A DNA stretch of 64,000 nt from Halobacterium jilantaiense (GCF_900110535.1 NZ_FOJA01000001.1:248001-312000); one strand, 5' to 3'. Shown: positions 1-64,000, counted from the first letter of the stretch. Numbers and translations: made by a program. Notes: generated by a model not told the origin, from the letters alone.

Positions 1-474
1 GGTCGCGCGGTCGCCGGGGGCCAGCCGGGCTCGCAGGCCGCCGGCGGCCAGCGCGGCGACGGCCGTCAGCGCGACGACGACTGTCACCAGCGGCGCGGTG
101 GCGAACGACGACCCGGCCAGCGAGAGCGCGAGCGCGAGCAACACCAGGACGACGACGGAGACGGCCAGCGAGAGCGCGACGCGCTCGACCCACTCAACGC
201 CCGGCCGCCGCAGCACCGCCGCGGACAGCACCGTCCCGTCCCCGCCGCCGTCCGGCGGCTCGGCGGGGAACAGCGCGGCGACGACCGCGTAGCCGGGCAG
301 GAAGAACAACAACGGACCTGCGACCAGCACTCGCATCGGCCCCTCGACGACCCCGGACAGCACGAGGAAGCCGCCAGTCAGGGCGTACGCTAGCACCGCG
401 CCGAGGTCGCCGAACTCGCGGAGGAAGCCCCGCGCCGGGCCGTGCGCGTTCTCGGTCGCCGTCGCACGCCTCAT
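1..474 (-). CDS. DUF1616 family membrane protein (3' end outside window)
   Basis: The 158 visible residues start at ATG 474 and run off the window edge. They contain several hydrophobic segments and the phrase LLFFLPGYAVVAALFP (about residues 55-70), which is characteristic of DUF1616 membrane proteins. The function is unknown; in haloarchaea the family is often found near glycosylation genes, which fits the amino-sugar genes downstream here. An AT-rich ATAACAA element on this strand lies at 548-554, and a 14-codon reading frame (515-471) ends on the start codon with an ATGA overlap, so translation may be coupled. The family call is from motif memory; the lost C-terminus could carry more domains. 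Confidence 0.75.
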   Translation of the reverse strand, partial: MRRATATENAHGPARGFLREFGDLGAVLAYALTGGFLVLSGVVEGPMRVLVAGPLLFFLPGYAVVAALFPAEPPDGGGDGTVLSAAVLRRPGVEWVERVALSLAVSVVVLVLLALALSLAGSSFATAPLVTVVVALTAVAALAAGGLRARLAPGDRAT

Positions 475-515
475 CGCGGTTCCCCCATCGTCGGCTCGGT
501 CGCGTACCGAAGCAT
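471..515 (-). other. Possible 14-codon leader ORF coupled to the DUF1616 gene
   Basis: ATG 515 opens a 14-codon frame (MLRYATEPTMGEPR) whose TGA overlaps the DUF1616 start as ATGA. It lies about 35 nt downstream of the ATAACAA element, so a leaderless message could begin here. It is too short to judge by coding statistics and may be chance. Confidence 0.2.
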
Positions 516-547
516 CTGAACGTCGGAGTGCACGCCGACCGGGTGGT

Positions 548-554
548 TTGTTAT
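548..554 (-). promoter_or_regulatory. ATAACAA promoter-like element
   Basis: The minus strand reads ATAACAA within very GC-rich DNA, upstream of the DUF1616 gene. The same heptamer precedes four other genes in the first 12.5 kb, and in two of them it sits about 30 nt before the start codon. It is either a TATA variant or a regulator site. Confidence 0.45.
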
Positions 555-758
555 GGAGCGGGTATCGCGTCGACCGTCCGCCAGCGGTCCCGAATCCGTG
601 CGCCCGCGCTGCCGTCGCTGCGCGCCTGCAGCGCGGCGTGACACGCCGGCGTCACTGGGCCGCGTAAGCACTACCTTCGACAGTTCGGAAAGCAGAGGCC
701 GTCAGACGGCGAAAGCTCCGGCTTACAATGTGTGCTTACTACATCTGACCGGTGTCGT

Positions 759-2189
759 ATGCTCGACGTACACACCTCCGGGGGCCGCGGTGTGACGGCG
801 CTGGTCGTCGCAGCGCTCGTCGCAACCGCCGGCATCCCGGTCGCGACCGCCACCAGCACCACCACGGCGACTCAGGTCTCGGCCTGCGGGACCATCGACT
901 CACCCGGCGTCTACGAGATCACCGCGAACGTCACGGACGCGCCCACCGACGGCTGCATCGTCGTCACCGCGGACGACGTCGTCCTCGCCGGGAACGGCCA
1001 CCGCGTCGCCACCGCGAACGGCACCGGACCGGGCGTCCTCGTGCGTGACGCCAGCCGCGTGAGCGTCGACGGGCTCGTCCTCGACGGCTGGGCGACCGGC
1101 GTGGCCTACCGGAACGTCTCCGGTGGCGGGGTCCTCGACGTGACGGTCCGGAACAGCACTACGGGTGTCGGCCTCACCGACGCCACGGCGGACGTCACCG
1201 TCGACTCCGCCACGGTCACGAACGCGTCGACGGGCGTCCGGCTCGCTGGCGACGGCGACAGCGTCCTCTCTCGGAGCAGCGTCGACGCCCCGAACGGCAC
1301 GGGCGTCGCCGTCCACAGCGATGCGTCGACGGTCGTCGCGACCACTGTCGCGAACGCCAGCACTGGCGTCCGCGTGACGACTGCGTACGACGCGGCCGTC
1401 ACTCGGAACACCGTCGCGAACGCGACAACCGGTATCGCCGTCGAGGAGGCCGGCGGCGTCGACGTCGAGAGCAACGAGGTGACCTACGTCGGCGGGCGCG
1501 CCATCTTCGTCGGCGGCGACCTGTCGCCCAGGTACGTCGAACCGCCGCGCGCACCCGACGGCAGCCAGGTGTTCCACGCGACGGCGTTCCAGCCGAATCG
1601 CGTCGGCCACGAGGTGACGAACAACACGGTCGCCGGCGGCAACGACTACGGCGTGCTCGTCGTCGACGCGGTGGACGCCGAAATCACCGGGAACGACGTG
1701 ACCGACACCGAGGACGGCATCGGGCTCGGACACACCGAGGGCGTCCGCGTCGCGAACAACTCGGTGACGGCCGTCGGCGACGACGGCGTCCACCTCGCGA
1801 ACGCCGACGGCACCGTGTTCGCGTGGAACACCATCGACGGCACCGGCGACGACGGCGTCTACGTCGTCGGCGACCGAAACCGGGTCGCGAACAACACGCT
1901 CGCGAACGCGACCGACGACGGCGTCGACGTCCAGAACGGCGCGCTCGCCGCGCTCGTCGACAACCACGTCACCGACAGCGGCGACGACGCGCTGTTCCTG
2001 CGGAACGCGCACAACGCCACCATCGCGGGGAACGTCCTCGCGGACAGCGGCGACGACGGCGTCGACCTCCGCGGCGTCACGAACAGCAGCGTCGTGGAGA
2101 ACCGAGTCTGTGACGCGGTCGACGTTCCGGTCGTCCAGCGCCGCGGTGCCGCCAACAACACGGTCGCGAACACCACCGTCGGCTGCTGA
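759..2189 (+). CDS. Secreted parallel beta-helix repeat protein
   Basis: The 476-residue protein opens with a short polar stretch and a hydrophobic signal segment (about residues 12-30), then consists almost wholly of short repeats such as NNTLANATDDGVDV, each a coil of a right-handed parallel beta-helix (NosD/pectate-lyase-like fold). It is rich in Asn-X-Ser/Thr sequons, so it could be a glycoprotein substrate of AglB. It has a Cys near the N-terminus of the mature part and two near the C-terminus. ATG 759 is chosen over GTG 732 because a TTACAA element at 722-727 lies about 33 nt before it and the signal peptide then begins properly. No catalytic residues are recognisable. It may bind or modify polysaccharide, or be structural. 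Confidence 0.75.
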   Translation: MLDVHTSGGRGVTALVVAALVATAGIPVATATSTTTATQVSACGTIDSPGVYEITANVTDAPTDGCIVVTADDVVLAGNGHRVATANGTGPGVLVRDASRVSVDGLVLDGWATGVAYRNVSGGGVLDVTVRNSTTGVGLTDATADVTVDSATVTNASTGVRLAGDGDSVLSRSSVDAPNGTGVAVHSDASTVVATTVANASTGVRVTTAYDAAVTRNTVANATTGIAVEEAGGVDVESNEVTYVGGRAIFVGGDLSPRYVEPPRAPDGSQVFHATAFQPNRVGHEVTNNTVAGGNDYGVLVVDAVDAEITGNDVTDTEDGIGLGHTEGVRVANNSVTAVGDDGVHLANADGTVFAWNTIDGTGDDGVYVVGDRNRVANNTLANATDDGVDVQNGALAALVDNHVTDSGDDALFLRNAHNATIAGNVLADSGDDGVDLRGVTNSSVVENRVCDAVDVPVVQRRGAANNTVANTTVGC

Positions 2190-2214
2190 CCGGTGGCGGC
2201 CCCGGCGGGCAGTC

Positions 2215-3117
2215 CTACGCTCGCCGGCCGACGATGAGGAGGGCCGCGGCCAGCATCGCGGCGAGCGCCACGACCGGTCCGAATCCCGGCGTCTCGGAGG
2301 CCGACTCCAGCACCGAGTCGGTCGTCCTCGCCGACGCGGTCGACTCCGCGCCCGTCACCCGGAACTCGGCTGACGCGTTCGCGACCGTCGCCTCGTAGCT
2401 GCCGGGCGTGTGGACGCTCCGCGTGAACGTCACCTCGGCGGACTCGCCGGTCGCCAGCGTCACGTTCTTCACGCCCGCCACCTCTCCGAACAGCTCCAGC
2501 GCGACCGGGAGGCTGCCGTTCGCGTACCCGGTGTTGCGCACGAGCGCCGTGACGGTCACGTCCCCGCCGGCCTCGACGGACGCCGGCTCGACCCTGACGC
2601 TGGACACGGAGAGCTCCGGCCGACGCTCCTCGACGGTCACGAAGCGGTTGACGCCCGAGTCGACCTCGAAGGTCTTGTTCCCGGGCGTCTCGAAGACGTG
2701 CCTGAACGTCACCGTCTTCGTCTCGTTCGGCTGGAGCACGAACACCGCCCGGTCGACGATCTCGTGCTCGACCTCGAACTGCACGACCTTCCGCCCGGCC
2801 TCCGTCCCCTCGTTGGTCGTCGTCGCCTCCACGACCAGCGGCTGTCCGACCACCTCGGGCGTCTGCAACACTGTCACGTTCGCGCTGCCGACGTCCGGTC
2901 CGGGCTCGTCGCTGGTCGCGTTCCGCTCGCCGTCGTCGTCCTCCTGGGCGTCGACGCCCATCGGCGCGTCGCCACTCGTGGCACCGTCGTCGCCGGGACC
3001 GAGTGTCTCCGCGGCGTCGCCGGCCGCGGCGGCCGCTGGAGCGAGCCCGGCCACGGGCGCGGCGAGTACCAGCACGACGGCGGCGACCACGAGGACTGAA
3101 CGAGCGCGGGGATGCAT
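2215..3117 (-). CDS. PGF-CTERM-anchored surface protein with CARDB-like repeats
   Basis: The 300-residue protein has an N-terminal signal sequence rich in Ala and Val (residues 1-31), an acidic linker, and two or more immunoglobulin-like regions of CARDB type (phrases such as NTGYANGSLPVALELF). It ends with ETPGFGPVVALAAMLAAALL and a basic tail, a classical PGF-CTERM signal processed by archaeosortase A and replaced by a lipid anchor. It carries several N-glycosylation sequons. ATG 3117 lies about 31 nt downstream of a minus-strand ATAACAA element (3145-3151). It is convergent with the beta-helix gene and divergent from the glycosyltransferase gene. The ligand is unknown; a role in the cell envelope is inferred. 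Confidence 0.85.
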   Translation of the reverse strand: MHPRARSVLVVAAVVLVLAAPVAGLAPAAAAAGDAAETLGPGDDGATSGDAPMGVDAQEDDDGERNATSDEPGPDVGSANVTVLQTPEVVGQPLVVEATTTNEGTEAGRKVVQFEVEHEIVDRAVFVLQPNETKTVTFRHVFETPGNKTFEVDSGVNRFVTVEERRPELSVSSVRVEPASVEAGGDVTVTALVRNTGYANGSLPVALELFGEVAGVKNVTLATGESAEVTFTRSVHTPGSYEATVANASAEFRVTGAESTASARTTDSVLESASETPGFGPVVALAAMLAAALLIVGRRA

Positions 3118-3144
3118 GCCGTTCCACTCCCGGCGAGCGCGGCT

Positions 3145-3151
3145 TTGTTAT
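3145..3151 (-). promoter_or_regulatory. ATAACAA element before the PGF-CTERM gene
   Basis: The heptamer on the minus strand is centred about 31 nt before ATG 3117, the usual spacing for a TATA element with a near-leaderless transcript. Confidence 0.5.
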
Positions 3152-3284
3152 GAGTGCGTTTCGCCGAGCCTATCCCGGAAACGGTCTCTTGACCGCTGAG
3201 AAATCCGATTTGGCTGTCTCGGGGGCTCGCCAGTCACCGCGAGTAGCAGCCGCCGAACCCCCGGCTCGGGCCGCCAAGCGCTCG

Positions 3285-3291
3285 ATAACAA
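3285..3291 (+). promoter_or_regulatory. ATAACAA element before the glycosyltransferase gene
   Basis: Plus-strand ATAACAA centred about 39 nt before ATG 3327, which would give a short leader of roughly 12 nt. It is the divergent counterpart of the element at 3145-3151. Confidence 0.45.
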
Positions 3292-3326
3292 TACGCTGGC
3301 CGGGCCTACCTCGCGCCGAACGCGGA

Positions 3327-4586
3327 ATGTACCGAGCACACACCGTCGGGGTCGTCGTCCCGGCGTACAACGAGGCGGGGTTCGTCGGCGACACCATCGC
3401 GTCCGTCCCGGCGTTCGTGGACCGCGTGTACGTCGTCGAGGACGGCTCTACTGACGGCACGTGGCGCGAGATTCGGGCGGCGGCGCGCGCCGAGAACGAC
3501 CACCACGACGCCGGCGTCTTCCCGGACCGCGTGGTCCCCATCAGGCACGACGAGAACCGCGGCGTCGGGGGTGCTATCAAGACGGGGTACCTCCGGGCCC
3601 GCGAGGAGGACGTCGACCTCGTGGCGGTGATGGGCGCGGACGGCCAGATGGAGCCGGACGCGCTCGCCGACCTCCTCGACCCCGTCGTTGACGACCGCGC
3701 CGACTACGTGAAGGCCAACCGCTTCCTCGGCCGGACCTCGCGGGGCGACATGCCGAGGCTGCGGTTCGTCGGGAACGCGATGCTGGGTGCGCTCACGAAG
3801 GTCGCGAGCGGGTACTGGAAGACGGGCGACCCGCAGAGCGGCTACACCGTCATCTCGGGCGACGCCCTGGACGCCGTGCCCATCGAGGACATGTACGAGT
3901 TCTACGGCTACTGCAACGACCTCCTCGTGAAGCTGAACGTCGCCGGGATGCGCGTCCTCGACGTCCCCCACCCGCCGGTGTACGGCGACGAGGAGAGCCA
4001 CATCAGGTACCACACGTACGTCCCGAAGGTGTCGGGGATGCTCGCGCGGAACTTCCTCTGGCGGCTGAAGACGAAGTACCTCGTCTTCGACTTCCACCCG
4101 CTCGTCGGCGCGTACGCCGCCGGTGCTGCCGCCTCCGCCGTGGGGCTGGCGGGGCTGGCGTGGGCGCTGCCCGGCGTCGGCAGCGTCGCGTCCCCGCTGG
4201 CGAGGTTCGGTGCCGCCGTCTCCGTCCTGCTGGTCGGCGCGCTGGCGTTCGTCGCGGCGATGTGGATGGACATGCGAGCGAACGACCACCTCGGCGGCAC
4301 CGTGCTGCCGAACGACCCGGAGCCGGTGGCCTCGAAGCCCGAGCGCCCCGAGTCGGCGGCGACCGCAGACACCGGCACGGAGACCGGCGGGGGGACCGCC
4401 GACCCCGGGTCCGTGTCGGCGAACGACGACGGGACGGTCGCGGTCGAGCTGGCACCCGACGAGTGGTCGTCGCTGCTCGACGCCGCCGTGACGGACGGCG
4501 GGGACGCCGACGAGGCGGCGGCCGCCAGGCGAGTCAGAGAACGCGTCAGAGACCGCCTCCGCGACGAGGAACGGGCCGCAGAGTGA
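3327..4586 (+). CDS. Family 2 glycosyltransferase, DPM/DPG-synthase-like, with membrane tail
   Basis: The 419-residue protein begins with a GT-A fold of the dolichyl-phosphate sugar synthase type: VVVPAYNEAGFVGDTI (residues 8-23), the VVEDGSTDGT loop, and the metal-binding stretch AVMGADGQM near residue 105. About residues 255-310 form two hydrophobic segments. A hydrophilic Ala/Asp/Glu-rich tail of roughly 100 residues ends in a charged RVRERVRDRLRDEE helix. It probably loads a sugar onto dolichyl phosphate at the inner membrane face for N-glycans or glycolipids. ATG 3327 is where family homology begins; an in-frame upstream extension lacks it. glmM follows 45 nt downstream. The substrate sugar cannot be read from sequence. 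Confidence 0.85.
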   Translation: MYRAHTVGVVVPAYNEAGFVGDTIASVPAFVDRVYVVEDGSTDGTWREIRAAARAENDHHDAGVFPDRVVPIRHDENRGVGGAIKTGYLRAREEDVDLVAVMGADGQMEPDALADLLDPVVDDRADYVKANRFLGRTSRGDMPRLRFVGNAMLGALTKVASGYWKTGDPQSGYTVISGDALDAVPIEDMYEFYGYCNDLLVKLNVAGMRVLDVPHPPVYGDEESHIRYHTYVPKVSGMLARNFLWRLKTKYLVFDFHPLVGAYAAGAAASAVGLAGLAWALPGVGSVASPLARFGAAVSVLLVGALAFVAAMWMDMRANDHLGGTVLPNDPEPVASKPERPESAATADTGTETGGGTADPGSVSANDDGTVAVELAPDEWSSLLDAAVTDGGDADEAAAARRVRERVRDRLRDEERAAE

Positions 4587-4631
4587 CCTACGCGGGGACT
4601 AACTAACTCCGTCCCCGGTGGCAGTTCGGGC

Positions 4632-5972
4632 ATGTTCGGAACCAGCGGTATCCGCGGCGAGTTCGGCACCGACGTGACGGCGGCGCTCGCGGTCGACGTC
4701 GGGCGCGCGCTCGCCTCCACGGGCCGGTCCCGGGTCGTCGTCGGCCGGGACCCGAGAGAGACCGGCGCGCCCCTCGTGGACGCACTCGCTGCGGGACTCC
4801 GGGAGTGCGGCGCGGACGTGGCGGACCTCGGCGAGGTACCGACGCCGACAGTCGCGAGGGCGGTCGGCTGGCTCGACGCCGACGCCGGCGTCGCCGTCAC
4901 TGCCTCCCACAACCCGCCCGAGGACAACGGCATCAAGCTCTGGGACGCCGACGGGGCGGCGTTCACGAGCGGCGACCAGACCGCGGTCGTCGAGCGCGTC
5001 GAGCGCGACGACTACGAGTCCGTTGGGTGGCGGGACGTCGGCGACCGGTGGACCGAACCCGACGCCCGCCGCCGACACGTCGATGCCGTCGTCGACGCGG
5101 TCGACGTGGACGGCCGCCCGGAGGTGGTCGTGGACGTCGGGCACGGCAGCGGCCGGCTGACGACGGACGCACTCCGGCGGCTCGGCTGCGAGGTGACGGC
5201 GCTGCACGCCAGGCCCGACGGCTCCTTCCCGGCGCGGCCCAGCGAACCGACCGCCGACCACTGCGAGGCGCTCTGCGAGGTCGTCGCGGACGGCGACGCG
5301 GACTTCGGGGTCGCCCACGACGGCGACGCCGACCGGATGCTCGCGGTCACGGGCGACGGCGCGTTCGTCTCCGGGGACGTCCTGCTCGCGCTGTTCGCGC
5401 GCCGGGAGGCCAGCCCCGGCGAGCAGGTCGCCGTCCCGATCGACACCAGCATGGCCGTCAGAGAGGCGCTCGCCGGCGTCGGCGCGACGGTGACGTTCAC
5501 CCGCGTCGGGGACGGCTTCGTCGCGGACCGCGCCAGCGACGACGGCGTCGCGTTCGGCGGCGAACCCAGCGGTGCCTGGATCTGGCCGGCGCTCTCGCTG
5601 TGCCCCGACGGCACGCTCGCCGCCGCCAAGCTCGCCGCGCTGGTCGCCGACCGCGGCCCGCTGTCCGACCTGGTCGCGGGCGTCCCGTCCGTCCCCATCC
5701 GCCGCGAGAACGTCCCCGCAGCCGACAACGACGCCGTCGTCGAGCGCGTGCGCAGCCGCATCGCCGACCGCTACGAGAACGTCACGAACGTCGACGGCGT
5801 GCGCGTCGACCACGACGACGGCTGGTTCCTGGTGCGCGCCAGCGGCACCCAGCCGCTCGTCCGCATCACGGCCCAGGCCGACGACGACGCGCGGATGACG
5901 TCGCTGTTCGACACCGCCAGCGAACTCGTCGAGGCCGCCATCGACGACCTCGACGCCGGCGTGAAGCGATAG
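4632..5972 (+). CDS. glmM: Phosphoglucosamine mutase / phosphomannomutase family
   Basis: The 446-residue alpha-D-phosphohexomutase carries all family signatures: FGTSGIRGEF at the N-terminus, the phosphoserine loop VTASHNPPEDNGIK (near residues 90-103), the metal loop AHDGDADRML (near 230-240), the sugar-binding GGEPSG loop, and RASGTQPLVR in the C-terminal domain. Such enzymes interconvert hexose 6- and 1-phosphates. The glmS and GlmU-like neighbours favour glucosamine 6-phosphate to glucosamine 1-phosphate. It lies between the glycosyltransferase and the nucleotidyltransferase with 43-45 nt gaps, apparently in one operon. A phosphomannomutase role cannot be excluded by sequence alone. Confidence 0.88.
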   Translation: MFGTSGIRGEFGTDVTAALAVDVGRALASTGRSRVVVGRDPRETGAPLVDALAAGLRECGADVADLGEVPTPTVARAVGWLDADAGVAVTASHNPPEDNGIKLWDADGAAFTSGDQTAVVERVERDDYESVGWRDVGDRWTEPDARRRHVDAVVDAVDVDGRPEVVVDVGHGSGRLTTDALRRLGCEVTALHARPDGSFPARPSEPTADHCEALCEVVADGDADFGVAHDGDADRMLAVTGDGAFVSGDVLLALFARREASPGEQVAVPIDTSMAVREALAGVGATVTFTRVGDGFVADRASDDGVAFGGEPSGAWIWPALSLCPDGTLAAAKLAALVADRGPLSDLVAGVPSVPIRRENVPAADNDAVVERVRSRIADRYENVTNVDGVRVDHDDGWFLVRASGTQPLVRITAQADDDARMTSLFDTASELVEAAIDDLDAGVKR

Positions 5973-6015
5973 CGCGCGAATAACGAGGAGCGTTCCGGGC
6001 GTCGCGTCCGTCGTC

Positions 6016-7035
6016 ATGCAGACAGTCATCCTCGCTGCGGGGTGCGGGACGCGGATGCGTCCGCTCTCGGACGTCACACCGAAACCGATGCTGCCGGTCG
6101 GCGACCGACCGCTGGCCGCGCACGCGGCCGACGCCGCCGTCGCCGCCGGCACAGACGAACTGCTGTTCGTCGTCGGCTACCGGGCGAGCCACGTCCGCGC
6201 GCACTTCGGCCGCGAGTACCGGGGCGTCCCCGTCCGCTACGCCACGCAGGCGTCGGCGGAGGGGACCGCGGACGCCGTGCGCGCCGCCCGCGAGTTCCTC
6301 GACGGCCGGTTCGCCGTCCTGAACGGGGACAACCTCTTCGACCGGGAGAGCGTCGCCGCCCTCTTCGAGGAGGACGCCGCCGTCGCGGCCCACCAGGTCG
6401 CTGACCCCTCCGAGTACGGCGTGCTGTCGACCGAGGACGGGCGCGTGACGCGGGTCGTGGAGAAGCCGGACGACCCGCCGTCGACGCTCGCGAACGCCGG
6501 CGCGTACGTCTTCCCGGCGTCGACCGTCGACGACCTCGACGTCCCGGAGAGCGAGCGCGGCGAACGCGAACTCACCGACGTGCTCACGAGAGTCATCGAC
6601 CGCGAGGACGTGGCGGCCGTCGAGGTCGACCGGTGGCTCGACGTCGCTCGACCCGGCGACCTGCTGTCCGCGACGGAGCTCGTGCTCGGTGACGAGGGCT
6701 GCACAGGTGTCGCTGCCGGCGCGGTCGTCCACCCGGACGCCACCATCGAGGGGCCGGTCGTCGTCCGGCAGGGTGCGACAATCGGAGCCAACGCCACCGT
6801 GACCGGGCCGGCCGTCGTCGGCCCTGACGCCGCGGTCTCGGGCGGCGCGTCGGTGGAGCGCTCGGTGCTGCTGGCGGGTGCGAGCGTCGCGCCGGAGGTG
6901 ACGCTCCGCGGAGTCGTCGTCGGGCCGGACTGCCGGCTCACGGGCAACTGCATCGCCGGCGTGACCAGAGAGAACGGCCGCGGCGCGGCGTCAGTGGTGG
7001 CGGGCGAACCGGGAGCAGGCCCGCTCCGGTACTAG
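6016..7035 (+). CDS. Sugar-1-phosphate nucleotidyltransferase with short beta-helix (GlmU uridylyltransferase-like)
   Basis: The 339-residue protein has an intact NTP-transferase domain: VILAAGCGTRMRPLSD (residues 4-19), KPMLP at 22-26, and LNGDNLF in the metal-binding region near residue 107. From about residue 235 hexapeptide repeats form a left-handed beta-helix (VIHPDATIEGPVVV-like turns). The likely reaction is sugar 1-phosphate plus NTP giving NDP-sugar and pyrophosphate; the glmM and glmS context favours GlcN-1-P or GlcNAc-1-P with UTP. The beta-helix is short and I do not see the GlmU acetyltransferase His motif in it; that motif is in the gene at 7716-8774. Its stop overlaps the stop of the convergent DUF7344 gene by 4 nt. 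Confidence 0.85.
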   Translation: MQTVILAAGCGTRMRPLSDVTPKPMLPVGDRPLAAHAADAAVAAGTDELLFVVGYRASHVRAHFGREYRGVPVRYATQASAEGTADAVRAAREFLDGRFAVLNGDNLFDRESVAALFEEDAAVAAHQVADPSEYGVLSTEDGRVTRVVEKPDDPPSTLANAGAYVFPASTVDDLDVPESERGERELTDVLTRVIDREDVAAVEVDRWLDVARPGDLLSATELVLGDEGCTGVAAGAVVHPDATIEGPVVVRQGATIGANATVTGPAVVGPDAAVSGGASVERSVLLAGASVAPEVTLRGVVVGPDCRLTGNCIAGVTRENGRGAASVVAGEPGAGPLRY

Positions 7036-7712
7036 TCCTCCTCGAAGAGCCGCTGCCAGCCGGAGAGACAGAGGGCGAACGCGAGGAAGACGACCACGAG
7101 TGCGGTCGCGAGCGTCGCCGCGCCGGCCGCCTGCGCGCCGAGGAACAGAACGCCGAAACCGAGGGAACTCCCGAGGTAGACCCGGTTCATCGACTCCGAC
7201 TCCATCTCCTCGCCGACGTCCAGGTAGTCGTAGAGGCCGTCGACGTTGTCGCCGGGCTCGATGCGACCGCGGTTCTGGTCGAACGCCACGACGCCCGCGT
7301 CGTCCATCTTCGGGAGGTGGCACTGGTAGAGTCCGATGTAGACGCGCTTGCGCTGCTGGGCGTTCAGCTGCTTCACCGTGGTGTCGTTCTCGATGGCCGC
7401 GATGTGTTCGGCGAGTTCGCCGATGGTCACGGTCTCCTCGGTGTCTCGAAGGTACTCGAGTACGAGCCGCCGACGCTTGTTCTTCAGCACCTCGAACGTC
7501 ACGTCGAGCGGCAGTTCGGTGGTCTGTTCGGCTTCCTCCTCCTCCTCGTGACTGTCGTCGACGTTCGGAGTGTCAGGCGAGTCCGGTGACTGCGTCGCTG
7601 GTTCCGCCTGACTCCCCGAATCGACCGTTTCGTGAGTTCCCTCGAGCATGGTTGAGTTGGTGTCGTCCGTGACTGTCGTCGCACTGTGCTTCCGTTCCTG
7701 GTGGGTGGCCAT
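7032..7712 (-). CDS. DUF7344 wHTH protein with two C-terminal membrane segments
   Basis: The 226-residue protein has a disordered Ser/Thr/Glu-rich N-terminus with an EEEEEA run, a winged-helix region (LKNKRRRLVLEYLRD through RKRVYIGLYQCHLPKMDDAGVV, about 80-150), and two hydrophobic helices near the C-terminus. This is the haloarchaeal DUF7344 layout, probably a membrane-tethered DNA-binding regulator. ATG 7712 begins only 3 nt after the stop of the acetyltransferase gene, so the two are surely co-transcribed; an internal ATG at 7649 is possible. A paralogue lies at 11060. Regulation of this amino-sugar locus is an inference from position only. Confidence 0.8.
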   Translation of the reverse strand: MATHQERKHSATTVTDDTNSTMLEGTHETVDSGSQAEPATQSPDSPDTPNVDDSHEEEEEAEQTTELPLDVTFEVLKNKRRRLVLEYLRDTEETVTIGELAEHIAAIENDTTVKQLNAQQRKRVYIGLYQCHLPKMDDAGVVAFDQNRGRIEPGDNVDGLYDYLDVGEEMESESMNRVYLGSSLGFGVLFLGAQAAGAATLATALVVVFLAFALCLSGWQRLFEED

Positions 7713-7715
7713 CGG

Positions 7716-8774
7716 TCAGCCCCCCTCGGCGCGTCTGTCTCTGGTGAGTACTTCGCCGGGGTGGGTGGTGGCGTCCGGCCCGACTGTCACCCCCGCGTTG
7801 AGGTGTGTGCCGATGCCGAGCTTCGCGCCCTCGCCGACGACGGCACCGAACTTCCGTCGACCCGTCGACACTCTGTCACCGTCGTAGGCGACCTGCACGT
7901 CGGCGTCGTCGTGGCGAACGTTCGCCACGATGGTTCCGGCTCCGAAGTTGGCGTCCGGCCCGACGACGCTGTCTCCGACGTACGAGAGGTGGGGGACGTC
8001 GGCGTCCCGCAGCACGACACTGTTCTTTATTTCGACACTATGTCCCACGTGAACGTTCGTGTCGAAGAACGTGCGTCCCCTGACATAAGCGTTTGGCCCG
8101 ATTGTCGTCCCTGACGAGACGAATGCGGGTCCCTCGACCACGACGCCGGCGTCGATTTCAGCGCCGTCCTCGACGACGACCGCGCCCCGGCACTCGGCGT
8201 CCGGGTGGACCTCGCCCTCGATGGCGCGGTCGACGTCACGGAGGACCGACTCGTTCGCTGCTAGCAGTTCCCACGGACGCCGCACGTCTGAGACGGATGC
8301 GGGTGCGACGCGAGCGGATGTCGGTGCGCTCCGACCGAGGTCGTCGAGGGCGTCCTCGGACGCCGCATCCGCGAGGGCGGCCGCCGGCACGGCGAAGGCC
8401 GCAGGGACTGTCTTGCTCCCGCCGTCGGTCGCTGCTCCATCGGCCGCCGGAACGGCGTCCGCTGCCGTCGCGAGCGCGACCGACGGAACGAGCGTCGCGC
8501 CGTCCACGACGACCACGCGGTCGTGTCCGGCGGCGCACTCTCGGACCACTTCCGGGTCGCGTGTCACGCCGTCGACCGGCGCGTCCGCTCCGTCCGCCCA
8601 CGACTCGATTCGCGTGTCGCCGGACACTACCAACACCTCGTCGGCCCCGGCTCGCGCCAGCCGCATCGCCGCTCGTTCCACGACCGGCGCGCCCGCAACG
8701 GGGCAGAGCGCAGCCGGCGTGGACGGAGCGAAGGCGGGGCCTGTGTTCCGCGTCAGTCGCATCACACCCAACAT
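7716..8774 (-). CDS. GlmU-like N-acetyltransferase with degenerate nucleotidyltransferase domain
   Basis: The 352-residue protein starts with a region resembling an NTP-transferase fold but lacking the GxGTRM loop (it reads GPAFAPSTPAALCPVAG), so this half is probably inactive. From about residue 195 there is a full left-handed beta-helix with the GlmU acetyltransferase block: VEIKNSVVLRDADVPHLSYVGD, whose His aligns with the catalytic His363 of Escherichia coli GlmU, then GAGTIVANVRHDD and RRKFGAVVGEGAKLG. It should acetylate glucosamine 1-phosphate with acetyl-CoA, supplying the second GlmU activity. ATG 8774 is chosen because a TAACTAAGT element (8800-8808) lies about 30 nt upstream; TTG 8786 is less likely. 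Confidence 0.8.
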   Translation of the reverse strand: MLGVMRLTRNTGPAFAPSTPAALCPVAGAPVVERAAMRLARAGADEVLVVSGDTRIESWADGADAPVDGVTRDPEVVRECAAGHDRVVVVDGATLVPSVALATAADAVPAADGAATDGGSKTVPAAFAVPAAALADAASEDALDDLGRSAPTSARVAPASVSDVRRPWELLAANESVLRDVDRAIEGEVHPDAECRGAVVVEDGAEIDAGVVVEGPAFVSSGTTIGPNAYVRGRTFFDTNVHVGHSVEIKNSVVLRDADVPHLSYVGDSVVGPDANFGAGTIVANVRHDDADVQVAYDGDRVSTGRRKFGAVVGEGAKLGIGTHLNAGVTVGPDATTHPGEVLTRDRRAEGG

Positions 8775-9129
8775 CTCGTCAGACAAAGGTCAGACTACCT
8801 ACTTAGTTATCCGTCGGTTTACGCGGGGTAGTGTCTCACAAACGGTTGGTTGACACGAGGGATTTCCGGGGTGTCGGGGGCTCACGATGCCGAACGAGGG
8901 CGGTAGCTGTCAGCCAACTCCCCGCAATCTCCGAATAACAATGCGCGGAAGCCGTGATTCCAGAGTGTTGTCTGACACGGCGAACGCGACCCCATCCTAC
9001 CATGACCTGGAACACACCGAACCCGCGTGCGACGACGCCTCGGCCGTTGACTGACGCGCTCGTTCCCGGACCGAGCCCCGAAGCGGACGCGCCGCTGCAC
9101 GTGCCGGCCCACCGTCAGGGAGGCACAGC
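8775..9129. promoter_or_regulatory. Divergent promoter and long glmS leader region
   Basis: This gene-free 355-nt stretch holds a minus-strand TATA-like element near 8800-8808 for the acetyltransferase gene, a direct repeat of GTCAGAC (8778-8784 and 8789-8795, 11-nt period), and a plus-strand ATAACAA element at 8935-8941. If that element drives glmS, the message has a leader of about 160 nt with a possible small ORF (9001-9142) and a strong GGGAGG ribosome-binding site at 9118-9123. I see no glmS ribozyme core, though I cannot fold RNA here. Confidence 0.5.
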
Positions 9130-9142
9130 ATGTGCGGAATAA
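9001..9142 (+). CDS. Possible 46-residue leader ORF overlapping the glmS start
   Basis: ATG 9001 opens a 46-codon Pro/Thr/Ala-rich frame (MTWNTPNPRATTPRPLT at its start) that stops at 9142, 13 nt into glmS in another frame. It lies downstream of the ATAACAA element and covers the GGGAGG ribosome-binding site, so ribosomes on it could control glmS initiation. Third-position GC is only moderate for this genome, so it may be non-coding leader. I know no family match. Confidence 0.3.
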
Positions 9143-10944
9143 CGGCCTGCATCGCCGAGCGCGACGTGGTCGACACGCTCCTCGACGGCCTCCGGAACCT
9201 CGAGTACCGGGGGTACGACTCGGCCGGCATCGCCACCCGAACCGGGACCGGCGTCACCGTCATCAAACGCGAGGGGGGCATCGACGAGCTCGCGGACGCC
9301 GTCGACGCGGTCGGGCCGAGCGGAGTCGCTGGCGTCGGTCACACCCGCTGGAGTACGCACGGCGCGCCCACGGACGCGAACGCCCACCCGCACACCGACT
9401 GCGGGAACCGGGTTGCCGTCGTCCACAACGGCATCATCGAGAACTATCAGGCGCTCAAGGACGAACTCGGCGCGGACGGCCACGCGTTCACGAGCGAGAC
9501 GGACACCGAGGTCGTCCCGCACCTCGTCGCCGAGGAGCTGGCCGGCGGAGCAGACCCGAGCGCGGCGCTCCGCGCGGCCGCCGACCGCCTCGACGGGAGC
9601 TTCGCAATCGCGATGGTGGTCCGCGGCGAGGACGCCGTCTACGCCGTCCGCCAGGGGTCGCCCCTCGTGGTCGGCGTCGCGGACGGCTGCCGGTTCCTCG
9701 CCAGCGACGTGCCGTCGTTCCTCGAACACACGCGCGACGTGGTCTACCTCGAAGACGGCGACGTGGTGCGGGCGACAGCGGACAGCCACGAGGTCACCGA
9801 CCGCGAGGGCCGGCCGGTCGAGCGCGCCGTCGAGTCCGTCGACTGGCAGGCCGAGGACGCCGAACGCGACGGCTTCGAGCACTACATGCTCAAGGAGATT
9901 CACGAGCAGCCGTCGGCGCTCGAACGCGCGGTCAACGGCCGGGTGACGGCCGAGGGCGACGTGCACTTAGAGGACTTCCCCAGCGGCAGCTTCGCGGGCG
10001 TCGACGACGTCCAGTTCGTCGCGTGCGGGACCTCCTATCACGCGGCGCTGTACGCCCGCCAGCTGCTCGCCGAGCGCGGCGTCCCGGCCCAGGTGTTCAG
10101 CGCGGGCGAGTACGCCACGACGCCCGCGCCCGTCGACGAGAACACGCTTGTCGTCGCCGTCACGCAGAGCGGTGAGACGGCGGACACGCTGGCGTCCGTG
10201 CGGCAAGCGGACGCGGCTGGCGCTCGCACACTCGCCGTCACGAACGTCGTCGGGTCGACGGCAGCCCGCGAGTGCGACGACGCGCTGTTCATCCGCGCCG
10301 GCCCAGAAATCGGCGTGGCCGCGACCAAGACGTTCTCCTCGCAGGTCGCCGTGCTGTCGCTGCTCGTCGAGCGGCTCACCGAGGACATCACCGGGTCGCC
10401 CGGCGAGGACCGCGCCGGCCTGCTGCGGGCGCTCGACCGGCTGCCGGGCGACGTGCAGCAGGTCATCGACCAGTCCGGGCCCGCCGGACTCGCCGACCGC
10501 TTCCGGGACCGCGAAGGCCACTTCTTTATCGGGCGGGGCGTCGGCTTCCCGGTCGCGCTGGAGGGCGCGCTGAAGTTCAAGGAGATCACCTACGAGCACG
10601 CCGAGGGGTTCGCGGCCGGCGAACTCAAACACGGCCCGCTCGCGCTCGTCACGCCGGACACGCCCGTGTTCGCGGTGTTCACGGGCCGCCACGACGAGAA
10701 GACCCTGCACAACGTCGAGGAAGTCCAGTCCCGGGGCGCGACGGTGGTCGGCGTCGGCAGCGAGGCGACCCCGGAGGTCGCCGCGACCGTCGACGACTTC
10801 CTGCCGATTCCGGACACCCACCCGGCCGCCGCGGGCGTGCTCGCGAACGTCCAGCTCCAGCTGGTCTCGTACCACGTCGCCGACCTGCTCGGTCGTTCGA
10901 TCGACAAACCCCGCAACCTCGCGAAGAGCGTGACTGTAGAGTGA
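9130..10944 (+). CDS. glmS: Glutamine-fructose-6-phosphate aminotransferase (isomerizing)
   Basis: The 604-residue enzyme makes glucosamine 6-phosphate from fructose 6-phosphate and glutamine, the first committed step to UDP-GlcNAc. The N-terminal class II amidotransferase starts with the nucleophile Cys2 (MCGITACI) and has the GHTRWSTHG motif near residue 75. Two SIS domains follow, with ACGTSYHA and VTQSGETADT (about 297-350) and GRGVGFPVALEGALKFKE (about 465-482). The C-terminal DKPRNLAKSVTVE is diagnostic of GlmS. ATG 9130 has an excellent ribosome-binding site (GGGAGG, 6 nt spacing), unusual here, where many starts look leaderless; that suggests a long leader. glmM and the two GlmU-like genes lie just upstream. 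Confidence 0.97.
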   Translation: MCGITACIAERDVVDTLLDGLRNLEYRGYDSAGIATRTGTGVTVIKREGGIDELADAVDAVGPSGVAGVGHTRWSTHGAPTDANAHPHTDCGNRVAVVHNGIIENYQALKDELGADGHAFTSETDTEVVPHLVAEELAGGADPSAALRAAADRLDGSFAIAMVVRGEDAVYAVRQGSPLVVGVADGCRFLASDVPSFLEHTRDVVYLEDGDVVRATADSHEVTDREGRPVERAVESVDWQAEDAERDGFEHYMLKEIHEQPSALERAVNGRVTAEGDVHLEDFPSGSFAGVDDVQFVACGTSYHAALYARQLLAERGVPAQVFSAGEYATTPAPVDENTLVVAVTQSGETADTLASVRQADAAGARTLAVTNVVGSTAARECDDALFIRAGPEIGVAATKTFSSQVAVLSLLVERLTEDITGSPGEDRAGLLRALDRLPGDVQQVIDQSGPAGLADRFRDREGHFFIGRGVGFPVALEGALKFKEITYEHAEGFAAGELKHGPLALVTPDTPVFAVFTGRHDEKTLHNVEEVQSRGATVVGVGSEATPEVAATVDDFLPIPDTHPAAAGVLANVQLQLVSYHVADLLGRSIDKPRNLAKSVTVE

Positions 10945-11059
10945 TGCGACCAGGACCGCCAGCGACGCCGCGCCGCCGGCAGCCCGCCGGCGTGGAGCCG
11001 GGCCGGCCCCCGGGAGTCAAGCGGCCGCCTCAGTGTCCGCCGACCCGCCGACCCAACCG

Positions 11060-11575
11060 ATGTCAAAGCAAGACCAAGACTCGTTGACTCAAGGCGAGGT
11101 CTACGACCTCCTGAGCAACGCACGCCGGCGGTTCGTCATCTCGTACCTGCGGGACTGCGACGAGCCCGTGGAGTTGAACGACCTCTCCCGGGACGTCGCG
11201 GCGTGGGAGAACGACACCGACGTCGAGAACCTCACCGACCAGCAGATCAAGCGCGTGTACGTCTCGCTGTACCAGACACACGTGCCGAAGCTCAGCGAGT
11301 CCGGCATCGTCGAGTACGACCAGGACTCGGGCGAGGTCGTGTTGACGTCGAACGTCAGCACGCTGGACACCTACCTCCCCGACAGCGGCGGGGCCGGTCG
11401 GCCGTGGCAGTTCGTGTACGCGGCCATCGCGGTGGTCGGCCTCGCCGCGTACGCGGCGGTGTCGCTGCTCCCGGCGGCGTTCGCCTGGGTGTCGCTGGCG
11501 TGGCTCGGCGCGGCGCTGATGGTGGCGTTCGCCGCGGTCGCCACCGCACACTACCTGTACGGAGGTCCATCGTGA
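11060..11575 (+). CDS. DUF7344 wHTH-membrane protein, paralogue of the gene at 7032
   Basis: The 171-residue protein has a winged-helix region (LLSNARRRFVISYLRD through QIKRVYVSLYQTHVPKLSESGIV, about residues 16-85) and two hydrophobic helices at about 115-165. It matches the DUF7344 gene at 7032-7712 in domain order and in the RVYxxLYQxHxPK segment, so the two are paralogues on either side of the acetyltransferase and glmS genes. ATG 11060 is preferred over GTG 11033 because it starts MSKQDQDSLTQG directly ahead of the conserved part. A small MarR/PadR-like regulator follows 25 nt downstream. The target genes are unknown. Confidence 0.8.
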   Translation: MSKQDQDSLTQGEVYDLLSNARRRFVISYLRDCDEPVELNDLSRDVAAWENDTDVENLTDQQIKRVYVSLYQTHVPKLSESGIVEYDQDSGEVVLTSNVSTLDTYLPDSGGAGRPWQFVYAAIAVVGLAAYAAVSLLPAAFAWVSLAWLGAALMVAFAAVATAHYLYGGPS

Positions 11576-11600
11576 ACACCACAACACAACGGAGGAACGA

Positions 11601-11879
11601 ATGAGTCCAGACTGGGACGTGGTCGGGTACGTCATCAGCTCCGACCACCGAACGATGGTGCTCGGGCGGCTCGCAGAGGGGCCGGCGACACCGACACAGA
11701 TTGCGAGCGACGTCGACCTCTCGGTGACACACGTCTCCCGGGCGCTGAGTTCGCTGCGGGACCGCGACCTCGTCGAGTTGCTGGTCCCCGAGGACCGGCG
11801 GAAGGGACGAGTGTACGGCATCACGGCCGAGGGGACGGAGGCCTGGGAGACGATCAAGACGAAGGACCTCTCCAAGTAG
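11601..11879 (+). CDS. Small winged-helix transcriptional regulator
   Basis: The 92-residue protein is a single winged helix: helix pair DHRTMVLGRLAEGPATPTQIA, recognition helix DLSVTHVSRALSSLRD (about residues 40-55), and wing VPEDRRKGRVYGITAEG. It resembles haloarchaeal MarR/ArsR-type single-domain regulators and has no sensor domain. A strong GGAGG ribosome-binding site (11591-11595) precedes ATG 11601, and the DUF7344 gene lies 25 nt upstream, so both are probably co-transcribed. Target and signal are not visible. Confidence 0.75.
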   Translation: MSPDWDVVGYVISSDHRTMVLGRLAEGPATPTQIASDVDLSVTHVSRALSSLRDRDLVELLVPEDRRKGRVYGITAEGTEAWETIKTKDLSK

Positions 11880-12012
11880 CGGAAAAGAACGGGGATGGGA
11901 GAGAGCGGTGGGTCCGGTCGGGGGCGGATGGGGAGTGTTCCGGGGGAGAACGGAACGGGGATGCTCCCCACTCGTTCGTTCGTGTCCCCACGTCATTGTT
12001 AGTGGGTAGCTG
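11880..12012. other. G-rich convergent intergenic segment
   Basis: Between two convergent genes the plus strand has repeated G runs (GGGGG near 11922, several GGGG and GGG runs between about 11890 and 11960). A termination role or G-quadruplex formation is possible. No gene is visible. Confidence 0.35.
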
Positions 12013-12375
12013 TCACGACCCCGCGAGGACAGCGGTGTTCTGGGCTGCGACGGCGACGTGGAACAGCGACGGCAGTCCGTATCCGACCAGCCGGAGCGCC
12101 AGCCGCGACTCCCGTGTGGCGTCGTCGAACCGCCCGACGACCAGCACCGCGGACTCCGTGACGACGCCGATGACGCAGACGACCGCAACCGTGACTGCGA
12201 CGAGCGCCGGGAGCGTGCCGTGCGTGCTGACGAGCGCGGCGACGAAGGGGTTGGCCTCCCGGACGCCAGCCACCACTTCGAGGCCGGCGTACGTGGTGGC
12301 TGCGTCGGCGAGCTTCGTGGCGGCCAGCACTGCGAGGAACGGGGACGCCGCCCGGCCCCAGTAATCGTGTGGCAC
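12013..12375 (-). CDS. DUF5658-like small membrane protein
   Basis: The 120-residue protein has about four hydrophobic segments and the phrase DAATTYAGLEVVAGVREANPF near residues 20-45, which resembles the EANP signature of DUF5658 membrane proteins of unknown function. GTG 12375 (giving MPHDYWGRAA) is chosen because an ATAACAA element sits about 30 nt upstream on this strand; the longer frame to 12483 would place that element inside the gene. It is convergent with the winged-helix gene and divergent from a putative small membrane protein gene. The family match is tentative. Confidence 0.55.
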   Translation of the reverse strand: MPHDYWGRAASPFLAVLAATKLADAATTYAGLEVVAGVREANPFVAALVSTHGTLPALVAVTVAVVCVIGVVTESAVLVVGRFDDATRESRLALRLVGYGLPSLFHVAVAAQNTAVLAGS

Positions 12376-12401
12376 GCTACCATTTGGGTGCGCGCCGGCG
12401 A

Positions 12402-12408
12402 TTGTTAT
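12402..12408 (-). promoter_or_regulatory. ATAACAA element before the DUF5658-like gene
   Basis: Minus-strand heptamer centred 30 nt before GTG 12375. It is the third minus-strand copy whose outer context reads CCATAACAA or TCATAACAA, and it decides the start codon of this gene. Confidence 0.5.
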
Positions 12409-12482
12409 GGAGCCGACTGGCGCGGAGCGCCGCCGGAAGTCGCGGTATAACGAAGCCCCGCGCCCGTCTGGTGGTGACTGCA

Positions 12483-12593
12483 ATGCGCCTCAAGCTCGCA
12501 GCGATGTCGACGCTCGCCGCGGTCGCACTCGTGATGGCACTGTTCGCCGAACGCCGCACCCGCCCGACGCTCGCAGACGAACACGGCGACTGA
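12483..12593 (+). CDS. Small single-pass membrane protein (36 residues)
   Basis: ATG 12483 opens a frame coding a short basic N-terminus, one hydrophobic helix (AAMSTLAAVALVMALF, residues 6-21) and a charged tail ending in DEHGD. A GTATAAC element near 12443-12449 and a purine-rich GGTGGTGA stretch lie upstream. GC-rich third positions and the sensible topology support translation, but I know no family. Such microproteins are common and poorly annotated in haloarchaea. Confidence 0.45.
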   Translation: MRLKLAAMSTLAAVALVMALFAERRTRPTLADEHGD

Positions 12594-12844
12594 CGCCGTC
12601 GAGGGCCCGCCGACCTTCTTTCGGAGCGTACGGGCGTCAGGAGTCGCCTGCGCAGGCAGCACGGCTCCCAGGAGCGCGTAACGCCAGCTTACCGCGGCCC
12701 GCGCTAGCGTGCCGCCGCCACTATCGAGCCCGGTCTCCGACGCCCCGGTTGAGACGCAGACTACCCGCGAAGCGGCTTCATAACGTTACCACCGGCGAAT
12801 TACCTGAATTATTACTATACCCTGCCTGTGTATAGTAGGCGCTG

Positions 12845-12976
12845 ATGTCACACCGAATCACCGAGTCGGAACAGCGGCGGATGGAAGAGTTCGCCAGTAC
12901 GCCGAAGTACCGTCGGGGCCCCCACCTCCTGCAGCCCGCTTCGAGCGAAGACGACGACGCAGAGAGCAACCAGTAA
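12845..12976 (+). CDS. Small hydrophilic protein (43 residues)
   Basis: ATG 12845 codes a charged peptide starting MSHRITESEQRRMEEF, with STPKYRRGPHLLQP in the middle and an acidic SSEDDDAESNQ tail. An AT-rich promoter-like stretch (GAATTATTACTATA, about 12806-12819) lies about 30 nt upstream, giving a near-leaderless message. The acidic tail and GC-rich third positions suggest a real protein. I do not recognise the function. The 251 bases before it show nothing else I can support. Confidence 0.5.
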   Translation: MSHRITESEQRRMEEFASTPKYRRGPHLLQPASSEDDDAESNQ

Positions 12977-13072
12977 CGACACGCAAACCGGCGCTAGTCG
13001 GTGGACAGGACGCAGTAACCTCGGCCCCGAGCCCGCCCTTCTCTTCTTCGACCGCGCGACACACCAGCCCGA

Positions 13073-13621
13073 CTACCGGCGAACGTCGGCCGTCGTCGCG
13101 ACGGTGGCGAACTCGCCGTCGAGGTGTGCCAGCGCCGTCCGATGGACCTCGCCGGCGGGCAGCACCTCGCCGTCGAACGCCCGGTCGTGGGTGGCCGTCG
13201 CGTCCCGCACGAGCGTCACGTCGAACCCCCTGTTCTCGGCCATCCGGACCGTCGTCGACACGCAGTGGTCGGTCGTCAGCCCGCAGACCACCACCTCGGT
13301 CGCGTCCCGGTCCCGGAGCCACGACGCCAGACCGGTGTCGACGAACGCGCCGTTGACCGACTTCACGAACTCGCGCTCGCTCGGCGCGTCCGCGTCCGGT
13401 TCCAGCCCCTCGACGAACGCGAACCCGGGTTCGCCGCTGCGCAGTGGCGACTCCGGCTCCGTCGAGTCGTGGCGGACGTGCGCGACGGGCGCGCCGCGCT
13501 CCCGCCACGACGCCAGCAGGTCGCGGGCGCGGGCTTCGGCCTCGGGGTTGTTCCGGTCGCCCCACGACGGGTCGCCGAACCCGACCTGGAAGTCGACGAG
13601 GACGAGCGCCGCGTCAGTCAC
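13073..13621 (-). CDS. Isochorismatase-family cysteine hydrolase
   Basis: The 182-residue protein has the family triad: Asp in [11 protein letters not shown] (near residue 9), Lys in [11 protein letters not shown] (near 90), and Cys in [20 protein letters not shown] (near 120), with the cis-peptide region just before it. Members hydrolyse amides or enol ethers, for example nicotinamide; the sequence is closest to the general cysteine hydrolase group, so the substrate is open. ATG 13621 lies 8 nt inside the end of the YqcI/YcgG gene, so the two are translated as a coupled pair. It is not near menaquinone genes, so an isochorismate role should not be assumed. Confidence 0.8.
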
Positions 13622-14453
13622 TGGCGCGCTCCTCGGAGGCCTGCTCGGCGACGAGCGCGTCCACGCCCGCCGTCGCCTTCGGGTGGTCGCGCGTGAACGT
13701 CACCGGGCACTCGTCGGGTGCCTGGTCCTCGTCCTCGCGGAAGAGGTACTGCACCCACTCGCGGTCGCCCTCGACGCCCCAGTCCCCGAGGTCGGCGTGC
13801 GGACAGACGCCGTCGTAGTCCTCGACCCGGTCCTGGATGACCTCCCGGGCGTGCTGGCCGGCCTCCGTGTCTGCGGTGATGCCCTCGAACAGCGAGCGCG
13901 GCTGGAACGTAATCTCCAGCCCGACCGGACAGTACCGGGACATTCGGTCGTGTTCGTCGTAGAACGGCGCGCGACACGTCGGGAACAGCGGTTCGCCGCC
14001 GAAGCAGAACTCCCAGCGCGGGTCGTCGGTGTCCGTCGGGATGTCCTCCGGCCACGGCTCGGGGTCGTGGACGTGCAGGAAGTTCAGGACGTGCCACAGC
14101 GCCTCGTGGTAGTCCCCCTCCGAGAACGATCCCTCCGGCGGCCTCCAGAACGTCACGAACGACACGTCGCCGTCCTTCTCCTCGTACGTGTCGAGGTACT
14201 CCAGCAGCGCGTCGCGGAACGACAGCAGCGCGTCCGGGTCGGTGAGCGACGGCACCGCCGTGTAGACGGGGTCGCCGTTCTCCACGGACTCCACGCCGAA
14301 GTAACACGGGAACGGCGACCCGTCGCGCTCGCCCGTGACGCCCTCGTAGAAGCTCTCCCAGTGCCGGCCCACCCACTCGGGGTACTCGCCGGCGTCGACG
14401 CGGTCGGCCAGCGTCTCCTGGTCCACGAGTGCCTGCAGCTCCCCCTCGTTCAT
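13614..14453 (-). CDS. YqcI/YcgG family protein
   Basis: The 279-residue protein shows the family pattern [21 protein letters not shown] (about residues 45-65), [13 protein letters not shown], and the C-terminal block [13 protein letters not shown] followed by Cys/Asp-rich segments ([12 protein letters not shown]). The family has no established function. ATG 14453 is chosen because upstream sequence lacks homology and runs into the divergent gene. The downstream isochorismatase gene overlaps by 8 nt, so a shared small-molecule role is plausible but unproven. Confidence 0.7.
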
Positions 14454-14566
14454 ACCGCTAGCTAGCGAACGTGTTCGGATTGAGTGTTGCGGTTGCGTCA
14501 GTGCGAGCACCACTCGGAGCGCACGCTGTCGTCGCCCGAACCTTCGAGTCTCTCGCGCCCGTAGCG

Positions 14567-15331
14567 GTGAGCGTGTCGCCGACAGCGCCCCCGTCCGCGC
14601 CGGTCGCTTGCGCCCGCGAGTACGTCCTCGCGACCAGACGCGGCGACCCCACCGAGCCGTTCCGGACGGCACTCGCGGCCCTCGACGAGTCACGGCTCGC
14701 GGCGCTCGCCCGGGGGCCAGCCACTGCGTTCTGGCTGAACGTCTACAACGCCGCTGTGCAGGACGACCTCCAGCGGAACCCCGACATCTTCGAGGATCAG
14801 CGCCGGCTGTTCGGCGAGCGACGGCTGACCGTCGCCGGCCACGACCTGAGCCTCGACGACGTGGAACACGGCATCCTCCGCGGGTCGAAGTCGAAGTACG
14901 GCCTCGGCTACCTGCCGCGAGTCCGGTTCGACGACTTCCAGCGCCGCCACCGGCTGTCCGACGCCGACCCCCGAATCCACTTCGCGCTGAACTGCGCGGC
15001 CGCCTCCTGTCCCCCGATAGCGGCCTACACCGCGGACGGCGTCGACGACGAGCTGGACCGCAGCACCGCGTCGTTCCTCGCCAGCGACTGCGAGTACGAC
15101 GACCGCGGCCGACTGGCAGTCTCCCGGTTGTTTCTCTACCACCGCGGGGACTTCGGCGGCCGGTCGGGCATCTACGCGTTCCTCCGCGAACACGGCGTCC
15201 TCGAGAACGGGGAGCGACCGCGGGTCACGTACCAGCCCTACGACTGGTCCCGCAAGCTCGGGTACTTCGCCGACAGTGAGTCTGGGTCGGACGCGGCAGA
15301 AACGGCGCACGCGGAGGACCCCGAGCCGTGA
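14567..15331 (+). CDS. DUF547 family protein
   Basis: The 254-residue protein matches DUF547: TAFWLNVYNAAVQ (near residue 50), DVEHGILRGSKSKYG (near 105), HFALNCAAASCPPI (about 145) and YHRGDFGGRSGI near the C-terminus. A conserved Cys and His in these motifs suggest a papain-like or metal site, but the biochemical role is unknown. The start is uncertain: GTG 14567 or 14573 puts the conserved region at the right distance, while GTG 14471 would leave only 17 nt to the divergent gene. The UbiA gene overlaps its stop by 4 nt. Confidence 0.7.
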   Translation: MSVSPTAPPSAPVACAREYVLATRRGDPTEPFRTALAALDESRLAALARGPATAFWLNVYNAAVQDDLQRNPDIFEDQRRLFGERRLTVAGHDLSLDDVEHGILRGSKSKYGLGYLPRVRFDDFQRRHRLSDADPRIHFALNCAAASCPPIAAYTADGVDDELDRSTASFLASDCEYDDRGRLAVSRLFLYHRGDFGGRSGIYAFLREHGVLENGERPRVTYQPYDWSRKLGYFADSESGSDAAETAHAEDPEP

Positions 15332-16245
15332 ACGAGACGGACTCCGGCCGGCCGACGACCGACGCCCGGACCGTGGCCTGGGTCGTCTGGAAGGCGGCGC
15401 GGCCCGCACAGCTGCTGCTGATCGGGCTCGTCTACGCCATGGGCGCGAGCCTCGCGTTCGCCGAGACCGGCCGGTTCCCCGTTCGAGCGCACGCGGTCGG
15501 CCTCGCGGCGATGGCGCTGGTCGCCGCGAGCGTCCACTACGCCAACGAGTACGCCGACGCCGAGACCGACCGGCTGACCGACCGGACGCCGTTCTCCGGC
15601 GGGAGCGGCGCGCTGCCGCGGACCGGGCTCTCCCGGCGCGTCGCGCTGGCGGCCGGCGCAGTCGCACTCGCTGCCGGGGTCGGCCTCGTCGCCGCGACGG
15701 CCGGCTCGGTGCTCCCGTGGCTGTCGGTCTGCCTGCTCGCCGCCGTCGCAGTGCTGGGCTGGCAGTACTCCGTCGGCCCGCTGGCGTTCGCGTGGCGCGG
15801 CCTCGGCGAACTCGTCAACGCCGTACTCGGCGGGCTGCTGTTGCCGGTGTACGCCGTCTCAGTGGCGACCGGCCGCGTCACGCTCCCGGCGGTCGCGGCC
15901 TGTCTGCCGTTCGCCGTCGTGGTGTTTCTGAACCTCCTCGACACCACGTGGCCCGACCGCCGGGCCGACGCAGCCGTGGGCAAGCGCACGCTGGCGACGC
16001 GCTGGTCGACGAACCGACTGCGCGGGACGTACTGGTCCGGGGTCGTCGCCTTCGCCGCGGCGACCGTCGCGCTCGCGGATACCCTGCCGTCGGCCGTCTG
16101 GCTGGCGACTGTCGGCGTTCTGCCGGTGCTGGCGTACGCCGGCAGCCGGTACACCACCGCCCGGTCGCCGGCCCCCACCGTGGCGGCGATGGTCGCACTC
16201 GCGGTCGCGCAGACAGCGGCGTGGCTGGCCGTCGCCGCTGCCTGA
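15328..16245 (+). CDS. UbiA-family prenyltransferase
   Basis: The 305-residue integral membrane protein has about eight or nine hydrophobic segments and the two Asp-rich metal motifs of the UbiA superfamily: NEYADAETDRLTDRTPFSGG (near residue 71) and LLDTTWPDRRADAAVGKRTL (near 203). It transfers an isoprenoid chain to an aromatic or lipid acceptor. GTG 15328 overlaps the DUF547 stop (GTGA). A clearer MenA is at 37413, so this one may act on another acceptor or be a second quinone or lipid enzyme; the acceptor cannot be inferred. The TPFSGGSGALPRTGLS loop resembles MenA-like members. Confidence 0.85.
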   Translation: MNETDSGRPTTDARTVAWVVWKAARPAQLLLIGLVYAMGASLAFAETGRFPVRAHAVGLAAMALVAASVHYANEYADAETDRLTDRTPFSGGSGALPRTGLSRRVALAAGAVALAAGVGLVAATAGSVLPWLSVCLLAAVAVLGWQYSVGPLAFAWRGLGELVNAVLGGLLLPVYAVSVATGRVTLPAVAACLPFAVVVFLNLLDTTWPDRRADAAVGKRTLATRWSTNRLRGTYWSGVVAFAAATVALADTLPSAVWLATVGVLPVLAYAGSRYTTARSPAPTVAAMVALAVAQTAAWLAVAAA

Positions 16246-16285
16246 ATCGAGGGTCACAGAGCCGAGGCGGCCGTAGGCGTACGAG

Positions 16286-16783
16286 CTACGCGAGGGCGTC
16301 GATTTCGGCGAGCAGCTCGTCGACGCTCGGGCGGTCGCTCGGCGACGACCCGCGGTGTTCGTAGGCGACGGTCGGTTCGTCGCCGCGCACGTCCAGCACC
16401 ACGGTCTCCGGCATCCGGCCGACGAGGTCGTGGAGGCTGCCCAGCACGCCGAACCGGGTCGGCTGGTCGTAGTCGTCGCCGACGGCCTTCGACTCGTCGG
16501 CCAGCAGCGCGAACGGCAGCCCGTAGCTGTCCTGCCAGGAGGCGGCGCGCTCCCGTGGCTCCGGGAGCACGGACGCGACCTCGGCGTTCCGAGCGACGAA
16601 CTCCTCGTACCGCTCGGCGACCTGCTGGACCTGTTCCCTGCAGTTCCCGCAGTGGTAGTCCCGCTGGAACAGCAACACGACGAAATCCACGTCGTCGGCT
16701 GCCGCCCGGTCGGCGAGCCGGTAAGGGTCCGGGCCGGCTCCGGCGTTCGGCAGCTCGAAGTCGGGCGCGAGCGTGGGAGTCAT
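16286..16783 (-). CDS. Redoxin / peroxiredoxin-like protein
   Basis: The 165-residue thioredoxin-fold protein starts with the AhpC/TSA-like LAPDFELPNAG and has VLLFQRDYHCGNCREQVQQV (about residues 37-56). The CGNC pair sits where peroxiredoxins have TPVCT, so it could be a two-Cys thiol peroxidase or a thiol oxidoreductase. The FGVLGSLHDLVGRMPETVVLD stretch is also typical of AhpC-like proteins. It is convergent with the UbiA gene. I saw no partner reductase nearby. Confidence 0.8.
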   Translation of the reverse strand: MTPTLAPDFELPNAGAGPDPYRLADRAAADDVDFVVLLFQRDYHCGNCREQVQQVAERYEEFVARNAEVASVLPEPRERAASWQDSYGLPFALLADESKAVGDDYDQPTRFGVLGSLHDLVGRMPETVVLDVRGDEPTVAYEHRGSSPSDRPSVDELLAEIDALA

Positions 16784-16838
16784 ACACAGACTGAGGGGCG
16801 CGACGGCCCTAACAGTTCGGGAGCGACCGGGACTCGCC

Positions 16839-17465
16839 CTAGTGGTCGAGGCCCGCGAGCAGGTCGTCGACGGTCGCCCGTTCGCCGTCGAGGGCCTGCG
16901 GGTGGATGGCGACGCCGACGACGTAGTCGCCGTCGTGTTTCACCTTCGTGACGTGGACGAAGACGTCCACGCTCGTGCCGCCGATGGACGCCTCGCCGTC
17001 GAACATCGTCACGTTCGCCGACTCGCCCAGCACGGTGACGCTCCGAGTGCCGACCTCGTCGCCGACCGCGAGGCCGCTGTACTGCTGCTGGGCGAGCGAC
17101 ACCAGCTCCCGGTTGCTGTAGTCCTCGATGGGGTTGAACGACTGGCCGAGTACGCTCACCTCGGGGCTGGCGAACGCGCCGAAGACGGCCGCGCGCTGCT
17201 CGCCCACGACGGGCACGTCGACGCTGCGCTCGTACATCGCGACGTGGTTCGTCACCGTGACGTTCCGGGACTGCCCCGCCGCCTCGAACTCCCGAGTGAC
17301 CTCCTGCTCGGCGACGTTCGCCTCCTCGTAGCCCGTCTCGTCGAGGGTCGCGTCGTCGACGGTCGCCGGGGACGCGGCGTACGAGAGGTCGCCGGTGAGC
17401 ATCCCGCAGCCGGCGAGCGCGACGAGGACGGCGAGTGCCGCCGCCGTGAGGGTGTGTCGTTGCAT
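16839..17465 (-). CDS. DUF6517-like lipoprotein
   Basis: The 208-residue protein has a signal peptide with a lipobox (LVALAGCGML, Cys near residue 20), so it should be lipid-anchored outside the membrane. The mature part has a QSFNPIEDYSNRELVSLAQQ segment and a beta-rich C-terminus ending in ATVDDLLAGLDH, a pattern I associate with haloarchaeal DUF6517. Function is unknown. It starts 75 nt from the cysS stop and faces the same way. Confidence 0.65.
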   Translation of the reverse strand: MQRHTLTAAALAVLVALAGCGMLTGDLSYAASPATVDDATLDETGYEEANVAEQEVTREFEAAGQSRNVTVTNHVAMYERSVDVPVVGEQRAAVFGAFASPEVSVLGQSFNPIEDYSNRELVSLAQQQYSGLAVGDEVGTRSVTVLGESANVTMFDGEASIGGTSVDVFVHVTKVKHDGDYVVGVAIHPQALDGERATVDDLLAGLDH

Positions 17466-17540
17466 ACCCGTCCGGAGCCGCCCACCGAGAATAACCCTTA
17501 TGGCAATCCTATCCGCTCAGAACCGGCCGGTCCCGGCGCG

Positions 17541-19025
17541 CTACAGCCGGAACGTCGCGCCGTCGTCGGTGTCCTCGACGGTGACGCCGAGGGCCTCCAG
17601 CCGGTCCCGGAGGTCGTCGGCGCGGTCGTAGTTGCCGGCGTCGCGCTCCTCCTCGCGGACGTCCAGCACGAGGTCGACGACGTCCTCGGCGATGGAGACG
17701 TCGCCGCCGACCTCCTCGTCTCCGAACTGGAAGCCGAGCACGCCGCCGCCCAGCTCCTCGAAGGTCTCGATGGCGTCGACGAGCCCGCGGTAGTCGTAGT
17801 CGTCGTGGCCGTCGACGTGGCGGTTCACGGCGGTCGCGAGTTCCAGCAGCGCGGACACCGCTCCACGGGTGTTGAAGTCGTCCTGCATCGCGGTTTCGAA
17901 GTCCGCGCGGGCGTCGGCGACCGCCGCGCGCAGGTCTCCGTCTTCGCCCTTCGCGTACGCCGCCACGTCGTCGGCGGCGTCAGTCGCGCGGTCGTAGGCG
18001 CGCTCCAGTCGGTCCCAGCGCTCCTCGGCCTCCGAGACGGTGGCCTCGGAGTACGTCTGGCGCTGCGTGTACGAGGTGGAGACGAGGAACATCCGGACGA
18101 CGTTCGCGCCGAACTCCGCGACGGCGTTCTTCGCAGTGAAGAAGTTCCCGAGGCTGGAGGACATCTTCTCGCCGTCGGTCTCCAGCAGGCGGACGTGCAG
18201 CCAGTAGTCCGCGAACTGCTCGCCGGACGCCGCCTCGCTCTGCGCGATTTCGTTCTCGTGGTGGGGGAACACGAGGTCCTGACCGCCGACGTGGACGTCG
18301 ATGTGCTCGTCGAGGTGCGTGGTCGCCATCGCGGAGCACTCGATGTGCCAGCCCGGCCGCCCCTCGCTCCACGGCGAGTCCCACGTCTGACCGCACTCGT
18401 GGTCGAGGGCCGGGAGGTCGTCGCCGCGGTGCTCGTTGGCGTCTTCGGGACTGACGCCGCCGGCCTTCCAGAGCGCGAAGTCCGCCGGGTGGCGCTTCTC
18501 GGCCTGCTCGTCCTCGGGGCCCTGCGCGTCCAGTTCGTCGACCTGCTGGCCCGAGAGCTTCCCGTAGTCCTCGAAGCTCGTCACGTCGAAGTAGACCGAA
18601 CCGTTCGCCTCGTAGGCGTAGCCCGCGTCGATGAGGTCCTCGACGAGCGCGACGATTTCGGGGACGTGCTCGGAGACACGCGGGTAGACGTCGGCGCGTT
18701 CGAGGTTCAGCGCGCGCATGTCGTCGATGACCGACTGCGTGTAGTGGGCGGCGACCTCGGCCTCGGTGTCGCCGAGGTCGTCCTCGCCGACGCGCGCGAC
18801 GATCTTCTCGTTCACGTCGGTGAAGTTCTGCACGTGTCGCACGCCGTACCCCGCGTGCGAGAGCCACCGCGCCACGACGTCCGACTGCACCCAGAGGCGA
18901 GCGTGGCCCAGGTGGGCGTCGTCGGAGACCGTCAGGCCACACGTGTACACGAGGACGTTCTCGGGGTCGCGTGGCTCGAAGGACTCTCGCTCGCCGGAGA
19001 GGGTGTTCGTCACGTACTGCGTCAT
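17541..19025 (-). CDS. cysS: Cysteinyl-tRNA synthetase
   Basis: This 494-residue class I synthetase charges tRNA-Cys. It has VYTCGLTVSDDAHLGHARLW near residue 27, containing the zinc-ligand Cys and HLGHA (HIGH motif), the HVQNFTDVNEKI block, EGRPGWHIECSAM (zinc and substrate site, near 225), and GEKMSSSLGN (KMSKS motif, near 285). The C-terminal helical DALR-like domain is present and the length is normal. A DUF7523-like gene lies 43 nt upstream in the same direction. Confidence 0.97.
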   Translation of the reverse strand: MTQYVTNTLSGERESFEPRDPENVLVYTCGLTVSDDAHLGHARLWVQSDVVARWLSHAGYGVRHVQNFTDVNEKIVARVGEDDLGDTEAEVAAHYTQSVIDDMRALNLERADVYPRVSEHVPEIVALVEDLIDAGYAYEANGSVYFDVTSFEDYGKLSGQQVDELDAQGPEDEQAEKRHPADFALWKAGGVSPEDANEHRGDDLPALDHECGQTWDSPWSEGRPGWHIECSAMATTHLDEHIDVHVGGQDLVFPHHENEIAQSEAASGEQFADYWLHVRLLETDGEKMSSSLGNFFTAKNAVAEFGANVVRMFLVSTSYTQRQTYSEATVSEAEERWDRLERAYDRATDAADDVAAYAKGEDGDLRAAVADARADFETAMQDDFNTRGAVSALLELATAVNRHVDGHDDYDYRGLVDAIETFEELGGGVLGFQFGDEEVGGDVSIAEDVVDLVLDVREEERDAGNYDRADDLRDRLEALGVTVEDTDDGATFRL

Positions 19026-19068
19026 CCCCCGAACCTACGGCGGCCAGCGCTTCAAGGCGTCGGAATCG

Positions 19069-19563
19069 TCACCCGTCGCTGCGCTGCGGGACCGAGGCGA
19101 GCGCGTCTTCGAGGAGTCGCAGCGCGTCCGCGCCGTCCCGCCGCTCGACCACGACGGCGAGCGAGTCCGCGACGCCCGCCGCGACGGGGTCGACGCCGGC
19201 GACGTGCAGGCGCTCCAGGGCGACCGCGAGCGCGCGGGTGTCCACGTCGCCGGCGGCGACGAGCGCGGTCAGGTCGCCGCCGTTCGCGCTGAACGCCTCG
19301 TCGCCGACGGCGAGCAGTCCCTCGTCGCCCCCCTCGACGCGGGAGAGCCCGGACTCCATGGAGACCCGCGCTCCGGCGTCCTCGGTGGTGAACGCGGGGA
19401 GGTCCTCGGCGTACCGGCGGACGGCCGCCGCCACCGCCTCCTCGTCGCCGTCGATGTCAAGAAAGCGCGCAGCAGCGGCGTGGTTCACGACACCCGCGCG
19501 CAGCGCCCGCCGCAGGAACGGGTGGTCGTCGACTGCCGCCCGCGTCTCACCAGCCAGCGTCAT
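19069..19563 (-). CDS. DUF7523-like hypothetical protein
   Basis: The 164-residue acidic, Ala-rich protein begins MTLAGETRAAVDDHPFLRRALRAG and contains VNHAAAARFLDIDGDEEAV (about 27-45), then a likely alpha/beta domain with an ACT-like feel (SGLSRVEGGDEGLLAVGDEAF). I associate this pattern with the haloarchaeal DUF7523 group; no activity is known. ATG 19563 is chosen because the upstream extension runs antisense to the next gene. It probably shares a transcript with cysS. The name is tentative. Confidence 0.6.
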   Translation of the reverse strand: MTLAGETRAAVDDHPFLRRALRAGVVNHAAAARFLDIDGDEEAVAAAVRRYAEDLPAFTTEDAGARVSMESGLSRVEGGDEGLLAVGDEAFSANGGDLTALVAAGDVDTRALAVALERLHVAGVDPVAAGVADSLAVVVERRDGADALRLLEDALASVPQRSDG

Positions 19564-19650
19564 ACCGGCGACTCCACGCCCGACGGGCTTAACTCTCAGT
19601 GTCTGCGACTCAGAGCCTGCGTTTAAATGACGGGCGTGTGAATCGGTGCT

Positions 19651-19995
19651 GTGAGCGAGGACAGCGACCCGACGGCGGTGCTCTCCGTGCTCGACGACGA
19701 GCACGCCCGAGCCATCCTCGCCGCGGCAAGCAGAGAACCAATGTCCGCGAGCCAACTCAGCGAGGCCTGCGACGCGTCGACAGCGACCGTCTACAGGCGC
19801 ATCGACGACCTGACCGACCTCGGCCTCCTGGAGGAGTCGATAAACGTCCGCCCGGACGGCAACCACCACAGCGTCTACCGGGCGACGCTCACGCGGTTCA
19901 GCATCGAACTCGAAGACGGCGAGTTCACGACCGAGGTGGAGGTCGAAACAGAGGACGTCGCCGACCGATTCACGCGCATGTGGGAGGGACTATGA
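19651..19995 (+). CDS. ArsR-type winged-helix regulator
   Basis: The 114-residue protein has an ArsR-like DNA-binding domain: LDDEHARAILAAASREPMSASQL, the recognition segment DASTATVYRRIDDLTDLGLL (about 42-61), and a wing followed by GNHHSVYRATLTRF. It lacks Cys metal ligands of classical ArsR. The C-terminus is acidic (EVEVETEDVADRF). It is immediately followed, with an ATGA overlap, by a small membrane protein gene. Such ArsR/DUF7521 pairs recur in haloarchaea and may form a membrane-linked switch. Confidence 0.8.
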   Translation: MSEDSDPTAVLSVLDDEHARAILAAASREPMSASQLSEACDASTATVYRRIDDLTDLGLLEESINVRPDGNHHSVYRATLTRFSIELEDGEFTTEVEVETEDVADRFTRMWEGL

Positions 19996-20288
19996 CCTGG
20001 TTCGTAGCGATTGTCGTGGTGTCGATGGCGTCGACCATCGTCGGGCTCTTCATCGGCTACCAGGCCTACCGGGGCTTCCGTCGACACCAGAGCACGGCGA
20101 TGCAGTACCTCTCTGCCGGGCTCATCCTCGTCACGGCGGTCACGAACACGGCAGCGTTCGTCGGGACGGGGCTGCTGCGGCTCGGCGTCATCGACGGCGG
20201 CCTCCAGTCGCCGCTGACGCTCGCGGTCCGCCTGCTCCAGTTCGCGGGCCTGGTCTGCATCGCGTACTCGCTGTACCGGCGGCCGTAG
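19992..20288 (+). CDS. DUF7521-like small membrane protein
   Basis: The 98-residue protein has three hydrophobic helices (starting MTWFVAIVVVSMASTIVG, then AGLILVTAVTNTAAFVG and RLLQFAGLVCIAYSLY), typical of small haloarchaeal DUF7521 proteins. Its ATG overlaps the stop of the ArsR gene (ATGA), so it is translationally coupled to it. Function is unknown; sensing at the membrane for the partner regulator is inferred only from this pairing. Confidence 0.7.
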   Translation: MTWFVAIVVVSMASTIVGLFIGYQAYRGFRRHQSTAMQYLSAGLILVTAVTNTAAFVGTGLLRLGVIDGGLQSPLTLAVRLLQFAGLVCIAYSLYRRP

Positions 20289-20294
20289 GTTCGG

Positions 20295-21479
20295 CTACCG
20301 GCAGGCGAGCGACTCGGCGGCCGCCAGCAGCGCCTCGCGGTCGAGATCCGTCGCCAGCACGCTGTACTGGATGTCCCCACAGCCCCAGGACACCATCGAC
20401 GACCGACCGGTGACCAGATAGGTCCCGTTCTGCCCGGCGACCGTGACGTTCTCGCCGATATCGGGGCTGAAGCCGCCAGAGGACCCGTTCTGACCGCTCA
20501 GGAACTTCGAGACGGTGACCGTGTCGCCGTCGCCGTTCCCGTACTCGGCCGTGACCTGCGTGACGTTCTCGCCGGCCAGCCGCCCCGAGTCGAACGCGTA
20601 GTCCTCGGGCAGGTCGGGCTCGGGGACGGACAGCGGTGCGGCCTCGGCCAGCGCGTCCAGCGAGTCGAAGCGCTCCGTGTCGACGCTGATTGTCTCCTCG
20701 GTGGCGTTCGCGGGCGGCGTCCAGTCGAATGTGTCCGACGGGAGGTCGGCGTTGAACTCGACGCTCTCCATGCGGGTATCGAACTCGTAGGTCTGGTTAT
20801 CGAGCGTGACCGTCTGCTCGCTGCGCAGCGGGTAGTAGAACTCGGCGTCCAACCACACGGTCTGGTTCATGTCGATGGCGGCGTCCGCCACGGCGGTCAT
20901 CCGGAAGCCGTGTACGCGCCGGTCCGCGACCTCGTCGGTGCCCAGGTACTCGACCGCGTAGCCCTGGATGTCGTCGCTCTCCACGCCCGTTCCGGTCGAC
21001 TCGGCCGGAACCACCGGCAGCGGCGACACGCCGCGGTCCGGCAGCGAAATAGTCGAACCGTTACGGGCAGCCGCGACGACGCTCGCGTAGTACTCGCCGC
21101 GGTCCGCGAACGTCATCGCGGTCTCGGTTTGCTCGACTCGCGTGACGGTGTTCTCGCTGGCGTCGTACATCAGCGACTCCCCGCCTGTGGCGACGGTAAC
21201 GTCGCCGGCCTGCGACTCGGGTTCGAGTACGCGGCTGAACCGCCGGACGCGGTTCTCGTCGACTGCGAGACGAATCTCCATCCGCGTCTCGCTGGTCGTG
21301 CTGTTCAATTCGGTACTCGACACCTGCGTCGTAGACACCGTTTCGAGGTCACCGAACGCCGCGGCGACGTCCTCCGTGGGGGGCGTGTCAGCGCCACTGT
21401 CGAGACCGGGGAGGGCGGCGCAGCCGCTGGCGGCGACCAGGGCGGCGAACGCCAGCGGGAGCCAGGGCGACGTACGCAT
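20295..21479 (-). CDS. LolA-like / DUF2092-type lipoprotein
   Basis: The 394-residue protein has a signal peptide with a lipobox (ALVAASGCAAL, Cys near residue 20), then a region typical of the lipoprotein-carrier beta-barrel fold (TQVSSTELNSTTSETRMEIR, later TVWLDAEFYYPLRSEQTV), followed by a C-terminal DUF4367-like block (VTQVTAEYGNGDGDTVTVSKF). It carries many Asn-X-Ser/Thr sequons. It should sit on the outer face of the membrane. ATG 21479 gives a clean signal peptide. The frame stays open far upstream, antisense to two real genes, and that part is not coding. Confidence 0.75.
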   Translation of the reverse strand: MRTSPWLPLAFAALVAASGCAALPGLDSGADTPPTEDVAAAFGDLETVSTTQVSSTELNSTTSETRMEIRLAVDENRVRRFSRVLEPESQAGDVTVATGGESLMYDASENTVTRVEQTETAMTFADRGEYYASVVAAARNGSTISLPDRGVSPLPVVPAESTGTGVESDDIQGYAVEYLGTDEVADRRVHGFRMTAVADAAIDMNQTVWLDAEFYYPLRSEQTVTLDNQTYEFDTRMESVEFNADLPSDTFDWTPPANATEETISVDTERFDSLDALAEAAPLSVPEPDLPEDYAFDSGRLAGENVTQVTAEYGNGDGDTVTVSKFLSGQNGSSGGFSPDIGENVTVAGQNGTYLVTGRSSMVSWGCGDIQYSVLATDLDREALLAAAESLACR

Positions 21480-21605
21480 TAGTACCACTAACCTGTGACT
21501 TCGGTGATGATAAAAGAGACGAAACATCTCGGAATTGCCGGTCGACTCGCCGAAGACGCCGCCCCTCCCGAAGTCCCTAAGGACGTGTCGTTCCAACCGA
21601 TGGGC

Positions 21606-22484
21606 ATGCAAGCGCTGGTCATCGTCGGACACGGCTCGCACCTCAACCCCGGTTCCTCGGAGCCGGCGTACTCGCACGCCGACACCATCCGAGAGTCGGG
21701 CGCGTTCGACGAGGTCCGCGAGGCGTTCTGGAAGGAGGAACCGTCGTTCCGGAACGTCCTCCGCACCCTCGAATCGGACGAGGTGTACGTCGTGCCGCTG
21801 TTCATCTCGGAGGGGTACTTCACCGAACAGGTCATCCCCCGCGAACTGCGGCTCGACGACTGGGACCCCGAGGACTGGGACTCCGACGGCACCGACGCCG
21901 ACCACGTCACCCTCGACGCCGACGACGTCGAGAAGACCATCCACTACTGCGGCCCCGTCGGCACCCACGATTCGATGAGCGACGTCATCGTCCAGCGCGC
22001 GAAGTCCGTCACCGACCGCGAGGAGTTCGGCGACGACTTCGGGCTCGCCGTCGTCGGTCACGGCACCGAGCGCAACGAGAACTCCGCGAAGGCCATCCAC
22101 TACCACGCCGACCGCATCCGCGAGATGGGCGTCTTCGGCGAGGTACAGGCCGTGTTCATGGACGAAGACCCGGAGGTCGACGACGTCACTGACTTCTTCG
22201 AGACCGAGGACATCGTCGTCGTGCCGCTGTTCGTCTCCGACGGCTTCCACACGCAGGAGGACATCCCCGAGGACATGGGGCTCACCGACGACTACCGCAC
22301 CGGCTACGACATTCCCAGCGAGGTCGACGGCCACCACATCTGGTACTCGGGCGCGGTCGGCACCGAGCCGCTGGTCGCGGACGTCGTCCTCGAACGCGCA
22401 GCGGACGCCGGCGCACCGGTCGACGACGCCGTCGAAGCAGTCCGAGAGCGCACCGGCGGGGCCGACGCCGCCGCGGGGGACTAG
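21606..22484 (+). CDS. CbiX/SirB-type chelatase-like protein
   Basis: The 292-residue protein holds two CbiX-like halves: ALVIVGHGSHLNPGSSEPAYS (residues 3-22) and LAVVGHGTERNENSAKAIHY (about 150-170), each with the His that binds metal in sirohydrochlorin chelatases, and each followed by VPLFISEGYFT or VPLFVSDGFHT. It could insert cobalt or nickel into a tetrapyrrole, or be a related protein. ATG 21606 is chosen because homology starts there; the frame extends to 21495. The next gene starts directly after its stop, and in Deinococcus DR2241 the two parts are one protein. Confidence 0.8.
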   Translation: MQALVIVGHGSHLNPGSSEPAYSHADTIRESGAFDEVREAFWKEEPSFRNVLRTLESDEVYVVPLFISEGYFTEQVIPRELRLDDWDPEDWDSDGTDADHVTLDADDVEKTIHYCGPVGTHDSMSDVIVQRAKSVTDREEFGDDFGLAVVGHGTERNENSAKAIHYHADRIREMGVFGEVQAVFMDEDPEVDDVTDFFETEDIVVVPLFVSDGFHTQEDIPEDMGLTDDYRTGYDIPSEVDGHHIWYSGAVGTEPLVADVVLERAADAGAPVDDAVEAVRERTGGADAAAGD

Positions 22485-23588
22485 ATGTCCGTCGCCGACG
22501 CGCTCGTCGACGCCGCCGACGACGGCATCGAATTCGACGGTCTCACCGTCGAACCGCACCGAGACGCCTACCGCTTCGCGACGCCCGACGACGAAGCCGT
22601 CCTCGCGAGCGAGGAACTGCGCGAACGCGCGGACGACCCGTTCGCGACGAACTGGTACTACTGGGAGCACGAGGTCGAGGGGCACGGCACCGCCCGCCGA
22701 GCCTTCCTCCGGTGGCTGGAGGGCACCGCCGCCGGCGGTGCTGACGAGGACCGTCTCCCGGTCCCCGAGCGCTACGACGCGCTCCGGGGCGGCCACACCC
22801 GCCACTGGGGCGAACTTGCCGTCACGGTCGTCCTCGACAGTGAGGGTCAGCGCCGGTACGAGGTCCGCCACGAGGACGATGTCGGCGAGAACGTGGACGC
22901 CTACACCGACCCCCTCGACGCGCGCGAACTCGTCAAACACGACGACGACGGCCGGTACCGACCGCTCTCGACGGCTCCGTCGCTCCCCCACGGCTGGGCG
23001 TTCGTCGACCTCGACGGCCGGGACCTCGTCGAGACGGTGGAGTACATCTACCCGGCGACGGTCGCGAACTGGCACCGCGAGCGCGAGGGCGACCTCGACG
23101 TCGACCACTGGGAGGACGCCGCCGGCCGCCAGACCGGCATCTACGGCATCGTCTCCGAACTCGACGACGAGGCCCTGGAGTGGGCCGCCGAGGCCTGTTG
23201 TGTGGACTCCCAGTGCCTGAAGCGCCGCGAGTGGGACGAGAACGGCGACGAGGAACTCGACGTGCCGCGCGGCGACGGCGAGTTCCCGTGTCGCGAACCC
23301 TGCTCGCTGTTCGTCGCCGCCGCCCGGAAGTTCACGACCCTCGAACGCGAGGAGTCCCGGGAGTACACGTTCGAACTCACGCCCGAGGAGAAAGAACAGG
23401 TCGAGGACATCATCGACGCAGTCGCCGACGGCCGCACCGACGACATCAGGGAGGCCGACGTCTACGAGGGCGCGAACCGCTACCGCGCCCGGTTCCTGCG
23501 CGCGAAACGCATGGACGACCACGGCCTCTCCGGGACGCCGACGTACCCCGAAGACCACGACCACGACGACCACGACGACCACCACTGA
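22485..23588 (+). CDS. DR2241-family iron-sulfur protein with His/Asp tail
   Basis: The 367-residue protein corresponds to the non-CbiX part of Deinococcus DR2241, a 4Fe-4S protein. Cysteines cluster in AEACCVDSQCLKRREW and GEFPCREPCSLFVAAARKF (about residues 235-285), enough to hold a cluster. The last dozen residues are HDHDDHDDHH-like, a probable metal-binding tail encoded by near-perfect tandem codons. ATG 22485 follows the CbiX stop with no gap, so the two are co-translated. A joint tetrapyrrole or metal-handling role is likely, but the reaction is unknown. Confidence 0.75.
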   Translation: MSVADALVDAADDGIEFDGLTVEPHRDAYRFATPDDEAVLASEELRERADDPFATNWYYWEHEVEGHGTARRAFLRWLEGTAAGGADEDRLPVPERYDALRGGHTRHWGELAVTVVLDSEGQRRYEVRHEDDVGENVDAYTDPLDARELVKHDDDGRYRPLSTAPSLPHGWAFVDLDGRDLVETVEYIYPATVANWHREREGDLDVDHWEDAAGRQTGIYGIVSELDDEALEWAAEACCVDSQCLKRREWDENGDEELDVPRGDGEFPCREPCSLFVAAARKFTTLEREESREYTFELTPEEKEQVEDIIDAVADGRTDDIREADVYEGANRYRARFLRAKRMDDHGLSGTPTYPEDHDHDDHDDHH

Positions 23589-23639
23589 CGGCAGCGGCGC
23601 TGCTCGCGGTTTTCCCGTGCTGTTCGTCCTACCGACGCG

Positions 23640-24197
23640 TCACCGGAACAGCTCGTACGCCGCCACCGCGACGCCCGCGAGGACGCCTGCGACCCCGACT
23701 GCGAGCGCGCCCGCGTCCGGCACCGCGATGGCGACAGCCGCGGCGACCACGACGACCGTCGCCGCGAGCACTACGGGCGTCACCACCGCCGTCATCGAGG
23801 TCGTCGCCTCGGACTCCGCCCCCGTCTTCTCTGCCAGCGTGTCGTCGACGGCGACGTCCGGCCCGCCGTCCTTCCGCTCGCTCGTCACCGAAACCGCGAC
23901 GGTCGCTTCCTCGGCACCGTAGCCGGTCACCACGTCCAGCGTCCCCTCGACGGGGCCCGACTGCCGGGGGACCGAGACGTCGACGGGCCGTGTCTCCCCC
24001 TCGTCGACGTACACCTGTGTCTCCGCCGGCGTCACGACGCCGTCCAGCGTCTCGCTCGGGTGGAGGTGGACGTGCAGCGGCTGGCCGTGGTTCACGAACT
24101 CCAGAACGAACGACCGGTCGGTCTCAAGCGCTGCTCGCTCCACGTCAAGCTCGCGCGGACCCTCGCGGTTGAGGTGGACCGACAGCGTCTCCGGCAC
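23640..24197 (-). CDS. DUF7524-like membrane-anchored protein
   Basis: The 185-residue protein has a soluble beta-rich part (PETLSVHLNREGPREL, SFVLEFVNHGQPLHVHLHPS, about residues 1-100) and two C-terminal hydrophobic helices (VVLAATVVVVAAAVAIAV, then ALAVGVAGVLAGVAV). This layout fits haloarchaeal DUF7524. The HVHLHP stretch could bind metal. GTG 24197 is chosen because homology starts at PETLSVHLN; the open frame extends to 24326 over the Trm112 gene. It is 41 nt from Trm112, in the same direction. Function is unknown. Confidence 0.6.
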   Translation of the reverse strand: MPETLSVHLNREGPRELDVERAALETDRSFVLEFVNHGQPLHVHLHPSETLDGVVTPAETQVYVDEGETRPVDVSVPRQSGPVEGTLDVVTGYGAEEATVAVSVTSERKDGGPDVAVDDTLAEKTGAESEATTSMTAVVTPVVLAATVVVVAAAVAIAVPDAGALAVGVAGVLAGVAVAAYELFR

Positions 24198-24238
24198 GGT
24201 CGAAGCATCCCGCCGTCGCGACAAAAAGGTTCCCTGCG

Positions 24239-24433
24239 TCAGGCTGACGCTTCCTCCCGCATGTCCGGCGGCAGGAGGTTCGGGATGCCGTCCTCGACGG
24301 GGTAGGTCTCCCCGCAGTCCGTACACGTCAGCGTCCCCGCCATCACCTCACCGTCCTCCTCCGCGTCCACGTCCAGTTCCAGGTCGTGTTTGTCCAGCGG
24401 ACAGCAGATGATGTCCATCAGGTCCTCTTTCAT
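24239..24433 (-). CDS. Trm112-family methyltransferase activator
   Basis: The 64-residue protein has the Trm112 zinc-ribbon-like pattern: MDIICCPLDKHDLEL at the N-terminus and TLTCTDCGETYPVEDGIPNLLPPDM at the C-terminus. Archaeal Trm112 binds and stabilises several SAM-dependent methyltransferases for tRNA, rRNA and release factor. It lies between purA and the DUF7524-like gene, all on the minus strand, with an 83 nt gap from purA. No methyltransferase partner is adjacent. Confidence 0.9.
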   Translation of the reverse strand: MKEDLMDIICCPLDKHDLELDVDAEEDGEVMAGTLTCTDCGETYPVEDGIPNLLPPDMREEASA

Positions 24434-24516
24434 ACCTCGTGCGTAGCGGCCGCCCGGCAAAAACGTGCGGGTTCCGGGCCGGTGGTGACCGTTCCGGGAA
24501 CGAGTTGGGGTCGCAG

Positions 24517-25839
24517 TTACTCGAAGGGGTTGTGCCGAACGATGGACTCCTCGCGGCCGGGGCCGACGCCCAGCACGTAGGCGGGGGTGTCGAGTTCGTC
24601 CTCGACGTACTCGACGTACGCCTGTGCTTCGCTCGGGAGGGCGTCGTAGCCCTGCTCTGAGACCGTCTCCGGGTCGAACTCCGCCCAGCCGTCGAACGTC
24701 TTCAGGACGGGCTCGCACTCGCCCCAGTCCTCGGTCGTCGCGGGCAGCGTCTCGATGGTCTCGCCGTCGCGCTCGTAAGCGTGCCCGACTTTCACCTCGT
24801 CGATGCCCGCGAGCACGTCGAGGTGGTTGATGGCGATGCCGGTGAAGCCGCTGACGCGCGCGGCGTGCCGGAGCATCGGGATGTCGAGCCAGCCGACGCG
24901 GCGCGGCCGGCCGGTGACGGTGCCGTACTCGCCGCCCTCGTCGCGGATGTACTCGGCGAGGTCGCCGTCCAGCTCGGTCGGCATCGGGCCGCTTCCGACG
25001 CGGGAGAGGTACCCCTTCACGATGCCGACGACCTCGCCCTGCCCGACGGTCGTCGGGCCGAGGCCGGACCCAGTGGCGGCGTAGCCCGCCGTCGGGTTCG
25101 AGGACGTGACGTACGGGAAGTTCCCGTGGTCGATGTCGAGGCTGGTGCCCTGTGCGCCTTCCAGCATCACTTCGTCGCCGTCCGCGATGCGGTCGGCGAG
25201 GTAGTCGCCGGCGTTCACCGCGAGGTCCTCCTCGCGGATGCGGTCGGCGTACGCCAGACACTGCTCGAAGACCTCGTCGAAGTCGAACGCGCCGTCCGCG
25301 TCCTCGGCGTCGAAGCCGTAGACGTCCTCGTAGATGGCGCGCTTGGCGTCCACGAGGTACTCCAGGCGCTCGCGCAGCGCGTCCTCGTTCAGGAGGTCGC
25401 CGACGCGGACGCCGCGGCGGCCGACCTTGTCCTCGTACGTCGGCCCGATGCCGCGGCCCGTCGTCCCGATTTCTTGGTCGGAGTCAGCCTTCGCGGCCTC
25501 CTCGGCACCGTCGAGCTCGCGGTGGAACGGCAGGATGACGTGGGCGCGCTTCGCGAGGCGGACGTCCGGGTCGAGGCCGCGCTCGCGGAGCGCGTCGACC
25601 TCCTCGAACAGCGTCTCGGGGTTCACGACGCAGCCGTTGCCGAGCACGCCGGTCTTCCCGCGCACGACTCCGGAGGGGACCAGCGAGAGCTTGTACTCCT
25701 CGCCGCCGGCGACAACGGTGTGCCCGGCGTTGTCGCCGCCCTGATACCGGACGACGACGTCGGCGGCGTCGCCGAACAGGTCGACGACTCCGCCCTTGCC
25801 TTCGTCACCCAACTGAGCGCCGACGATAGTGACGGTCAT
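24517..25839 (-). CDS. purA: Adenylosuccinate synthetase
   Basis: The 440-residue enzyme joins IMP and aspartate using GTP in AMP synthesis. It has VGAQLGDEGKGGVVDLFG (residues 6-23, P-loop-like), GGDNAGHTVV (about 35-44), IGTTGRGIGPTYEDK (about 125-139) and GAQGTSLDIDHGNFPYVTSS (about 225-244). The length is normal. ATG 25839 is where homology begins. It is divergent from a winged-helix gene across about 200 nt that carries the promoters. Confidence 0.97.
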   Translation of the reverse strand: MTVTIVGAQLGDEGKGGVVDLFGDAADVVVRYQGGDNAGHTVVAGGEEYKLSLVPSGVVRGKTGVLGNGCVVNPETLFEEVDALRERGLDPDVRLAKRAHVILPFHRELDGAEEAAKADSDQEIGTTGRGIGPTYEDKVGRRGVRVGDLLNEDALRERLEYLVDAKRAIYEDVYGFDAEDADGAFDFDEVFEQCLAYADRIREEDLAVNAGDYLADRIADGDEVMLEGAQGTSLDIDHGNFPYVTSSNPTAGYAATGSGLGPTTVGQGEVVGIVKGYLSRVGSGPMPTELDGDLAEYIRDEGGEYGTVTGRPRRVGWLDIPMLRHAARVSGFTGIAINHLDVLAGIDEVKVGHAYERDGETIETLPATTEDWGECEPVLKTFDGWAEFDPETVSEQGYDALPSEAQAYVEYVEDELDTPAYVLGVGPGREESIVRHNPFE

Positions 25840-26009
25840 ACCCGACGATTCACCCACAGTCGTGATACCGGTTACGGTCTCCCCGCTCAAAGTGTCCACG
25901 AACACGCACACTCGGACGGCGAATCCCGCGTCTCGTGCCGGAGCGCAATCGTTAATTGCTAGCACCCGCATAGTCCGATGCGACGCGATTCTCGCCCGCT
26001 GGTGTGACA

Positions 26010-26018
26010 ACCTTTAAA
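26010..26018 (+). promoter_or_regulatory. TATA element (CTTTAAAGG) for the winged-helix gene
   Basis: CTTTAAAGG lies about 33 nt before ATG 26047 and matches the haloarchaeal TATA pattern. It marks the plus-strand promoter in the intergenic region shared with purA. Confidence 0.6.
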
Positions 26019-26046
26019 GGCCCGCCCTGACAAGTTAACAAACGTC

Positions 26047-26349
26047 ATGATAGACCGGCTTGAGAAGGAAGTCGACATGCTGGAGCGGCATCTGCAGGTC
26101 CTCCGGATGGTCATCGAGAACGAGCCCATCGGCATCGTCAAGATGTCCAACGAGACGGGCTACCCGCACCACAAGGTCCGGTACTCGCTGCGCGTCCTCG
26201 AAGAGGAGAACCTCATCGAGCCGTCCAGCCAGGGTGCCATCACCACCGAACGCACCCACGAGTTCGTCGAAGAACTCGACGGGAAAGTCGACGAGATCAT
26301 CGACAAGATGGAGTCGATGAAGATCGACGCCGCCGCGGAAGCCGAGTAA
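26047..26349 (+). CDS. Conserved archaeal winged-helix regulator
   Basis: The 100-residue protein starts with a short coiled region (MIDRLEKEVDMLERHLQVL), continues with a winged helix (VKMSNETGYPHHKVRYSLRVLEEENLIEP, about residues 32-60; recognition helix around HHKVRYSLRVL), and ends with a second amphipathic helix (FVEELDGKVDEIIDKMESM). The helices suggest a dimer. This protein type is conserved in euryarchaea, but its targets are unknown. A clear TATA element precedes it. Confidence 0.8.
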   Translation: MIDRLEKEVDMLERHLQVLRMVIENEPIGIVKMSNETGYPHHKVRYSLRVLEEENLIEPSSQGAITTERTHEFVEELDGKVDEIIDKMESMKIDAAAEAE

Positions 26350-26400
26350 CTCGCTTTCTGCTTTCTGCGTTCGTGAACCGCCCAGTGCGGGCGTCGCTGT

Positions 26401-28512
26401 TCAGAGCTCCGGGACGGTGAGGTGGAACGCGTCGTTCCGGTCCTCGACCAGACACAGGTGGTAGCCGGCCTTCCGGCCCACCTTCACGAAGCTCTCTCTG
26501 TCGCTCCGCGAGAGGAAGCCGCCGCCGCTGGTCTCCTCGTCTGCGGTTTCGAGCGCAGCCGGCTCGAAGAACGACCCCGTGACGTACATCGCCGCCGAGA
26601 GGTCGTCGCTGCCCTCCCGGATGGCAGTCGCGTCCGAGACGAGCGCGTCCATCTGGTCGCCCGTCACCGGGTCGCGGCCCGTGTTCACGTCCGCGACCAC
26701 GAGCGGATTCCCCATGCGGTCCCGAAGCACCACGTCGAACGTCCGCGAGACCGACGTCTCCTCGTCGGGTTCGACGTCGACGGTGCCGTTGAGCTCCGCG
26801 CGGTCGACCCGCGGCAGCGCCTCGTAGAGGTCCGAGAGCCCCGACTGGTGGCCGGAGTCCCTGACCTCGTAGGGGAGCGCGCGCACTGCCCACGACACGA
26901 ATTGGTAGACGGTCGTGTCGTGGAGGTAGGACTCGAACGGCTCGCCGTCGACGGTCGCCGACTCGGCGTCGAACTGCGTGTGATGGTCGATGCGGAGGTT
27001 CTCGTTGACCGCGTCGGGGTCCGTCGACCGGTCGAGTTCGTCCAGCGTCGGCTGCCCCTTCGAGTCGTAGCGCACGAAGAGGTTCGTGCCCGAGAGCGCG
27101 TCCACCGCGTTCAGGTCCGTCGCCGACGGCTCCGTGTCGCTGCTCGCGTCGGCGGCTTCCATCGCGGACAGTTCGGCTTCGAGGTCCTCGATTTCCGCCT
27201 GCAGGTCGCCGCGCTCGGACTCCAGCGCTTCGACGCGTTCCTGCAGGTCGTCTCGTTCCCCCTCCAGAGCGTCGATGCGCTCGCTGGCCGCCTGGAGTTT
27301 CTGCTCGCGCTGCTTGACCGCCTGCTTCAGCTTCTCGACGGTGGACTTGCCGCCAGTCCGGGACTGCGAGCGCTTCGTCCGCGCCCCGGCGGACGTGTTC
27401 GCGCTCCGGGAGCGACTCGACCCCGAGGACGACGCACTGCTCGCGTCGTCGCCGTCGCTGCCGCCCTCGCTGTCGCCGGGGTCGATAGTCGGCACCGATG
27501 TCGTCTTCCGCCACTCTCGTTCCTCGTCGAAGGCCTGTTCGCCCTCCTGGGTCGCCGTTCCGCCGTCGTTGGCGGCGACTGACTCGCTCTCGGTGGCGGC
27601 CCCACGGGCCTCGCTCTCGGCGGTAGCTCCGCGCGACCCGGCAGCGCGCGTCTGCTCCGCGTTGGCGGTCGACTCTCGGGACGAAGACGGCTGGCGGGTC
27701 GGCTCGGACGCGTCGGTCGAACGACTGTTCGGACTACCGGACGCCCGGGGCTCCGAGTTGGACGCCTCGGCCTCCGCGCGCGGCTGGCTCCGGGTCGCGG
27801 ACTCGTCGCCGGCAGCGTCCTCGCGTGGCTCGTCGTCTTGGCCCTCCTCCGTGTCTCCAGTGGACAGCGCCGTACTGGCGTCCGCCTCGCCGGCGGCCTC
27901 GTCGTCCGCGTCGGTCGCGGACGGCGTCTCCGCGTCGCTCTGACCCTCCGACTCGTCTCCGCGCTCGTCGTCGAGCGGCGGGAGTTCGGTGACGCTCACC
28001 GGTGTCTTCAACACTTCGTAGACGCCCACCTCGTCGTCGGCCCGCTCGAAGGCCTCGTCGCCGGTGATCAGCTCCTCGCTGGCACCGACGAACGCCGCGC
28101 TCATCGACCGGCCGCCGTAGTACACCACGTAGTAGTCGCCGGAGAGGACGTTCTCCGAGAGTTCGATGTAGCCCGTGAAGTTCGCGTCGGAGAGCGTCTC
28201 GCTCGCCTCCGACAGCGGCGTGTCGTTCGTGTAGTACTTCGCCTGCGTCTCCCCGCCGCGTTCCTGCATCGAGTACAGCAACACGAGCGACTCGTGGGGT
28301 GCCTCGTAGACCGTGCCGTCGGCGTCGACGACGTCCTCGACCTCGCCCCCGAAGACCCCGACGACGCGGCCGTTCAACAGGAACAGCCACGTCGCCCCGA
28401 CGGACACCGCGCCCGAGAAGTCCGCGTCCGCGAGCTCGTGGAGTTCCCGGACTCCGCCCGTGAACGGCCGGGAGCCCCAGTTCTCCACTCGCTCGACAAT
28501 TCGTGCCTGCAT
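26401..28512 (-). CDS. DUF7527 family protein with disordered linker and coiled coil
   Basis: The 703-residue protein has an N-terminal domain (about 1-175, VENWGSRPFTGGVRELHELADADFSGAV onward) resembling a roadblock- or DUF4388-like sensor, a long acidic Ser/Thr/Glu/Ala linker (about 180-370), a coiled coil (KLKQAVKQREQKLQAASERI to about 460), and a C-terminal alpha/beta domain (about 480-703) with DVVLRDRMGNPLVVADVN, which recalls nuclease- or restriction-like folds without clear catalytic residues. I associate this architecture with DUF7527. Partners are unknown. The linker is strongly acidic, as expected in a salt-in cytoplasm. Confidence 0.65.
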   Translation of the reverse strand: MQARIVERVENWGSRPFTGGVRELHELADADFSGAVSVGATWLFLLNGRVVGVFGGEVEDVVDADGTVYEAPHESLVLLYSMQERGGETQAKYYTNDTPLSEASETLSDANFTGYIELSENVLSGDYYVVYYGGRSMSAAFVGASEELITGDEAFERADDEVGVYEVLKTPVSVTELPPLDDERGDESEGQSDAETPSATDADDEAAGEADASTALSTGDTEEGQDDEPREDAAGDESATRSQPRAEAEASNSEPRASGSPNSRSTDASEPTRQPSSSRESTANAEQTRAAGSRGATAESEARGAATESESVAANDGGTATQEGEQAFDEEREWRKTTSVPTIDPGDSEGGSDGDDASSASSSGSSRSRSANTSAGARTKRSQSRTGGKSTVEKLKQAVKQREQKLQAASERIDALEGERDDLQERVEALESERGDLQAEIEDLEAELSAMEAADASSDTEPSATDLNAVDALSGTNLFVRYDSKGQPTLDELDRSTDPDAVNENLRIDHHTQFDAESATVDGEPFESYLHDTTVYQFVSWAVRALPYEVRDSGHQSGLSDLYEALPRVDRAELNGTVDVEPDEETSVSRTFDVVLRDRMGNPLVVADVNTGRDPVTGDQMDALVSDATAIREGSDDLSAAMYVTGSFFEPAALETADEETSGGGFLSRSDRESFVKVGRKAGYHLCLVEDRNDAFHLTVPEL

Positions 28513-28612
28513 GTGCGGGAGAATGCGAGGGGCGCGTATAAGCCTTTTCGGGCCGGACGAGCGGCTCAGAACGTGTCTCGCAGTAACAGCGACGACCGCA
28601 GTTCGGGGCCGG

Positions 28613-28891
28613 CTACAGCTGGTTCGAGGCGTCGTCTGCGAGCTCCTCCATCCGCTTGCTGATACGGCCGGCGCTGGAGAACTCGTCTTCGCTCATGGCC
28701 GCGGCAAGCGCGTTCCCGAGCAGGAAGACTGCGTGTTTGTGCTCGCTCTTGGACTTGTGGACGTGCGAGGGTTCGACTTCGAGTTCCTCGTAGGCGGCGA
28801 ACGCGTCTTCGCCGACGTGGTCGAAACCGAGGAACTGGTCTTTGATGTCGACCATCTGTTCGTGCAGTTCGAGGAGCTCGTCCTTGTGCAT
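28613..28891 (-). CDS. UPF0058 family protein
   Basis: The 92-residue helical protein starts MHKDELLELHEQMVDIKDQF and has AYEELEVEPSHVHKSKSEHKHAVFLLG, the UPF0058 pattern with repeated His and Lys. The family is widespread in euryarchaea and its function is unknown. It sits 55 nt downstream of the RHH gene on the same strand. Confidence 0.85.
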   Translation of the reverse strand: MHKDELLELHEQMVDIKDQFLGFDHVGEDAFAAYEELEVEPSHVHKSKSEHKHAVFLLGNALAAAMSEDEFSSAGRISKRMEELADDASNQL

Positions 28892-28946
28892 TGGGTCAGC
28901 GTAAGGAATTCGTGGTTTTAAGCGTTCTCCGGGACCGGTTCACACG

Positions 28947-29168
28947 CTAGAAGACGTACTCGTCGTCGTGCCCCATCATGCCGCCTTCGTTCTCGAAGCC
29001 GACGCCCTCCTCCTCCTCGTCGCTGGGGCCGCTGGTCTTGTAGGCACGAATCCCCGAGGACAGCAGCTGTTCGACAGCCTCCTCCCGGCTCACGAACTCG
29101 CCCTGCTCGACGAGCTGGGCGATCTGCATCTCGATCTGGTCGGGGATGTTGATTTCGACGGTGGGCAT
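28947..29168 (-). CDS. Ribbon-helix-helix protein
   Basis: The 73-residue protein begins MPTVEINIPDQIEMQIAQLV, the beta-strand and first helix of a CopG/MetJ-type domain, followed by GEFVSREEAVEQLLSSGIRAY as second helix. The acidic and Gly/Met-rich tail (EEEEGVGFENEGGMMG) is probably flexible. It should bind DNA as a dimer. The downstream UPF0058 gene is likely in the same operon, so autoregulation is plausible. Confidence 0.8.
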   Translation of the reverse strand: MPTVEINIPDQIEMQIAQLVEQGEFVSREEAVEQLLSSGIRAYKTSGPSDEEEEGVGFENEGGMMGHDDEYVF

Positions 29169-29332
29169 CGTAACGGGAGAGGCTTCGACGCCTCCATTGA
29201 TAAGCCTGACGGGGGGACATTCTTCAGGTAAGCAAAAGTGAACTACGCGAACCGCGAACTCCCGTTGGCGTTTCGCGAGTCTGGAGTCGGCGTTCCGGCA
29301 GGAATACGTGTCCGGGGGCGCTACAGTCGGCT

Positions 29333-29929
29333 ATGACTGTCGACGACGTAACCGACCTCTACCGGGAGTTCGGCGACGACCGACTGCCGCCCGGCCAGCG
29401 AGAGACCTCGAAGTTCCCCGTGCTCTCGAAGGGCGACACCCCGAGCTGGGACCCGGAGACGTGGGAGTTCACCGTCACGGGGGCCGTCGAAGACGAGCTC
29501 TCGCTGTCCTACGACGAGTTCCGGGACCTCGACACCGTCACGCAGCGTCAGGACTTCCACTGCGTCACCGGCTGGTCGAAACTCGACTGCGAGTTCACGG
29601 GCGTCTCGTTCACACACCTCGCGGAACTCGCAGGCGTCGAGCCCGACGCCGTCCACGTCATGTTCCACGCGCTCGACGGGTACACGACGAACCTCCCGCT
29701 GGAGGACTGCATGCGCGACGAGGTGCTGTTCACGTGGGCGTTCGACGGCGACGACCTCGCGCCCGAACACGGCGGTCCGCTGCGGGTCGTCACCCCGCAC
29801 AAGTACGCCTACAAGGGCGCGAAGTGGGTGGACGGCGTCGAGTTCCTCACTGAACCCGAGCGCGGCTACTGGGAGAAGCGCGGCTACTCGAACACGGCCG
29901 ACCCGTGGGACGAGCAGCGGTACAGCTAG
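29333..29929 (+). CDS. Molybdopterin-dependent (sulfite-oxidase-like) oxidoreductase domain protein
   Basis: The 198-residue protein is a stand-alone oxidoreductase molybdopterin-binding domain: FTVTGAVEDELSLSYDEFRDL, QRQDFHCVTGWSK (Cys near residue 78 would coordinate molybdenum), VHVMFHALDGYTTNLPLEDC and GGPLRVVTPHKYAYKGAKWV, as in YuiH/YedY-like proteins. The R-x-x-C context is DFHCVTGWS, typical of the cytosolic group. No Tat signal is present, so it should act in the cytoplasm. The substrate is unknown. No molybdopterin genes are adjacent. Confidence 0.85.
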   Translation: MTVDDVTDLYREFGDDRLPPGQRETSKFPVLSKGDTPSWDPETWEFTVTGAVEDELSLSYDEFRDLDTVTQRQDFHCVTGWSKLDCEFTGVSFTHLAELAGVEPDAVHVMFHALDGYTTNLPLEDCMRDEVLFTWAFDGDDLAPEHGGPLRVVTPHKYAYKGAKWVDGVEFLTEPERGYWEKRGYSNTADPWDEQRYS

Positions 29930-29973
29930 CCCGAAGAACAGGCTATTTGGCGCGGCAGTCCTAACGGGCGGTA

Positions 29974-31299
29974 ATGAGTTCGCTTGCCGGGGAGACGACC
30001 GCTGACGGGCCGGTCGTCGCCAGGAGCTGCCGGGTCGCCGACGTCTCCTACCGGGCGTTCCTCGCTGCGCGGGACGCGCCCGGATTCCACTGGGCCGACC
30101 CCGACGGCCTCGAGGTGTCGGGGGCCGGCACCGCGGCCGCCGTGACGGCGTCTGGCGAGGACCGCTTCGCGACCGTGCGGGCGTGGGCCGACGACCTCTT
30201 CGACGCCGTCGACTACGACGGCCCGGAGGCCGCTCGTCCCCGTCTCCTCGGCGGGTTCGCGTTCTTCGACGACCACGAGCCGGGCGCACCCTGGACCGGG
30301 TTCCCGGCCGCCCAGTTCGTGCTGCCGGAGTGCCAGCTCGCGAGCGTCGGCGACGAGACGTGGCTGACGGTGGCTCGCGCCGGCGAGGACGCGACCGCGG
30401 CGGGCGTCGAGCGCGCGCTCGCCGACGCACGAGAGGCCGTCGAGTCGCTGCCCGCGATGCGGCCGAGCGGCCCCCGTCCCGGGGTCTCGGGGACCACGCC
30501 GACGCCGGGCAGAGACGAGTGGACGACCGGGGTGCGTGACGCGCTCGCCCGCATCGAGGCCGGCGACCTCCGGAAGGTCGTGTTGGCGACGGCGCTGCGC
30601 GCCGACCTCGACGCGCCGGTCGACCCCCGCGACCTGCTCGAACGCCTGCGACAGCGGTACTCGCAGTGCTTCCGGTTCCTCGTCGCCCCGACCGAGTCCG
30701 CGGCGTTCCTCGGCGCGACCCCGGAGCGCCTCGCCACGCTCCGCGACGGCCGCGTGGAGACAGTGGCGCTGGCCGGCTCCGTCGGCCGCGGCGACTCGCC
30801 GGCCGAGGACGCCCGGCTCGCCGAACGGCTCCGCGAGAGCGACAAACTCCGCCACGAGCAGGGCGTCGTCGTCGACACCATCGCGCGCCGGCTGGAGGAA
30901 CTCGGCGAGGTCGCCGTCGGCGACCGCGGCGTCCGCACGCTGTCGAACATCCAGCACCTGGAGACGCCCATCTCGGCCGCCGTCGGCGAGGAAACGCACG
31001 TTCTCGACGTGGTGGCGACGCTGCACCCGACGCCCGCCGTCAACGGCCTGCCGCCCGCGGCCGCGCTCGACACCATCCGGGAGACGGAGGCGTTCGAGCG
31101 CGGCTGGTACGCCGCGCCCGTGGGCTGGTTCGACGCCGACGGCGACGGCACGTTCGGTGTGGGACTGCGGTCGGCCGTCGCGAGCGGCGACTCGGTGACG
31201 CTGTTCGCGGGCAACGGCATCGTCGCCGACAGCGACCCCGACGACGAGTGGGACGAAGTCCAGCTCAAGTACCGACCCGTCCTCGACGAGCTGGAATGA
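29974..31299 (+). CDS. menF: Isochorismate synthase
   Basis: The 441-residue chorismate-binding enzyme converts chorismate to isochorismate, the first step to menaquinone. The C-terminal domain has [68 protein letters not shown] with the metal-binding Glu, and [19 protein letters not shown]. Its stop overlaps the menD start (ATGA), which supports a menaquinone role over salicylate or siderophore synthesis. Confidence 0.93.
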
Positions 31300-33047
31300 C
31301 GGTCCCGAACCGGAACACCCTCTGGGGGCGCGCCGTCGCCGAGGAGCTCGCGCGAGCCGGCGTCGACGGCGTCTGCGTCTGCCCGGGCAGCCGGTCGACG
31401 CCGCTGACGGTCGCCGTCGACGCCCACGACGACCTCACGGTGTACTCGCACCTCGACGAGCGCTCGGCGGCGTTCTTCGCGCTCGGCCGCGGGAAGCGCA
31501 CTGGCGAACCGACGGCCGTCGTCACCACGTCTGGGACCGCCACCGCGAACCTCCACCCGGCTGTGATGGAAGCGAATCAGGCCCGCGTCCCGCTGCTCGT
31601 GTTGACCGCCGACCGCCCGCCGGAACTCCGGGATTCGGGCGCGAACCAGACCGTCGACCAGCAGAAGCTCTACGGGGACGCTGTCCGGCACTACCGGGAC
31701 CTCCCAGAGCCCGAGGCCGACGACCGGAAGCTGCGCTCGCTGCGGACGGCCGTCTGTCGGGCCGTCGGCGAGACGACGGGCGCGAACCCCGGCCCGGTCC
31801 ACCTGAACGCCCCGTTCCGGAAGCCCCTGGAGCCGACCGAGGTGCCGGGCGACGTGCCCGAGGGTTTCGCCGACGACCACCCGCTCGCTGCGAGCGGGCG
31901 GGACGGTCGGCCGTTCGTGTCGGTCGACCACGCACTGGCCACCCCGCGAGCGTCGACGCTCGACGCGCTGGCCGACGCGGCCGGGAACGCCGACCGCGGC
32001 CTGCTCGTCGCCGGCCCCGATGACGGCGGGCTCTCTGCCGACGCCGCGAGCGCGCTTGCTGACGCGACCGGCTTCCCCCTGTTCGCCGACCCGCTCTCGG
32101 ACCTGCGATTCGGCCCGCACGTCGCGGACGCGCCGGTCGTCGGCGGCTACGACGGCCTGCTCGCGACGGACGCGCCCGCGCTCGACCCGGAGCCGGAGTT
32201 CGTCCTGCGGTTCGGAGCCTCTCCGACCTCGAAGCCGCTCCGGAAGGCCCTCGCGGCCAGCGACGCCCGGCAGGTCGTCGTGGACCCGGCCGGTGAGTGG
32301 CGGGAGGCCGAGTTCACGGCCGCCGACCTCGTCGTCGCCGACCCGGACGAGACGGCCCGCGCACTCGCCGACCGCGTCGAATCTGGGCCCGGAGCCTGGA
32401 CCGAGCGCGTCCTCGACCGGGAGGCCGACTACTGGCAGACGGTCGCGGCGTTCGAACCCGACGCGTTCCTCGAAGGCGACGTGTCCCGCGTGGTCGCCGC
32501 TGACGCGCCCGACCCGGCGACGGTGTTCGTCTCGAACAGCATGCCGGTCCGGGACTTCGACCGCTTCGCCGAGCCCCGCAGCGCCGACCTCACCGTGCTC
32601 GGGAACCGCGGCGCGTCGGGCATCGACGGCGTCGTCTCCTCGGCGCTGGGTGCCGGCAGCGCGACCGACGAGCCGCTGGTCGTGCTGACCGGCGACCTCG
32701 CGTACTACCACGACTCGAACGGCCTGCTCGCACTGGAGCGCTGCGGCGTCGACGCGACGGTCGTGCTCGTGAACAACGACGGGGGCGGCATCTTCCACAT
32801 GCTCCCAATCGAGTCCTTCGACCCGCCGTTCACGGGCCAGTTCAAGACCCCTCACGGCCTGGACTTCGCGCCGACCGGCGACACCTACGACTTGGAGTTC
32901 GCGCGCGTCGAGTCAGTCGACGGCTTCCGCACGGCGTACCGGGACTCCGTGGGCGCGCCCGGGACGCAGGTCATCGAGGTGGAGACCGACGCCGCCGCGA
33001 GCCACCGGGAGCGCGAGCGCCTCCAGTCAGCCGTCGGCGAGCGCTGA
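31296..33047 (+). CDS. menD: 2-succinyl-5-enolpyruvyl-6-hydroxy-3-cyclohexene-1-carboxylate synthase
   Basis: The 583-residue thiamine-diphosphate enzyme adds a succinyl semialdehyde unit from 2-oxoglutarate to isochorismate. The N-terminal domain has VCVCPGSRSTPLTVAV and LDERSAAFFALGRGKRTG with the cofactor-activating Glu, and the C-terminal domain has GNRGASGIDGVVSSALG and LTGDLAYYHDSNGLL followed by VNNDGGGIFHML (diphosphate and Mg binding, about residues 470-510). ATG 31296 overlaps the menF stop. The 3' end overlaps the convergent gene at 33027 by 21 nt. Confidence 0.95.
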   Translation: MTVPNRNTLWGRAVAEELARAGVDGVCVCPGSRSTPLTVAVDAHDDLTVYSHLDERSAAFFALGRGKRTGEPTAVVTTSGTATANLHPAVMEANQARVPLLVLTADRPPELRDSGANQTVDQQKLYGDAVRHYRDLPEPEADDRKLRSLRTAVCRAVGETTGANPGPVHLNAPFRKPLEPTEVPGDVPEGFADDHPLAASGRDGRPFVSVDHALATPRASTLDALADAAGNADRGLLVAGPDDGGLSADAASALADATGFPLFADPLSDLRFGPHVADAPVVGGYDGLLATDAPALDPEPEFVLRFGASPTSKPLRKALAASDARQVVVDPAGEWREAEFTAADLVVADPDETARALADRVESGPGAWTERVLDREADYWQTVAAFEPDAFLEGDVSRVVAADAPDPATVFVSNSMPVRDFDRFAEPRSADLTVLGNRGASGIDGVVSSALGAGSATDEPLVVLTGDLAYYHDSNGLLALERCGVDATVVLVNNDGGGIFHMLPIESFDPPFTGQFKTPHGLDFAPTGDTYDLEFARVESVDGFRTAYRDSVGAPGTQVIEVETDAAASHRERERLQSAVGER

Positions 33048-33689
33048 CCGCACGATGGCGGCCGCGAGCGCGCCCCCGAGCCCGAACACGACGGCGTAGG
33101 CGGCGGTGTGGAGGGCGACCGTGACGGGGTCCGGTGCGACCGCCAGTGCGGCGACGCCGAGGCTGCGCTCGTAGCTGGCGGCGCGGAACGCGACGAGGGC
33201 GGCCGCCACGTAGCCCGCGGCGACCGCGACGCCCGGCTGCCACGCCCGGGAGAGCCGGTCGACGCCGGCGAGTCCGACGACAGCAACGCCGGCCGCGAAG
33301 AGGACGACCGGTGGCAGGTACGCGAGGAAGTCACTCCAGACGGACAGCGACTGGACGTCGACGGTCCGCCGGGCGGTGTTCCCGAACGCCTCGGCGTCGA
33401 CCCGGAGCGGAATCCGGTGGCTCGCGTACGTGACCCACGCGACGACCTGTGTCGGGTCGGGCTCCAGCCAGTCAGCGATGCCCGAGAGCACGCGGCCGGC
33501 GTCAGAGCCGAACGCCGCGGCGAGCGCGTCCGCGAAGTCGGGCTCGCGGGCGGCCCGGTCGCGCTGCTGGAGGGCCGTCACGCCGAACACCGCGGCGAAG
33601 CCGAGCGCGCCGGCGACGAGGCCGGCGGCCGCCGCGAGCCAGCCGTCTGTCCCACTCGACCCGTCCGCCGTCGCCCGGTCAGCGTCCAT
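33027..33689 (-). CDS. Multi-pass membrane protein (DUF7978-like)
   Basis: The 220-residue protein has about five hydrophobic segments (GWLAAAAGLVAGALGFAAVF, then ones near residues 110, 135, 155 and 195), with a loop containing DWLEPDPTQVVAWVTYASHRIPLRVD between the first two. I associate this with haloarchaeal DUF7978; no function is known. It lies antiparallel between menD, which it overlaps by 21 nt, and menB. ATG 33689 is chosen because the further upstream frame is antisense to menB. Confidence 0.6.
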   Translation of the reverse strand: MDADRATADGSSGTDGWLAAAAGLVAGALGFAAVFGVTALQQRDRAAREPDFADALAAAFGSDAGRVLSGIADWLEPDPTQVVAWVTYASHRIPLRVDAEAFGNTARRTVDVQSLSVWSDFLAYLPPVVLFAAGVAVVGLAGVDRLSRAWQPGVAVAAGYVAAALVAFRAASYERSLGVAALAVAPDPVTVALHTAAYAVVFGLGGALAAAIVRSALADG

Positions 33690-33764
33690 ACGCTCGGGTC
33701 GTTGCCGGCCCACTTCAGGCTGCGGGTGGGAACCCTTTTGCGCGCGCCGGCCGACCGCTCCGGT

Positions 33765-34679
33765 ATGGTCTCGGACACCTTCGACGCCGACGCGTGGACG
33801 ACCGTCGACGGCTTCGACTTCGACGACATCACGTACCACCGCGGGGTCGACGTGCCGGCCGTCCGCATCGCCTTCGACCGCCCCGACGTCCGGAACGCGT
33901 TCCGGCCGGGCACGGTCGACGAACTGTACACGGCCCTCGACCACGCGCGCAAGCAGGCCAACGTCGGGTGTGTCCTCCTGACTGGCAACGGCCCGTCCTC
34001 GAAGGACGGCGGCTGGGCGTTCTGCGCGGGCGGCGACCAGTCCGTGCGGGGCGACTCGGGCTACGAGTACCGCGGCGACGACGAAGCCGCCAGCGACGAC
34101 GACCCCCAGGTCCGGGAAGCGAAGGCCGGTCGGCTGCACATCCTCGAAGTCCAGCGGCTCATCCGTACGATGCCGAAGCCAGTGGTCGCTGTCGTCCCCG
34201 GGTGGGCGGTCGGCGGCGGCCACAGTCTCCACGTCGTCTGTGACATGACGCTCGCGAGCCGCGAGCACGCCAAGTTCAAGCAGACCGACCCGGACGTCGC
34301 GAGCTTCGACGGCGGCTTCGGGTCGGCGTACCTCGCCAAGCAGGTCGGCCAGAAGAAGGCCCGCGAGATATTCTTCCTCGGGAAGACCTACGACGCCGAA
34401 GAGGCCGCCGACATGGGGATGATCAACGAGGCCGTGCCGCACGACGAACTGGAGGCGACGGCCCTGGAGTGGGCCGACGAGATGACCGGGAAGTCCCCCA
34501 CGGCGATGCGGATGCTGAAGTACGCGTTCAACATGACCGACGACGGCATGGTCGGCCAGCAGACGTTCGCCGGTGAGGCCACGCGGCTCGCGTACATGAC
34601 TGACGAAGCCCAGGAGGGCCGGGACGCCTTCCTCGAAGGACGGGACCCGGACTTCGACGACTACCCCTGGCACTACTGA
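33765..34679 (+). CDS. menB: 1,4-dihydroxy-2-naphthoyl-CoA synthase
   Basis: The 304-residue crotonase-fold enzyme closes the second ring, converting O-succinylbenzoyl-CoA to DHNA-CoA. It has RIAFDRPDVRNAFRPGTVDE (about residues 32-51), the oxyanion segment KDGGWAFCAGGDQSVRG (about 80-96), VVPGWAVGGGHSLHVVCDM (about 145-163), KFKQTDPDVASFDGGFGSAY and FFLGKTYDAEEAADMGM, all MenB signatures, and the typical C-terminal EGRDPDFDDYPWHY. ATG 33765 follows an AT-richer CCCTTTTG stretch about 30 nt upstream. Confidence 0.96.
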   Translation: MVSDTFDADAWTTVDGFDFDDITYHRGVDVPAVRIAFDRPDVRNAFRPGTVDELYTALDHARKQANVGCVLLTGNGPSSKDGGWAFCAGGDQSVRGDSGYEYRGDDEAASDDDPQVREAKAGRLHILEVQRLIRTMPKPVVAVVPGWAVGGGHSLHVVCDMTLASREHAKFKQTDPDVASFDGGFGSAYLAKQVGQKKAREIFFLGKTYDAEEAADMGMINEAVPHDELEATALEWADEMTGKSPTAMRMLKYAFNMTDDGMVGQQTFAGEATRLAYMTDEAQEGRDAFLEGRDPDFDDYPWHY

Positions 34680-34778
34680 GCGAGCGCGCCCGACCCCTCC
34701 GTCGCGTGTCGCGGGAACCGGCGACCGTCACGGCAGGCCGCCGCCAGCCCCGGAGTCAGTAGGTCGGACCGGTCTCGG

Positions 34779-35621
34779 TCAGAGGTACTCCTCGTCGACG
34801 GGGACGCTGTCCTCCTCGACGCGGTCGAACTCTACGGCGACGAGGTTCCCCACTGGGTCGAACATCTCCCACTCCTGCTCCACGGTGTAGAGCGCGTCGG
34901 TCTCCACCTCGGCGTCCTCCTGCGGGAAGAACAGGAACTCGTCGTCGGTCCCGAGGTACTCGCCGTGCAGCGTGTTGTACTCGGTGAAGTAGCCGCTCTG
35001 CTCGATGTCGTCAGGCACCCAGCCCTGTGGCCCCGAGGTCACGCGAAAAATCGACCCGGCGGAGAAGTTCCGCGGGCGAACGGCTCCCTCTCCGCCCTCG
35101 TCGAGGAGTTCGATCTCGTCACTCTCGACGAGGTCGAAGGAGAACTCGTCGTTCTCGATCGGCTGGAACTCGACCCGGACGAGCCCCTCGCCGCTCGCGC
35201 CCTCGACGAACGTCATCGTCTCGGTGAACTGGTAGCGTTGTCCCGCTTCGACGTCGGCGTCCTCTGGCAACAGCAGAGTCGCCTCTTCCTGCGTGTTGAA
35301 GTACTCGATTATCCGGGTCGTCGACCCCGAGGGGAGCGCGCCGGCAACAGCTTCGTTCACGTTCGGCTGGTCGGCGAGCTCCGGGGACGCGACGCGGAAG
35401 GCGGCACCCGGGCGTACCTCGTCGTTGAACACCCAGGCGGACATCCCGCCCTGGGTGTCGCCGTTCTGCCGGGCGACGGCGCTCCCGGAGACTCCGAACA
35501 GGGAGGCGACTGTCGCGGCACCGCCGGCTTTCAGCACGCTTCGACGCGAACTCTGTGGACCGTCCTCTGCACTGTCGTTTCCGGACATTCGTTCGAACAC
35601 CACGGGCCAGTGTTCGCTCAT
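34779..35621 (-). CDS. Tat-secreted hypothetical protein
   Basis: The 280-residue protein has an N-terminal twin-arginine signal (SSRRSVLKAGGAATVASLFG, about residues 24-43), then an acidic beta-rich secreted domain with two similar halves: RPGAAFRVASPELADQP/RIIEYFNTQEEATLLLPED and FSAGSIFRVTSGPQGWVPD/YFTEYNTLHGEYLGTDDEF. This internal duplication suggests a repeat fold. ATG 35621 fits a TATA element (TACTTAAG, 35643-35650) 26 nt upstream; ATG 35588 is an alternative. Function is not recognised. It lies between menB and a histidine kinase. Confidence 0.75.
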   Translation of the reverse strand: MSEHWPVVFERMSGNDSAEDGPQSSRRSVLKAGGAATVASLFGVSGSAVARQNGDTQGGMSAWVFNDEVRPGAAFRVASPELADQPNVNEAVAGALPSGSTTRIIEYFNTQEEATLLLPEDADVEAGQRYQFTETMTFVEGASGEGLVRVEFQPIENDEFSFDLVESDEIELLDEGGEGAVRPRNFSAGSIFRVTSGPQGWVPDDIEQSGYFTEYNTLHGEYLGTDDEFLFFPQEDAEVETDALYTVEQEWEMFDPVGNLVAVEFDRVEEDSVPVDEEYL

Positions 35622-35834
35622 GAGACGGAAAAGTCGGGGAGATACTTAAGCGAGTAACGCCGGGTTTCGCGGGTTTCGGAACTCGTATTTGCCGTACTGC
35701 CGGTTCGCTGCGGGTCCGAGGCGTGGCGACGGAGCTAAGCTCGGCTTTCTCGGAGTCGAGCCGGAGATACAGAGGCCCTACGCGCCCGACCGACGCTCTT
35801 CGACGCTCGGGTCGGCGGCTACTCGCCGAACCGG
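35622..35834. promoter_or_regulatory. Intergenic promoter and possible hairpin
   Basis: The segment holds a minus-strand TATA element at 35643-35650 for the Tat-protein gene. Near 35783-35815 are CCGACC and GGTCGG arms around a direct repeat of GACGCTC, a possible hairpin just after the histidine kinase gene that could act as a terminator. No gene is visible. Confidence 0.4.
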
Positions 35835-36998
35835 TCAGCCGAGGTCGACCGGCTGTTTCGGGCCGTGCTGTGGCTCGACCGTGGGGTTCGAACCTGCAGC
35901 CGGTAGCCGCACCTCGAACGTCGACCCGTCGTCGCCGGTCTCGACCAGTTCGAGGTCACCGCCGTATCCCTCCACGAGTTTCGTGGCGGTGTAGAGCCCG
36001 AGCTGGTGGTCGGCGGTCCGTCGCGACGGGCGCTCGAACAGCGACTCGACTGCGTCCTCGGAGATACCGCCGCTGTCGTCTCGCACCCGGACTGTCACCC
36101 AGTCCACGCTCGCGTCGACCGTGACCGAGACGCTGGTTTCGGTCGCGTCGTCGTGGACCACGGCGTTCTCCAGCAGAGCGCGGACTGCCCGGGAGACGAG
36201 GCAGTCGGCCGCCACCGTCGCCGTGGCCGGCGCGTCCACGGAGACGTCCGCGGCGTCGTAGGTGTCCTCCAGCCGCGCGGTCTCGTCGAGGACGACGGCC
36301 ACCGCGTCCACGGTGCCGACGTCGTCCGGCTCCCGGGACGCCTGCAGGAGCACGCTGACGTCGTCGATGACGGACGTGAGCGCGCTCGTTCGGCTGTCGA
36401 TGCGGCCGCTGAACTCGTGGACGCGACTGCCCGGCTCGTGGCTCTCGTGGAGCAGTCTGGCGTACCCCGAGATTTCGTTGGTGGCGTTGAGAATCTCGTG
36501 GCGGAGCAGGCTGTTCAGGTAGTCGAGGCGGTCCCGTTCGCGCTCGAAGTGCGCCGCGCGCGTCTCGCTGCGCGCGGCGTCGCTGGCGTGCTGGACGGCT
36601 CGGGCCTCGGTGACGCCGATGAGCGCGCCGACGCCAGCGCCGATGACTAGCGCCCACCGCAGCCACGCGACCGCCTGCATCGTCGACGCGACCGGCAGCA
36701 CGGCCATCAACACGACGTTCACCACGACCGACGCGGCTGCCGAACTGGTCGTCCACCGGAGCACGCGACCGTGGCGGGCGGCGTCCACCTTCGAGTCCGC
36801 CAGCCACTGGCCGGCGTACGCGATTCCGGCCAGAAACGGCAGCAACGTCACGAGCCCTGCGAGGAACGGGAGGGTGAGGCCGACTCCCGTAGCTACCCGA
36901 ACCACGGCCTCGACGACGACCGCTGCCGCCAGCACAACGGCGAATTCGACGAGCCGCCAAGCGGGCCGGCTCGACGACACCCCCCCGAGCAGTGTCAC
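35835..36998 (-). CDS. Membrane sensor histidine kinase
   Basis: The 387-residue protein has a membrane part of about four or five helices (residues 10-135), then a short linker helix and a HisKA-type dimerisation segment LDYLNSLLRHEILNATNEISG (phospho-His in RHEILN, near residue 175), and an ATPase domain with LLENAVVHDD (N box, near 300), VRDDSGGI (G1) and HQLGLYTATKLVEGYGG (G2 region). GTG 36998 lies about 28 nt downstream of CATATG (37024-37029), a TATA-like element. No response regulator gene is adjacent, so it is an orphan. The signal is unknown, perhaps membrane state. Confidence 0.85.
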   Translation of the reverse strand: MTLLGGVSSSRPAWRLVEFAVVLAAAVVVEAVVRVATGVGLTLPFLAGLVTLLPFLAGIAYAGQWLADSKVDAARHGRVLRWTTSSAAASVVVNVVLMAVLPVASTMQAVAWLRWALVIGAGVGALIGVTEARAVQHASDAARSETRAAHFERERDRLDYLNSLLRHEILNATNEISGYARLLHESHEPGSRVHEFSGRIDSRTSALTSVIDDVSVLLQASREPDDVGTVDAVAVVLDETARLEDTYDAADVSVDAPATATVAADCLVSRAVRALLENAVVHDDATETSVSVTVDASVDWVTVRVRDDSGGISEDAVESLFERPSRRTADHQLGLYTATKLVEGYGGDLELVETGDDGSTFEVRLPAAGSNPTVEPQHGPKQPVDLG

Positions 36999-37114
36999 GA
37001 CAACGACCGATGCACTGGACCTACATATGTCGTCCGGCCGATTCACCCGTCCGACCAGCCGCGGAACCGCTGTGACCGCCACTGCTTTGCCGCCCGTGTC
37101 TCTACGTGCTGGCA

Positions 37115-37339
37115 ATGATAGCGGCAGCCGACATCCGGGACGTACTCGAAACTGACCTCCAGCACCAGCGTCTCGGCTACGCCCTGCTCGGCGTGACCAC
37201 CGGGCTCGGCGTGTGGGGAGCAGGCGAGACACTCCTCTCGGCGGGGATGCCCGAGTCCGTCGCGGTCACGGGAGCTATCGCCGCGGCTGGCGTCGTACCG
37301 ACGGCCACGTGGTACGCCCTCGTGAAACTCGGGCTCTGA
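37115..37339 (+). CDS. Small two-helix membrane protein
   Basis: The 74-residue protein has an amphipathic N-terminus (IRDVLETDLQHQRLGYALLG) and two hydrophobic helices (ALLGVTTGLGVWGAGETLLS, AVTGAIAAAGVVPTATWYALV). ATG 37115 or GTG 37106 could start it. It lies between the divergent kinase gene and menA. I do not recognise a family; short membrane proteins near menaquinone genes have no established role. Confidence 0.5.
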   Translation: MIAAADIRDVLETDLQHQRLGYALLGVTTGLGVWGAGETLLSAGMPESVAVTGAIAAAGVVPTATWYALVKLGL

Positions 37340-37412
37340 AGCGGAGCGACGAAACCACTCTGCGAGCGCCGGGACCACCACCGCTATGGGCGCGCTCGCC
37401 CAATCTGGGGAC

Positions 37413-38348
37413 ATGACCGAGACAGCTGACGTCTCTCGGCGGGAGGCGTGGCTCATCGCCGCACGCCCGCACACGCTACCGGCCGCCGCCGCCCCCGTCG
37501 CCGTCGGAACGGGGCTTGCGGTCCACGCCGAGGTGCTCGCCGTGTTGCCCGCGCTCGCGGCGTTCGTCGGCGCGGCGCTCATCCAGGTCGGGACGAACTT
37601 TGCGAACGACTACTACGACGCCGTGCAGGGCGCTGACACCGAGGACCGCGAGGGGTTCACGCGCGTCACGGCCGGCGGCCTCATCGAGCCGGAGCGCGTC
37701 AAGCAGGCGACGTATGCGACGTTCGCCCTCGCCGTCCTCGTCGGCGTCTACCTCGTCTACGTCGGCGGCCTGCCGATTCTCGTCATCGGCCTGCTGTCCG
37801 TCGCGTCCGGGTTCGCGTACACCGGCGGCCCCTACCCGCTGGGGTACCACGGCCTCGGCGACCTGTTCGTGTTCCTGTTCTTTGGCGTCATCGCCGTCAC
37901 GGGAACGTTCTACGTGCAGGCCGCCGCCGTGCTCGCCGACCCGCTGGCGACGGCGATTCCGACAGGGACGCTCCCGCTGGCCGCGGTCGTCGCCAGCCTC
38001 CCTGTGGCAGCCATCTCCACGAACATCATCGTCGTGAACAACGTCCGGGACAAGGACGAGGACGAGACGACCGGCAAGCGCACGCTCGCAGTCCGGTTCG
38101 GCTACCGGTTCTCGCGGCTGGAGTACGCGGGCCTGCTCGGCCTCGCGTACGTCACGCCAGTCTGGTTCTACCTCGAGGGATACAGCCCGGCGGTGTTCCT
38201 CCCGCTGCTCACGCTCCCGCTCGCCGCCTCGGTCACGCAGACGATCTTCGAGCGGACTGACGGGGACGCCCTGAACCCCGCGCTCACCCGGACCGGTCAG
38301 CTGCTGGCGGCGTACTCGGGGCTGTTCGCCGTGGGGCTGGCGCTATGA
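37413..38348 (+). CDS. menA: 1,4-dihydroxy-2-naphthoate polyprenyltransferase
   Basis: The 311-residue UbiA-fold membrane enzyme attaches the isoprenoid chain to DHNA. It has about nine hydrophobic segments, WLIAARPHTLPAAAAPVAVG at the N-terminus, the first Asp motif GTNFANDYYDAVQGADTED (about residues 65-83), and the second NNVRDKDEDETTGKRTLAVR (about 208-227). These match MenA. ATG 37413 is preferred; ATG 37386 would add nine residues. menC overlaps its stop by 4 nt, so menA, menC and menE form an operon. Confidence 0.93.
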   Translation: MTETADVSRREAWLIAARPHTLPAAAAPVAVGTGLAVHAEVLAVLPALAAFVGAALIQVGTNFANDYYDAVQGADTEDREGFTRVTAGGLIEPERVKQATYATFALAVLVGVYLVYVGGLPILVIGLLSVASGFAYTGGPYPLGYHGLGDLFVFLFFGVIAVTGTFYVQAAAVLADPLATAIPTGTLPLAAVVASLPVAAISTNIIVVNNVRDKDEDETTGKRTLAVRFGYRFSRLEYAGLLGLAYVTPVWFYLEGYSPAVFLPLLTLPLAASVTQTIFERTDGDALNPALTRTGQLLAAYSGLFAVGLAL

Positions 38349-39331
38349 TACGGCCGTTCTCTCTGGACCTGTCTCGGCCGCTGTCGACGGCCTCGGGGAC
38401 CATCGACGCCCGTACGGGGTTCCTCTTCGACCGCGAGGGTGGCCTCGGCGAGTCGACGCCGCTCCCCGGCTGGACGGAGCCCCACGGGGCGTGCGGCGAG
38501 GCGCTCCGCGAGGCCGCCGACGCCGCCGACTGGGACGCAGCACTCGCCGCCTGCGAGGGTACGCCTGCCGCCCGTCACGGCGTCTCCCTCGCCCGACTCG
38601 ACGCCAGCGCGAGACGCACAGACCGGTCGCTGGCGCGCGAACTCGGTGACGACCCCGCCGACGCCGTCCCGGTGAACGCGACGGTCGGCGACGGTAGCGT
38701 CGAAGCCACCGGAGACGCGGTGGCAGACGCGGCCGACGCCGGCTTCGAGACGGTGAAGGTGAAAGTCGGTGCGCGCCCGGTCGAAGAGGACGTCGCCCGG
38801 CTTCGGGCCGCCAGCGAGGCGGCGGACGTGACGCTGCGCGCGGACGCGAACGGCGCGTGGAGCGCGAAGCAGACCCGGCGAATCGCGGACGACCTGGCCG
38901 AAATCGACTTGGAGTACCTCGAACAGCCAATCTCGGCGTCGACGCTCGACGGCTACCGCGGCATCGACGCCGTCGACGTCGCCCTCGACGAGGCACTCGT
39001 CCACCACGACCTCGACGCCGTCCTCGACGTTGCGGACTACGTCGTCCTCAAGCCGATGGCGCTCGGCGGCGTCGACCGCGCCCGCGAGGCCGCCGTCCGC
39101 GCCCGGGACGCCGGCGTCGAGCCAGTGTTTACGACGACCATCGACGCGGCCGTCGCGCGCGCCGCGGCCGTCCACCTCGCCGCCAGCGTCCCGGACGTTC
39201 CGACCTGCGGGCTCGCCACGGCGGACCGACTGGCCGACGACCTCGCGGCCGACCCGACGCCGGTCGCCGACGGCCACATTCGGGTCCCTGACGGTCCGGG
39301 GCACGGCGTGGAGGTCGAACGCGATGCGTGA
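38345..39331 (+). CDS. menC: O-succinylbenzoate synthase
   Basis: The 328-residue enolase-superfamily enzyme dehydrates SHCHC to O-succinylbenzoate. The capping domain has TASGTIDARTGFLF and GLGESTPLPGWTE; the barrel has VKVKVGARP (catalytic Lys, about residues 138-146), LRADANGAWS (metal Asp), YLEQPI (metal Glu), VALDEALVH (metal Asp or Glu) and VVLKPMALGG (second Lys). All are conserved. It overlaps menA by 4 nt and menE by 8 nt. Confidence 0.93.
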   Translation: MIRPFSLDLSRPLSTASGTIDARTGFLFDREGGLGESTPLPGWTEPHGACGEALREAADAADWDAALAACEGTPAARHGVSLARLDASARRTDRSLARELGDDPADAVPVNATVGDGSVEATGDAVADAADAGFETVKVKVGARPVEEDVARLRAASEAADVTLRADANGAWSAKQTRRIADDLAEIDLEYLEQPISASTLDGYRGIDAVDVALDEALVHHDLDAVLDVADYVVLKPMALGGVDRAREAAVRARDAGVEPVFTTTIDAAVARAAAVHLAASVPDVPTCGLATADRLADDLAADPTPVADGHIRVPDGPGHGVEVERDA

Positions 39332-40808
39332 CGAGGTCCACCTGCAGGCGGCCGCGAACCCCGACCGGACCGCGCTCGTGGACGCCGAGACGGACCGCGC
39401 GTGGACGTACGCCGACCTCGACGACGCCGTCGCGGAGACCGCCGGACGGCTCGCCGCACTCGGCGTCGAAGCCGGCGACCGCGTCGCGGTGCTGCTGGAG
39501 ACGCGGCCGGCGTTCGTCCGGCTGGTGTTCGCGGCTGCGCGGCTCGGGGCCGTCCTCGTCCCGCTGAACGCCCGCCTCTCTCGGGAAGAACTCGTCCAGC
39601 AGGCGGACGCAGTGAGCCCGGTGCTGGTCGTCTGCGGGGCCGACACCGACGCGAACGCGGACGCGCTGTCGCCGCCAGCGGTCAGCGTCGACGACAGCCA
39701 GCAGGTGCGGAGCCTCGCGGGCGTCGACCCCGCTCCCGTCGACCCCGTCGCGTCGGCGTGGACCGACACCCGGCTCCTGCTGTTCACGTCGGGGACCACG
39801 GGCGCGCCGAAGGCGGTCCGGCTGACGTACGGGAACTTCGGCGCGAGCGCCGTCGCGTCCGCGTTCCGCCTCGGCGTGCTCCCGGACGACCGCTGGCTGT
39901 GCCCGCTGTCGATGTACCACACGGGCGGGCTCTCGGTCGTCCTGCGATCGGCGCTGTACGGAACGACGGCAGTGCTCGTGCGGACACCGGGGTTCGACCC
40001 GGCGGCGGTTCGGGACGCCCTCGGCGACTACGACTGCACCGGTGTTTCGCTGGTGCCGACGATGCTCGATAGGCTGCTGGAGGCCGGGGGCTGTCCCGAG
40101 ACGCTGCGGTTCGCGCTCGTCGGCGGCGCGCCGACGCCGCCCGAGCTGGCCGAGCGCGCACTGGACGCCGGCGTCCCGGTCTGCCCGACGTACGGCGCGA
40201 CCGAGACCGCGTCCCAGGTGGCGACGCTCCGGCCCGAGCAGGTGCCTGTCCGCTCGGACAGCGTCGGGCGGCCGCTGCTCGGCACCACGGTCACGGCCCT
40301 CGACGAGGACGGCGAGCCGGTCGAACCGGGAGAGACCGGTGCACTCGCCGTCTCGGGGCCGACGGTGACGCCCGGATACGTATCAGCGGACGCGACGACC
40401 GATCGGTTCTGCGAGTACGGGCTCCTGACCGGGGACCGCGGCTGGCTGGACGACGAGGGCTTCCTGCACGTCGGCGGCCGGCAGTCCGACCAGATTGTCA
40501 CGGGCGGGGAGAACGTCCACCCCGCCGAGGTCGCCGACGTGCTCCGCGACCACCCCGATGTCGGCGACGTGGCCGTCGTCGGCGTGCCGGACGACGAGTG
40601 GGGGGAGACGGTCGGCGCGCTCGTCGTCCCGGCTCCTGAAAGTGGCCGGGCGGCACTGTCGGTCGACGCACTCCGGTCAGTCTGCGAGGGGCGACTCGCG
40701 GGCTACAAGCACCCGCGCGTGGTCGCCGTCGTCGACGAACTCCCGCGGACGCCGTCGGGGACGGTCGACCGGGCGGCGGCCAGAGACTGCCTGGTCGGCG
40801 ACACCTAA
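39324..40808 (+). CDS. menE: O-succinylbenzoate-CoA ligase
   Basis: The 494-residue acyl-CoA synthetase (ANL superfamily) adenylates O-succinylbenzoate and makes its CoA thioester. It has the P-loop-like LLLFTSGTTGAPKAVRL (about residues 152-168), MYHTGGLSVVLRSAL, CPTYGATETASQVATL (about 288-303), YGLLTGDRGWLDDEGFLHVGGRQSDQI (about 370-396) and the catalytic Lys in PRTPSGTVDRAA context near the C-terminus. The start overlaps menC by 8 nt. It ends the menaquinone block; menH, menG and the DHNA-CoA thioesterase are not in this window. Confidence 0.93.
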   Translation: MRDEVHLQAAANPDRTALVDAETDRAWTYADLDDAVAETAGRLAALGVEAGDRVAVLLETRPAFVRLVFAAARLGAVLVPLNARLSREELVQQADAVSPVLVVCGADTDANADALSPPAVSVDDSQQVRSLAGVDPAPVDPVASAWTDTRLLLFTSGTTGAPKAVRLTYGNFGASAVASAFRLGVLPDDRWLCPLSMYHTGGLSVVLRSALYGTTAVLVRTPGFDPAAVRDALGDYDCTGVSLVPTMLDRLLEAGGCPETLRFALVGGAPTPPELAERALDAGVPVCPTYGATETASQVATLRPEQVPVRSDSVGRPLLGTTVTALDEDGEPVEPGETGALAVSGPTVTPGYVSADATTDRFCEYGLLTGDRGWLDDEGFLHVGGRQSDQIVTGGENVHPAEVADVLRDHPDVGDVAVVGVPDDEWGETVGALVVPAPESGRAALSVDALRSVCEGRLAGYKHPRVVAVVDELPRTPSGTVDRAAARDCLVGDT

Positions 40809-40833
40809 GTGCGGCCGCCGTCTACTCCCGGAC

Positions 40834-41523
40834 GTGTGTACGCTCGCGTTCGCCTGGCGAGAGTTCGAGGACGCGCCGCTCGTCGTGGCGGCCAACCGCG
40901 ACGAGGCGCTCGGTCGACCGGCGGAGCCGCCGGCCGTCCGGCCCGACCACCCCGGAATCCTGATGCCGCGGGACGGGGAAGCCGGCGGCACGTGGATGGG
41001 GGTCACGGACGACGGGCTGTTCGTCGGCATCACGAACCGGCGGGCTGACGTCGAGGGCGACCGGTCTCGGGGGCTGCTCGTGCGGGACGCGCTCGGGGCC
41101 GAGAGCGCCACCGAAGCGGCCGAGCTGGTGGCGCGCGAGTTGGACGAGCGGCCGTACTCGGGGTTCAATCTGGTGCTGGCCGACAGCGAGGACTGCCTGC
41201 TGTCCGTCTGGGACGGCAGCCTCGAACGCCACGAGCTCGACCCCGGTGTCCACGTCGTCGTGAACGCCGGCTTCGACGAGGGGACGGAGAAGTCCCGCGA
41301 CGTCCGGGCACCCCTCACTGGCCACGAGTCGACCGCCGAGTGGCTGTCGGCCGCGAAGTCGGCGCTCCGGAGTCACGAGACCGGCGCGTGCGTCCACCGG
41401 GACGGCTACGGGACGCGGTCGTCGTCGCTCGTGACGCTGGCGGCCGACGGCAGCGTCGCCTACGAGTTCGCAGACGGGCCGCCGTGCGAAGCGGCGTACG
41501 AACCCGTGAACGACCAGCTTTAA
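40834..41523 (+). CDS. NRDE (TANGO2-like) family protein
   Basis: The 229-residue protein starts MCTLAFAWREFEDAPLVVAANRDEAL, with Cys2 and the diagnostic NRDE motif near residue 22, followed by GGTWMGVTDDGLFVGITNRR and GFNLVLADSEDCLLSVWDG, matching the TANGO2/NRDE family. The fold is an N-terminal nucleophile type, so Cys2 may be catalytic after Met removal; a role in heme or lipid handling is proposed for the eukaryotic homologue. GTG 40834 puts Cys at position 2. It follows menE by 25 nt. Confidence 0.85.
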   Translation: MCTLAFAWREFEDAPLVVAANRDEALGRPAEPPAVRPDHPGILMPRDGEAGGTWMGVTDDGLFVGITNRRADVEGDRSRGLLVRDALGAESATEAAELVARELDERPYSGFNLVLADSEDCLLSVWDGSLERHELDPGVHVVVNAGFDEGTEKSRDVRAPLTGHESTAEWLSAAKSALRSHETGACVHRDGYGTRSSSLVTLAADGSVAYEFADGPPCEAAYEPVNDQL

Positions 41524-41548
41524 ACGGGTCGCGGACCGTGTGGCGTAC

Positions 41549-41941
41549 ATGAGCGCCGAAGTCACGGAGGCCGACCTCTCCGAGGACGAACGCCGCGCCC
41601 TGGAACTCGTCCGCGAGGAACTCGGCATCCACCAGAGCGAGTTCTGGAAGGCCCTCGACGTCTCCTCCCGGAAGGGCAGCCGCATCGCCTCCAAGCTGGA
41701 GGAGAAGGGGTTCGTGGAACGCGAGGAGACCGTCCACGGCGGGAACACGACGTACTACATCACGCCGGTCGTCGACGAGCGCGACCTCGACTTCATGCTG
41801 CTGATGGCCGGCGAGATGCTGTCGCCGTTCGTCGGCGAGGAAGAGGTCGACCCGCAGGGCGACGCCTTCTCGCAGTGGATTATGAACCTCGCGTACGAGG
41901 ACATGCCGAGTCCCGAACCCGAGCCCGAGCCCGAGCAGTAA
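41549..41941 (+). CDS. Winged-helix regulator with PE-repeat tail
   Basis: The 130-residue protein has a MarR-like helix-turn-helix (LVREELGIHQSEFWKALDVSSRKGSRIASKLEEKG, about residues 19-55), a wing (VEREETVHGGNTTYYITPVV), a helical segment and a PEPEPEPEQ tail. ATG 41549 is chosen over GTG 41540. It resembles conserved haloarchaeal regulators. It sits alone between the NRDE gene and a convergent zinc-ribbon gene. Targets are unknown. Confidence 0.8.
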   Translation: MSAEVTEADLSEDERRALELVREELGIHQSEFWKALDVSSRKGSRIASKLEEKGFVEREETVHGGNTTYYITPVVDERDLDFMLLMAGEMLSPFVGEEEVDPQGDAFSQWIMNLAYEDMPSPEPEPEPEQ

Positions 41942-42017
41942 CGAACGACGAGACTGCGGTACTACTTCTGGCGACAGGAGTGTGGTGGAGGGCGGTGGCT
42001 GGCTGGGCCGTCGGTCG

Positions 42018-42158
42018 CTACTGGGCTCGCGGCACGGCGATGTTGCGCATGCGGCCGCCACACGACGGGCACTCGCCGACGTACTCGTCGCTGGTCGTTC
42101 GCTCCGCGCAGTTCACGCACTCGTACGTCCGTCGGCCGTGGGCTGTACTCGCTCCCAT
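42018..42158 (-). CDS. Rubrerythrin-like zinc ribbon (46 residues)
   Basis: The tiny protein has two CxxC knuckles, YECVNCAERT (near residue 13) and GECPSCGGRM (near 30), with a basic N-terminus GRRTYE. It matches haloarchaeal rubrerythrin-like domain proteins (DUF7129 type). It probably binds zinc or iron; partners are unknown. ATG 42158 is the first in-frame ATG before the knuckles. Confidence 0.8.
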   Translation of the reverse strand: MGASTAHGRRTYECVNCAERTTSDEYVGECPSCGGRMRNIAVPRAQ

Positions 42159-42350
42159 ATGAGACGTTACCTCGCCCCGACTGAAGTGTGTTACGTCACC
42201 ACACACCAAGGACGTATCGACTGTTCTAGGACGTCTAAGGACCGGACCGTTTCGGCCTCCGGAGCCGCGTGCGGTCGTATCGACTATCGTCACCACCGTG
42301 CCCAGTGACACCTCGGTACGCCCAAGTAGACACCCGACCAAGCGCCAGCC

Positions 42351-43562
42351 GTGACGGAACACACCAGCGTTCTGGTGGTCGGTGGCGGCGCGACCGGTAC
42401 CGGCGTCGCCCGCGACCTCGCGCTCCGGGGCGTCGACGTGACACTCGTGGACCGCGGCGGCCTCGGAAGCGGCACGACCGGGCGCTCGCACGGCCTCCTG
42501 CACAGCGGCGCGCGCTACGCCGACACCAGCCCCGAGGACGCCCGAGAGTGCGTCCGGGAGAACGAGACTCTCCGTGCGGTCGCGGGCGCGTGCATCCGCG
42601 ACACCGGCGGTTTCTTCGTCCAGTTCGCCGACGACGACCCCGACTACTTCGACGAGAAAGTGTCCGCCTGCGAGGACGCCGGCGTCCCCGTCTCCGTCGC
42701 CGACGGGGAGACCGCTCGCGAGCGAGAGCCGACACTCGCTGCGGACGCCGAGCGCGTCGCCGCCGTCCCGGACGGCGTCGTCTACCCGTCCCGACTCGTC
42801 GCCGCGACTGCGGCCGACGCCCGCGAACACGGCGCGACCGTCCGGACCCACACGCCGGTCGACTCGCTGACGACCGACGGCGACCGCGTGACCGGTGCGC
42901 GTCTCGCCGACGGCACGGCTCTCGAAGCCGACCACGCCGTGAACGCCGCGGGCGCGTGGGCCGGCGATCTCGCCGCGACCGCCGGCGTCGACGTCGACAT
43001 GCATCCCGCCAAGGGCGCGATGGTCACGGTCGACGCCCCCGGCGTCGACACCGTCCTGAACAGGTGTCGGCCCGCGAGCGACGGCGACATCGTCGTCCCC
43101 CACGCCGATACGGCCGTCCTCGGGACGACGAGCGTCGATATCGACAGCCCGGACGACGCGACCGCCACGCCCGTGGAGGTCGAGACGGTCGTCGACGAGT
43201 GCAGCGCACTCCTCCCCGGCGCTGCCGACGCCCGAGTGGTGCGCACGTACTCGGGCGTCCGACCGCTGTACAGTCCGAGCGACTACGGCGAGGACGCCCG
43301 CGGCATCTCCCGGGGGTTCTACGTGCTCGACCACGCCGACCGCGACGGCGTCGCCGGCCTCACCACGGTCGTCGGCGGGAAGCTCACGACTTACCGGCTG
43401 ATGGCCGAAGCGACTGCCGACCTGGTCGCCGAGCGCCTCGGCGTCGACGCGCCCTGTCAGACCGATGACCAGCCACTCGTCGCCCACGACGACCCCGAAC
43501 GCCTCGACGGACTCGTCGCCGAGTTCGACGCAGACCATCCGGCGGACGCCGACCTCCGCTGA
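42351..43562 (+). CDS. FAD-dependent glycerol-3-phosphate dehydrogenase, GlpA-like, short form
   Basis: The 403-residue flavoenzyme has the FAD-binding VLVVGGGATGTGVARDLALRG (residues 7-27), GTTGRSHGLLHSGARY (about 41-56), AVNAAGAWAGDLA (near 200) and SGVRPLYSP (near 302), matching the glycerol-3-phosphate dehydrogenase fold. It oxidises glycerol 3-phosphate to dihydroxyacetone phosphate. Full-length archaeal GlpA is usually about 150 residues longer with a BFD-type [2Fe-2S] domain; here the protein stops after the flavin domain, and glpB and glpC are not adjacent. Another FAD oxidoreductase function is possible. The start is GTG 42351. Confidence 0.8.
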   Translation: MTEHTSVLVVGGGATGTGVARDLALRGVDVTLVDRGGLGSGTTGRSHGLLHSGARYADTSPEDARECVRENETLRAVAGACIRDTGGFFVQFADDDPDYFDEKVSACEDAGVPVSVADGETAREREPTLAADAERVAAVPDGVVYPSRLVAATAADAREHGATVRTHTPVDSLTTDGDRVTGARLADGTALEADHAVNAAGAWAGDLAATAGVDVDMHPAKGAMVTVDAPGVDTVLNRCRPASDGDIVVPHADTAVLGTTSVDIDSPDDATATPVEVETVVDECSALLPGAADARVVRTYSGVRPLYSPSDYGEDARGISRGFYVLDHADRDGVAGLTTVVGGKLTTYRLMAEATADLVAERLGVDAPCQTDDQPLVAHDDPERLDGLVAEFDADHPADADLR

Positions 43563-43572
43563 CTCGACCGCC

Positions 43573-43947
43573 TCACTCGACGCGCGACAGAACGAGTGCC
43601 ACCCGTTCGGTGTCGTCCGGTTCGGTCTCCTCGATATTGTCGGGCGTCTCGGTGCCGTGGAGCGCCCGCAACGCCGGCTCCACGTCGTCCCTGACGCCCG
43701 CACGCTCCGTCACGTCCCGCCAGACGCGCTCGGGCACCCGAAGCACCCACGCGGTCGGCGTGCGCTCGACGAGCGGGTCGTCCGCGAACGCCTGCCGCCA
43801 CTCGTAGACGAGGCCGTCGACGCTCACACCCGGGTACTCCGACACCGCGGCCTGCACCGACTCGGCGGCCTCGGCCAGCACCGATTCGCGCACGCCCAGC
43901 GTGTCCGCCACTCGCGTGACTGTCTGGTCGTCGAACGGGCCCTGCAT
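43573..43947 (-). CDS. Conserved hypothetical protein
   Basis: The 124-residue acidic protein begins MQGPFDDQTVTRVADTLGVRESVL, with a helical N-terminus of possible HTH-like character, and later has VYEWRQAFADDPLVERTPTAWVLRV and a C-terminal beta segment (TERVALVLSRVE). I do not recognise a family. It is separated from the DUF368 gene by about 30 nt on the same strand and could be the last gene of the aglB operon. It is convergent with the GlpA-like gene. Confidence 0.6.
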   Translation of the reverse strand: MQGPFDDQTVTRVADTLGVRESVLAEAAESVQAAVSEYPGVSVDGLVYEWRQAFADDPLVERTPTAWVLRVPERVWRDVTERAGVRDDVEPALRALHGTETPDNIEETEPDDTERVALVLSRVE

Positions 43948-43978
43948 ACCGGGTGCTACGACGGCCGCCGAGAAAAGT

Positions 43979-44914
43979 TCAGTAGTCGAGGTCGTCGGTC
44001 GTCGCGTCCAGCGCCAGCACCGCGCCCGCGCCGAGTACGCCCGCGACGAGCAACGGTGCGACCGACGCTGCCGTCCACGCGCTCGTCGCGTCCGAGATCT
44101 TGATTGCCGGGGCCCGGAGCGCACCCGCCATCAGCGCCACGAGGAACGTGAGCGTGGCGGCCCGGTAGTGGTCGAGCGCCCACTCCACGGCGCGTGCGAA
44201 CGTCAGAATACCGACGAGCGCACCGCCCGAGAACACCACGAGCGTCGACAGCGGGTCGACGGCGTCACCGAGTGCGCCAGCGAACAGGGCGTCCGTCGCC
44301 TCGCTGACCGCGCCCGTCATCGTCTCGTACTTCCCGAGCGTCAACAGTATGAGCGACCCGGACACGCCCGGCAGCACCATCGCACAGATGGCGAACGCGC
44401 CCGTGACGAACATCATCGCCAGTCCCCCCGGGAGGACGTCCGCGCTGGCCTGCCCGCTGAGCAGGAACGCGAGCGCGAACCCCGCGACGCCCGCCAGGAT
44501 TCGGCCGGGCGTGTCTGCGGACACCTCACCGAGCAACACGACGACGGACGCCGCGATGAGGCCGAAGAAGAACGCGAACGTCAGGCCGGGGTACTCGTGG
44601 TAGGCCACGTCGACGACGTTCGCCACCGTGACAACAGCCGTCAGCACGCCGACGCCGAGGACGACCAGAAACGGCACTTCCATGTCCGTCAGCGCGTCGC
44701 CGAACTCCCGGCGCGCGCTCGCATCGCCGAGTCGCGGGAGCAACGGGAGTAGCGCCAGCGCCTCCCCTGGGTCGAGGGACGCGATGGCACCAACGAGGCG
44801 CTCGTAGATGCCCGTGATGAGCGCAATCGTCCCGCCGGAAACGCCGGGAACGGCGTCTGCCGCGCCCATCGCCGCGCCCTTCAGGTAGACCGCGGCCCAC
44901 TCCCGCACCGCCAT
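43979..44914 (-). CDS. DUF368 membrane protein, predicted polyprenyl-phosphate translocase
   Basis: The 311-residue integral membrane protein has about eight to ten hydrophobic segments and two copies of the DUF368 signature: DAVPGVSGGTIALITGIYERL (residues 20-40) and MVLPGVSGSLILLTLGKYETM (near 175-195). Bacterial DUF368 proteins (PopT) return undecaprenyl phosphate across the membrane. ATG 44914 overlaps the aglB stop as TGATG, so it is co-translated with the oligosaccharyltransferase. It likely recycles dolichyl phosphate after glycan transfer; that role in archaea is inferred. Confidence 0.88.
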   Translation of the reverse strand: MAVREWAAVYLKGAAMGAADAVPGVSGGTIALITGIYERLVGAIASLDPGEALALLPLLPRLGDASARREFGDALTDMEVPFLVVLGVGVLTAVVTVANVVDVAYHEYPGLTFAFFFGLIAASVVVLLGEVSADTPGRILAGVAGFALAFLLSGQASADVLPGGLAMMFVTGAFAICAMVLPGVSGSLILLTLGKYETMTGAVSEATDALFAGALGDAVDPLSTLVVFSGGALVGILTFARAVEWALDHYRAATLTFLVALMAGALRAPAIKISDATSAWTAASVAPLLVAGVLGAGAVLALDATTDDLDY

Positions 44915-47900
44915 CACCGCAGCCGTCCGAGCGCCACAGCGCCCGCGAGCGCCGGCACCGCGCCGGTCGTCAGGTCGACGCCGCCGGACTGCGAGTCCTC
45001 GCTCCCGTCGGCAGCGTCAGCCAGTTCCGACGGTGCCGTCAGCGACTCGCTCGCGGAGGTGTTCGCGCCCTCGGGCTCGTCGACAATCTGGCGCTCCAGG
45101 TTCACCGCCACAGGCTCGTCGCCCTCGCCGAGCACCTGCGCCTCGGAGACGTCAGCGGAGTTCGCGTACTCCACGACGGTCAGCCCGTCGTCGGCGGTCT
45201 GGTTCCCCGTCGTGAACTCGTAGGAGCCTGCAGCACGCACCGAGACGTTCGTGTGCCCGTTCTCCGGCCCGTAGTTCTCGTAGCCGGTCGTCGAGTACGG
45301 CAGGGTCATCGTGAACTCGCCGTCCGCCCCCGTCTCCGCGTACTGCGTGTAGGTGAACGTGGGGCTCTGGCCCTGATCGTTGACCATCTGGGAGATGTTC
45401 ATCTCCACCGACGCCCGAACCGTCGTGTTCGCCGGGCCGGTGCCCGTGACCTCAGCGCCCTCGACCCGCTCGAACATCTTCACGGAGGTCGGGTAGTACG
45501 CCGGGTTCAGCTCCCCGCCGAAGTACCAGAGGTTCGCCGGCGCGGTGTGGTCGTCGCTCACACCCACCAGCCGGTAGTGCTCGAGCGCCGCGATGTCCTC
45601 CTGGGGCAGGTCCTGGAACCCGCCGATCTGGGACGTCGAGTCGTTCTGGACGTACGCCTCGGCTTCGGCCATCGAATCGAACTGGCGGGTGTTGTTCGTC
45701 GCCGCGTCGAACGCCGCCGGCTGCCCACGCAGGCGGGTCAGCGTCTCCCGCCAGTCCAGCACGACGGGCTGCGCCTGCTTCGCGGAGCCGTGGTAACGGT
45801 ACAGCCGGACCATCATCGACTCGAAGTACGCCTGCTTCTTCAGCAGCGGCGACTGCTGGAGGTACTGTGCGTTCGTGATCTGGCCGTCCTCCCACTGCGC
45901 GTTGTACGCCTGCTGGTAGAACTCTCCCGTGGAGAGGTCTCGCGGGCCGTCGTAGAACACGAGCGGCGCACCGAACTTCGATTGGCCGGCCTGAAGACCA
46001 GGCCGCGGCGGCATGATCATCTTCCAGTCGACTGCGACGTACCGATTCTTCGCGTCGTCCTCCTCGATGCCTTCGAGGACGGCCTGCGCCCGGCTCTCGT
46101 TGTCAGCCAGGAGGAAGTTCGCCGCCGTCGTGGCACCCTGCTGGAACGGATTCGCGTGTGGCACAGCGTTGCCCTCGACGGTCATCCAGTGACCGTAGTC
46201 CCACCAGGACATCACGCCGAACGCGCCCTCGGGATAGTCGAAGTCGTCGGTCTGGGCGTACGTCCCGTAATACCGCATCTCGTCGGCGTTGTCTGCACCG
46301 TCGTACGTCCCCTGGGTCGGCGTGTGCTCGTCGTACCACTCCATCACGTCAGCCCACTCGGTGACGCCACCGGGACCGTTGTTCTGCCCGACCGTGATAG
46401 CCGACTGAAGTGGCACTTGCTGGTCCTGACTGTTCGTCAGCGTAATCGGCGTCGCCGACCCTCGCTGCGAGTCGTTGTTCGTCGCTTCTGCGACGGCCGG
46501 TGCCGCGACCGGCACGAGAATCAGGAGGGCGACCATCGTCACCGTCGCCACCTGATGCCAGCGCACGTCCTCGATCGTCGACGCCGGCTTGTCGAGGTTG
46601 ACCAGCCCGAGCACGCCCTTCAGGACGTACGCGTTCAACACGACGACTGGCACGATGAGGTAGTAGTTGAACCGCACCTGCGTGAACGCCGCCGACGTGA
46701 TGAAGGCCCCCCAGACGACGACCAGAAGCTGCTCCGCCTCGTAGTCGCCGGTCATCGCGACCGCGGCCAGCGTCCCGGCGACCAGTAGCAGCGCGGTCAA
46801 CTGTCCACCCAGTCCGAAGATGCCGCCGATGGACGACGCGAGCGGCGGCGACACGAACAGCAACGCGACGAACCCGACAGCGGCCGCAGCACCGGCGATG
46901 CGGCGGGGGCTCCCGCTCGTGACGTGGGGCTTCAGGAGGATGGCGACCGCGCCGACGAGCGCCGAGAAGAACGCCAGCCCGTACTCGAGGAAGATGACGC
47001 CGAACATCCCGAGACCGTACTGGGCCTCCCGAGCCAGGAAGGGCTGCGCCTCGCCGATGGTTCGCCTGCTCGCGTTCGCACTCAGGCCGAGATAGTTCAG
47101 GAGCTGGTCCTGAAGCATCGACCAGAAGTCCGGAAGGACGACGGCGATGATGCCGACAGCCACCACGAGGATGCCGACGACAGCACCGACGTAGCCGGAC
47201 GTCGAGAGCTCTCGGTCGTCGAACTCACGGGCGAGCCACGCGAGGAACACACAGCCGAACGCCACCGCGAACGAGAACAGCGGCTGGAGGAATGAGAACC
47301 CGGAGACGCCGAAGCCGCTCTCCGCGATCTTCACGAACATCATGAGGCCGGTCGTCGCCATCGAAACGGCACCGACGACCGCGACGTGGTCCGGGCTCGT
47401 GCCGGTGACGTAGTCGCCGACGAGCTTCACGAGGAAGAACGCACCGAAGATACCGACAAGCAGCACGCCCGGCGGCCACACCCACATGTAGACTGCGGTG
47501 GCGACGCCGGCGAGAACGCTCCAGCCGACGACCCGGCGAAGCCCCGCGACATCGCGGTCGAGGAACTGCTCGAACACCGGCTTCTCGCGCTCTGCGACCG
47601 TCAGCGCGACCATCATCGCGAGGACGGCCAGCGCCATGAATAGCGGCTCCGCACCGTTGTGGTCTGCGGCACCCGCCAGCGTTCGCTGCAGGAAGTAGCC
47701 GGGCAGTAGCCCGAGGATGACCGCCGAGAAGACGCCACCGAGCCGACCGCCGAGGCGCTTCCCCATGAAGTAGACCGGGATCGCGAGCAGTGCGCCGAAG
47801 ACGGGCGGCGCGATCACGAGAACCATCCCGATCGTCTGCTCCGACGGACTCCCCAGACCGACAATCAGTGCGACTGTCGCCAGGAGCTGGTCGAACAGCG

Positions 47901-48195
47901 TACCGAACTGGCCCGCGAGCGTGCCGTTCGGGAAGTTCGTCCAGACGTCGAACGGCATGGTGTCCGGGAAGTTCCGGACCGTGTACGTCACCTGCCGGAG
48001 GTGGTAGTACGCGTCGTTCCCGGAGAGATACACCTGACCGTCCCGGGTGAAGTTCTCCCATGCTTGCACGCGCACCCAGAACATGAACGCGAGCACCGCG
48101 CCCAGGGCGGGCACGTGGTACCAGTCTTCGAGTGCGTCGAGGGCTGCGTCGACGGAAACGGAGGAGAGCCCCGACGCTTCGGTCTTCTCGCTCAT
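44914..48195 (-). CDS. aglB: Oligosaccharyltransferase AglB
   Basis: This 1093-residue STT3-type enzyme transfers the dolichol-linked glycan to Asn-X-Ser/Thr on the outer surface. The N-terminal half has about 13 membrane helices with the metal-binding GNDAYYHLRQV loop (near residue 60) and FGTLFDQL. The C-terminal domain has VMSWWDYGHWMTVEG (WWDYG near residue 662) and VAVDWKMIMPP (near 720), the DK/MI-type motif. ATG 48195 lies 29 nt downstream of a CTTATTCGCG element that also precedes the divergent aglG-like gene. The TGATG overlap links it to DUF368. Confidence 0.97.
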   Translation of the reverse strand: MSEKTEASGLSSVSVDAALDALEDWYHVPALGAVLAFMFWVRVQAWENFTRDGQVYLSGNDAYYHLRQVTYTVRNFPDTMPFDVWTNFPNGTLAGQFGTLFDQLLATVALIVGLGSPSEQTIGMVLVIAPPVFGALLAIPVYFMGKRLGGRLGGVFSAVILGLLPGYFLQRTLAGAADHNGAEPLFMALAVLAMMVALTVAEREKPVFEQFLDRDVAGLRRVVGWSVLAGVATAVYMWVWPPGVLLVGIFGAFFLVKLVGDYVTGTSPDHVAVVGAVSMATTGLMMFVKIAESGFGVSGFSFLQPLFSFAVAFGCVFLAWLAREFDDRELSTSGYVGAVVGILVVAVGIIAVVLPDFWSMLQDQLLNYLGLSANASRRTIGEAQPFLAREAQYGLGMFGVIFLEYGLAFFSALVGAVAILLKPHVTSGSPRRIAGAAAAVGFVALLFVSPPLASSIGGIFGLGGQLTALLLVAGTLAAVAMTGDYEAEQLLVVVWGAFITSAAFTQVRFNYYLIVPVVVLNAYVLKGVLGLVNLDKPASTIEDVRWHQVATVTMVALLILVPVAAPAVAEATNNDSQRGSATPITLTNSQDQQVPLQSAITVGQNNGPGGVTEWADVMEWYDEHTPTQGTYDGADNADEMRYYGTYAQTDDFDYPEGAFGVMSWWDYGHWMTVEGNAVPHANPFQQGATTAANFLLADNESRAQAVLEGIEEDDAKNRYVAVDWKMIMPPRPGLQAGQSKFGAPLVFYDGPRDLSTGEFYQQAYNAQWEDGQITNAQYLQQSPLLKKQAYFESMMVRLYRYHGSAKQAQPVVLDWRETLTRLRGQPAAFDAATNNTRQFDSMAEAEAYVQNDSTSQIGGFQDLPQEDIAALEHYRLVGVSDDHTAPANLWYFGGELNPAYYPTSVKMFERVEGAEVTGTGPANTTVRASVEMNISQMVNDQGQSPTFTYTQYAETGADGEFTMTLPYSTTGYENYGPENGHTNVSVRAAGSYEFTTGNQTADDGLTVVEYANSADVSEAQVLGEGDEPVAVNLERQIVDEPEGANTSASESLTAPSELADAADGSEDSQSGGVDLTTGAVPALAGAVALGRLR

Positions 48196-48216
48196 TGATG
48201 GTAGGGACAAAAAGAA

Positions 48217-48283
48217 CGCGAATAAGCCTTGTGAAAGCACCCGCCACGGCCGCACGCCCCCGAAAGCACAATCCTTATTCGCG
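48217..48283. promoter_or_regulatory. Mirrored promoters of aglB and the aglG-like gene
   Basis: The 10-mer CTTATTCGCG occurs on the plus strand at 48274-48283 and on the minus strand at 48217-48226, facing outwards. Each copy is centred 27-29 nt before a start codon (48304 and 48195), the spacing of TATA elements in leaderless haloarchaeal genes. The identity goes beyond a generic TATA box, so a shared regulator or matched strength is likely. Confidence 0.65.
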
Positions 48284-48303
48284 ACACGAGCGCACTCCCG
48301 GTG

Positions 48304-49242
48304 ATGAAGGTCTCAGTCGTCGTCTGCACGTACTCGATGGACCGCTACGGTCCCTTCTCCGAAGCCGTCGAGAGCGTGCTCGCCCAGACTCACGGCGACC
48401 TCGAAGTCGTCCTCGTCGTCGACGGCAACGACGACGTCTTCGAGCGCGTCCGCGAGGACTTCGGTGACGAGGAGAACGTCGTCCTCCACTGTAACGACGA
48501 AAATCAGGGCATCTCGTATAGCCGCACGAAGGGTGCCGAACTCGCGAGCGGAGATGTCGTCGCGTTCATCGACGACGACGCGACTGCCGAAGAAGAGTGG
48601 GTGGCACGGCTCGTCAAGGTGTACGAGGAGACAGACGCTATCGCCGTCGGCGGCGACGTCGTCCCCGACTGGCAGACCGAGAAACCCGACTTCTTCCCCG
48701 CCGAGTTCTACTGGCTCGTCGGGTGTGTCGAACTCGGCTTCGCGGAGGACGGCGAGGAAGTTCGGAACACGTACGGCTCGAACATCTCGTACCGACGGGA
48801 GCAGTTCCTGGAAGTCGGCGGGTACGACCCGAACACCGGCCGGAAGGGCGACAAGCACCTGCAGGCACACGAAGCGCCTGTTGGCATCCGACTGCGAGAG
48901 GAGTACGGTCGCGGGATGGTGTTCACGCGGGACGCACGAGTCCACCACAAACTATTCGACTACCGCGGCGAATTCGGCTGGCTGGTGTTCCGATCGTTCT
49001 GGCAGGGGTACTCCAAGCGCGTCATGGACCTGCTGTATCCCGATGCAGAGGACAACAAGAGCAGCTACCTGAGGCAGCTGTTGACTAGATTCGTGCCGAA
49101 ACGTGTGAAGAATCTGGCTCGGTCGCCGTCGCTGGTGCGGTTGCAGCAGCTCGTGGCAATTTTTGTGTTCACGGCGGCTGTGGGACTCGGGTACGTATAC
49201 GCCATGGCAACACCGGACCTCGTCGAGAAGGCTAACTCGTAG
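48304..49242 (+). CDS. AglG-like family 2 glycosyltransferase
   Basis: The 312-residue protein is a GT-A transferase: VSVVVCTYSMDRYGPFSEAV (residues 3-22), VLVVDGNDDVF, and the DxD-like VVAFIDDDATAEEEW (near 82). VGGDVVPDW and GSNISYRREQFLEVGGYD complete the fold. It resembles haloarchaeal glucosyl-dolichyl-phosphate glucuronosyltransferase (AglG). The C-terminus holds one hydrophobic helix (LVAIFVFTAAVGLGYVYAM). ATG 48304 is chosen over GTG 48301. It shares its promoter region with aglB and ends convergently, overlapping the next gene by 11 nt. The exact sugar is unproven. Confidence 0.85.
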   Translation: MKVSVVVCTYSMDRYGPFSEAVESVLAQTHGDLEVVLVVDGNDDVFERVREDFGDEENVVLHCNDENQGISYSRTKGAELASGDVVAFIDDDATAEEEWVARLVKVYEETDAIAVGGDVVPDWQTEKPDFFPAEFYWLVGCVELGFAEDGEEVRNTYGSNISYRREQFLEVGGYDPNTGRKGDKHLQAHEAPVGIRLREEYGRGMVFTRDARVHHKLFDYRGEFGWLVFRSFWQGYSKRVMDLLYPDAEDNKSSYLRQLLTRFVPKRVKNLARSPSLVRLQQLVAIFVFTAAVGLGYVYAMATPDLVEKANS

Positions 49243-50146
49243 GCGCTGGGATGTCGTCCCGCCCCTCGCCGAAGAAGAACTCGTAGTAGTAGCCCACCCC
49301 TCTGCAGGCCAGCATCGCGACCGAGAGGAACATGAACGCGAGCCGAGTGAAGATGGAATCCGGTTCGTCCCCGTCGTCGCCGCCACTCGGACCATTGGGC
49401 TTCGGCGGGATGCCCGGATTGCCGTAACGCTCCGGGTAGTACCGTTGTTTTTGGCAGAATCCGCGCCCGACGCGGAAGTTCTTCTTCGCGAGCGACTCGA
49501 AGGATGTTCGGGCTGGGTGGTAGACGGTTGCGTCCTCCGCGTAGCCCTGTTTGTAGCCTGCCTCGTGGACGCGCTCACCGAACTCCCGGTCGCCGCCAGA
49601 GATCAGTCGAGCGTCGAACAGTCCGACGTCCTCAAAAACTTCGCGTCGCACTACCAACGCACAGGTTGGAGCGTAGTGCTCTTGGCTCAGGTACTGTTCA
49701 ACGGGGAATGCATTTTGCTGGTTGTATTTTGCAGTAATACCTGGCGCTGAATTACAGACTTCGACGTTACAGCCCAGATACGAAACGTTCTGGGTTTCTA
49801 CCGTAGAAAGAACGTTCTCCACGAAGTTCGGCGGGACGCGTTCGTCAGCGTCAAGAAACACAATCACCTCACCATTCGAGTTTCTGATACCCGCATTCCG
49901 AGCAGCGTAGGAGCCCTGAATCTCGTCCTCTATAAGCACATTTACGAACTCGTGGTCTTCAGCTAATTCCATCGACACGGTTGGTGTCTCGTCGCTAGAC
50001 CCGTTGTCCACCACAAACACTCGCAACTCCACCGCCTTAGAAGACAACTCAGTGACTGAGCTCAAGGTTTCACGAATTCCTGTGGAATCGTTGTAAACGG
50101 GAATTATCAGGTCCACTGATGTGGGCTGGTTTCCTACCTCAGTCAT
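49232..50146 (-). CDS. AglE-like family 2 glycosyltransferase
   Basis: The 304-residue GT-A protein has VDLIIPVYNDSTGIRETL (about residues 11-28), VFVVDNGSSDET, VIVFLDADERVPPNFVENV (DxD-like, about 97-115), and GLFDARLISGGDREFGERV (about 175-193), a typical acceptor-binding segment. A C-terminal hydrophobic stretch suggests membrane association. It likely adds a sugar to the dolichol-linked glycan. ATG 50146 starts at the family boundary. GC content falls from here onward, marking the edge of the glycan cassette. Confidence 0.85.
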   Translation of the reverse strand: MTEVGNQPTSVDLIIPVYNDSTGIRETLSSVTELSSKAVELRVFVVDNGSSDETPTVSMELAEDHEFVNVLIEDEIQGSYAARNAGIRNSNGEVIVFLDADERVPPNFVENVLSTVETQNVSYLGCNVEVCNSAPGITAKYNQQNAFPVEQYLSQEHYAPTCALVVRREVFEDVGLFDARLISGGDREFGERVHEAGYKQGYAEDATVYHPARTSFESLAKKNFRVGRGFCQKQRYYPERYGNPGIPPKPNGPSGGDDGDEPDSIFTRLAFMFLSVAMLACRGVGYYYEFFFGEGRDDIPAPTS

Positions 50147-50340
50147 AGCTGTTGGTTCCGTGATGCCCTCAAACCGACAGGAGCAAATCACTTCTGCTCC
50201 TGTGTACGCGGTTGAGAACTCACAGACGGAGACAGAGTTTGTAACGTAATTCGAAACACCAATATCTTTCCATCAACCATCAGTTCTCAGAGCGCCTGAT
50301 GAGCGGAACTCTGAATCACCGGTAGTGGTATCTGGTTCAC

Positions 50341-51729
50341 ATGAAAGCTGCCCCAACAGCCTTCGAGAAGTTCGAACTCGAACAATCTCTGTTCGACCTA
50401 CAGGTTCGTGAGGTACCAGTCTGGGAGCGGATTCGCTTCGAAGTTTTCCAAGAGATTCGGAGGCAAAATGGAACCGGGCGGGCACATACGGCTGTTGGTA
50501 ATGATTGGCGGGACTACGCGCGAGGAACCAGTCTCTTACTACGAAATCTCGTAATCAAGAACCCATACTTCTCTGAGGAATCGGACTTGTTGTTCGTCGG
50601 GCACCACAGGAGGAAACAGTTGGACGACGGGTACTGGTGGGACATATACTGTGACCCAATTCACGAGGCGGGTAGCTACGATTTCACCCACTTTGAGAAA
50701 GATCATATGCTATCTCACGCTTCACCGCCACGAACGGCGAATCTCCGATATCTCGACCTCATTGAGCAAGTGAGCAACATTCAACGCGTACTGAAGATCA
50801 ACTCTCCGGTGATCCCACCGAAGACGAAGGATACGTTAGAGCGTGCCAGAAAAGCTCTTCTTTCCCGGTTTGATGCGGACATCGATTTGGTGGCAAAAGT
50901 CAAAAAAGTCCTCCACGAGCGACGTGCAAAACTCCCGCTCTACAAGCGACTGGTGAAGCGAGTCGACCCCGAACTTGTGGTTGTAGTCGTGAGCTACGGT
51001 CGTGAGACGCTCATCGAAGCCTGCAAGTCACAAGACGTGCCAGTCGCGGAGCTCCAGCACGGTGTGGTCTCTAAACACCACTTCGGGTACTCGTTCCCGG
51101 GGCCGCGGACGAAAACGACGTTCCCAGACTACTTCTTGGCGTTCGGTGATTTCTGGAAACAGTCAGTTGACTTCCCGGTTCCTGAGAGCCACGTTATCCC
51201 GGTTGGATACCCCTTCTTGGAACAATCTATCGGAAAATACTCCGATGCAGAAGCAACCGACAAGTTAATTTTCATCTCCCAGGGCACGGTCGGACGGACT
51301 CTGTCGAAGTTCGCAGTTGAACTAAACCAGCATCCAAATGCCGATTACGATATAATTTATAAGTTACATCCAGGGGAGTACGACCGGTGGCGGACCGAAT
51401 ATCCGTGGCTCGAAACCACGGAACTTGAAGTGGTAGAGGATGGAAAGAACCTCTATCGGCTATTCTCAGAAGCGTCTGCGCAGATCGGTGTTGGGTCGAC
51501 GGCTATCTATGAAGGGCTGGCATTTGACCTGCAAACGTTCATATACGACTGTCCGGACGCAGAGGTGATGGAGCCACTCGTCGATGAAAACGCCGCAACA
51601 AAAATTTCAACAACTGATGAGCTCGCGAGCAGCCTCGGTACCGCAAGTCCTCAGTTCGACCAAAGCTACTACTTCGAGAGCAACTCAGTCGAAAAAGCTT
51701 GTGAAGTCTTCGACGACCTCAGGAAGTAA
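50341..51729 (+). CDS. Putative capsule/teichoic-type glycosyltransferase
   Basis: The 462-residue protein has an N-terminal domain of unclear fold (KAAPTAFEKFELEQSLFDL) and a C-terminal half resembling GT-B enzymes such as CDP-glycerol or capsule transferases: PVAELQHGVVSKHHFGYSFPG (about residues 232-252), PVGYPFLEQSI, LIFISQGTVGRTLSKFAVEL (about 305-325), YDIIYKLHPGEYDRWR and AQIGVGSTAIYEGLAFDL (about 378-396). It probably transfers a sugar or sugar phosphate in the cytoplasm. It is convergent with the RmlB-like gene. The 194 bases upstream hold divergent promoters; I see no gene there. Confidence 0.7.
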   Translation: MKAAPTAFEKFELEQSLFDLQVREVPVWERIRFEVFQEIRRQNGTGRAHTAVGNDWRDYARGTSLLLRNLVIKNPYFSEESDLLFVGHHRRKQLDDGYWWDIYCDPIHEAGSYDFTHFEKDHMLSHASPPRTANLRYLDLIEQVSNIQRVLKINSPVIPPKTKDTLERARKALLSRFDADIDLVAKVKKVLHERRAKLPLYKRLVKRVDPELVVVVVSYGRETLIEACKSQDVPVAELQHGVVSKHHFGYSFPGPRTKTTFPDYFLAFGDFWKQSVDFPVPESHVIPVGYPFLEQSIGKYSDAEATDKLIFISQGTVGRTLSKFAVELNQHPNADYDIIYKLHPGEYDRWRTEYPWLETTELEVVEDGKNLYRLFSEASAQIGVGSTAIYEGLAFDLQTFIYDCPDAEVMEPLVDENAATKISTTDELASSLGTASPQFDQSYYFESNSVEKACEVFDDLRK

Positions 51730-51812
51730 CCGAACCTGAGAACGCTGTCCACAACAGTCACGACTGAGTTCTGGTCATAGTGTATCCGAACAATGTCGGT
51801 GAGTGTTCTAGT

Positions 51813-52760
51813 CTACGTAGACTCGAAGCGGTCGGCATTCTCACGATACCAAGAGACCGTCTGCGTCATCCCTTCTTGAAAATTCACTGTTGGTTCGAAG
51901 TCGAACTCCTCACTGATTTTGGTTCCAGATAGTGCGTACCGATAGTCGTGCCCTTTGCGGTCCTCCACGAATTCAACCAGGTCCTGGGACGCACTGGTTC
52001 GGTCTAGGATAGCCTCGACAACATCCAGATTGGACTCTTTGCTCATGCCGGCTACGTTGTACACTGTATCGCGGCCACTGTCTAGAACGTCGAGCAATGC
52101 ATCGCACAAGTCCGTGACGTAGAGCCACTGGCGAACGTTCTGTCCGTCCCCATACACGGGGAGTTGCTTCCCTTCCATCGCGCGGAGCGTGAACTTGGGA
52201 ATCAACTTCTCGGGGTGCTGTCTCGGACCAAACACGTTAGTTGGGCGAACTATTGTGATCGGGAGCCCGTAGGTTTCCCACATCGCGTTCACGAACAGGT
52301 CTGTACTCGCTTTACTCGCCGAATAGGGGGAGCTCGGATTTAATCTATCACCTTCAGTGAACGCCCCGTCCGCGATACTGCCATAAACCTCGTCTGTCGA
52401 TATCTGAATGAAACGCTCGACGCTCGCGTCCCGAAGCGCGTCCATGGCGACGTACGCCCCGAGAGTGTTTGTCTCGATAAACTTCTCACCACCCGATATA
52501 CTACGATCGACGTGAGATTCAGCCGCGAAGTTAATCACGTAATCAACTTTCTCGTACAACTGCCCTAACATCTCCCGGTCGGAAATGTCTCCTTCAACGA
52601 AGTTAATCTCGTCTCGTATCGAAGTCAGGTTGTCTGGAGAGCCAGCATATGTTAACTTGTCCAGCACGTGAACCTCGTCGAACGCCGCTACTGCCTGGTG
52701 GGCGAAATTCGAGCCGATGAACCCAGCACCACCGGTCAGGAGTACCGATTTGGTTTGCAC
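51813..52760 (-). CDS. rmlB: dTDP-glucose 4,6-dehydratase (RmlB-like)
   Basis: The 315-residue extended SDR has VLLTGGAGFIGSNFAHQAV (residues 6-24), NFAAESHVDRSI (about 75-86), STDEVYGS (catalytic Thr, Asp, Glu) and YSASKASTDL (Tyr and Lys), plus GPRQHPEKLIPKF and VYGDGQNVRQWLYV. It makes 4-keto-6-deoxyglucose from an NDP-glucose. A uridine version is possible in archaea. Its partner gene at 52898 is divergent. The product could feed the WecE-like transaminase at 58749. Confidence 0.9.
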   Translation of the reverse strand: MQTKSVLLTGGAGFIGSNFAHQAVAAFDEVHVLDKLTYAGSPDNLTSIRDEINFVEGDISDREMLGQLYEKVDYVINFAAESHVDRSISGGEKFIETNTLGAYVAMDALRDASVERFIQISTDEVYGSIADGAFTEGDRLNPSSPYSASKASTDLFVNAMWETYGLPITIVRPTNVFGPRQHPEKLIPKFTLRAMEGKQLPVYGDGQNVRQWLYVTDLCDALLDVLDSGRDTVYNVAGMSKESNLDVVEAILDRTSASQDLVEFVEDRKGHDYRYALSGTKISEEFDFEPTVNFQEGMTQTVSWYRENADRFEST

Positions 52761-52897
52761 GGTTTGAGCAACTCAGTGGGTGGCCATGAGGTTTTCGTCG
52801 GGAAATTTGATTAGCGGTAGGAGCAGTACGTTTGGGCCAAGCATCGACGGTGAGGAGAGCGAAATGCTAAAGAGTGGCTCCCAAGAAACCCCAACTC

Positions 52898-53614
52898 ATG
52901 AAAGGCGTTATCCTCGCTGGGGGTTCCGGTACTCGACTACGACCGATGACGCACGTGGTCAACAAACACGTCATCCCAATATACGACAAGCCAATGATTT
53001 ACTACCCCGTCGAAACGCTCGTCGAGAGTGAGATCGACGAGATTCTCGTCATAAGCAACTCCGAGCACATTGGCAAGTATATACAGCTCCTCGAACGAGA
53101 CTTCGATGCGGACTTTAGCTACAAAGTTCAAACGGAGGCGAAAGGGATTGCAGACGCCGTTCAACTGGCAAAAGGCTTCGTGGACGATTCGTTTGCCGTC
53201 GTTCTCGGCGACAACATCTTATTCGACGATTTGTCCGACGAGATTCAGTCATTCCCTACCTCGGACGCCGATGCGAAAATCTTCGTCAAAGAAGTTGATC
53301 GTCCCGCAGCTTACGGCGTCGCATCTACAGCAGATGGCGAGGTGACTGAAATCCGAGAGAAGCCAGATTCGCCCGAATCCAATCTCGCGGTTATCGGCCT
53401 CTACGTTTACACCACTGAGGTCTTCGACCGTATCGAATCGCTTGAACCCTCCGAGCGCGGGGAATATGAGATCTCGGATATCAATAACCAGTACGCCGTT
53501 GAAGGCACGCTCGATTACGAGATGATATCCAGCGAGTGGTTCGACGCTGGGACTCCTGAAGGCGTTTTTCAAGCGTCGAAGCACGTGCGCGATGACCATC
53601 GCGACAAGGAGTGA
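52898..53614 (+). CDS. Glucose-1-phosphate nucleotidyltransferase (RmlA/AglF-like)
   Basis: The 238-residue enzyme has MKGVILAGGSGTRLRPMTHV with the nucleotide loop, VIPIYDKPMIYYPVETL (about residues 25-41), VLGDNILFDD (metal Asp, near 104) and EYEISDINNQYA. It is shorter than bacterial RmlA (about 290) and similar in size to haloarchaeal AglF, a uridylyltransferase; either TTP or UTP could be used. ATG 52898 opens the loop directly. It should supply NDP-glucose to the divergent RmlB-like dehydratase. Confidence 0.85.
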   Translation: MKGVILAGGSGTRLRPMTHVVNKHVIPIYDKPMIYYPVETLVESEIDEILVISNSEHIGKYIQLLERDFDADFSYKVQTEAKGIADAVQLAKGFVDDSFAVVLGDNILFDDLSDEIQSFPTSDADAKIFVKEVDRPAAYGVASTADGEVTEIREKPDSPESNLAVIGLYVYTTEVFDRIESLEPSERGEYEISDINNQYAVEGTLDYEMISSEWFDAGTPEGVFQASKHVRDDHRDKE

Positions 53615-53641
53615 CTCACGGGACGACCCGCAGCGGCGTGA

Positions 53642-54358
53642 CTAGAACAGCGTCGGCGTGTCCCACTCCTGGTCCTGTGTCGATATCTCGCTCTCTGGCT
53701 CAATTGAGACCCGGACATAGTACCGTTCACCGTCCTGTTCGAAGTACGCATTGTAGTAAGGGGGGAACGTGAGTGCACGAAGCGTATCTATGACATCACC
53801 GATTCGGGCCTCCTCACTGAGGTTGAGTTCACAGACCGCCCCGAATTCGTCGCTGGTGTTGATGTTCCCCTTCTCGTAGTCCTGTGGCTCCGCTTGAACG
53901 GTCTCGTTGTAAATGTCCTCCCAGGATTCTTCGAACAATTCGACAATTCGGCGGTCGAGGCGCTTCCGGAGCGACCTTCCCGTGTCACTTGGTTCCACGT
54001 CGACTCGCTCCCGAGCGATGAGGTCTCCTGCATCTACCTCGGGGGTCATATAGTGTATCGAGACGCCGGCTGGCCGGTCTTCGATGATGCTCCAAACATC
54101 GGGGTTGACCCCCTTGTTGTGCGGTAAGTAAGAGGGGTGAAGGTTGATAGCTCCTGAGTCCGGGATTTGGAGGACTTCTGGCGGAATAATGTGGTCAAAG
54201 CCTGCAGACACTAGAAAATCCGGCTCTAGCTTCTCGATACACTCGTACTGGCTCGGCTCAGTAAACGCCCCCAGCACAGTCGTGTCCTCGTGTTCGATGA
54301 GGTAATTGTACACCTGCTCACCGAACCGATTCATTCCAAGAACGGCTACAGACGGCAT
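53642..54358 (-). CDS. Sugar N-formyltransferase
   Basis: The 238-residue protein is a formyl-transferase fold: SVAVLGMNRFGEQVYNYL at the N-terminus, AINLHPSYLPHNKGVNPDVW (Asn72 and His74) and PEVDAGDLIARE with Asp near 112, the Asn-His-Asp set of N10-formyl-THF-dependent enzymes such as methionyl-tRNA formyltransferase. The C-terminal part (FPPYYNAYFEQDGERYYV) resembles the FPPYNA segment of sugar N-formyltransferases like VioF or FdtF. Archaea do not formylate initiator methionine, so a 4-amino-sugar is the likely substrate, supplied by the WecE-like transaminase at 58749. It is convergent with the RmlA-like gene. Confidence 0.82.
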   Translation of the reverse strand: MPSVAVLGMNRFGEQVYNYLIEHEDTTVLGAFTEPSQYECIEKLEPDFLVSAGFDHIIPPEVLQIPDSGAINLHPSYLPHNKGVNPDVWSIIEDRPAGVSIHYMTPEVDAGDLIARERVDVEPSDTGRSLRKRLDRRIVELFEESWEDIYNETVQAEPQDYEKGNINTSDEFGAVCELNLSEEARIGDVIDTLRALTFPPYYNAYFEQDGERYYVRVSIEPESEISTQDQEWDTPTLF

Positions 54359-54592
54359 ACTCGCCCGGAATAGTCGTGGGCACAAAAGCTATCCGACGGA
54401 CCGAGTCGAACTACCCCAATCATACAACAACCGACGCCTGAATCGCCCGTGGATACAAACTTGAAATAATAATATTTATTATATTTGACTCCACGCCCAA
54501 ATTCTAGAGATTGTCTAGTTTCCGAGAGTGAGGACGCCAACTTCAAGCACAGTGCCTGAAACGTGTGCAAGGGCGGAATCGAAAATGCCCTG
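54359..54592. promoter_or_regulatory. AT-rich intergenic with perfect palindrome
   Basis: Between the formyltransferase and methyltransferase genes lies a strongly AT-rich patch with a perfect inverted repeat at 54466-54482 (ATAATAA, TAT, TTATTAT). It may act as promoter for either side, as an operator or as a terminator. The rest shows no gene I can support. Confidence 0.45.
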
Positions 54593-54712
54593 ATGTCTGG
54601 GGGCCGACACTACCGCTGTCCAATCTGCGAAAGTGTATACCGGGTGCCGCACAGTACCGTGTATGGGCCTTACTACCACGTGTGCACTTCTACTCACCCG
54701 AGTTGCCAATGA
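54593..54712 (+). CDS. Possible 39-residue zinc-finger-like protein
   Basis: ATG 54593 opens a frame with HYRCPICESVYRVPH (CxxC at residues 9 and 12) and YYHVCTSTHPSCQ at the end, giving four Cys plus His, like a zinc ribbon. It overlaps the methyltransferase start in another frame. It could be a separate protein, a displaced N-terminal zinc domain of the methyltransferase lost by frameshift, or chance. Confidence 0.3.
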   Translation: MSGGRHYRCPICESVYRVPHSTVYGPYYHVCTSTHPSCQ

Positions 54713-55526
54713 GCTTGAAGACACCGAGACGGTGGTGTGCCTCGGCAACCCCCACACCCTCGTCACATACGAAGACTACACTAGGAAAGCAGCTGCCCTC
54801 GATATCGAAGTTCCTGACACGATTAGGAACCACCCGGACGGCGAACTCGAAGTACGAGCGTTCTTTGAGGCTATCGGCTTTCCGGACTTTCGCGTCCTCG
54901 ATATCGACGACTATCAGGGCGCGGGCATTGTTCAAAACCTCAGTGAGGACTCGTTAGACGACGAACACTGTGGTGTGGCTGACCTCGTTTACGACACGGG
55001 GACGCTTGAACACGTCTACAACCTTGACAGTGCCCTCAAGAACATTCACCGCCTCCTCTCCGATGGCGGCATCGCCTACCACGTGAATCCCACGAACGGG
55101 ATGCTCGATCACGGGTTCTACCAGATTTCCCCGACGTTCTATCACGACTACTACAGAGCGAGCGGCTACAACGTCATTGGTGCGGGCATCGCAGACACAA
55201 ACCCACGCTCCCGATACAACGTCCGTGTCAGGGACTACGACCACGACATTTACCGTACGGACGGTATTGAACACGTCCTCACCGAACATCCGCGTGCGAA
55301 CATTCACTACTGCGCACAAAAATGTCCAGACTCACAGCACGCGCGTGCGCCCGTTCAGAGTTACTGGCGGTCACGACACGACGACGACGACATTGAATAT
55401 TCAGCCGAACTCAGTTTCGATATTCAGGTAAAGAAAGACCAAATCGAGTACTATGGTGGTCTGGTCGCGCGACGTCTCGGGGTCTTAGATACCGCTCGCC
55501 GGCTCCACTCGATGACATCCCGTTGA
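54663..55526 (+). CDS. SAM-dependent methyltransferase-like protein
   Basis: The protein of up to 287 residues has a class I methyltransferase pattern late in the fold: VADLVYDTGTLEHVYNLDSAL (about residues 102-122) and NIHRLLSDGGIAYHVNPTNGM. The usual glycine-rich SAM loop is weak (TVVCLGNPHTLVTYED near 24-39 may replace it). It probably methylates a glycan sugar or carboxylate. The start is uncertain: ATG 54663, ATG 54633, or a GTG near 54732. A cysteine-rich frame overlaps its 5' end. Confidence 0.65.
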   Translation: MGLTTTCALLLTRVANELEDTETVVCLGNPHTLVTYEDYTRKAAALDIEVPDTIRNHPDGELEVRAFFEAIGFPDFRVLDIDDYQGAGIVQNLSEDSLDDEHCGVADLVYDTGTLEHVYNLDSALKNIHRLLSDGGIAYHVNPTNGMLDHGFYQISPTFYHDYYRASGYNVIGAGIADTNPRSRYNVRVRDYDHDIYRTDGIEHVLTEHPRANIHYCAQKCPDSQHARAPVQSYWRSRHDDDDIEYSAELSFDIQVKKDQIEYYGGLVARRLGVLDTARRLHSMTSR

Positions 55527-55612
55527 TATTTCTGGTACCTCGTACGAATCTTCTCACCTGAGTTCACTGAACACCCGGTTAGCTAAGTACGCCAATTCCT
55601 TAAGGGTGGCAT

Positions 55613-57427
55613 ATGCAATCTTCCTCGAAAATCCGAAAAGCGTTATACTACCTCTCTCAGGGAGAGTATGGAAAAGTCACTGATTACATATCCAACTATC
55701 GGCGGAACGCCTCGCTACCACCGAGTATCAACGCACGGTACTCGTATTCCCCATCTGGGTTGACCCAGGCCCCGGAAATCGAGTATATTACGCTGAACGA
55801 CGACGATCGAGTTCACTATCCCTCGGTGTCGGGAGACGAATTCGAAGTTGAGTCCAAGAGTGACTTCGAATCCCTCGAATTCAAGATTATAGGCACCGAT
55901 AACGTAAAATCACTGACCATTACCTGTAAGTACGATTCGGGGGAGAAAGTCTGTACCATCGATACAGGGGTCAAACAAGAACCGACTGTCCCAGTTTCGA
56001 TTCAACTGGAGGACCCGACGACGAGAGCCAAAGTCGAAGTTGACTACAATACCAATCCACTCTCAGACACGCTAAAGCGGATTTCTCCGAATGAGCATTG
56101 CCCTAGGCTCACCAAACCGGCTATCCCGAACGCGAACGCTACGCCGGTCTTCCTAATCTCAATCGACTCCCTTCGTCACGATGCGCGCGAAAACCTCCCA
56201 AATCTGATTGACGAGCTCGGCGGGTCTGCGTACTTTCCGGAAGAGCCCAGGACACAGGGGTGTTGGACACCGCCGTCGCACGCTTCGATGTTCACTGGGA
56301 CCTATCCTGGAGTCCACTCGAACATCGGAAGCACTGGGTCACAGATCGCGAAAATTGATCCCTCGTTGCCAACTATCGGGAAGATTATGTCCGAACAGGG
56401 ATACAAGTCTTCCGCAATCACCACCTCCCGTTACCTCCGTCCAGAACTCGGCTTCGGGGACGGCTTCGACCGATTCGAGTGTACAGCTAATGAGACTCAC
56501 TACCTCAGTGCTGACAACGGCCTTCGAGATGCGACATCGACAGTCAACCGGTGGGTCAACGAAGACGCGGCCAAGGGGTTCACGAACCTATTCTACTTTT
56601 GGCACATATTCCCGCCGCACTGGCCGTATGTTCCCCCGGCCGAGAACCGGCCAGAGAACATTGACCTAAGCAGCAGTTTCAGGGACACAACAGGCGACTA
56701 TCTGGACTGGATTCACAGAGAACCACGGGACCACGATGCGGAATACCAACGCGTGCTCGAAATGTACGATGCCTGTGTTGAGTTCGTTGACGCGCAGGTT
56801 TCGACCTTCCTTCGAACCTTGAAGAATCGTGGTCTCTTTGAGGATGCTCTTGTCATCATTCTCGGAGACCACGGCGAAGAGTTCGGGGAGCGTGGCTTCT
56901 ACGGCCACAATAGTCTGAACGACGACAATATTCGCCCGTTCATGGCAGTCAAACCGCCAGAGACAGAATCTTGGCCAGTACGGGACGATGTCGATTTCAT
57001 CGATATACTGCCGACTATCGCGAAATTCGTCGGTTCAGACGTACCAGACGAGTGCGAGGGTCTGCCGATCCAGCGCGGTGAGTCTAATCGGCCGCGAATA
57101 GCTGAACGAATCGGGTCCGACTACTACAACGTCAGCGTCGAAATCGGCGGGTGGAAGGGTATATTCACGTGTGAGGAGAACCATCCTGACCGTCCCGACC
57201 CCGAAGCACTCGAAAACTTGGTTTGCGAGGAGTACTACGAGATCCAATCGGTCAGGAGTGGCACTTACATCAACCAAGTAGATTCCATTGGTGACGAGCG
57301 GAGAACAGAGTTGCTCGCGACTGCCCGAGAGTTCCTGAGCACAGGCACTGCGAACGAGGGATCACATCTCACCCGGATGTCAGACGAAACGCGGAGTCAA
57401 TTGCAGGATTTGGGATACATCGAGTAG
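55613..57427 (+). CDS. Sulfatase/LtaS-type protein with Thr in the nucleophile position
   Basis: The 604-residue protein has an N-terminal beta-rich region (residues 1-175) and an alkaline-phosphatase-superfamily domain with PVFLISIDSLRHDA (metal Asp, about residues 180-193), RTQGCWTPPSHASMFTG (about 217-233) and VIILGDHGEEFGERGFYGHN (metal Asp and His, about 420-439). When TPPSHASMFTG is aligned with the sulfatase CxPSR site, the Cys position is Thr, as in phosphoglycerol or phosphoethanolamine transferases. It could therefore move or remove a phosphate- or sulfate-type group on glycans. No signal peptide is obvious. Confidence 0.75.
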   Translation: MQSSSKIRKALYYLSQGEYGKVTDYISNYRRNASLPPSINARYSYSPSGLTQAPEIEYITLNDDDRVHYPSVSGDEFEVESKSDFESLEFKIIGTDNVKSLTITCKYDSGEKVCTIDTGVKQEPTVPVSIQLEDPTTRAKVEVDYNTNPLSDTLKRISPNEHCPRLTKPAIPNANATPVFLISIDSLRHDARENLPNLIDELGGSAYFPEEPRTQGCWTPPSHASMFTGTYPGVHSNIGSTGSQIAKIDPSLPTIGKIMSEQGYKSSAITTSRYLRPELGFGDGFDRFECTANETHYLSADNGLRDATSTVNRWVNEDAAKGFTNLFYFWHIFPPHWPYVPPAENRPENIDLSSSFRDTTGDYLDWIHREPRDHDAEYQRVLEMYDACVEFVDAQVSTFLRTLKNRGLFEDALVIILGDHGEEFGERGFYGHNSLNDDNIRPFMAVKPPETESWPVRDDVDFIDILPTIAKFVGSDVPDECEGLPIQRGESNRPRIAERIGSDYYNVSVEIGGWKGIFTCEENHPDRPDPEALENLVCEEYYEIQSVRSGTYINQVDSIGDERRTELLATAREFLSTGTANEGSHLTRMSDETRSQLQDLGYIE

Positions 57428-57457
57428 TAGTATCTTTGACACCAACGGCTAGCGTGA

Positions 57458-58723
57458 TTAGGGGTAGAAGTACCGGTACAATCGTTTGACAAGTCGGGAA
57501 TTGTCATGTATCCTTCTCGCGGTGCCGTAGAGGTTACTCGCTTTCAGGAGAGAGACAACTGGCGTGGTCCTCTCCGACGCGGGTGTCGGAAGTGTAACGT
57601 CACCGCTATCTTCACCCTCGTCGGCGATACTGTTAGTTCGTCCGAACAGTTCTTCGGCAACGTCTACTTCTGGGTCTTCGCTCGTAATCACTTGAGCGAC
57701 CTCATCGGTCGCCCGTAACTGCTTCAAGAACGCTCCAAACGAGCACTCGAACCGGTTCTTGTTTGCAGTTTCCATCCCGTGGTGACGAGCGATTCTGATG
57801 TCGAGATTATCGAAGAAGAACCCGTTATCGCTGAACGGTTCGTCGAGTCTCCGAAATACGTCCCTTAGATCCGCTTTCAGGTTCTCTGTTGAATGCACTA
57901 CCGAGAATGATTCTCTGGCCGCACTGAGGTCGGGGTCTCCTTCTCTACACATTTCGACCGCACCCACAACCTTCTCCGGAATATCGGTGTAATCTTCGGC
58001 CTCGTAGTAGTACGGAGGAGCCCTCAATCCCTTCTCGTCGAGATCTGGGTGGTACATGTTCAGCCCAACGACTGGCATCTCAGACGCCCAAGCGTACCCG
58101 ATGTTCCGAGCACGACCCCCCTCGGCATCGGAAGGATGGACGTAGACCCTGGAGCTTTTGTAGAACTCGGCCAGCGTCTCGCGGTCAAACGGGAACGGGG
58201 AGTCGTGGTACAGCGGCAGGTAAGTGAAAATATTGCGTTCTTCTTCAGTAAACATATCTAGGTACATATCGCTAGGATTAGATGGGACCCGTTCACGCTT
58301 CTTCTCCGGCACAGTCACTATCAAGAGAATCCGATAGTCGTACCCCTGTTCAAATAATTTCTTGACTACGTTGAAGAAGAATTCGACGTTCTTCCTTCGC
58401 GTACATCGACCGACGTACAAAACATCCCAGTGTTTCTCACGGCCGTCTGACTTGAAGCACGGCGGCGCGAGTTTTCCCGCGTCAACATTAACAAGTGGAG
58501 CACCGTTCAGGTCCTCAACGAAGTTCAGTCCGGTAACCGCAAAATCGTAAATCTCGGGGTGATTCTTTTTCGGTCCATTGTAGTGTAGCCCGAGTATCCA
58601 GTCGTCCTTCAGTGACTCCAGTAGCTGCCTATGTTGTTTTGGATGGTACACACTGTCATGTTCGACCGTGGTGAAGACGAGGACGCCCTTAGAATCATCC
58701 GGAAGTTTCAGAATACATGCCAT
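57458..58723 (-). CDS. Family 1/4-type (GT-B) glycosyltransferase
   Basis: The 421-residue protein has a short N-terminal domain, then HWDVLYVGRCTRRKNVEFFF (about residues 98-117, donor domain start), YRILLIVTVPEK, VYVHPSDAEGGRARNIGYAWASEMPVVGL (about 194-222, with the Glu-rich donor loop). This is a GT4-like retaining transferase. Its C-terminal 120 residues are of unclear fold. ATG 58723 is used rather than TTG 58726. It is convergent with the Thr-type sulfatase-like gene and follows the WecE-like gene by 25 nt. Confidence 0.75.
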   Translation of the reverse strand: MACILKLPDDSKGVLVFTTVEHDSVYHPKQHRQLLESLKDDWILGLHYNGPKKNHPEIYDFAVTGLNFVEDLNGAPLVNVDAGKLAPPCFKSDGREKHWDVLYVGRCTRRKNVEFFFNVVKKLFEQGYDYRILLIVTVPEKKRERVPSNPSDMYLDMFTEEERNIFTYLPLYHDSPFPFDRETLAEFYKSSRVYVHPSDAEGGRARNIGYAWASEMPVVGLNMYHPDLDEKGLRAPPYYYEAEDYTDIPEKVVGAVEMCREGDPDLSAARESFSVVHSTENLKADLRDVFRRLDEPFSDNGFFFDNLDIRIARHHGMETANKNRFECSFGAFLKQLRATDEVAQVITSEDPEVDVAEELFGRTNSIADEGEDSGDVTLPTPASERTTPVVSLLKASNLYGTARRIHDNSRLVKRLYRYFYP

Positions 58724-58748
58724 CAATCACATGTGGCGTCGTGGGGTA

Positions 58749-59921
58749 TTAATCGATTCCGTCTGTTGGCCCCTCCAGTTCCGGCGTCGCACTTTCGTAG
58801 AACTCGTAGATAGACTCACCAATAGCGTCTACATCTGTGTCCGAGACGGCCGTGTGAATCGGGAGCCTGAGTAGACGCTTCGATACGGACTCGGTTTCTG
58901 GCAAATCACCTTTCTGGTAACCGTACTCTCGCCCGTACGGTGAGGTATGAAGGGGTTCGTAGTGTGACGCTGCTTCAACGCCCTCTTCTCGCAAGTGGGT
59001 GACGAGTGCCTCTCTCTCGCTCTCGGTCCGGGCCAGAACCGGGAACAGATGGTAGTTCGGGTCGGCGTGCGCCGGAATTGTCGGCAGTTCAAGTAGTCCT
59101 TCTCTCTCCAGAGGTTTCAGTTCAGAAACGTACCTATCGTGAACGCCTTTCTGCACGCTTGTTATCTCGTCTATTCGCTCAAGTTGCGCTCGAAGCAATG
59201 CCGTTTGGAGCTCAGACGGGACGTAACTTGATCCAGCATCGACCCACGTGTATCGGTCCACCTCTCCACGTCTGAATGCCTCGTAGTTCGTTCCCTTCTG
59301 CCGAATTTTTTCGGCTCTATCGATGAACGACTCGTCGTTCAAAAATATCGCGCCGCCTTCCCCTGCGACGTAACTCTTGGTCCCGTGGAAGCTGAAACAA
59401 CCAATATCGCCGACCGTCCCGAGCGGCTCTCCTTTGTACGAGGCGTTGAGTGCCTGTGCGGCGTCTTCGACTACGAGAGCGTCGTGGTCATCTGCGATAG
59501 CTGTGATCTCATCCATCTCGCACGCCACCCCTCCATAGTGAACTGGAACGACTGCCGCTGTGTCCTCAGTAATCGTCTCACGTAGCGAATCGGGATCCAT
59601 ATTTAACGAATCTGGGTCCACGTCACAGAACTCTATATTTGCGCCGTGGAGGGCGAAGGCAGTCGCAGTCGAAGTGAATGTGTACGAAGGGACGACGACC
59701 GTATCTTGGGGTCCAATATCCATCAAAATCGCTGCCATCTCCAGCGAGTGGGTACACGAAGTCGTCATCATCGCGCGCGCTGTCCCAAAGCGGTCTTCAA
59801 GAAATCGTGCACACTCCGAGTCAAATTTGCCACCGCCTTTTATTTCGGCGGACTCAAGAACTGACACAACGTTGCTTACTTCTGTCTCACCGATGGATGG
59901 ATTGTGTAGGGGAATTTTCAT
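58749..59921 (-). CDS. WecE/RffA-like sugar aminotransferase
   Basis: The 390-residue PLP enzyme is close to Escherichia coli WecE across its length: MMTTSCTHSLEMAAILMDIG, PSYTFTSTATAFALHGANI, VPVHYGGVACEMDEI, VEDAAQALNASYKG (Asp153) and CFSFHGTKSYVAGEGG (PLP Lys182), then EKIRQKGTNYEAFRRGEVD and YTWVDAGSSYVPSELQ. WecE makes dTDP-4-amino-4,6-dideoxygalactose from the 4-keto-6-deoxy sugar that RmlB supplies. The formyltransferase at 53642 could then act on the new amino group. The configuration at C4 is inferred from similarity. Confidence 0.88.
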   Translation of the reverse strand: MKIPLHNPSIGETEVSNVVSVLESAEIKGGGKFDSECARFLEDRFGTARAMMTTSCTHSLEMAAILMDIGPQDTVVVPSYTFTSTATAFALHGANIEFCDVDPDSLNMDPDSLRETITEDTAAVVPVHYGGVACEMDEITAIADDHDALVVEDAAQALNASYKGEPLGTVGDIGCFSFHGTKSYVAGEGGAIFLNDESFIDRAEKIRQKGTNYEAFRRGEVDRYTWVDAGSSYVPSELQTALLRAQLERIDEITSVQKGVHDRYVSELKPLEREGLLELPTIPAHADPNYHLFPVLARTESEREALVTHLREEGVEAASHYEPLHTSPYGREYGYQKGDLPETESVSKRLLRLPIHTAVSDTDVDAIGESIYEFYESATPELEGPTDGID

Positions 59922-59971
59922 TTATAGTGTTGAAATTGCTACTTTACGACTTGACGCCGCCCAAGGAGCGA

Positions 59972-60676
59972 TTAGGCCGATGTGTACGAGTTCGTTATTA
60001 ACATACGCTCGTACCCCTCCTCCTGTGGCCAGCCGCGGTGATATCCAGCTTGGTTGCCGATAATCAACGTTCCTTTCTCAGCTGTGAATTTCGTAATTTC
60101 GGATTCTTCAACGTTCCGAGCATCGGTAGACCGGTTCCCTTTGACACGGTTGATTAGTGAATTAGTCGTTTGCTGTAGCTTCGACTTGTCGTGGCTCCCC
60201 TTCACGTACGAGAACGGACCGTAACTCTCATCGGGAACATCTGTCAAGTAGACGAATGACTTGAATTTCCCACTGTATGTGTCTGCATGGAATCCACGGG
60301 TGCTTGTGACAGACTTGTTGACGTACGCATTAGAATTGTCCACACTGTACTCGTTTCCAGTTGCTCGATTGATGATTTCGAGAATGTCTGGGTTTGTCTT
60401 GTACTCTCGCACGTCGTCCACAGCGTAATCAATATTGAAAATGTCAATCATCCCCTCGTCAGCTGTACCCGACCGGTCCAACAGAATGGCTTCTTCTGCG
60501 CTCGCCAGTTCCTCGTAGGAGTCGTGTTCGTTTGAAACTGTCAATCCGTCTCCTCCCAGAACCGATTCGATCTCCTTACGGACACGGTCACACCGTTCCG
60601 CATCCCAGAACCCTTCGTACGAAACGACACCGTCTTTCCTGAGCTGAGTTGCCAATTGCGAAGTGGGAACCGACAT
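59972..60676 (-). CDS. Phytanoyl-CoA dioxygenase (PhyH) family protein
   Basis: The 234-residue protein has the Fe(II)/2-oxoglutarate pattern: TRGFHADTYSGKFKSFVYLT (HxD near residue 130) and AGYHRGWPQEEGYERMLI (distal His near 213, then the 2-oxoglutarate-binding Arg). DGVVSYEGFWDAERC at the N-terminus is typical of PhyH. It may hydroxylate a sugar or a lipid carrier within the glycan pathway; its place between two aminotransferase genes supports this, but the substrate is unknown. Confidence 0.8.
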   Translation of the reverse strand: MSVPTSQLATQLRKDGVVSYEGFWDAERCDRVRKEIESVLGGDGLTVSNEHDSYEELASAEEAILLDRSGTADEGMIDIFNIDYAVDDVREYKTNPDILEIINRATGNEYSVDNSNAYVNKSVTSTRGFHADTYSGKFKSFVYLTDVPDESYGPFSYVKGSHDKSKLQQTTNSLINRVKGNRSTDARNVEESEITKFTAEKGTLIIGNQAGYHRGWPQEEGYERMLITNSYTSA

Positions 60677-60733
60677 TTGGAGTTGCTACACAGCCACTCT
60701 ACATAACCGTTGTGCTGAACGCACCCCTATCCC

Positions 60734-61867
60734 TTAGGCTGTTTTCACGGCCGCTTCTACGCCGTCAACGACTCGGAGTATCTGTCGCTCTGGTAGCCCT
60801 GCGTACATGGGGAGCGAGAGCACACGGCTGGACACATCCTCGGTAGTCGGGAGTGCAGGATGTTCTCCGTTTTTGTACACTTCTGTCTGGTGCACTGGCG
60901 GATCCCAATATATCTTGCATGCTATGCCCCTACGTTCTAACTCGTCGACGACAGAGGTTCGAACTGACTCATTATCGAATAGTACAGAGTACAGTTGGAA
61001 GACGTGCTGGTTACTACCGGAATTTCTCCCCCGAACAGGCACAACCCCGTCTAGCTCGCCTAAACTGTTGTTGTAGGTCTCTGCGACTTCACGGCGCGAG
61101 TCTACGAGTTCGCCTACCTTCTCGAACTGCGAACAACCGAGGGCAGCCACTACGTCAGGCATTCGATAGTTCGAACCTGTTGTAGTGTACTGGCCGCTAT
61201 CAGCAGATTGGAAGTAGTTCGAATTCGGCTCGCGACCGTGGGACCGATACTGTGCGACCCGTCTCGCGATGGTGTCATCTTCCGTGAGTATTGCGCCACC
61301 TTCACCGGTCGGAAGGATTTTGTTCTGACAGAAGCTGAGGGCCGCTGCGTCGCCAAATGTGCCTACTTTCTGCCCGCCGGCGATGGCACCGAAGGCTTCG
61401 GCCGCATCCTCAACGAGCGGCACACCCGCTTCGTTTGCCAAGTCAGTTAGGTCTTCAACGAGGCACGCACTCCCGTAGCAATGTATCGGGAGAATCATGG
61501 CAGTGTCGTCCGTGAGTTTCTTACGTGCGTCCTTGGGGTCCATACCCAGGGTCTCACGTTCGATGTCGACAAACACTGGTTCTGCCCCCAATAGTTCTAC
61601 CACGTTTGCGGTTGCGATGAAGGTGAACGAGGGAACGAGAACTTCGTCCCCCTCTCCGATGTCGTACGCACGAAGGAGACATTCGAGTGCAGTCGTTCCC
61701 GAATTCACGACCAGTGCATGTTCGACGTCAAAATACTCGGCAAGTTTGGACTCAAACTCATCCACGTACGGGCCCTTCGCCCAGTAACTACCGCGACTCA
61801 CCGACTCCACGACGTTGCTAATGTCGTTCTCGTCCCAGGGTATCTCGAAGAGAGGGATGTCACTCAT
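60734..61867 (-). CDS. DegT-family sugar aminotransferase (LegC/perosamine-synthase-like)
   Basis: The 377-residue PLP enzyme has VVNSGTTALECLLRAYDIG (about 53-71), PSFTFIATANVVELLGA, LPIHCYGSACLVEDL, VEDAAEAFGAIAGG (Asp154) and ALSFCQNKILPTGEGG (PLP Lys183), then NYRMPDVVAALGCSQF. ATG 61867 overlaps the stop of the dehydratase gene (ATGA), so its substrate is most likely the UDP-4-keto-6-deoxy-GlcNAc that dehydratase makes. It differs clearly from the WecE-like enzyme at 58749. LegC-like or perosamine-synthase-like function cannot be separated by eye. Confidence 0.85.
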   Translation of the reverse strand: MSDIPLFEIPWDENDISNVVESVSRGSYWAKGPYVDEFESKLAEYFDVEHALVVNSGTTALECLLRAYDIGEGDEVLVPSFTFIATANVVELLGAEPVFVDIERETLGMDPKDARKKLTDDTAMILPIHCYGSACLVEDLTDLANEAGVPLVEDAAEAFGAIAGGQKVGTFGDAAALSFCQNKILPTGEGGAILTEDDTIARRVAQYRSHGREPNSNYFQSADSGQYTTTGSNYRMPDVVAALGCSQFEKVGELVDSRREVAETYNNSLGELDGVVPVRGRNSGSNQHVFQLYSVLFDNESVRTSVVDELERRGIACKIYWDPPVHQTEVYKNGEHPALPTTEDVSSRVLSLPMYAGLPERQILRVVDGVEAAVKTA

Positions 61868-62907
61868 GTTCCTATCGTAGCGATGGTATCCATTTCTTCG
61901 ATAAGCTCGACAATCTCGGATTCACCTAACAGGTTGGAGTTCTCTGAGGTGTACTCTTCGTCTACGGGGGGTTCCTTTTCGTAGTCTTCCTGGCGATAGC
62001 TCGGGAGGTCGATTTGAGGGAAAATCACGTACATCTCCTCTAATTCTCTGGCGTACTGGAGTTCGTCCTCTGAGATCAGTTTTTCGTGGGTTCGTTCACC
62101 CGGTCGGGCCCCGATGATCTCGCGCTCAATCTCACCAGGTTCGTAGCCTGCTCGGGGCGCGTATTCCGCTATCATGGCATCTGCAAGAGTTCCAACGCGG
62201 ATTCCCGGCATCTTCAGTACGAACACTTCTCCCCCTCGCATGCGCTCCTGTGCTCGGAAGACCAACTCGACGGCTTTCTCCGTCGGCATGATGAACCTCG
62301 TCATCTCGGGGTCGGTAACTGTGACGGGGCCACCGTCCTCGATCTGTTCCATGAACACCGGAATCACTGACCCGCTGGAACCGAGGACGTTCCCGAACCT
62401 GACGCACGCGAAAGACGTGTTCCGTTCCCCCTTGTACGTGTTTGCGGCGGTAACGAGTCGTTCGGACAGTAGTTTCGTTGCCCCCATCACAGAGGCCGGA
62501 TTGGAGGCTTTATCGGTGCTTACTGCGACGAACGAGTCGACCGACTCTTCGAGGGCTGCGCGGATGAGGTTCTGCGTGCCCTGAACGTTCGTTTGAACCG
62601 TTTCGAACGGATTGTATTCGTTCAACTCAACATGTTTTAACGCCGCGGCGTGAAACACAACATCAATATCCTCAATGGCCATCTTGAGGCGGTTTCTGTC
62701 CCGGATGTCCCCCAATAAAAACCGGAGACGGTTGTCCGTATGTTCCTGCTTGAGAGCGAACAGTGCCTCCTCGTCGGTATCGAGGACCCTCACCGTCTCA
62801 GCCTCGGTCTCCAACAGCTTCGAGACGATCTTTGACCCGATAGATCCACAACCGCCGGTGACGAGCACCTGATTTCCGGCGAGTGAACGATTGGTAGTCT
62901 CGCTCAT
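61864..62907 (-). CDS. UDP-GlcNAc 4,6-dehydratase (retaining type predicted)
   Basis: The 347-residue soluble SDR has QVLVTGGCGSIGSKIVSKL (about residues 13-31), HAAALKHVELNEYNPFE, the STDKASNPASVMGATKLLSE core (Asp132, Lys133, Met141, Lys145), and GPVTVTDPEMTRFIMPTEKAVELV. The Tyr of inverting PseB is Met here, as in PglF and WbpM-type retaining enzymes, favouring a legionaminic or bacillosamine route over pseudaminic acid. ATG 62907 and the neuB-like gene diverge over 103 nt. It is coupled to the aminotransferase at 60734. Confidence 0.85.
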   Translation of the reverse strand: MSETTNRSLAGNQVLVTGGCGSIGSKIVSKLLETEAETVRVLDTDEEALFALKQEHTDNRLRFLLGDIRDRNRLKMAIEDIDVVFHAAALKHVELNEYNPFETVQTNVQGTQNLIRAALEESVDSFVAVSTDKASNPASVMGATKLLSERLVTAANTYKGERNTSFACVRFGNVLGSSGSVIPVFMEQIEDGGPVTVTDPEMTRFIMPTEKAVELVFRAQERMRGGEVFVLKMPGIRVGTLADAMIAEYAPRAGYEPGEIEREIIGARPGERTHEKLISEDELQYARELEEMYVIFPQIDLPSYRQEDYEKEPPVDEEYTSENSNLLGESEIVELIEEMDTIATIGT

Positions 62908-63010
62908 TGGTTTATACGCGGGTTAACACACTCGAAGGCTGTTATAGTGTTCGAATCGGCGTCCTGTTCGCGTGAACAGACTAATTACATGTGACGGTGT
63001 TACTTACTGT
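62908..63010. promoter_or_regulatory. Divergent promoter region of the dehydratase and neuB-like genes
   Basis: Minus-strand CTATAACA near 62939-62946 lies about 35 nt before ATG 62907, and plus-strand CTAATTACA near 62980-62988 lies about 27 nt before ATG 63011. Divergent transcription from this segment would co-express the nonulosonate genes. Confidence 0.5.
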
Positions 63011-64000
63011 ATGGAAATCGGGGATTGGTCTTCAGAATCAGACTCGGCCTACTTCATCGCCGAGGCTGGCGTCAACCACAACGGTGACTTGTCTCTCGCA
63101 CGCAGATTGGTAGACGCAGCGGCGGATGCGGGTGCAGACGCCGTGAAGTTCCAAACGTTTCGGGCAGACGAAATCGTCACAGATTCCGCCCCCACTGCCG
63201 AATACCAAGAGGACGCAACTGAAGGACAGAGCCAACACGAACTGCTCGCGGATTTAGAGTTAGACACGGAAGCGCACGAGTCTCTGATGAAGTATTGCGG
63301 AGAACGAGGCATCGAATTTCTCTCCACGCCGTTCGGGTTCGAGACTGCCTCGTTCCTGGAATCACTCGAAGTCGGCGCCTACAAGGTCGGTTCTGGCGAT
63401 CTGACGAATCATCCACTCCTCCGGCAAATCGCGTCCTACGGACGACCGATGATTGTCAGCACTGGCATGAGCTCGATTGACGAGGTCCGGAGTGCGTTTC
63501 AGACGATTAAAGACGTAAACCCAGACGTTCCAGTTGCCCTGCTCCACTGTGTCTCGGCGTACCCGACACCATTAGCGGAGGTGAACCTCAGAGCGATCGA
63601 TACGCTAGCCGACGAATTCGGAGTACCGATTGGGTTCTCCGACCACACAACTGCGGTTGAGATGCCGGCACTCTCGGTCACCGCAGGTGCACGCATCGTG
63701 GAGAAGCACTTCACTCTGGACCGGGCGCTCTCTGGCCCCGACCAAACAACATCACTCGAACCCGACGAGCTGACTCGTGCTGTGAGCTTAGTTCGTGATG
63801 CGACTGACGTACTTGGTGATGGCACCAAACAGCCGACACCTGCAGAGGAGGAGACGCGGAACGTCTCGCGAAAAGGCTTGTTCGCAGCGAACCGACTGGA
63901 GGCGGGGGACAGAATTACGAAATCAGACGTAGCGATTAAACGGCCACCGACGGGACTTCCGCCGACAGAGTTTGAGTGGGTAGTCGGACGCAGGCTCGTG
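63011..64000 (+). CDS. NeuB-family nonulosonate synthase (3' end outside window)
   Basis: The 330 visible residues match N-acetylneuraminate/legionaminate/pseudaminate synthases: YFIAEAGVNHNGDLSLARRL (about residues 14-33), DAVKFQTFRADEIV, FLSTPFGFETASFL, VGSGDLTNHPLL, VSTGMSSIDEV, LLHCVSAYPTP, IGFSDHTTAVEMP and RIVEKHFTLDRALSGPDQTTSLEPDEL. The C-terminal SAF (antifreeze-like) domain begins at KGLFAANRLEAGDRI. It condenses phosphoenolpyruvate with a 6-carbon sugar to give a 9-carbon acid. The nearby dehydratase and transaminase suggest legionaminic acid. About 20 residues are missing. Confidence 0.92.
   Translation, partial: MEIGDWSSESDSAYFIAEAGVNHNGDLSLARRLVDAAADAGADAVKFQTFRADEIVTDSAPTAEYQEDATEGQSQHELLADLELDTEAHESLMKYCGERGIEFLSTPFGFETASFLESLEVGAYKVGSGDLTNHPLLRQIASYGRPMIVSTGMSSIDEVRSAFQTIKDVNPDVPVALLHCVSAYPTPLAEVNLRAIDTLADEFGVPIGFSDHTTAVEMPALSVTAGARIVEKHFTLDRALSGPDQTTSLEPDELTRAVSLVRDATDVLGDGTKQPTPAEEETRNVSRKGLFAANRLEAGDRITKSDVAIKRPPTGLPPTEFEWVVGRRLV

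Follow-up and report, generated by a model that had tools for sequence, protein, structure and literature searches.

A candidate route to a 4-formamido-4,6-dideoxygalactose in a glycan gene island of Halobacterium jilantaiense

The window, a stretch of 64,000 nucleotides of Halobacterium jilantaiense (NZ_FOJA01000001.1:248001-312000), contains an island of glycan genes flanked on one side by aglB, whose product is the archaeal oligosaccharyltransferase (Table 1). The island (48301-62907, and on to about position 7400 of L004, the continuation past the window edge, in which 1972-3054 corresponds to window positions 62972-64054) has a G+C content of about 50%–62%, in comparison with 66%–70% around it; within the window, G+C is about 70% in the first 44 kb and about 50%–58% over most of the island. 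Low G+C is common in glycan islands. At the coordinates given in Table 1, intact ORFs are found for RmlB, an RmlA-like nucleotidylyltransferase, a sugar N-formyltransferase (FT) and a WecE-type aminotransferase. FT is placed between RmlA/RmlB and WecE, 27 bases from the former pair's RmlA and 4.4 kb from WecE, with other genes in between. A preliminary description of this DNA had assigned these four genes to one island spanning 51813-59921, and the ORFs and family scores, the latter far above chance, agree with that assignment, while the span itself ends before the remainder of the island, where LegC, LegB and the other nonulosonic acid genes lie. Among the other genes, the glycosyltransferase is a candidate for transfer of the amino sugar. 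A PhyH-like dioxygenase sits between WecE and LegC; it may hydroxylate a sugar or be unrelated.

Table 1. Genes of the island and its aglB edge, with window coordinates and the model scores on which the assignments are based
Feature	Position	Strand	Evidence
AglB oligosaccharyltransferase (archaeal STT3), island edge	44914..48255	-	TIGR04154 837 bits (cut-off 450), PF02516, PF22627, PF18079
RmlB, dTDP-glucose 4,6-dehydratase	51813..52760	-	TIGR01181 382 bits (cut-off 365)
RmlA-like glucose-1-phosphate nucleotidylyltransferase, short form (246 aa)	52874..53614	+	PF00483 194 bits
Sugar N-formyltransferase (FT)	53642..54385	-	PF00551 82 bits (cut-off 26), PF18216 55 bits (cut-off 25.8)
Methyltransferase-like protein	54633..55526	+	weak PF08242/PF08241 matches
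Sulfatase-family protein (alkaline-phosphatase superfamily)	55613..57427	+	PF00884 68 bits
Glycosyltransferase (Glyco_trans_1_4)	57458..58726	-	PF13692 32 bits (cut-off 27)
WecE-type aminotransferase (dTDP-4-keto-6-deoxyglucose to dTDP-Fuc4N)	58749..59921	-	PRK11706 486 bits (cut-off 375)
PhyH-like dioxygenase	59972..60676	-	PF05721 27 bits (cut-off 22)
LegC/PseC-type aminotransferase	60734..61867	-	PF01041 361 bits; PseC model 283, LegC model 266, both below cut-off
PseB/LegB-type UDP-GlcNAc 4,6-dehydratase	61864..62907	-	PF02719 338 bits; TIGR03589 329, below cut-off 408
LegI/NeuB-family synthase	62972..64000, on past window edge	+	TIGR03569 400.0 bits (cut-off 399.65)

The best PDB relatives of RmlB are dTDP-glucose 4,6-dehydratases. 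The RmlA-like protein falls below both RmlA equivalog cut-offs (TIGR01207, 216 vs 361; TIGR01208, 211 vs 320), scores lower with the AglF model (154 bits) than with the RmlA models, and has only thymidylyltransferases of the RmlA type among its listed PDB matches at E ≤ 1e-30. It would be best described as an RmlA-like nucleotidylyltransferase, with either dTTP or UTP as its probable nucleotide. Of the RmlA/AglF-like and RmlB-like pair described earlier, RmlB is upheld by TIGR01181, and the RmlA-like member holds at family level, though short of the equivalog cut-offs. In the whole genome, no RmlC was found and no RmlD over cut-off, and rhamnose as the use of this pair was therefore rejected as unlikely; because of these absences, RmlA and RmlB probably feed WecE.

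Judged from its sequence, the aminotransferase is unambiguously of the true WecE type. The solved WecE structures 6blg and 4piw score 366–369 bits with it, against at most 166 for all other DegT structures, and the earlier WecE-like call is thereby sharpened, as PRK11706 is also passed; the subfamily model TIGR02379 is narrowly missed (431 vs 434.85). Identity is approximately 47% to enterobacterial RffA/WecE and 47%–48% to proteobacterial homologues. With 391 haloarchaeal genomes sampled, no match at E ≤ 1e-90 was obtained in the other Halobacteria, and WecE was apparently gained horizontally, from outside the haloarchaea. Other loci do have WecE homologues near FT, but these are DegT proteins of the PseC/LegC kinds with 28%–35% identity; FT beside a true WecE was not found in any other genome examined. 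The clear aminotransferase type, together with the missing RmlC and over-cut-off RmlD, supports NDP-Fuc4N as the predicted intermediate.

FT includes PF18216 (N_formyltrans_C), the C-terminal domain of sugar N-formyltransferases. Its Asn81-His83-Asp118 aligns with the catalytic residues of four solved enzymes of this type, among them 6v2t, FdtF 4nv1 and VioF, and with those of PseJ, and FPPYYNA occupies residues 207-213; alignment and PF18216 thus bear out the intact Asn-His-Asp triad and the sugar-type C-terminal segment that had been pointed out before. The TTG start is probably wrong, with codon 10 (ATG, base 54358) as the likely true one, since relatives begin there. A Foldseek search with the AlphaFold model (pLDDT 84), in keeping with the structural comparison suggested earlier, returned VioF and Francisella 4nv1 among the best matches, together with Shewanella 6v2t, Rv3404c, Pseudomonas 6v33 and Pantoea 6nbp; the best 17 were all sugar 4-N-formyltransferases, and Fmt, WbkC, ArnA and PseJ ranked behind them. 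The modelled fold is therefore closest to that of dTDP-4-amino-4,6-dideoxyglucose N-formyltransferases, not GART or Fmt. In the catalytic core, identity is 42% to PseJ over 113 residues, 30% to VioF and 32% to 6v2t, so that FT combines a PseJ-like core with a VioF-like C-terminal domain. Because FT misses the cut-off of PRK07579, the dTDP-4-amino-4,6-dideoxyglucose formyltransferase equivalog (122.6 bits vs 238), as its relatives likewise do, it was filed in the wider sugar 4-N-formyltransferase family and not as a dTDP-Qui4N formyltransferase.

The same island holds a full nonulosonic (legionaminic-like) acid gene set, which the preliminary description had overlooked. Beyond the window edge, LegI is followed by genes for LegG/NeuC, a NeuD-type acetyltransferase (LegH), an SDR, a CMP-nonulosonate synthase, a Gfo/Idh oxidoreductase and GlmS; the NeuC (414) and NeuD (171) scores are over cut-off and the PseF score (150) is below it. 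None of the genes in the window island was recognised as pseG-like. The NeuD-type acetyltransferase adjoins LegG, as in L155, L157 and L158, and is retained in a locus whose LegI lies about 8.6 kb from FT, itself among RmlA/RmlB. Since this locus shares the island, a second 4-amino sugar may be open to FT.

Clear FT orthologues (36%–51% identity) were detected in 19 of 390 other sampled Halobacteria; nanohaloarchaea and a small number of bacterial MAGs have them too. For comparison, 24 haloarchaeal loci were taken, comprising up to 20 kb around the genes of those 19 Halobacteria plus five further named loci, and in 22 of them FT stands in a nonulosonic acid locus. The pseudaminic kind carries PseB, an SDR, PseC, PseI, PseG and an SpsF-like protein; the legionaminic kind carries LegB, LegC, LegI, LegG and LegF and, in many cases, a PIG-L deacetylase and a second formyltransferase of Fmt/ArnA-like type (FT2). 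In the two exceptions, L066 and L067, FT is accompanied by an aminotransferase and an SDR belonging to the locus, a NeuB homologue is lacking, and the FTs are the nearest haloarchaeal relatives of the window FT by identity. No acetyltransferase, whether NeuD-type or PseH-like GNAT, is present in the 22 FT-bearing nonulosonic loci, apart from one weak hexapeptide match in L082, about 4 kb from FT; an acetyltransferase is present in 15 of 20 nonulosonic loci from genomes without this FT. Those 20 loci include ten with a NeuD-type protein, three with another hexapeptide protein, two with a GNAT between PseG and PseI, and three with a formyltransferase of another subfamily. The exclusion gives a Fisher p of 1.6e-7 (2.5e-6 if L082 is counted), a value to be read in the knowledge that the loci share ancestry and are not independent, and that the first set had already been seen when the comparison was set up. 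The simplest reading is that FT replaces the acetyltransferase on the C4 amine in nonulosonic loci.

Several further observations were made on these relatives. The PIG-L deacetylase and FT2 recur together beside NeuB/NeuC homologues (L068, L069, L075, L080, L081, L083, L088, L101 and L116); if an amine is first deacetylated and then formylated, this could account for the 5-N-formyl group in legionaminic acid, and where FT1 and FT2 occur in one locus, the product could be a di-N-formyl nonulosonic acid. On plasmid pR1SE2 of Halorubrum lacusprofundi, an FT relative of 44% identity (L115:14019-14750) stands beside glycosyltransferases. Relatives of 39%–50% identity occur in nanohaloarchaea (L087, L092, L093, L096 and L104), several of them near a large membrane protein resembling an oligosaccharyltransferase, with no aminotransferase recognised nearby. 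An FT homologue in a legionaminic-type locus (L055 / L084:9716-10339, 36%) has one TGA and one TAA within the match and is probably a decayed gene. Spread of FT by viruses was considered and dropped, as the scan of viral contigs gave no relative and the phage rows listed were distant matches only, of at most about 31%.

In the best tree, whose solved-structure rows are fragments taken from alignment output, a single clade (98/98) unites the FTs from nonulosonic loci; the window FT falls outside it and groups weakly (88/57) with other haloarchaeal and nanohaloarchaeal FTs. The AU test does not reject a tree with the window FT placed inside that clade (p 0.165), at a cost of 2 log units, which weakens any claim that this FT certainly lies outside.

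Close parallels are found among characterised systems. VioF, Francisella 4nv1 and Rv3404c, at 23%–28% identity, share with FT the Formyl_trans_N and PF18216 domains, the Asn-His-Asp residues, the fold (TM 0.77–0.81) and RmlA/RmlB partners, yet the core motif is YLPHNKGVNPDVWS in FT and GLNPYNRGWFPQVFS in these three, and the partner of FT is WecE, with a galacto product, not VioA, with a gluco product. PseJ from the pseudaminic acid pathway of Anoxybacillus has the highest core identity among the solved enzymes compared and the same type of motif, with alignments that end before the C-terminal domain of FT. The enterobacterial RmlA-RmlB-WecE-WecD route, leading to dTDP-Fuc4NAc for the enterobacterial common antigen, has its first three steps in common with the window, which carries a formyltransferase where that route has the acetyltransferase WecD. 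To our knowledge, no characterised formyltransferase acts on Fuc4N, a point against FT doing so.

Formyl sugars as such have precedent in haloarchaea. The S-layer glycan of Halorubrum sp. PV6 ends in 5-N-formyl-legionaminic acid, and the legionaminic acid operon includes a predicted formyltransferase gene (PMC6137143); a 2024 study of pL6-family plasmids predicted that a haloarchaeal plasmid enzyme makes dTDP-4-formamido-4,6-dideoxyglucose (PMC11431627). The first of these contradicts the earlier statement that no established haloarchaeal example of a formamido sugar was known, and the second predicts a 4-formamido-sugar enzyme. The PV6 pathway resembles the window in being haloarchaeal, near aglB and with nonulosonic acid genes in the region, and in involving an N-formyl sugar; judging by size and place, its predicted formyltransferase HrrPV6_1050, of about 317 aa and encoded next to legG in the operon, would be FT2-like, unlike FT. 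The pHILL-c2 enzyme (PMC11431627), compared here by description, is likewise a haloarchaeal sugar N-formyltransferase, carried on a small Haloquadratum plasmid, but its product, predicted from a modelled structure, is the gluco sugar in contrast with the galacto one proposed for FT.

Taken together, the preferred reading, to which a probability of roughly 0.55 is given, is a route to NDP-4-formamido-4,6-dideoxygalactose in which FT acts on the WecE product and an AglB-linked glycan receives two amino sugars from the island. RmlA would activate glucose-1-phosphate, RmlB would convert the product into NDP-4-keto-6-deoxyglucose, and WecE would aminate C4 to give NDP-Fuc4N in the galacto configuration. 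FT would then move a formyl group, presumably from N10-formyl-tetrahydrofolate, onto the amine, and a local glycosyltransferase would add the resulting 4-formamido-4,6-dideoxygalactose to the glycan, and so presumably to protein, while LegB-LegC-LegH-LegG-LegI-LegF would make a separate, acetylated nonulosonic acid. The island is the only one seen with both FT and an acetyltransferase, and with both WecE and LegC; because two acyltransferases accompany two aminotransferases, the pairing of FT with the WecE product and of NeuD with the nonulosonic acid is favoured, one acyltransferase per amine being the simplest arrangement. Action on the WecE product is also supported by the position of the FT gene close to RmlA and between RmlA/RmlB and WecE, by the place of the window FT outside the nonulosonic clade in the best tree and by its nearest relatives, L066 and L067, which sit without a NeuB homologue.

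Several results are counted against this reading, namely the core of FT being nearer to PseJ, which acts on a pseudaminic acid precursor, than to VioF; the preponderance of relatives in nonulosonic loci with the AU result; and the 4.4 kb between FT and WecE, with no second genome in which FT adjoins a true WecE. The first two also suit a serious competitor, less probable in our judgement, in which FT acts instead on the nonulosonic acid precursor made by LegC, formylating its C4 amine to give a 7-N-formyl legionaminic-like acid. In the nonulosonic loci FT takes the usual place of the acetyltransferase, here such a locus lies in its own island, and the WecE product, under this explanation, would stay free or be acetylated by NeuD, whose family takes in VioB-type sugar N-acetyltransferases. 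Against it, the window locus has an acetyltransferase of its own next to LegG, FT and such an enzyme never occur together in the 22 FT-bearing loci, and the best tree separates the window FT from them.

It is improbable that the gene order is a mosaic reflecting no single pathway, with FT taking more than one amine, or another NDP-amino sugar whose synthesis is encoded elsewhere in the genome. The low G+C and mosaic character of the island would agree with this, as would the differing partners of the three non-nonulosonic haloarchaeal FTs, that of pR1SE2 being near glycosyltransferases only; it leaves aside that a complete NDP-Fuc4N route is compact in the same island and that WecE otherwise lacks a visible acyl-transfer partner. 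Identification of FT as GART, Fmt or a formyl-THF deformylase, or of the ORFs as chance or broken, is refuted: the PurN and Fmt models do match FT, weakly and below cut-off (56 vs 150 and 87 vs 201.5 bits), whereas PF18216 is present, the best structures are all sugar enzymes, every ORF is intact and a PurN of the genome's own exists as a fusion with PurH. The clustering with GART or Fmt that would have undone the earlier prediction was not seen; in sequence, C-terminal domain and fold, FT groups with sugar enzymes.

The surface glycan of H. jilantaiense thus probably holds a formylated sugar. No report of 4-formamido-4,6-dideoxygalactose in archaea was found in the open-access papers searched, and the 4-formamido-fucose type would be new in haloarchaea, where formyl sugars are already known. 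A more tentative account, to which slightly less than even odds are given, is that an FT lineage serving mostly nonulosonic precursors in haloarchaea was recruited beside an apparently imported WecE, yielding 4-formamido-4,6-dideoxygalactose in the surface glycan of a cell that also makes a separate acetylated nonulosonic acid. If the preferred reading is true, it would represent a second kind of formyl sugar in archaeal glycans and a substrate switch within one enzyme family. The formyltransferase-or-acetyltransferase pattern predicts, from sequence, which haloarchaea bear nonulosonic acids with N-formyl in place of N-acetyl groups. The S-layer and a virus spike of Halorubrum PV6 both have glycans capped by 5-N-formyl-legionaminic acid (PMC6137143), and by extension the choice of acyl group may be of consequence when viruses or mating partners recognise the cell.
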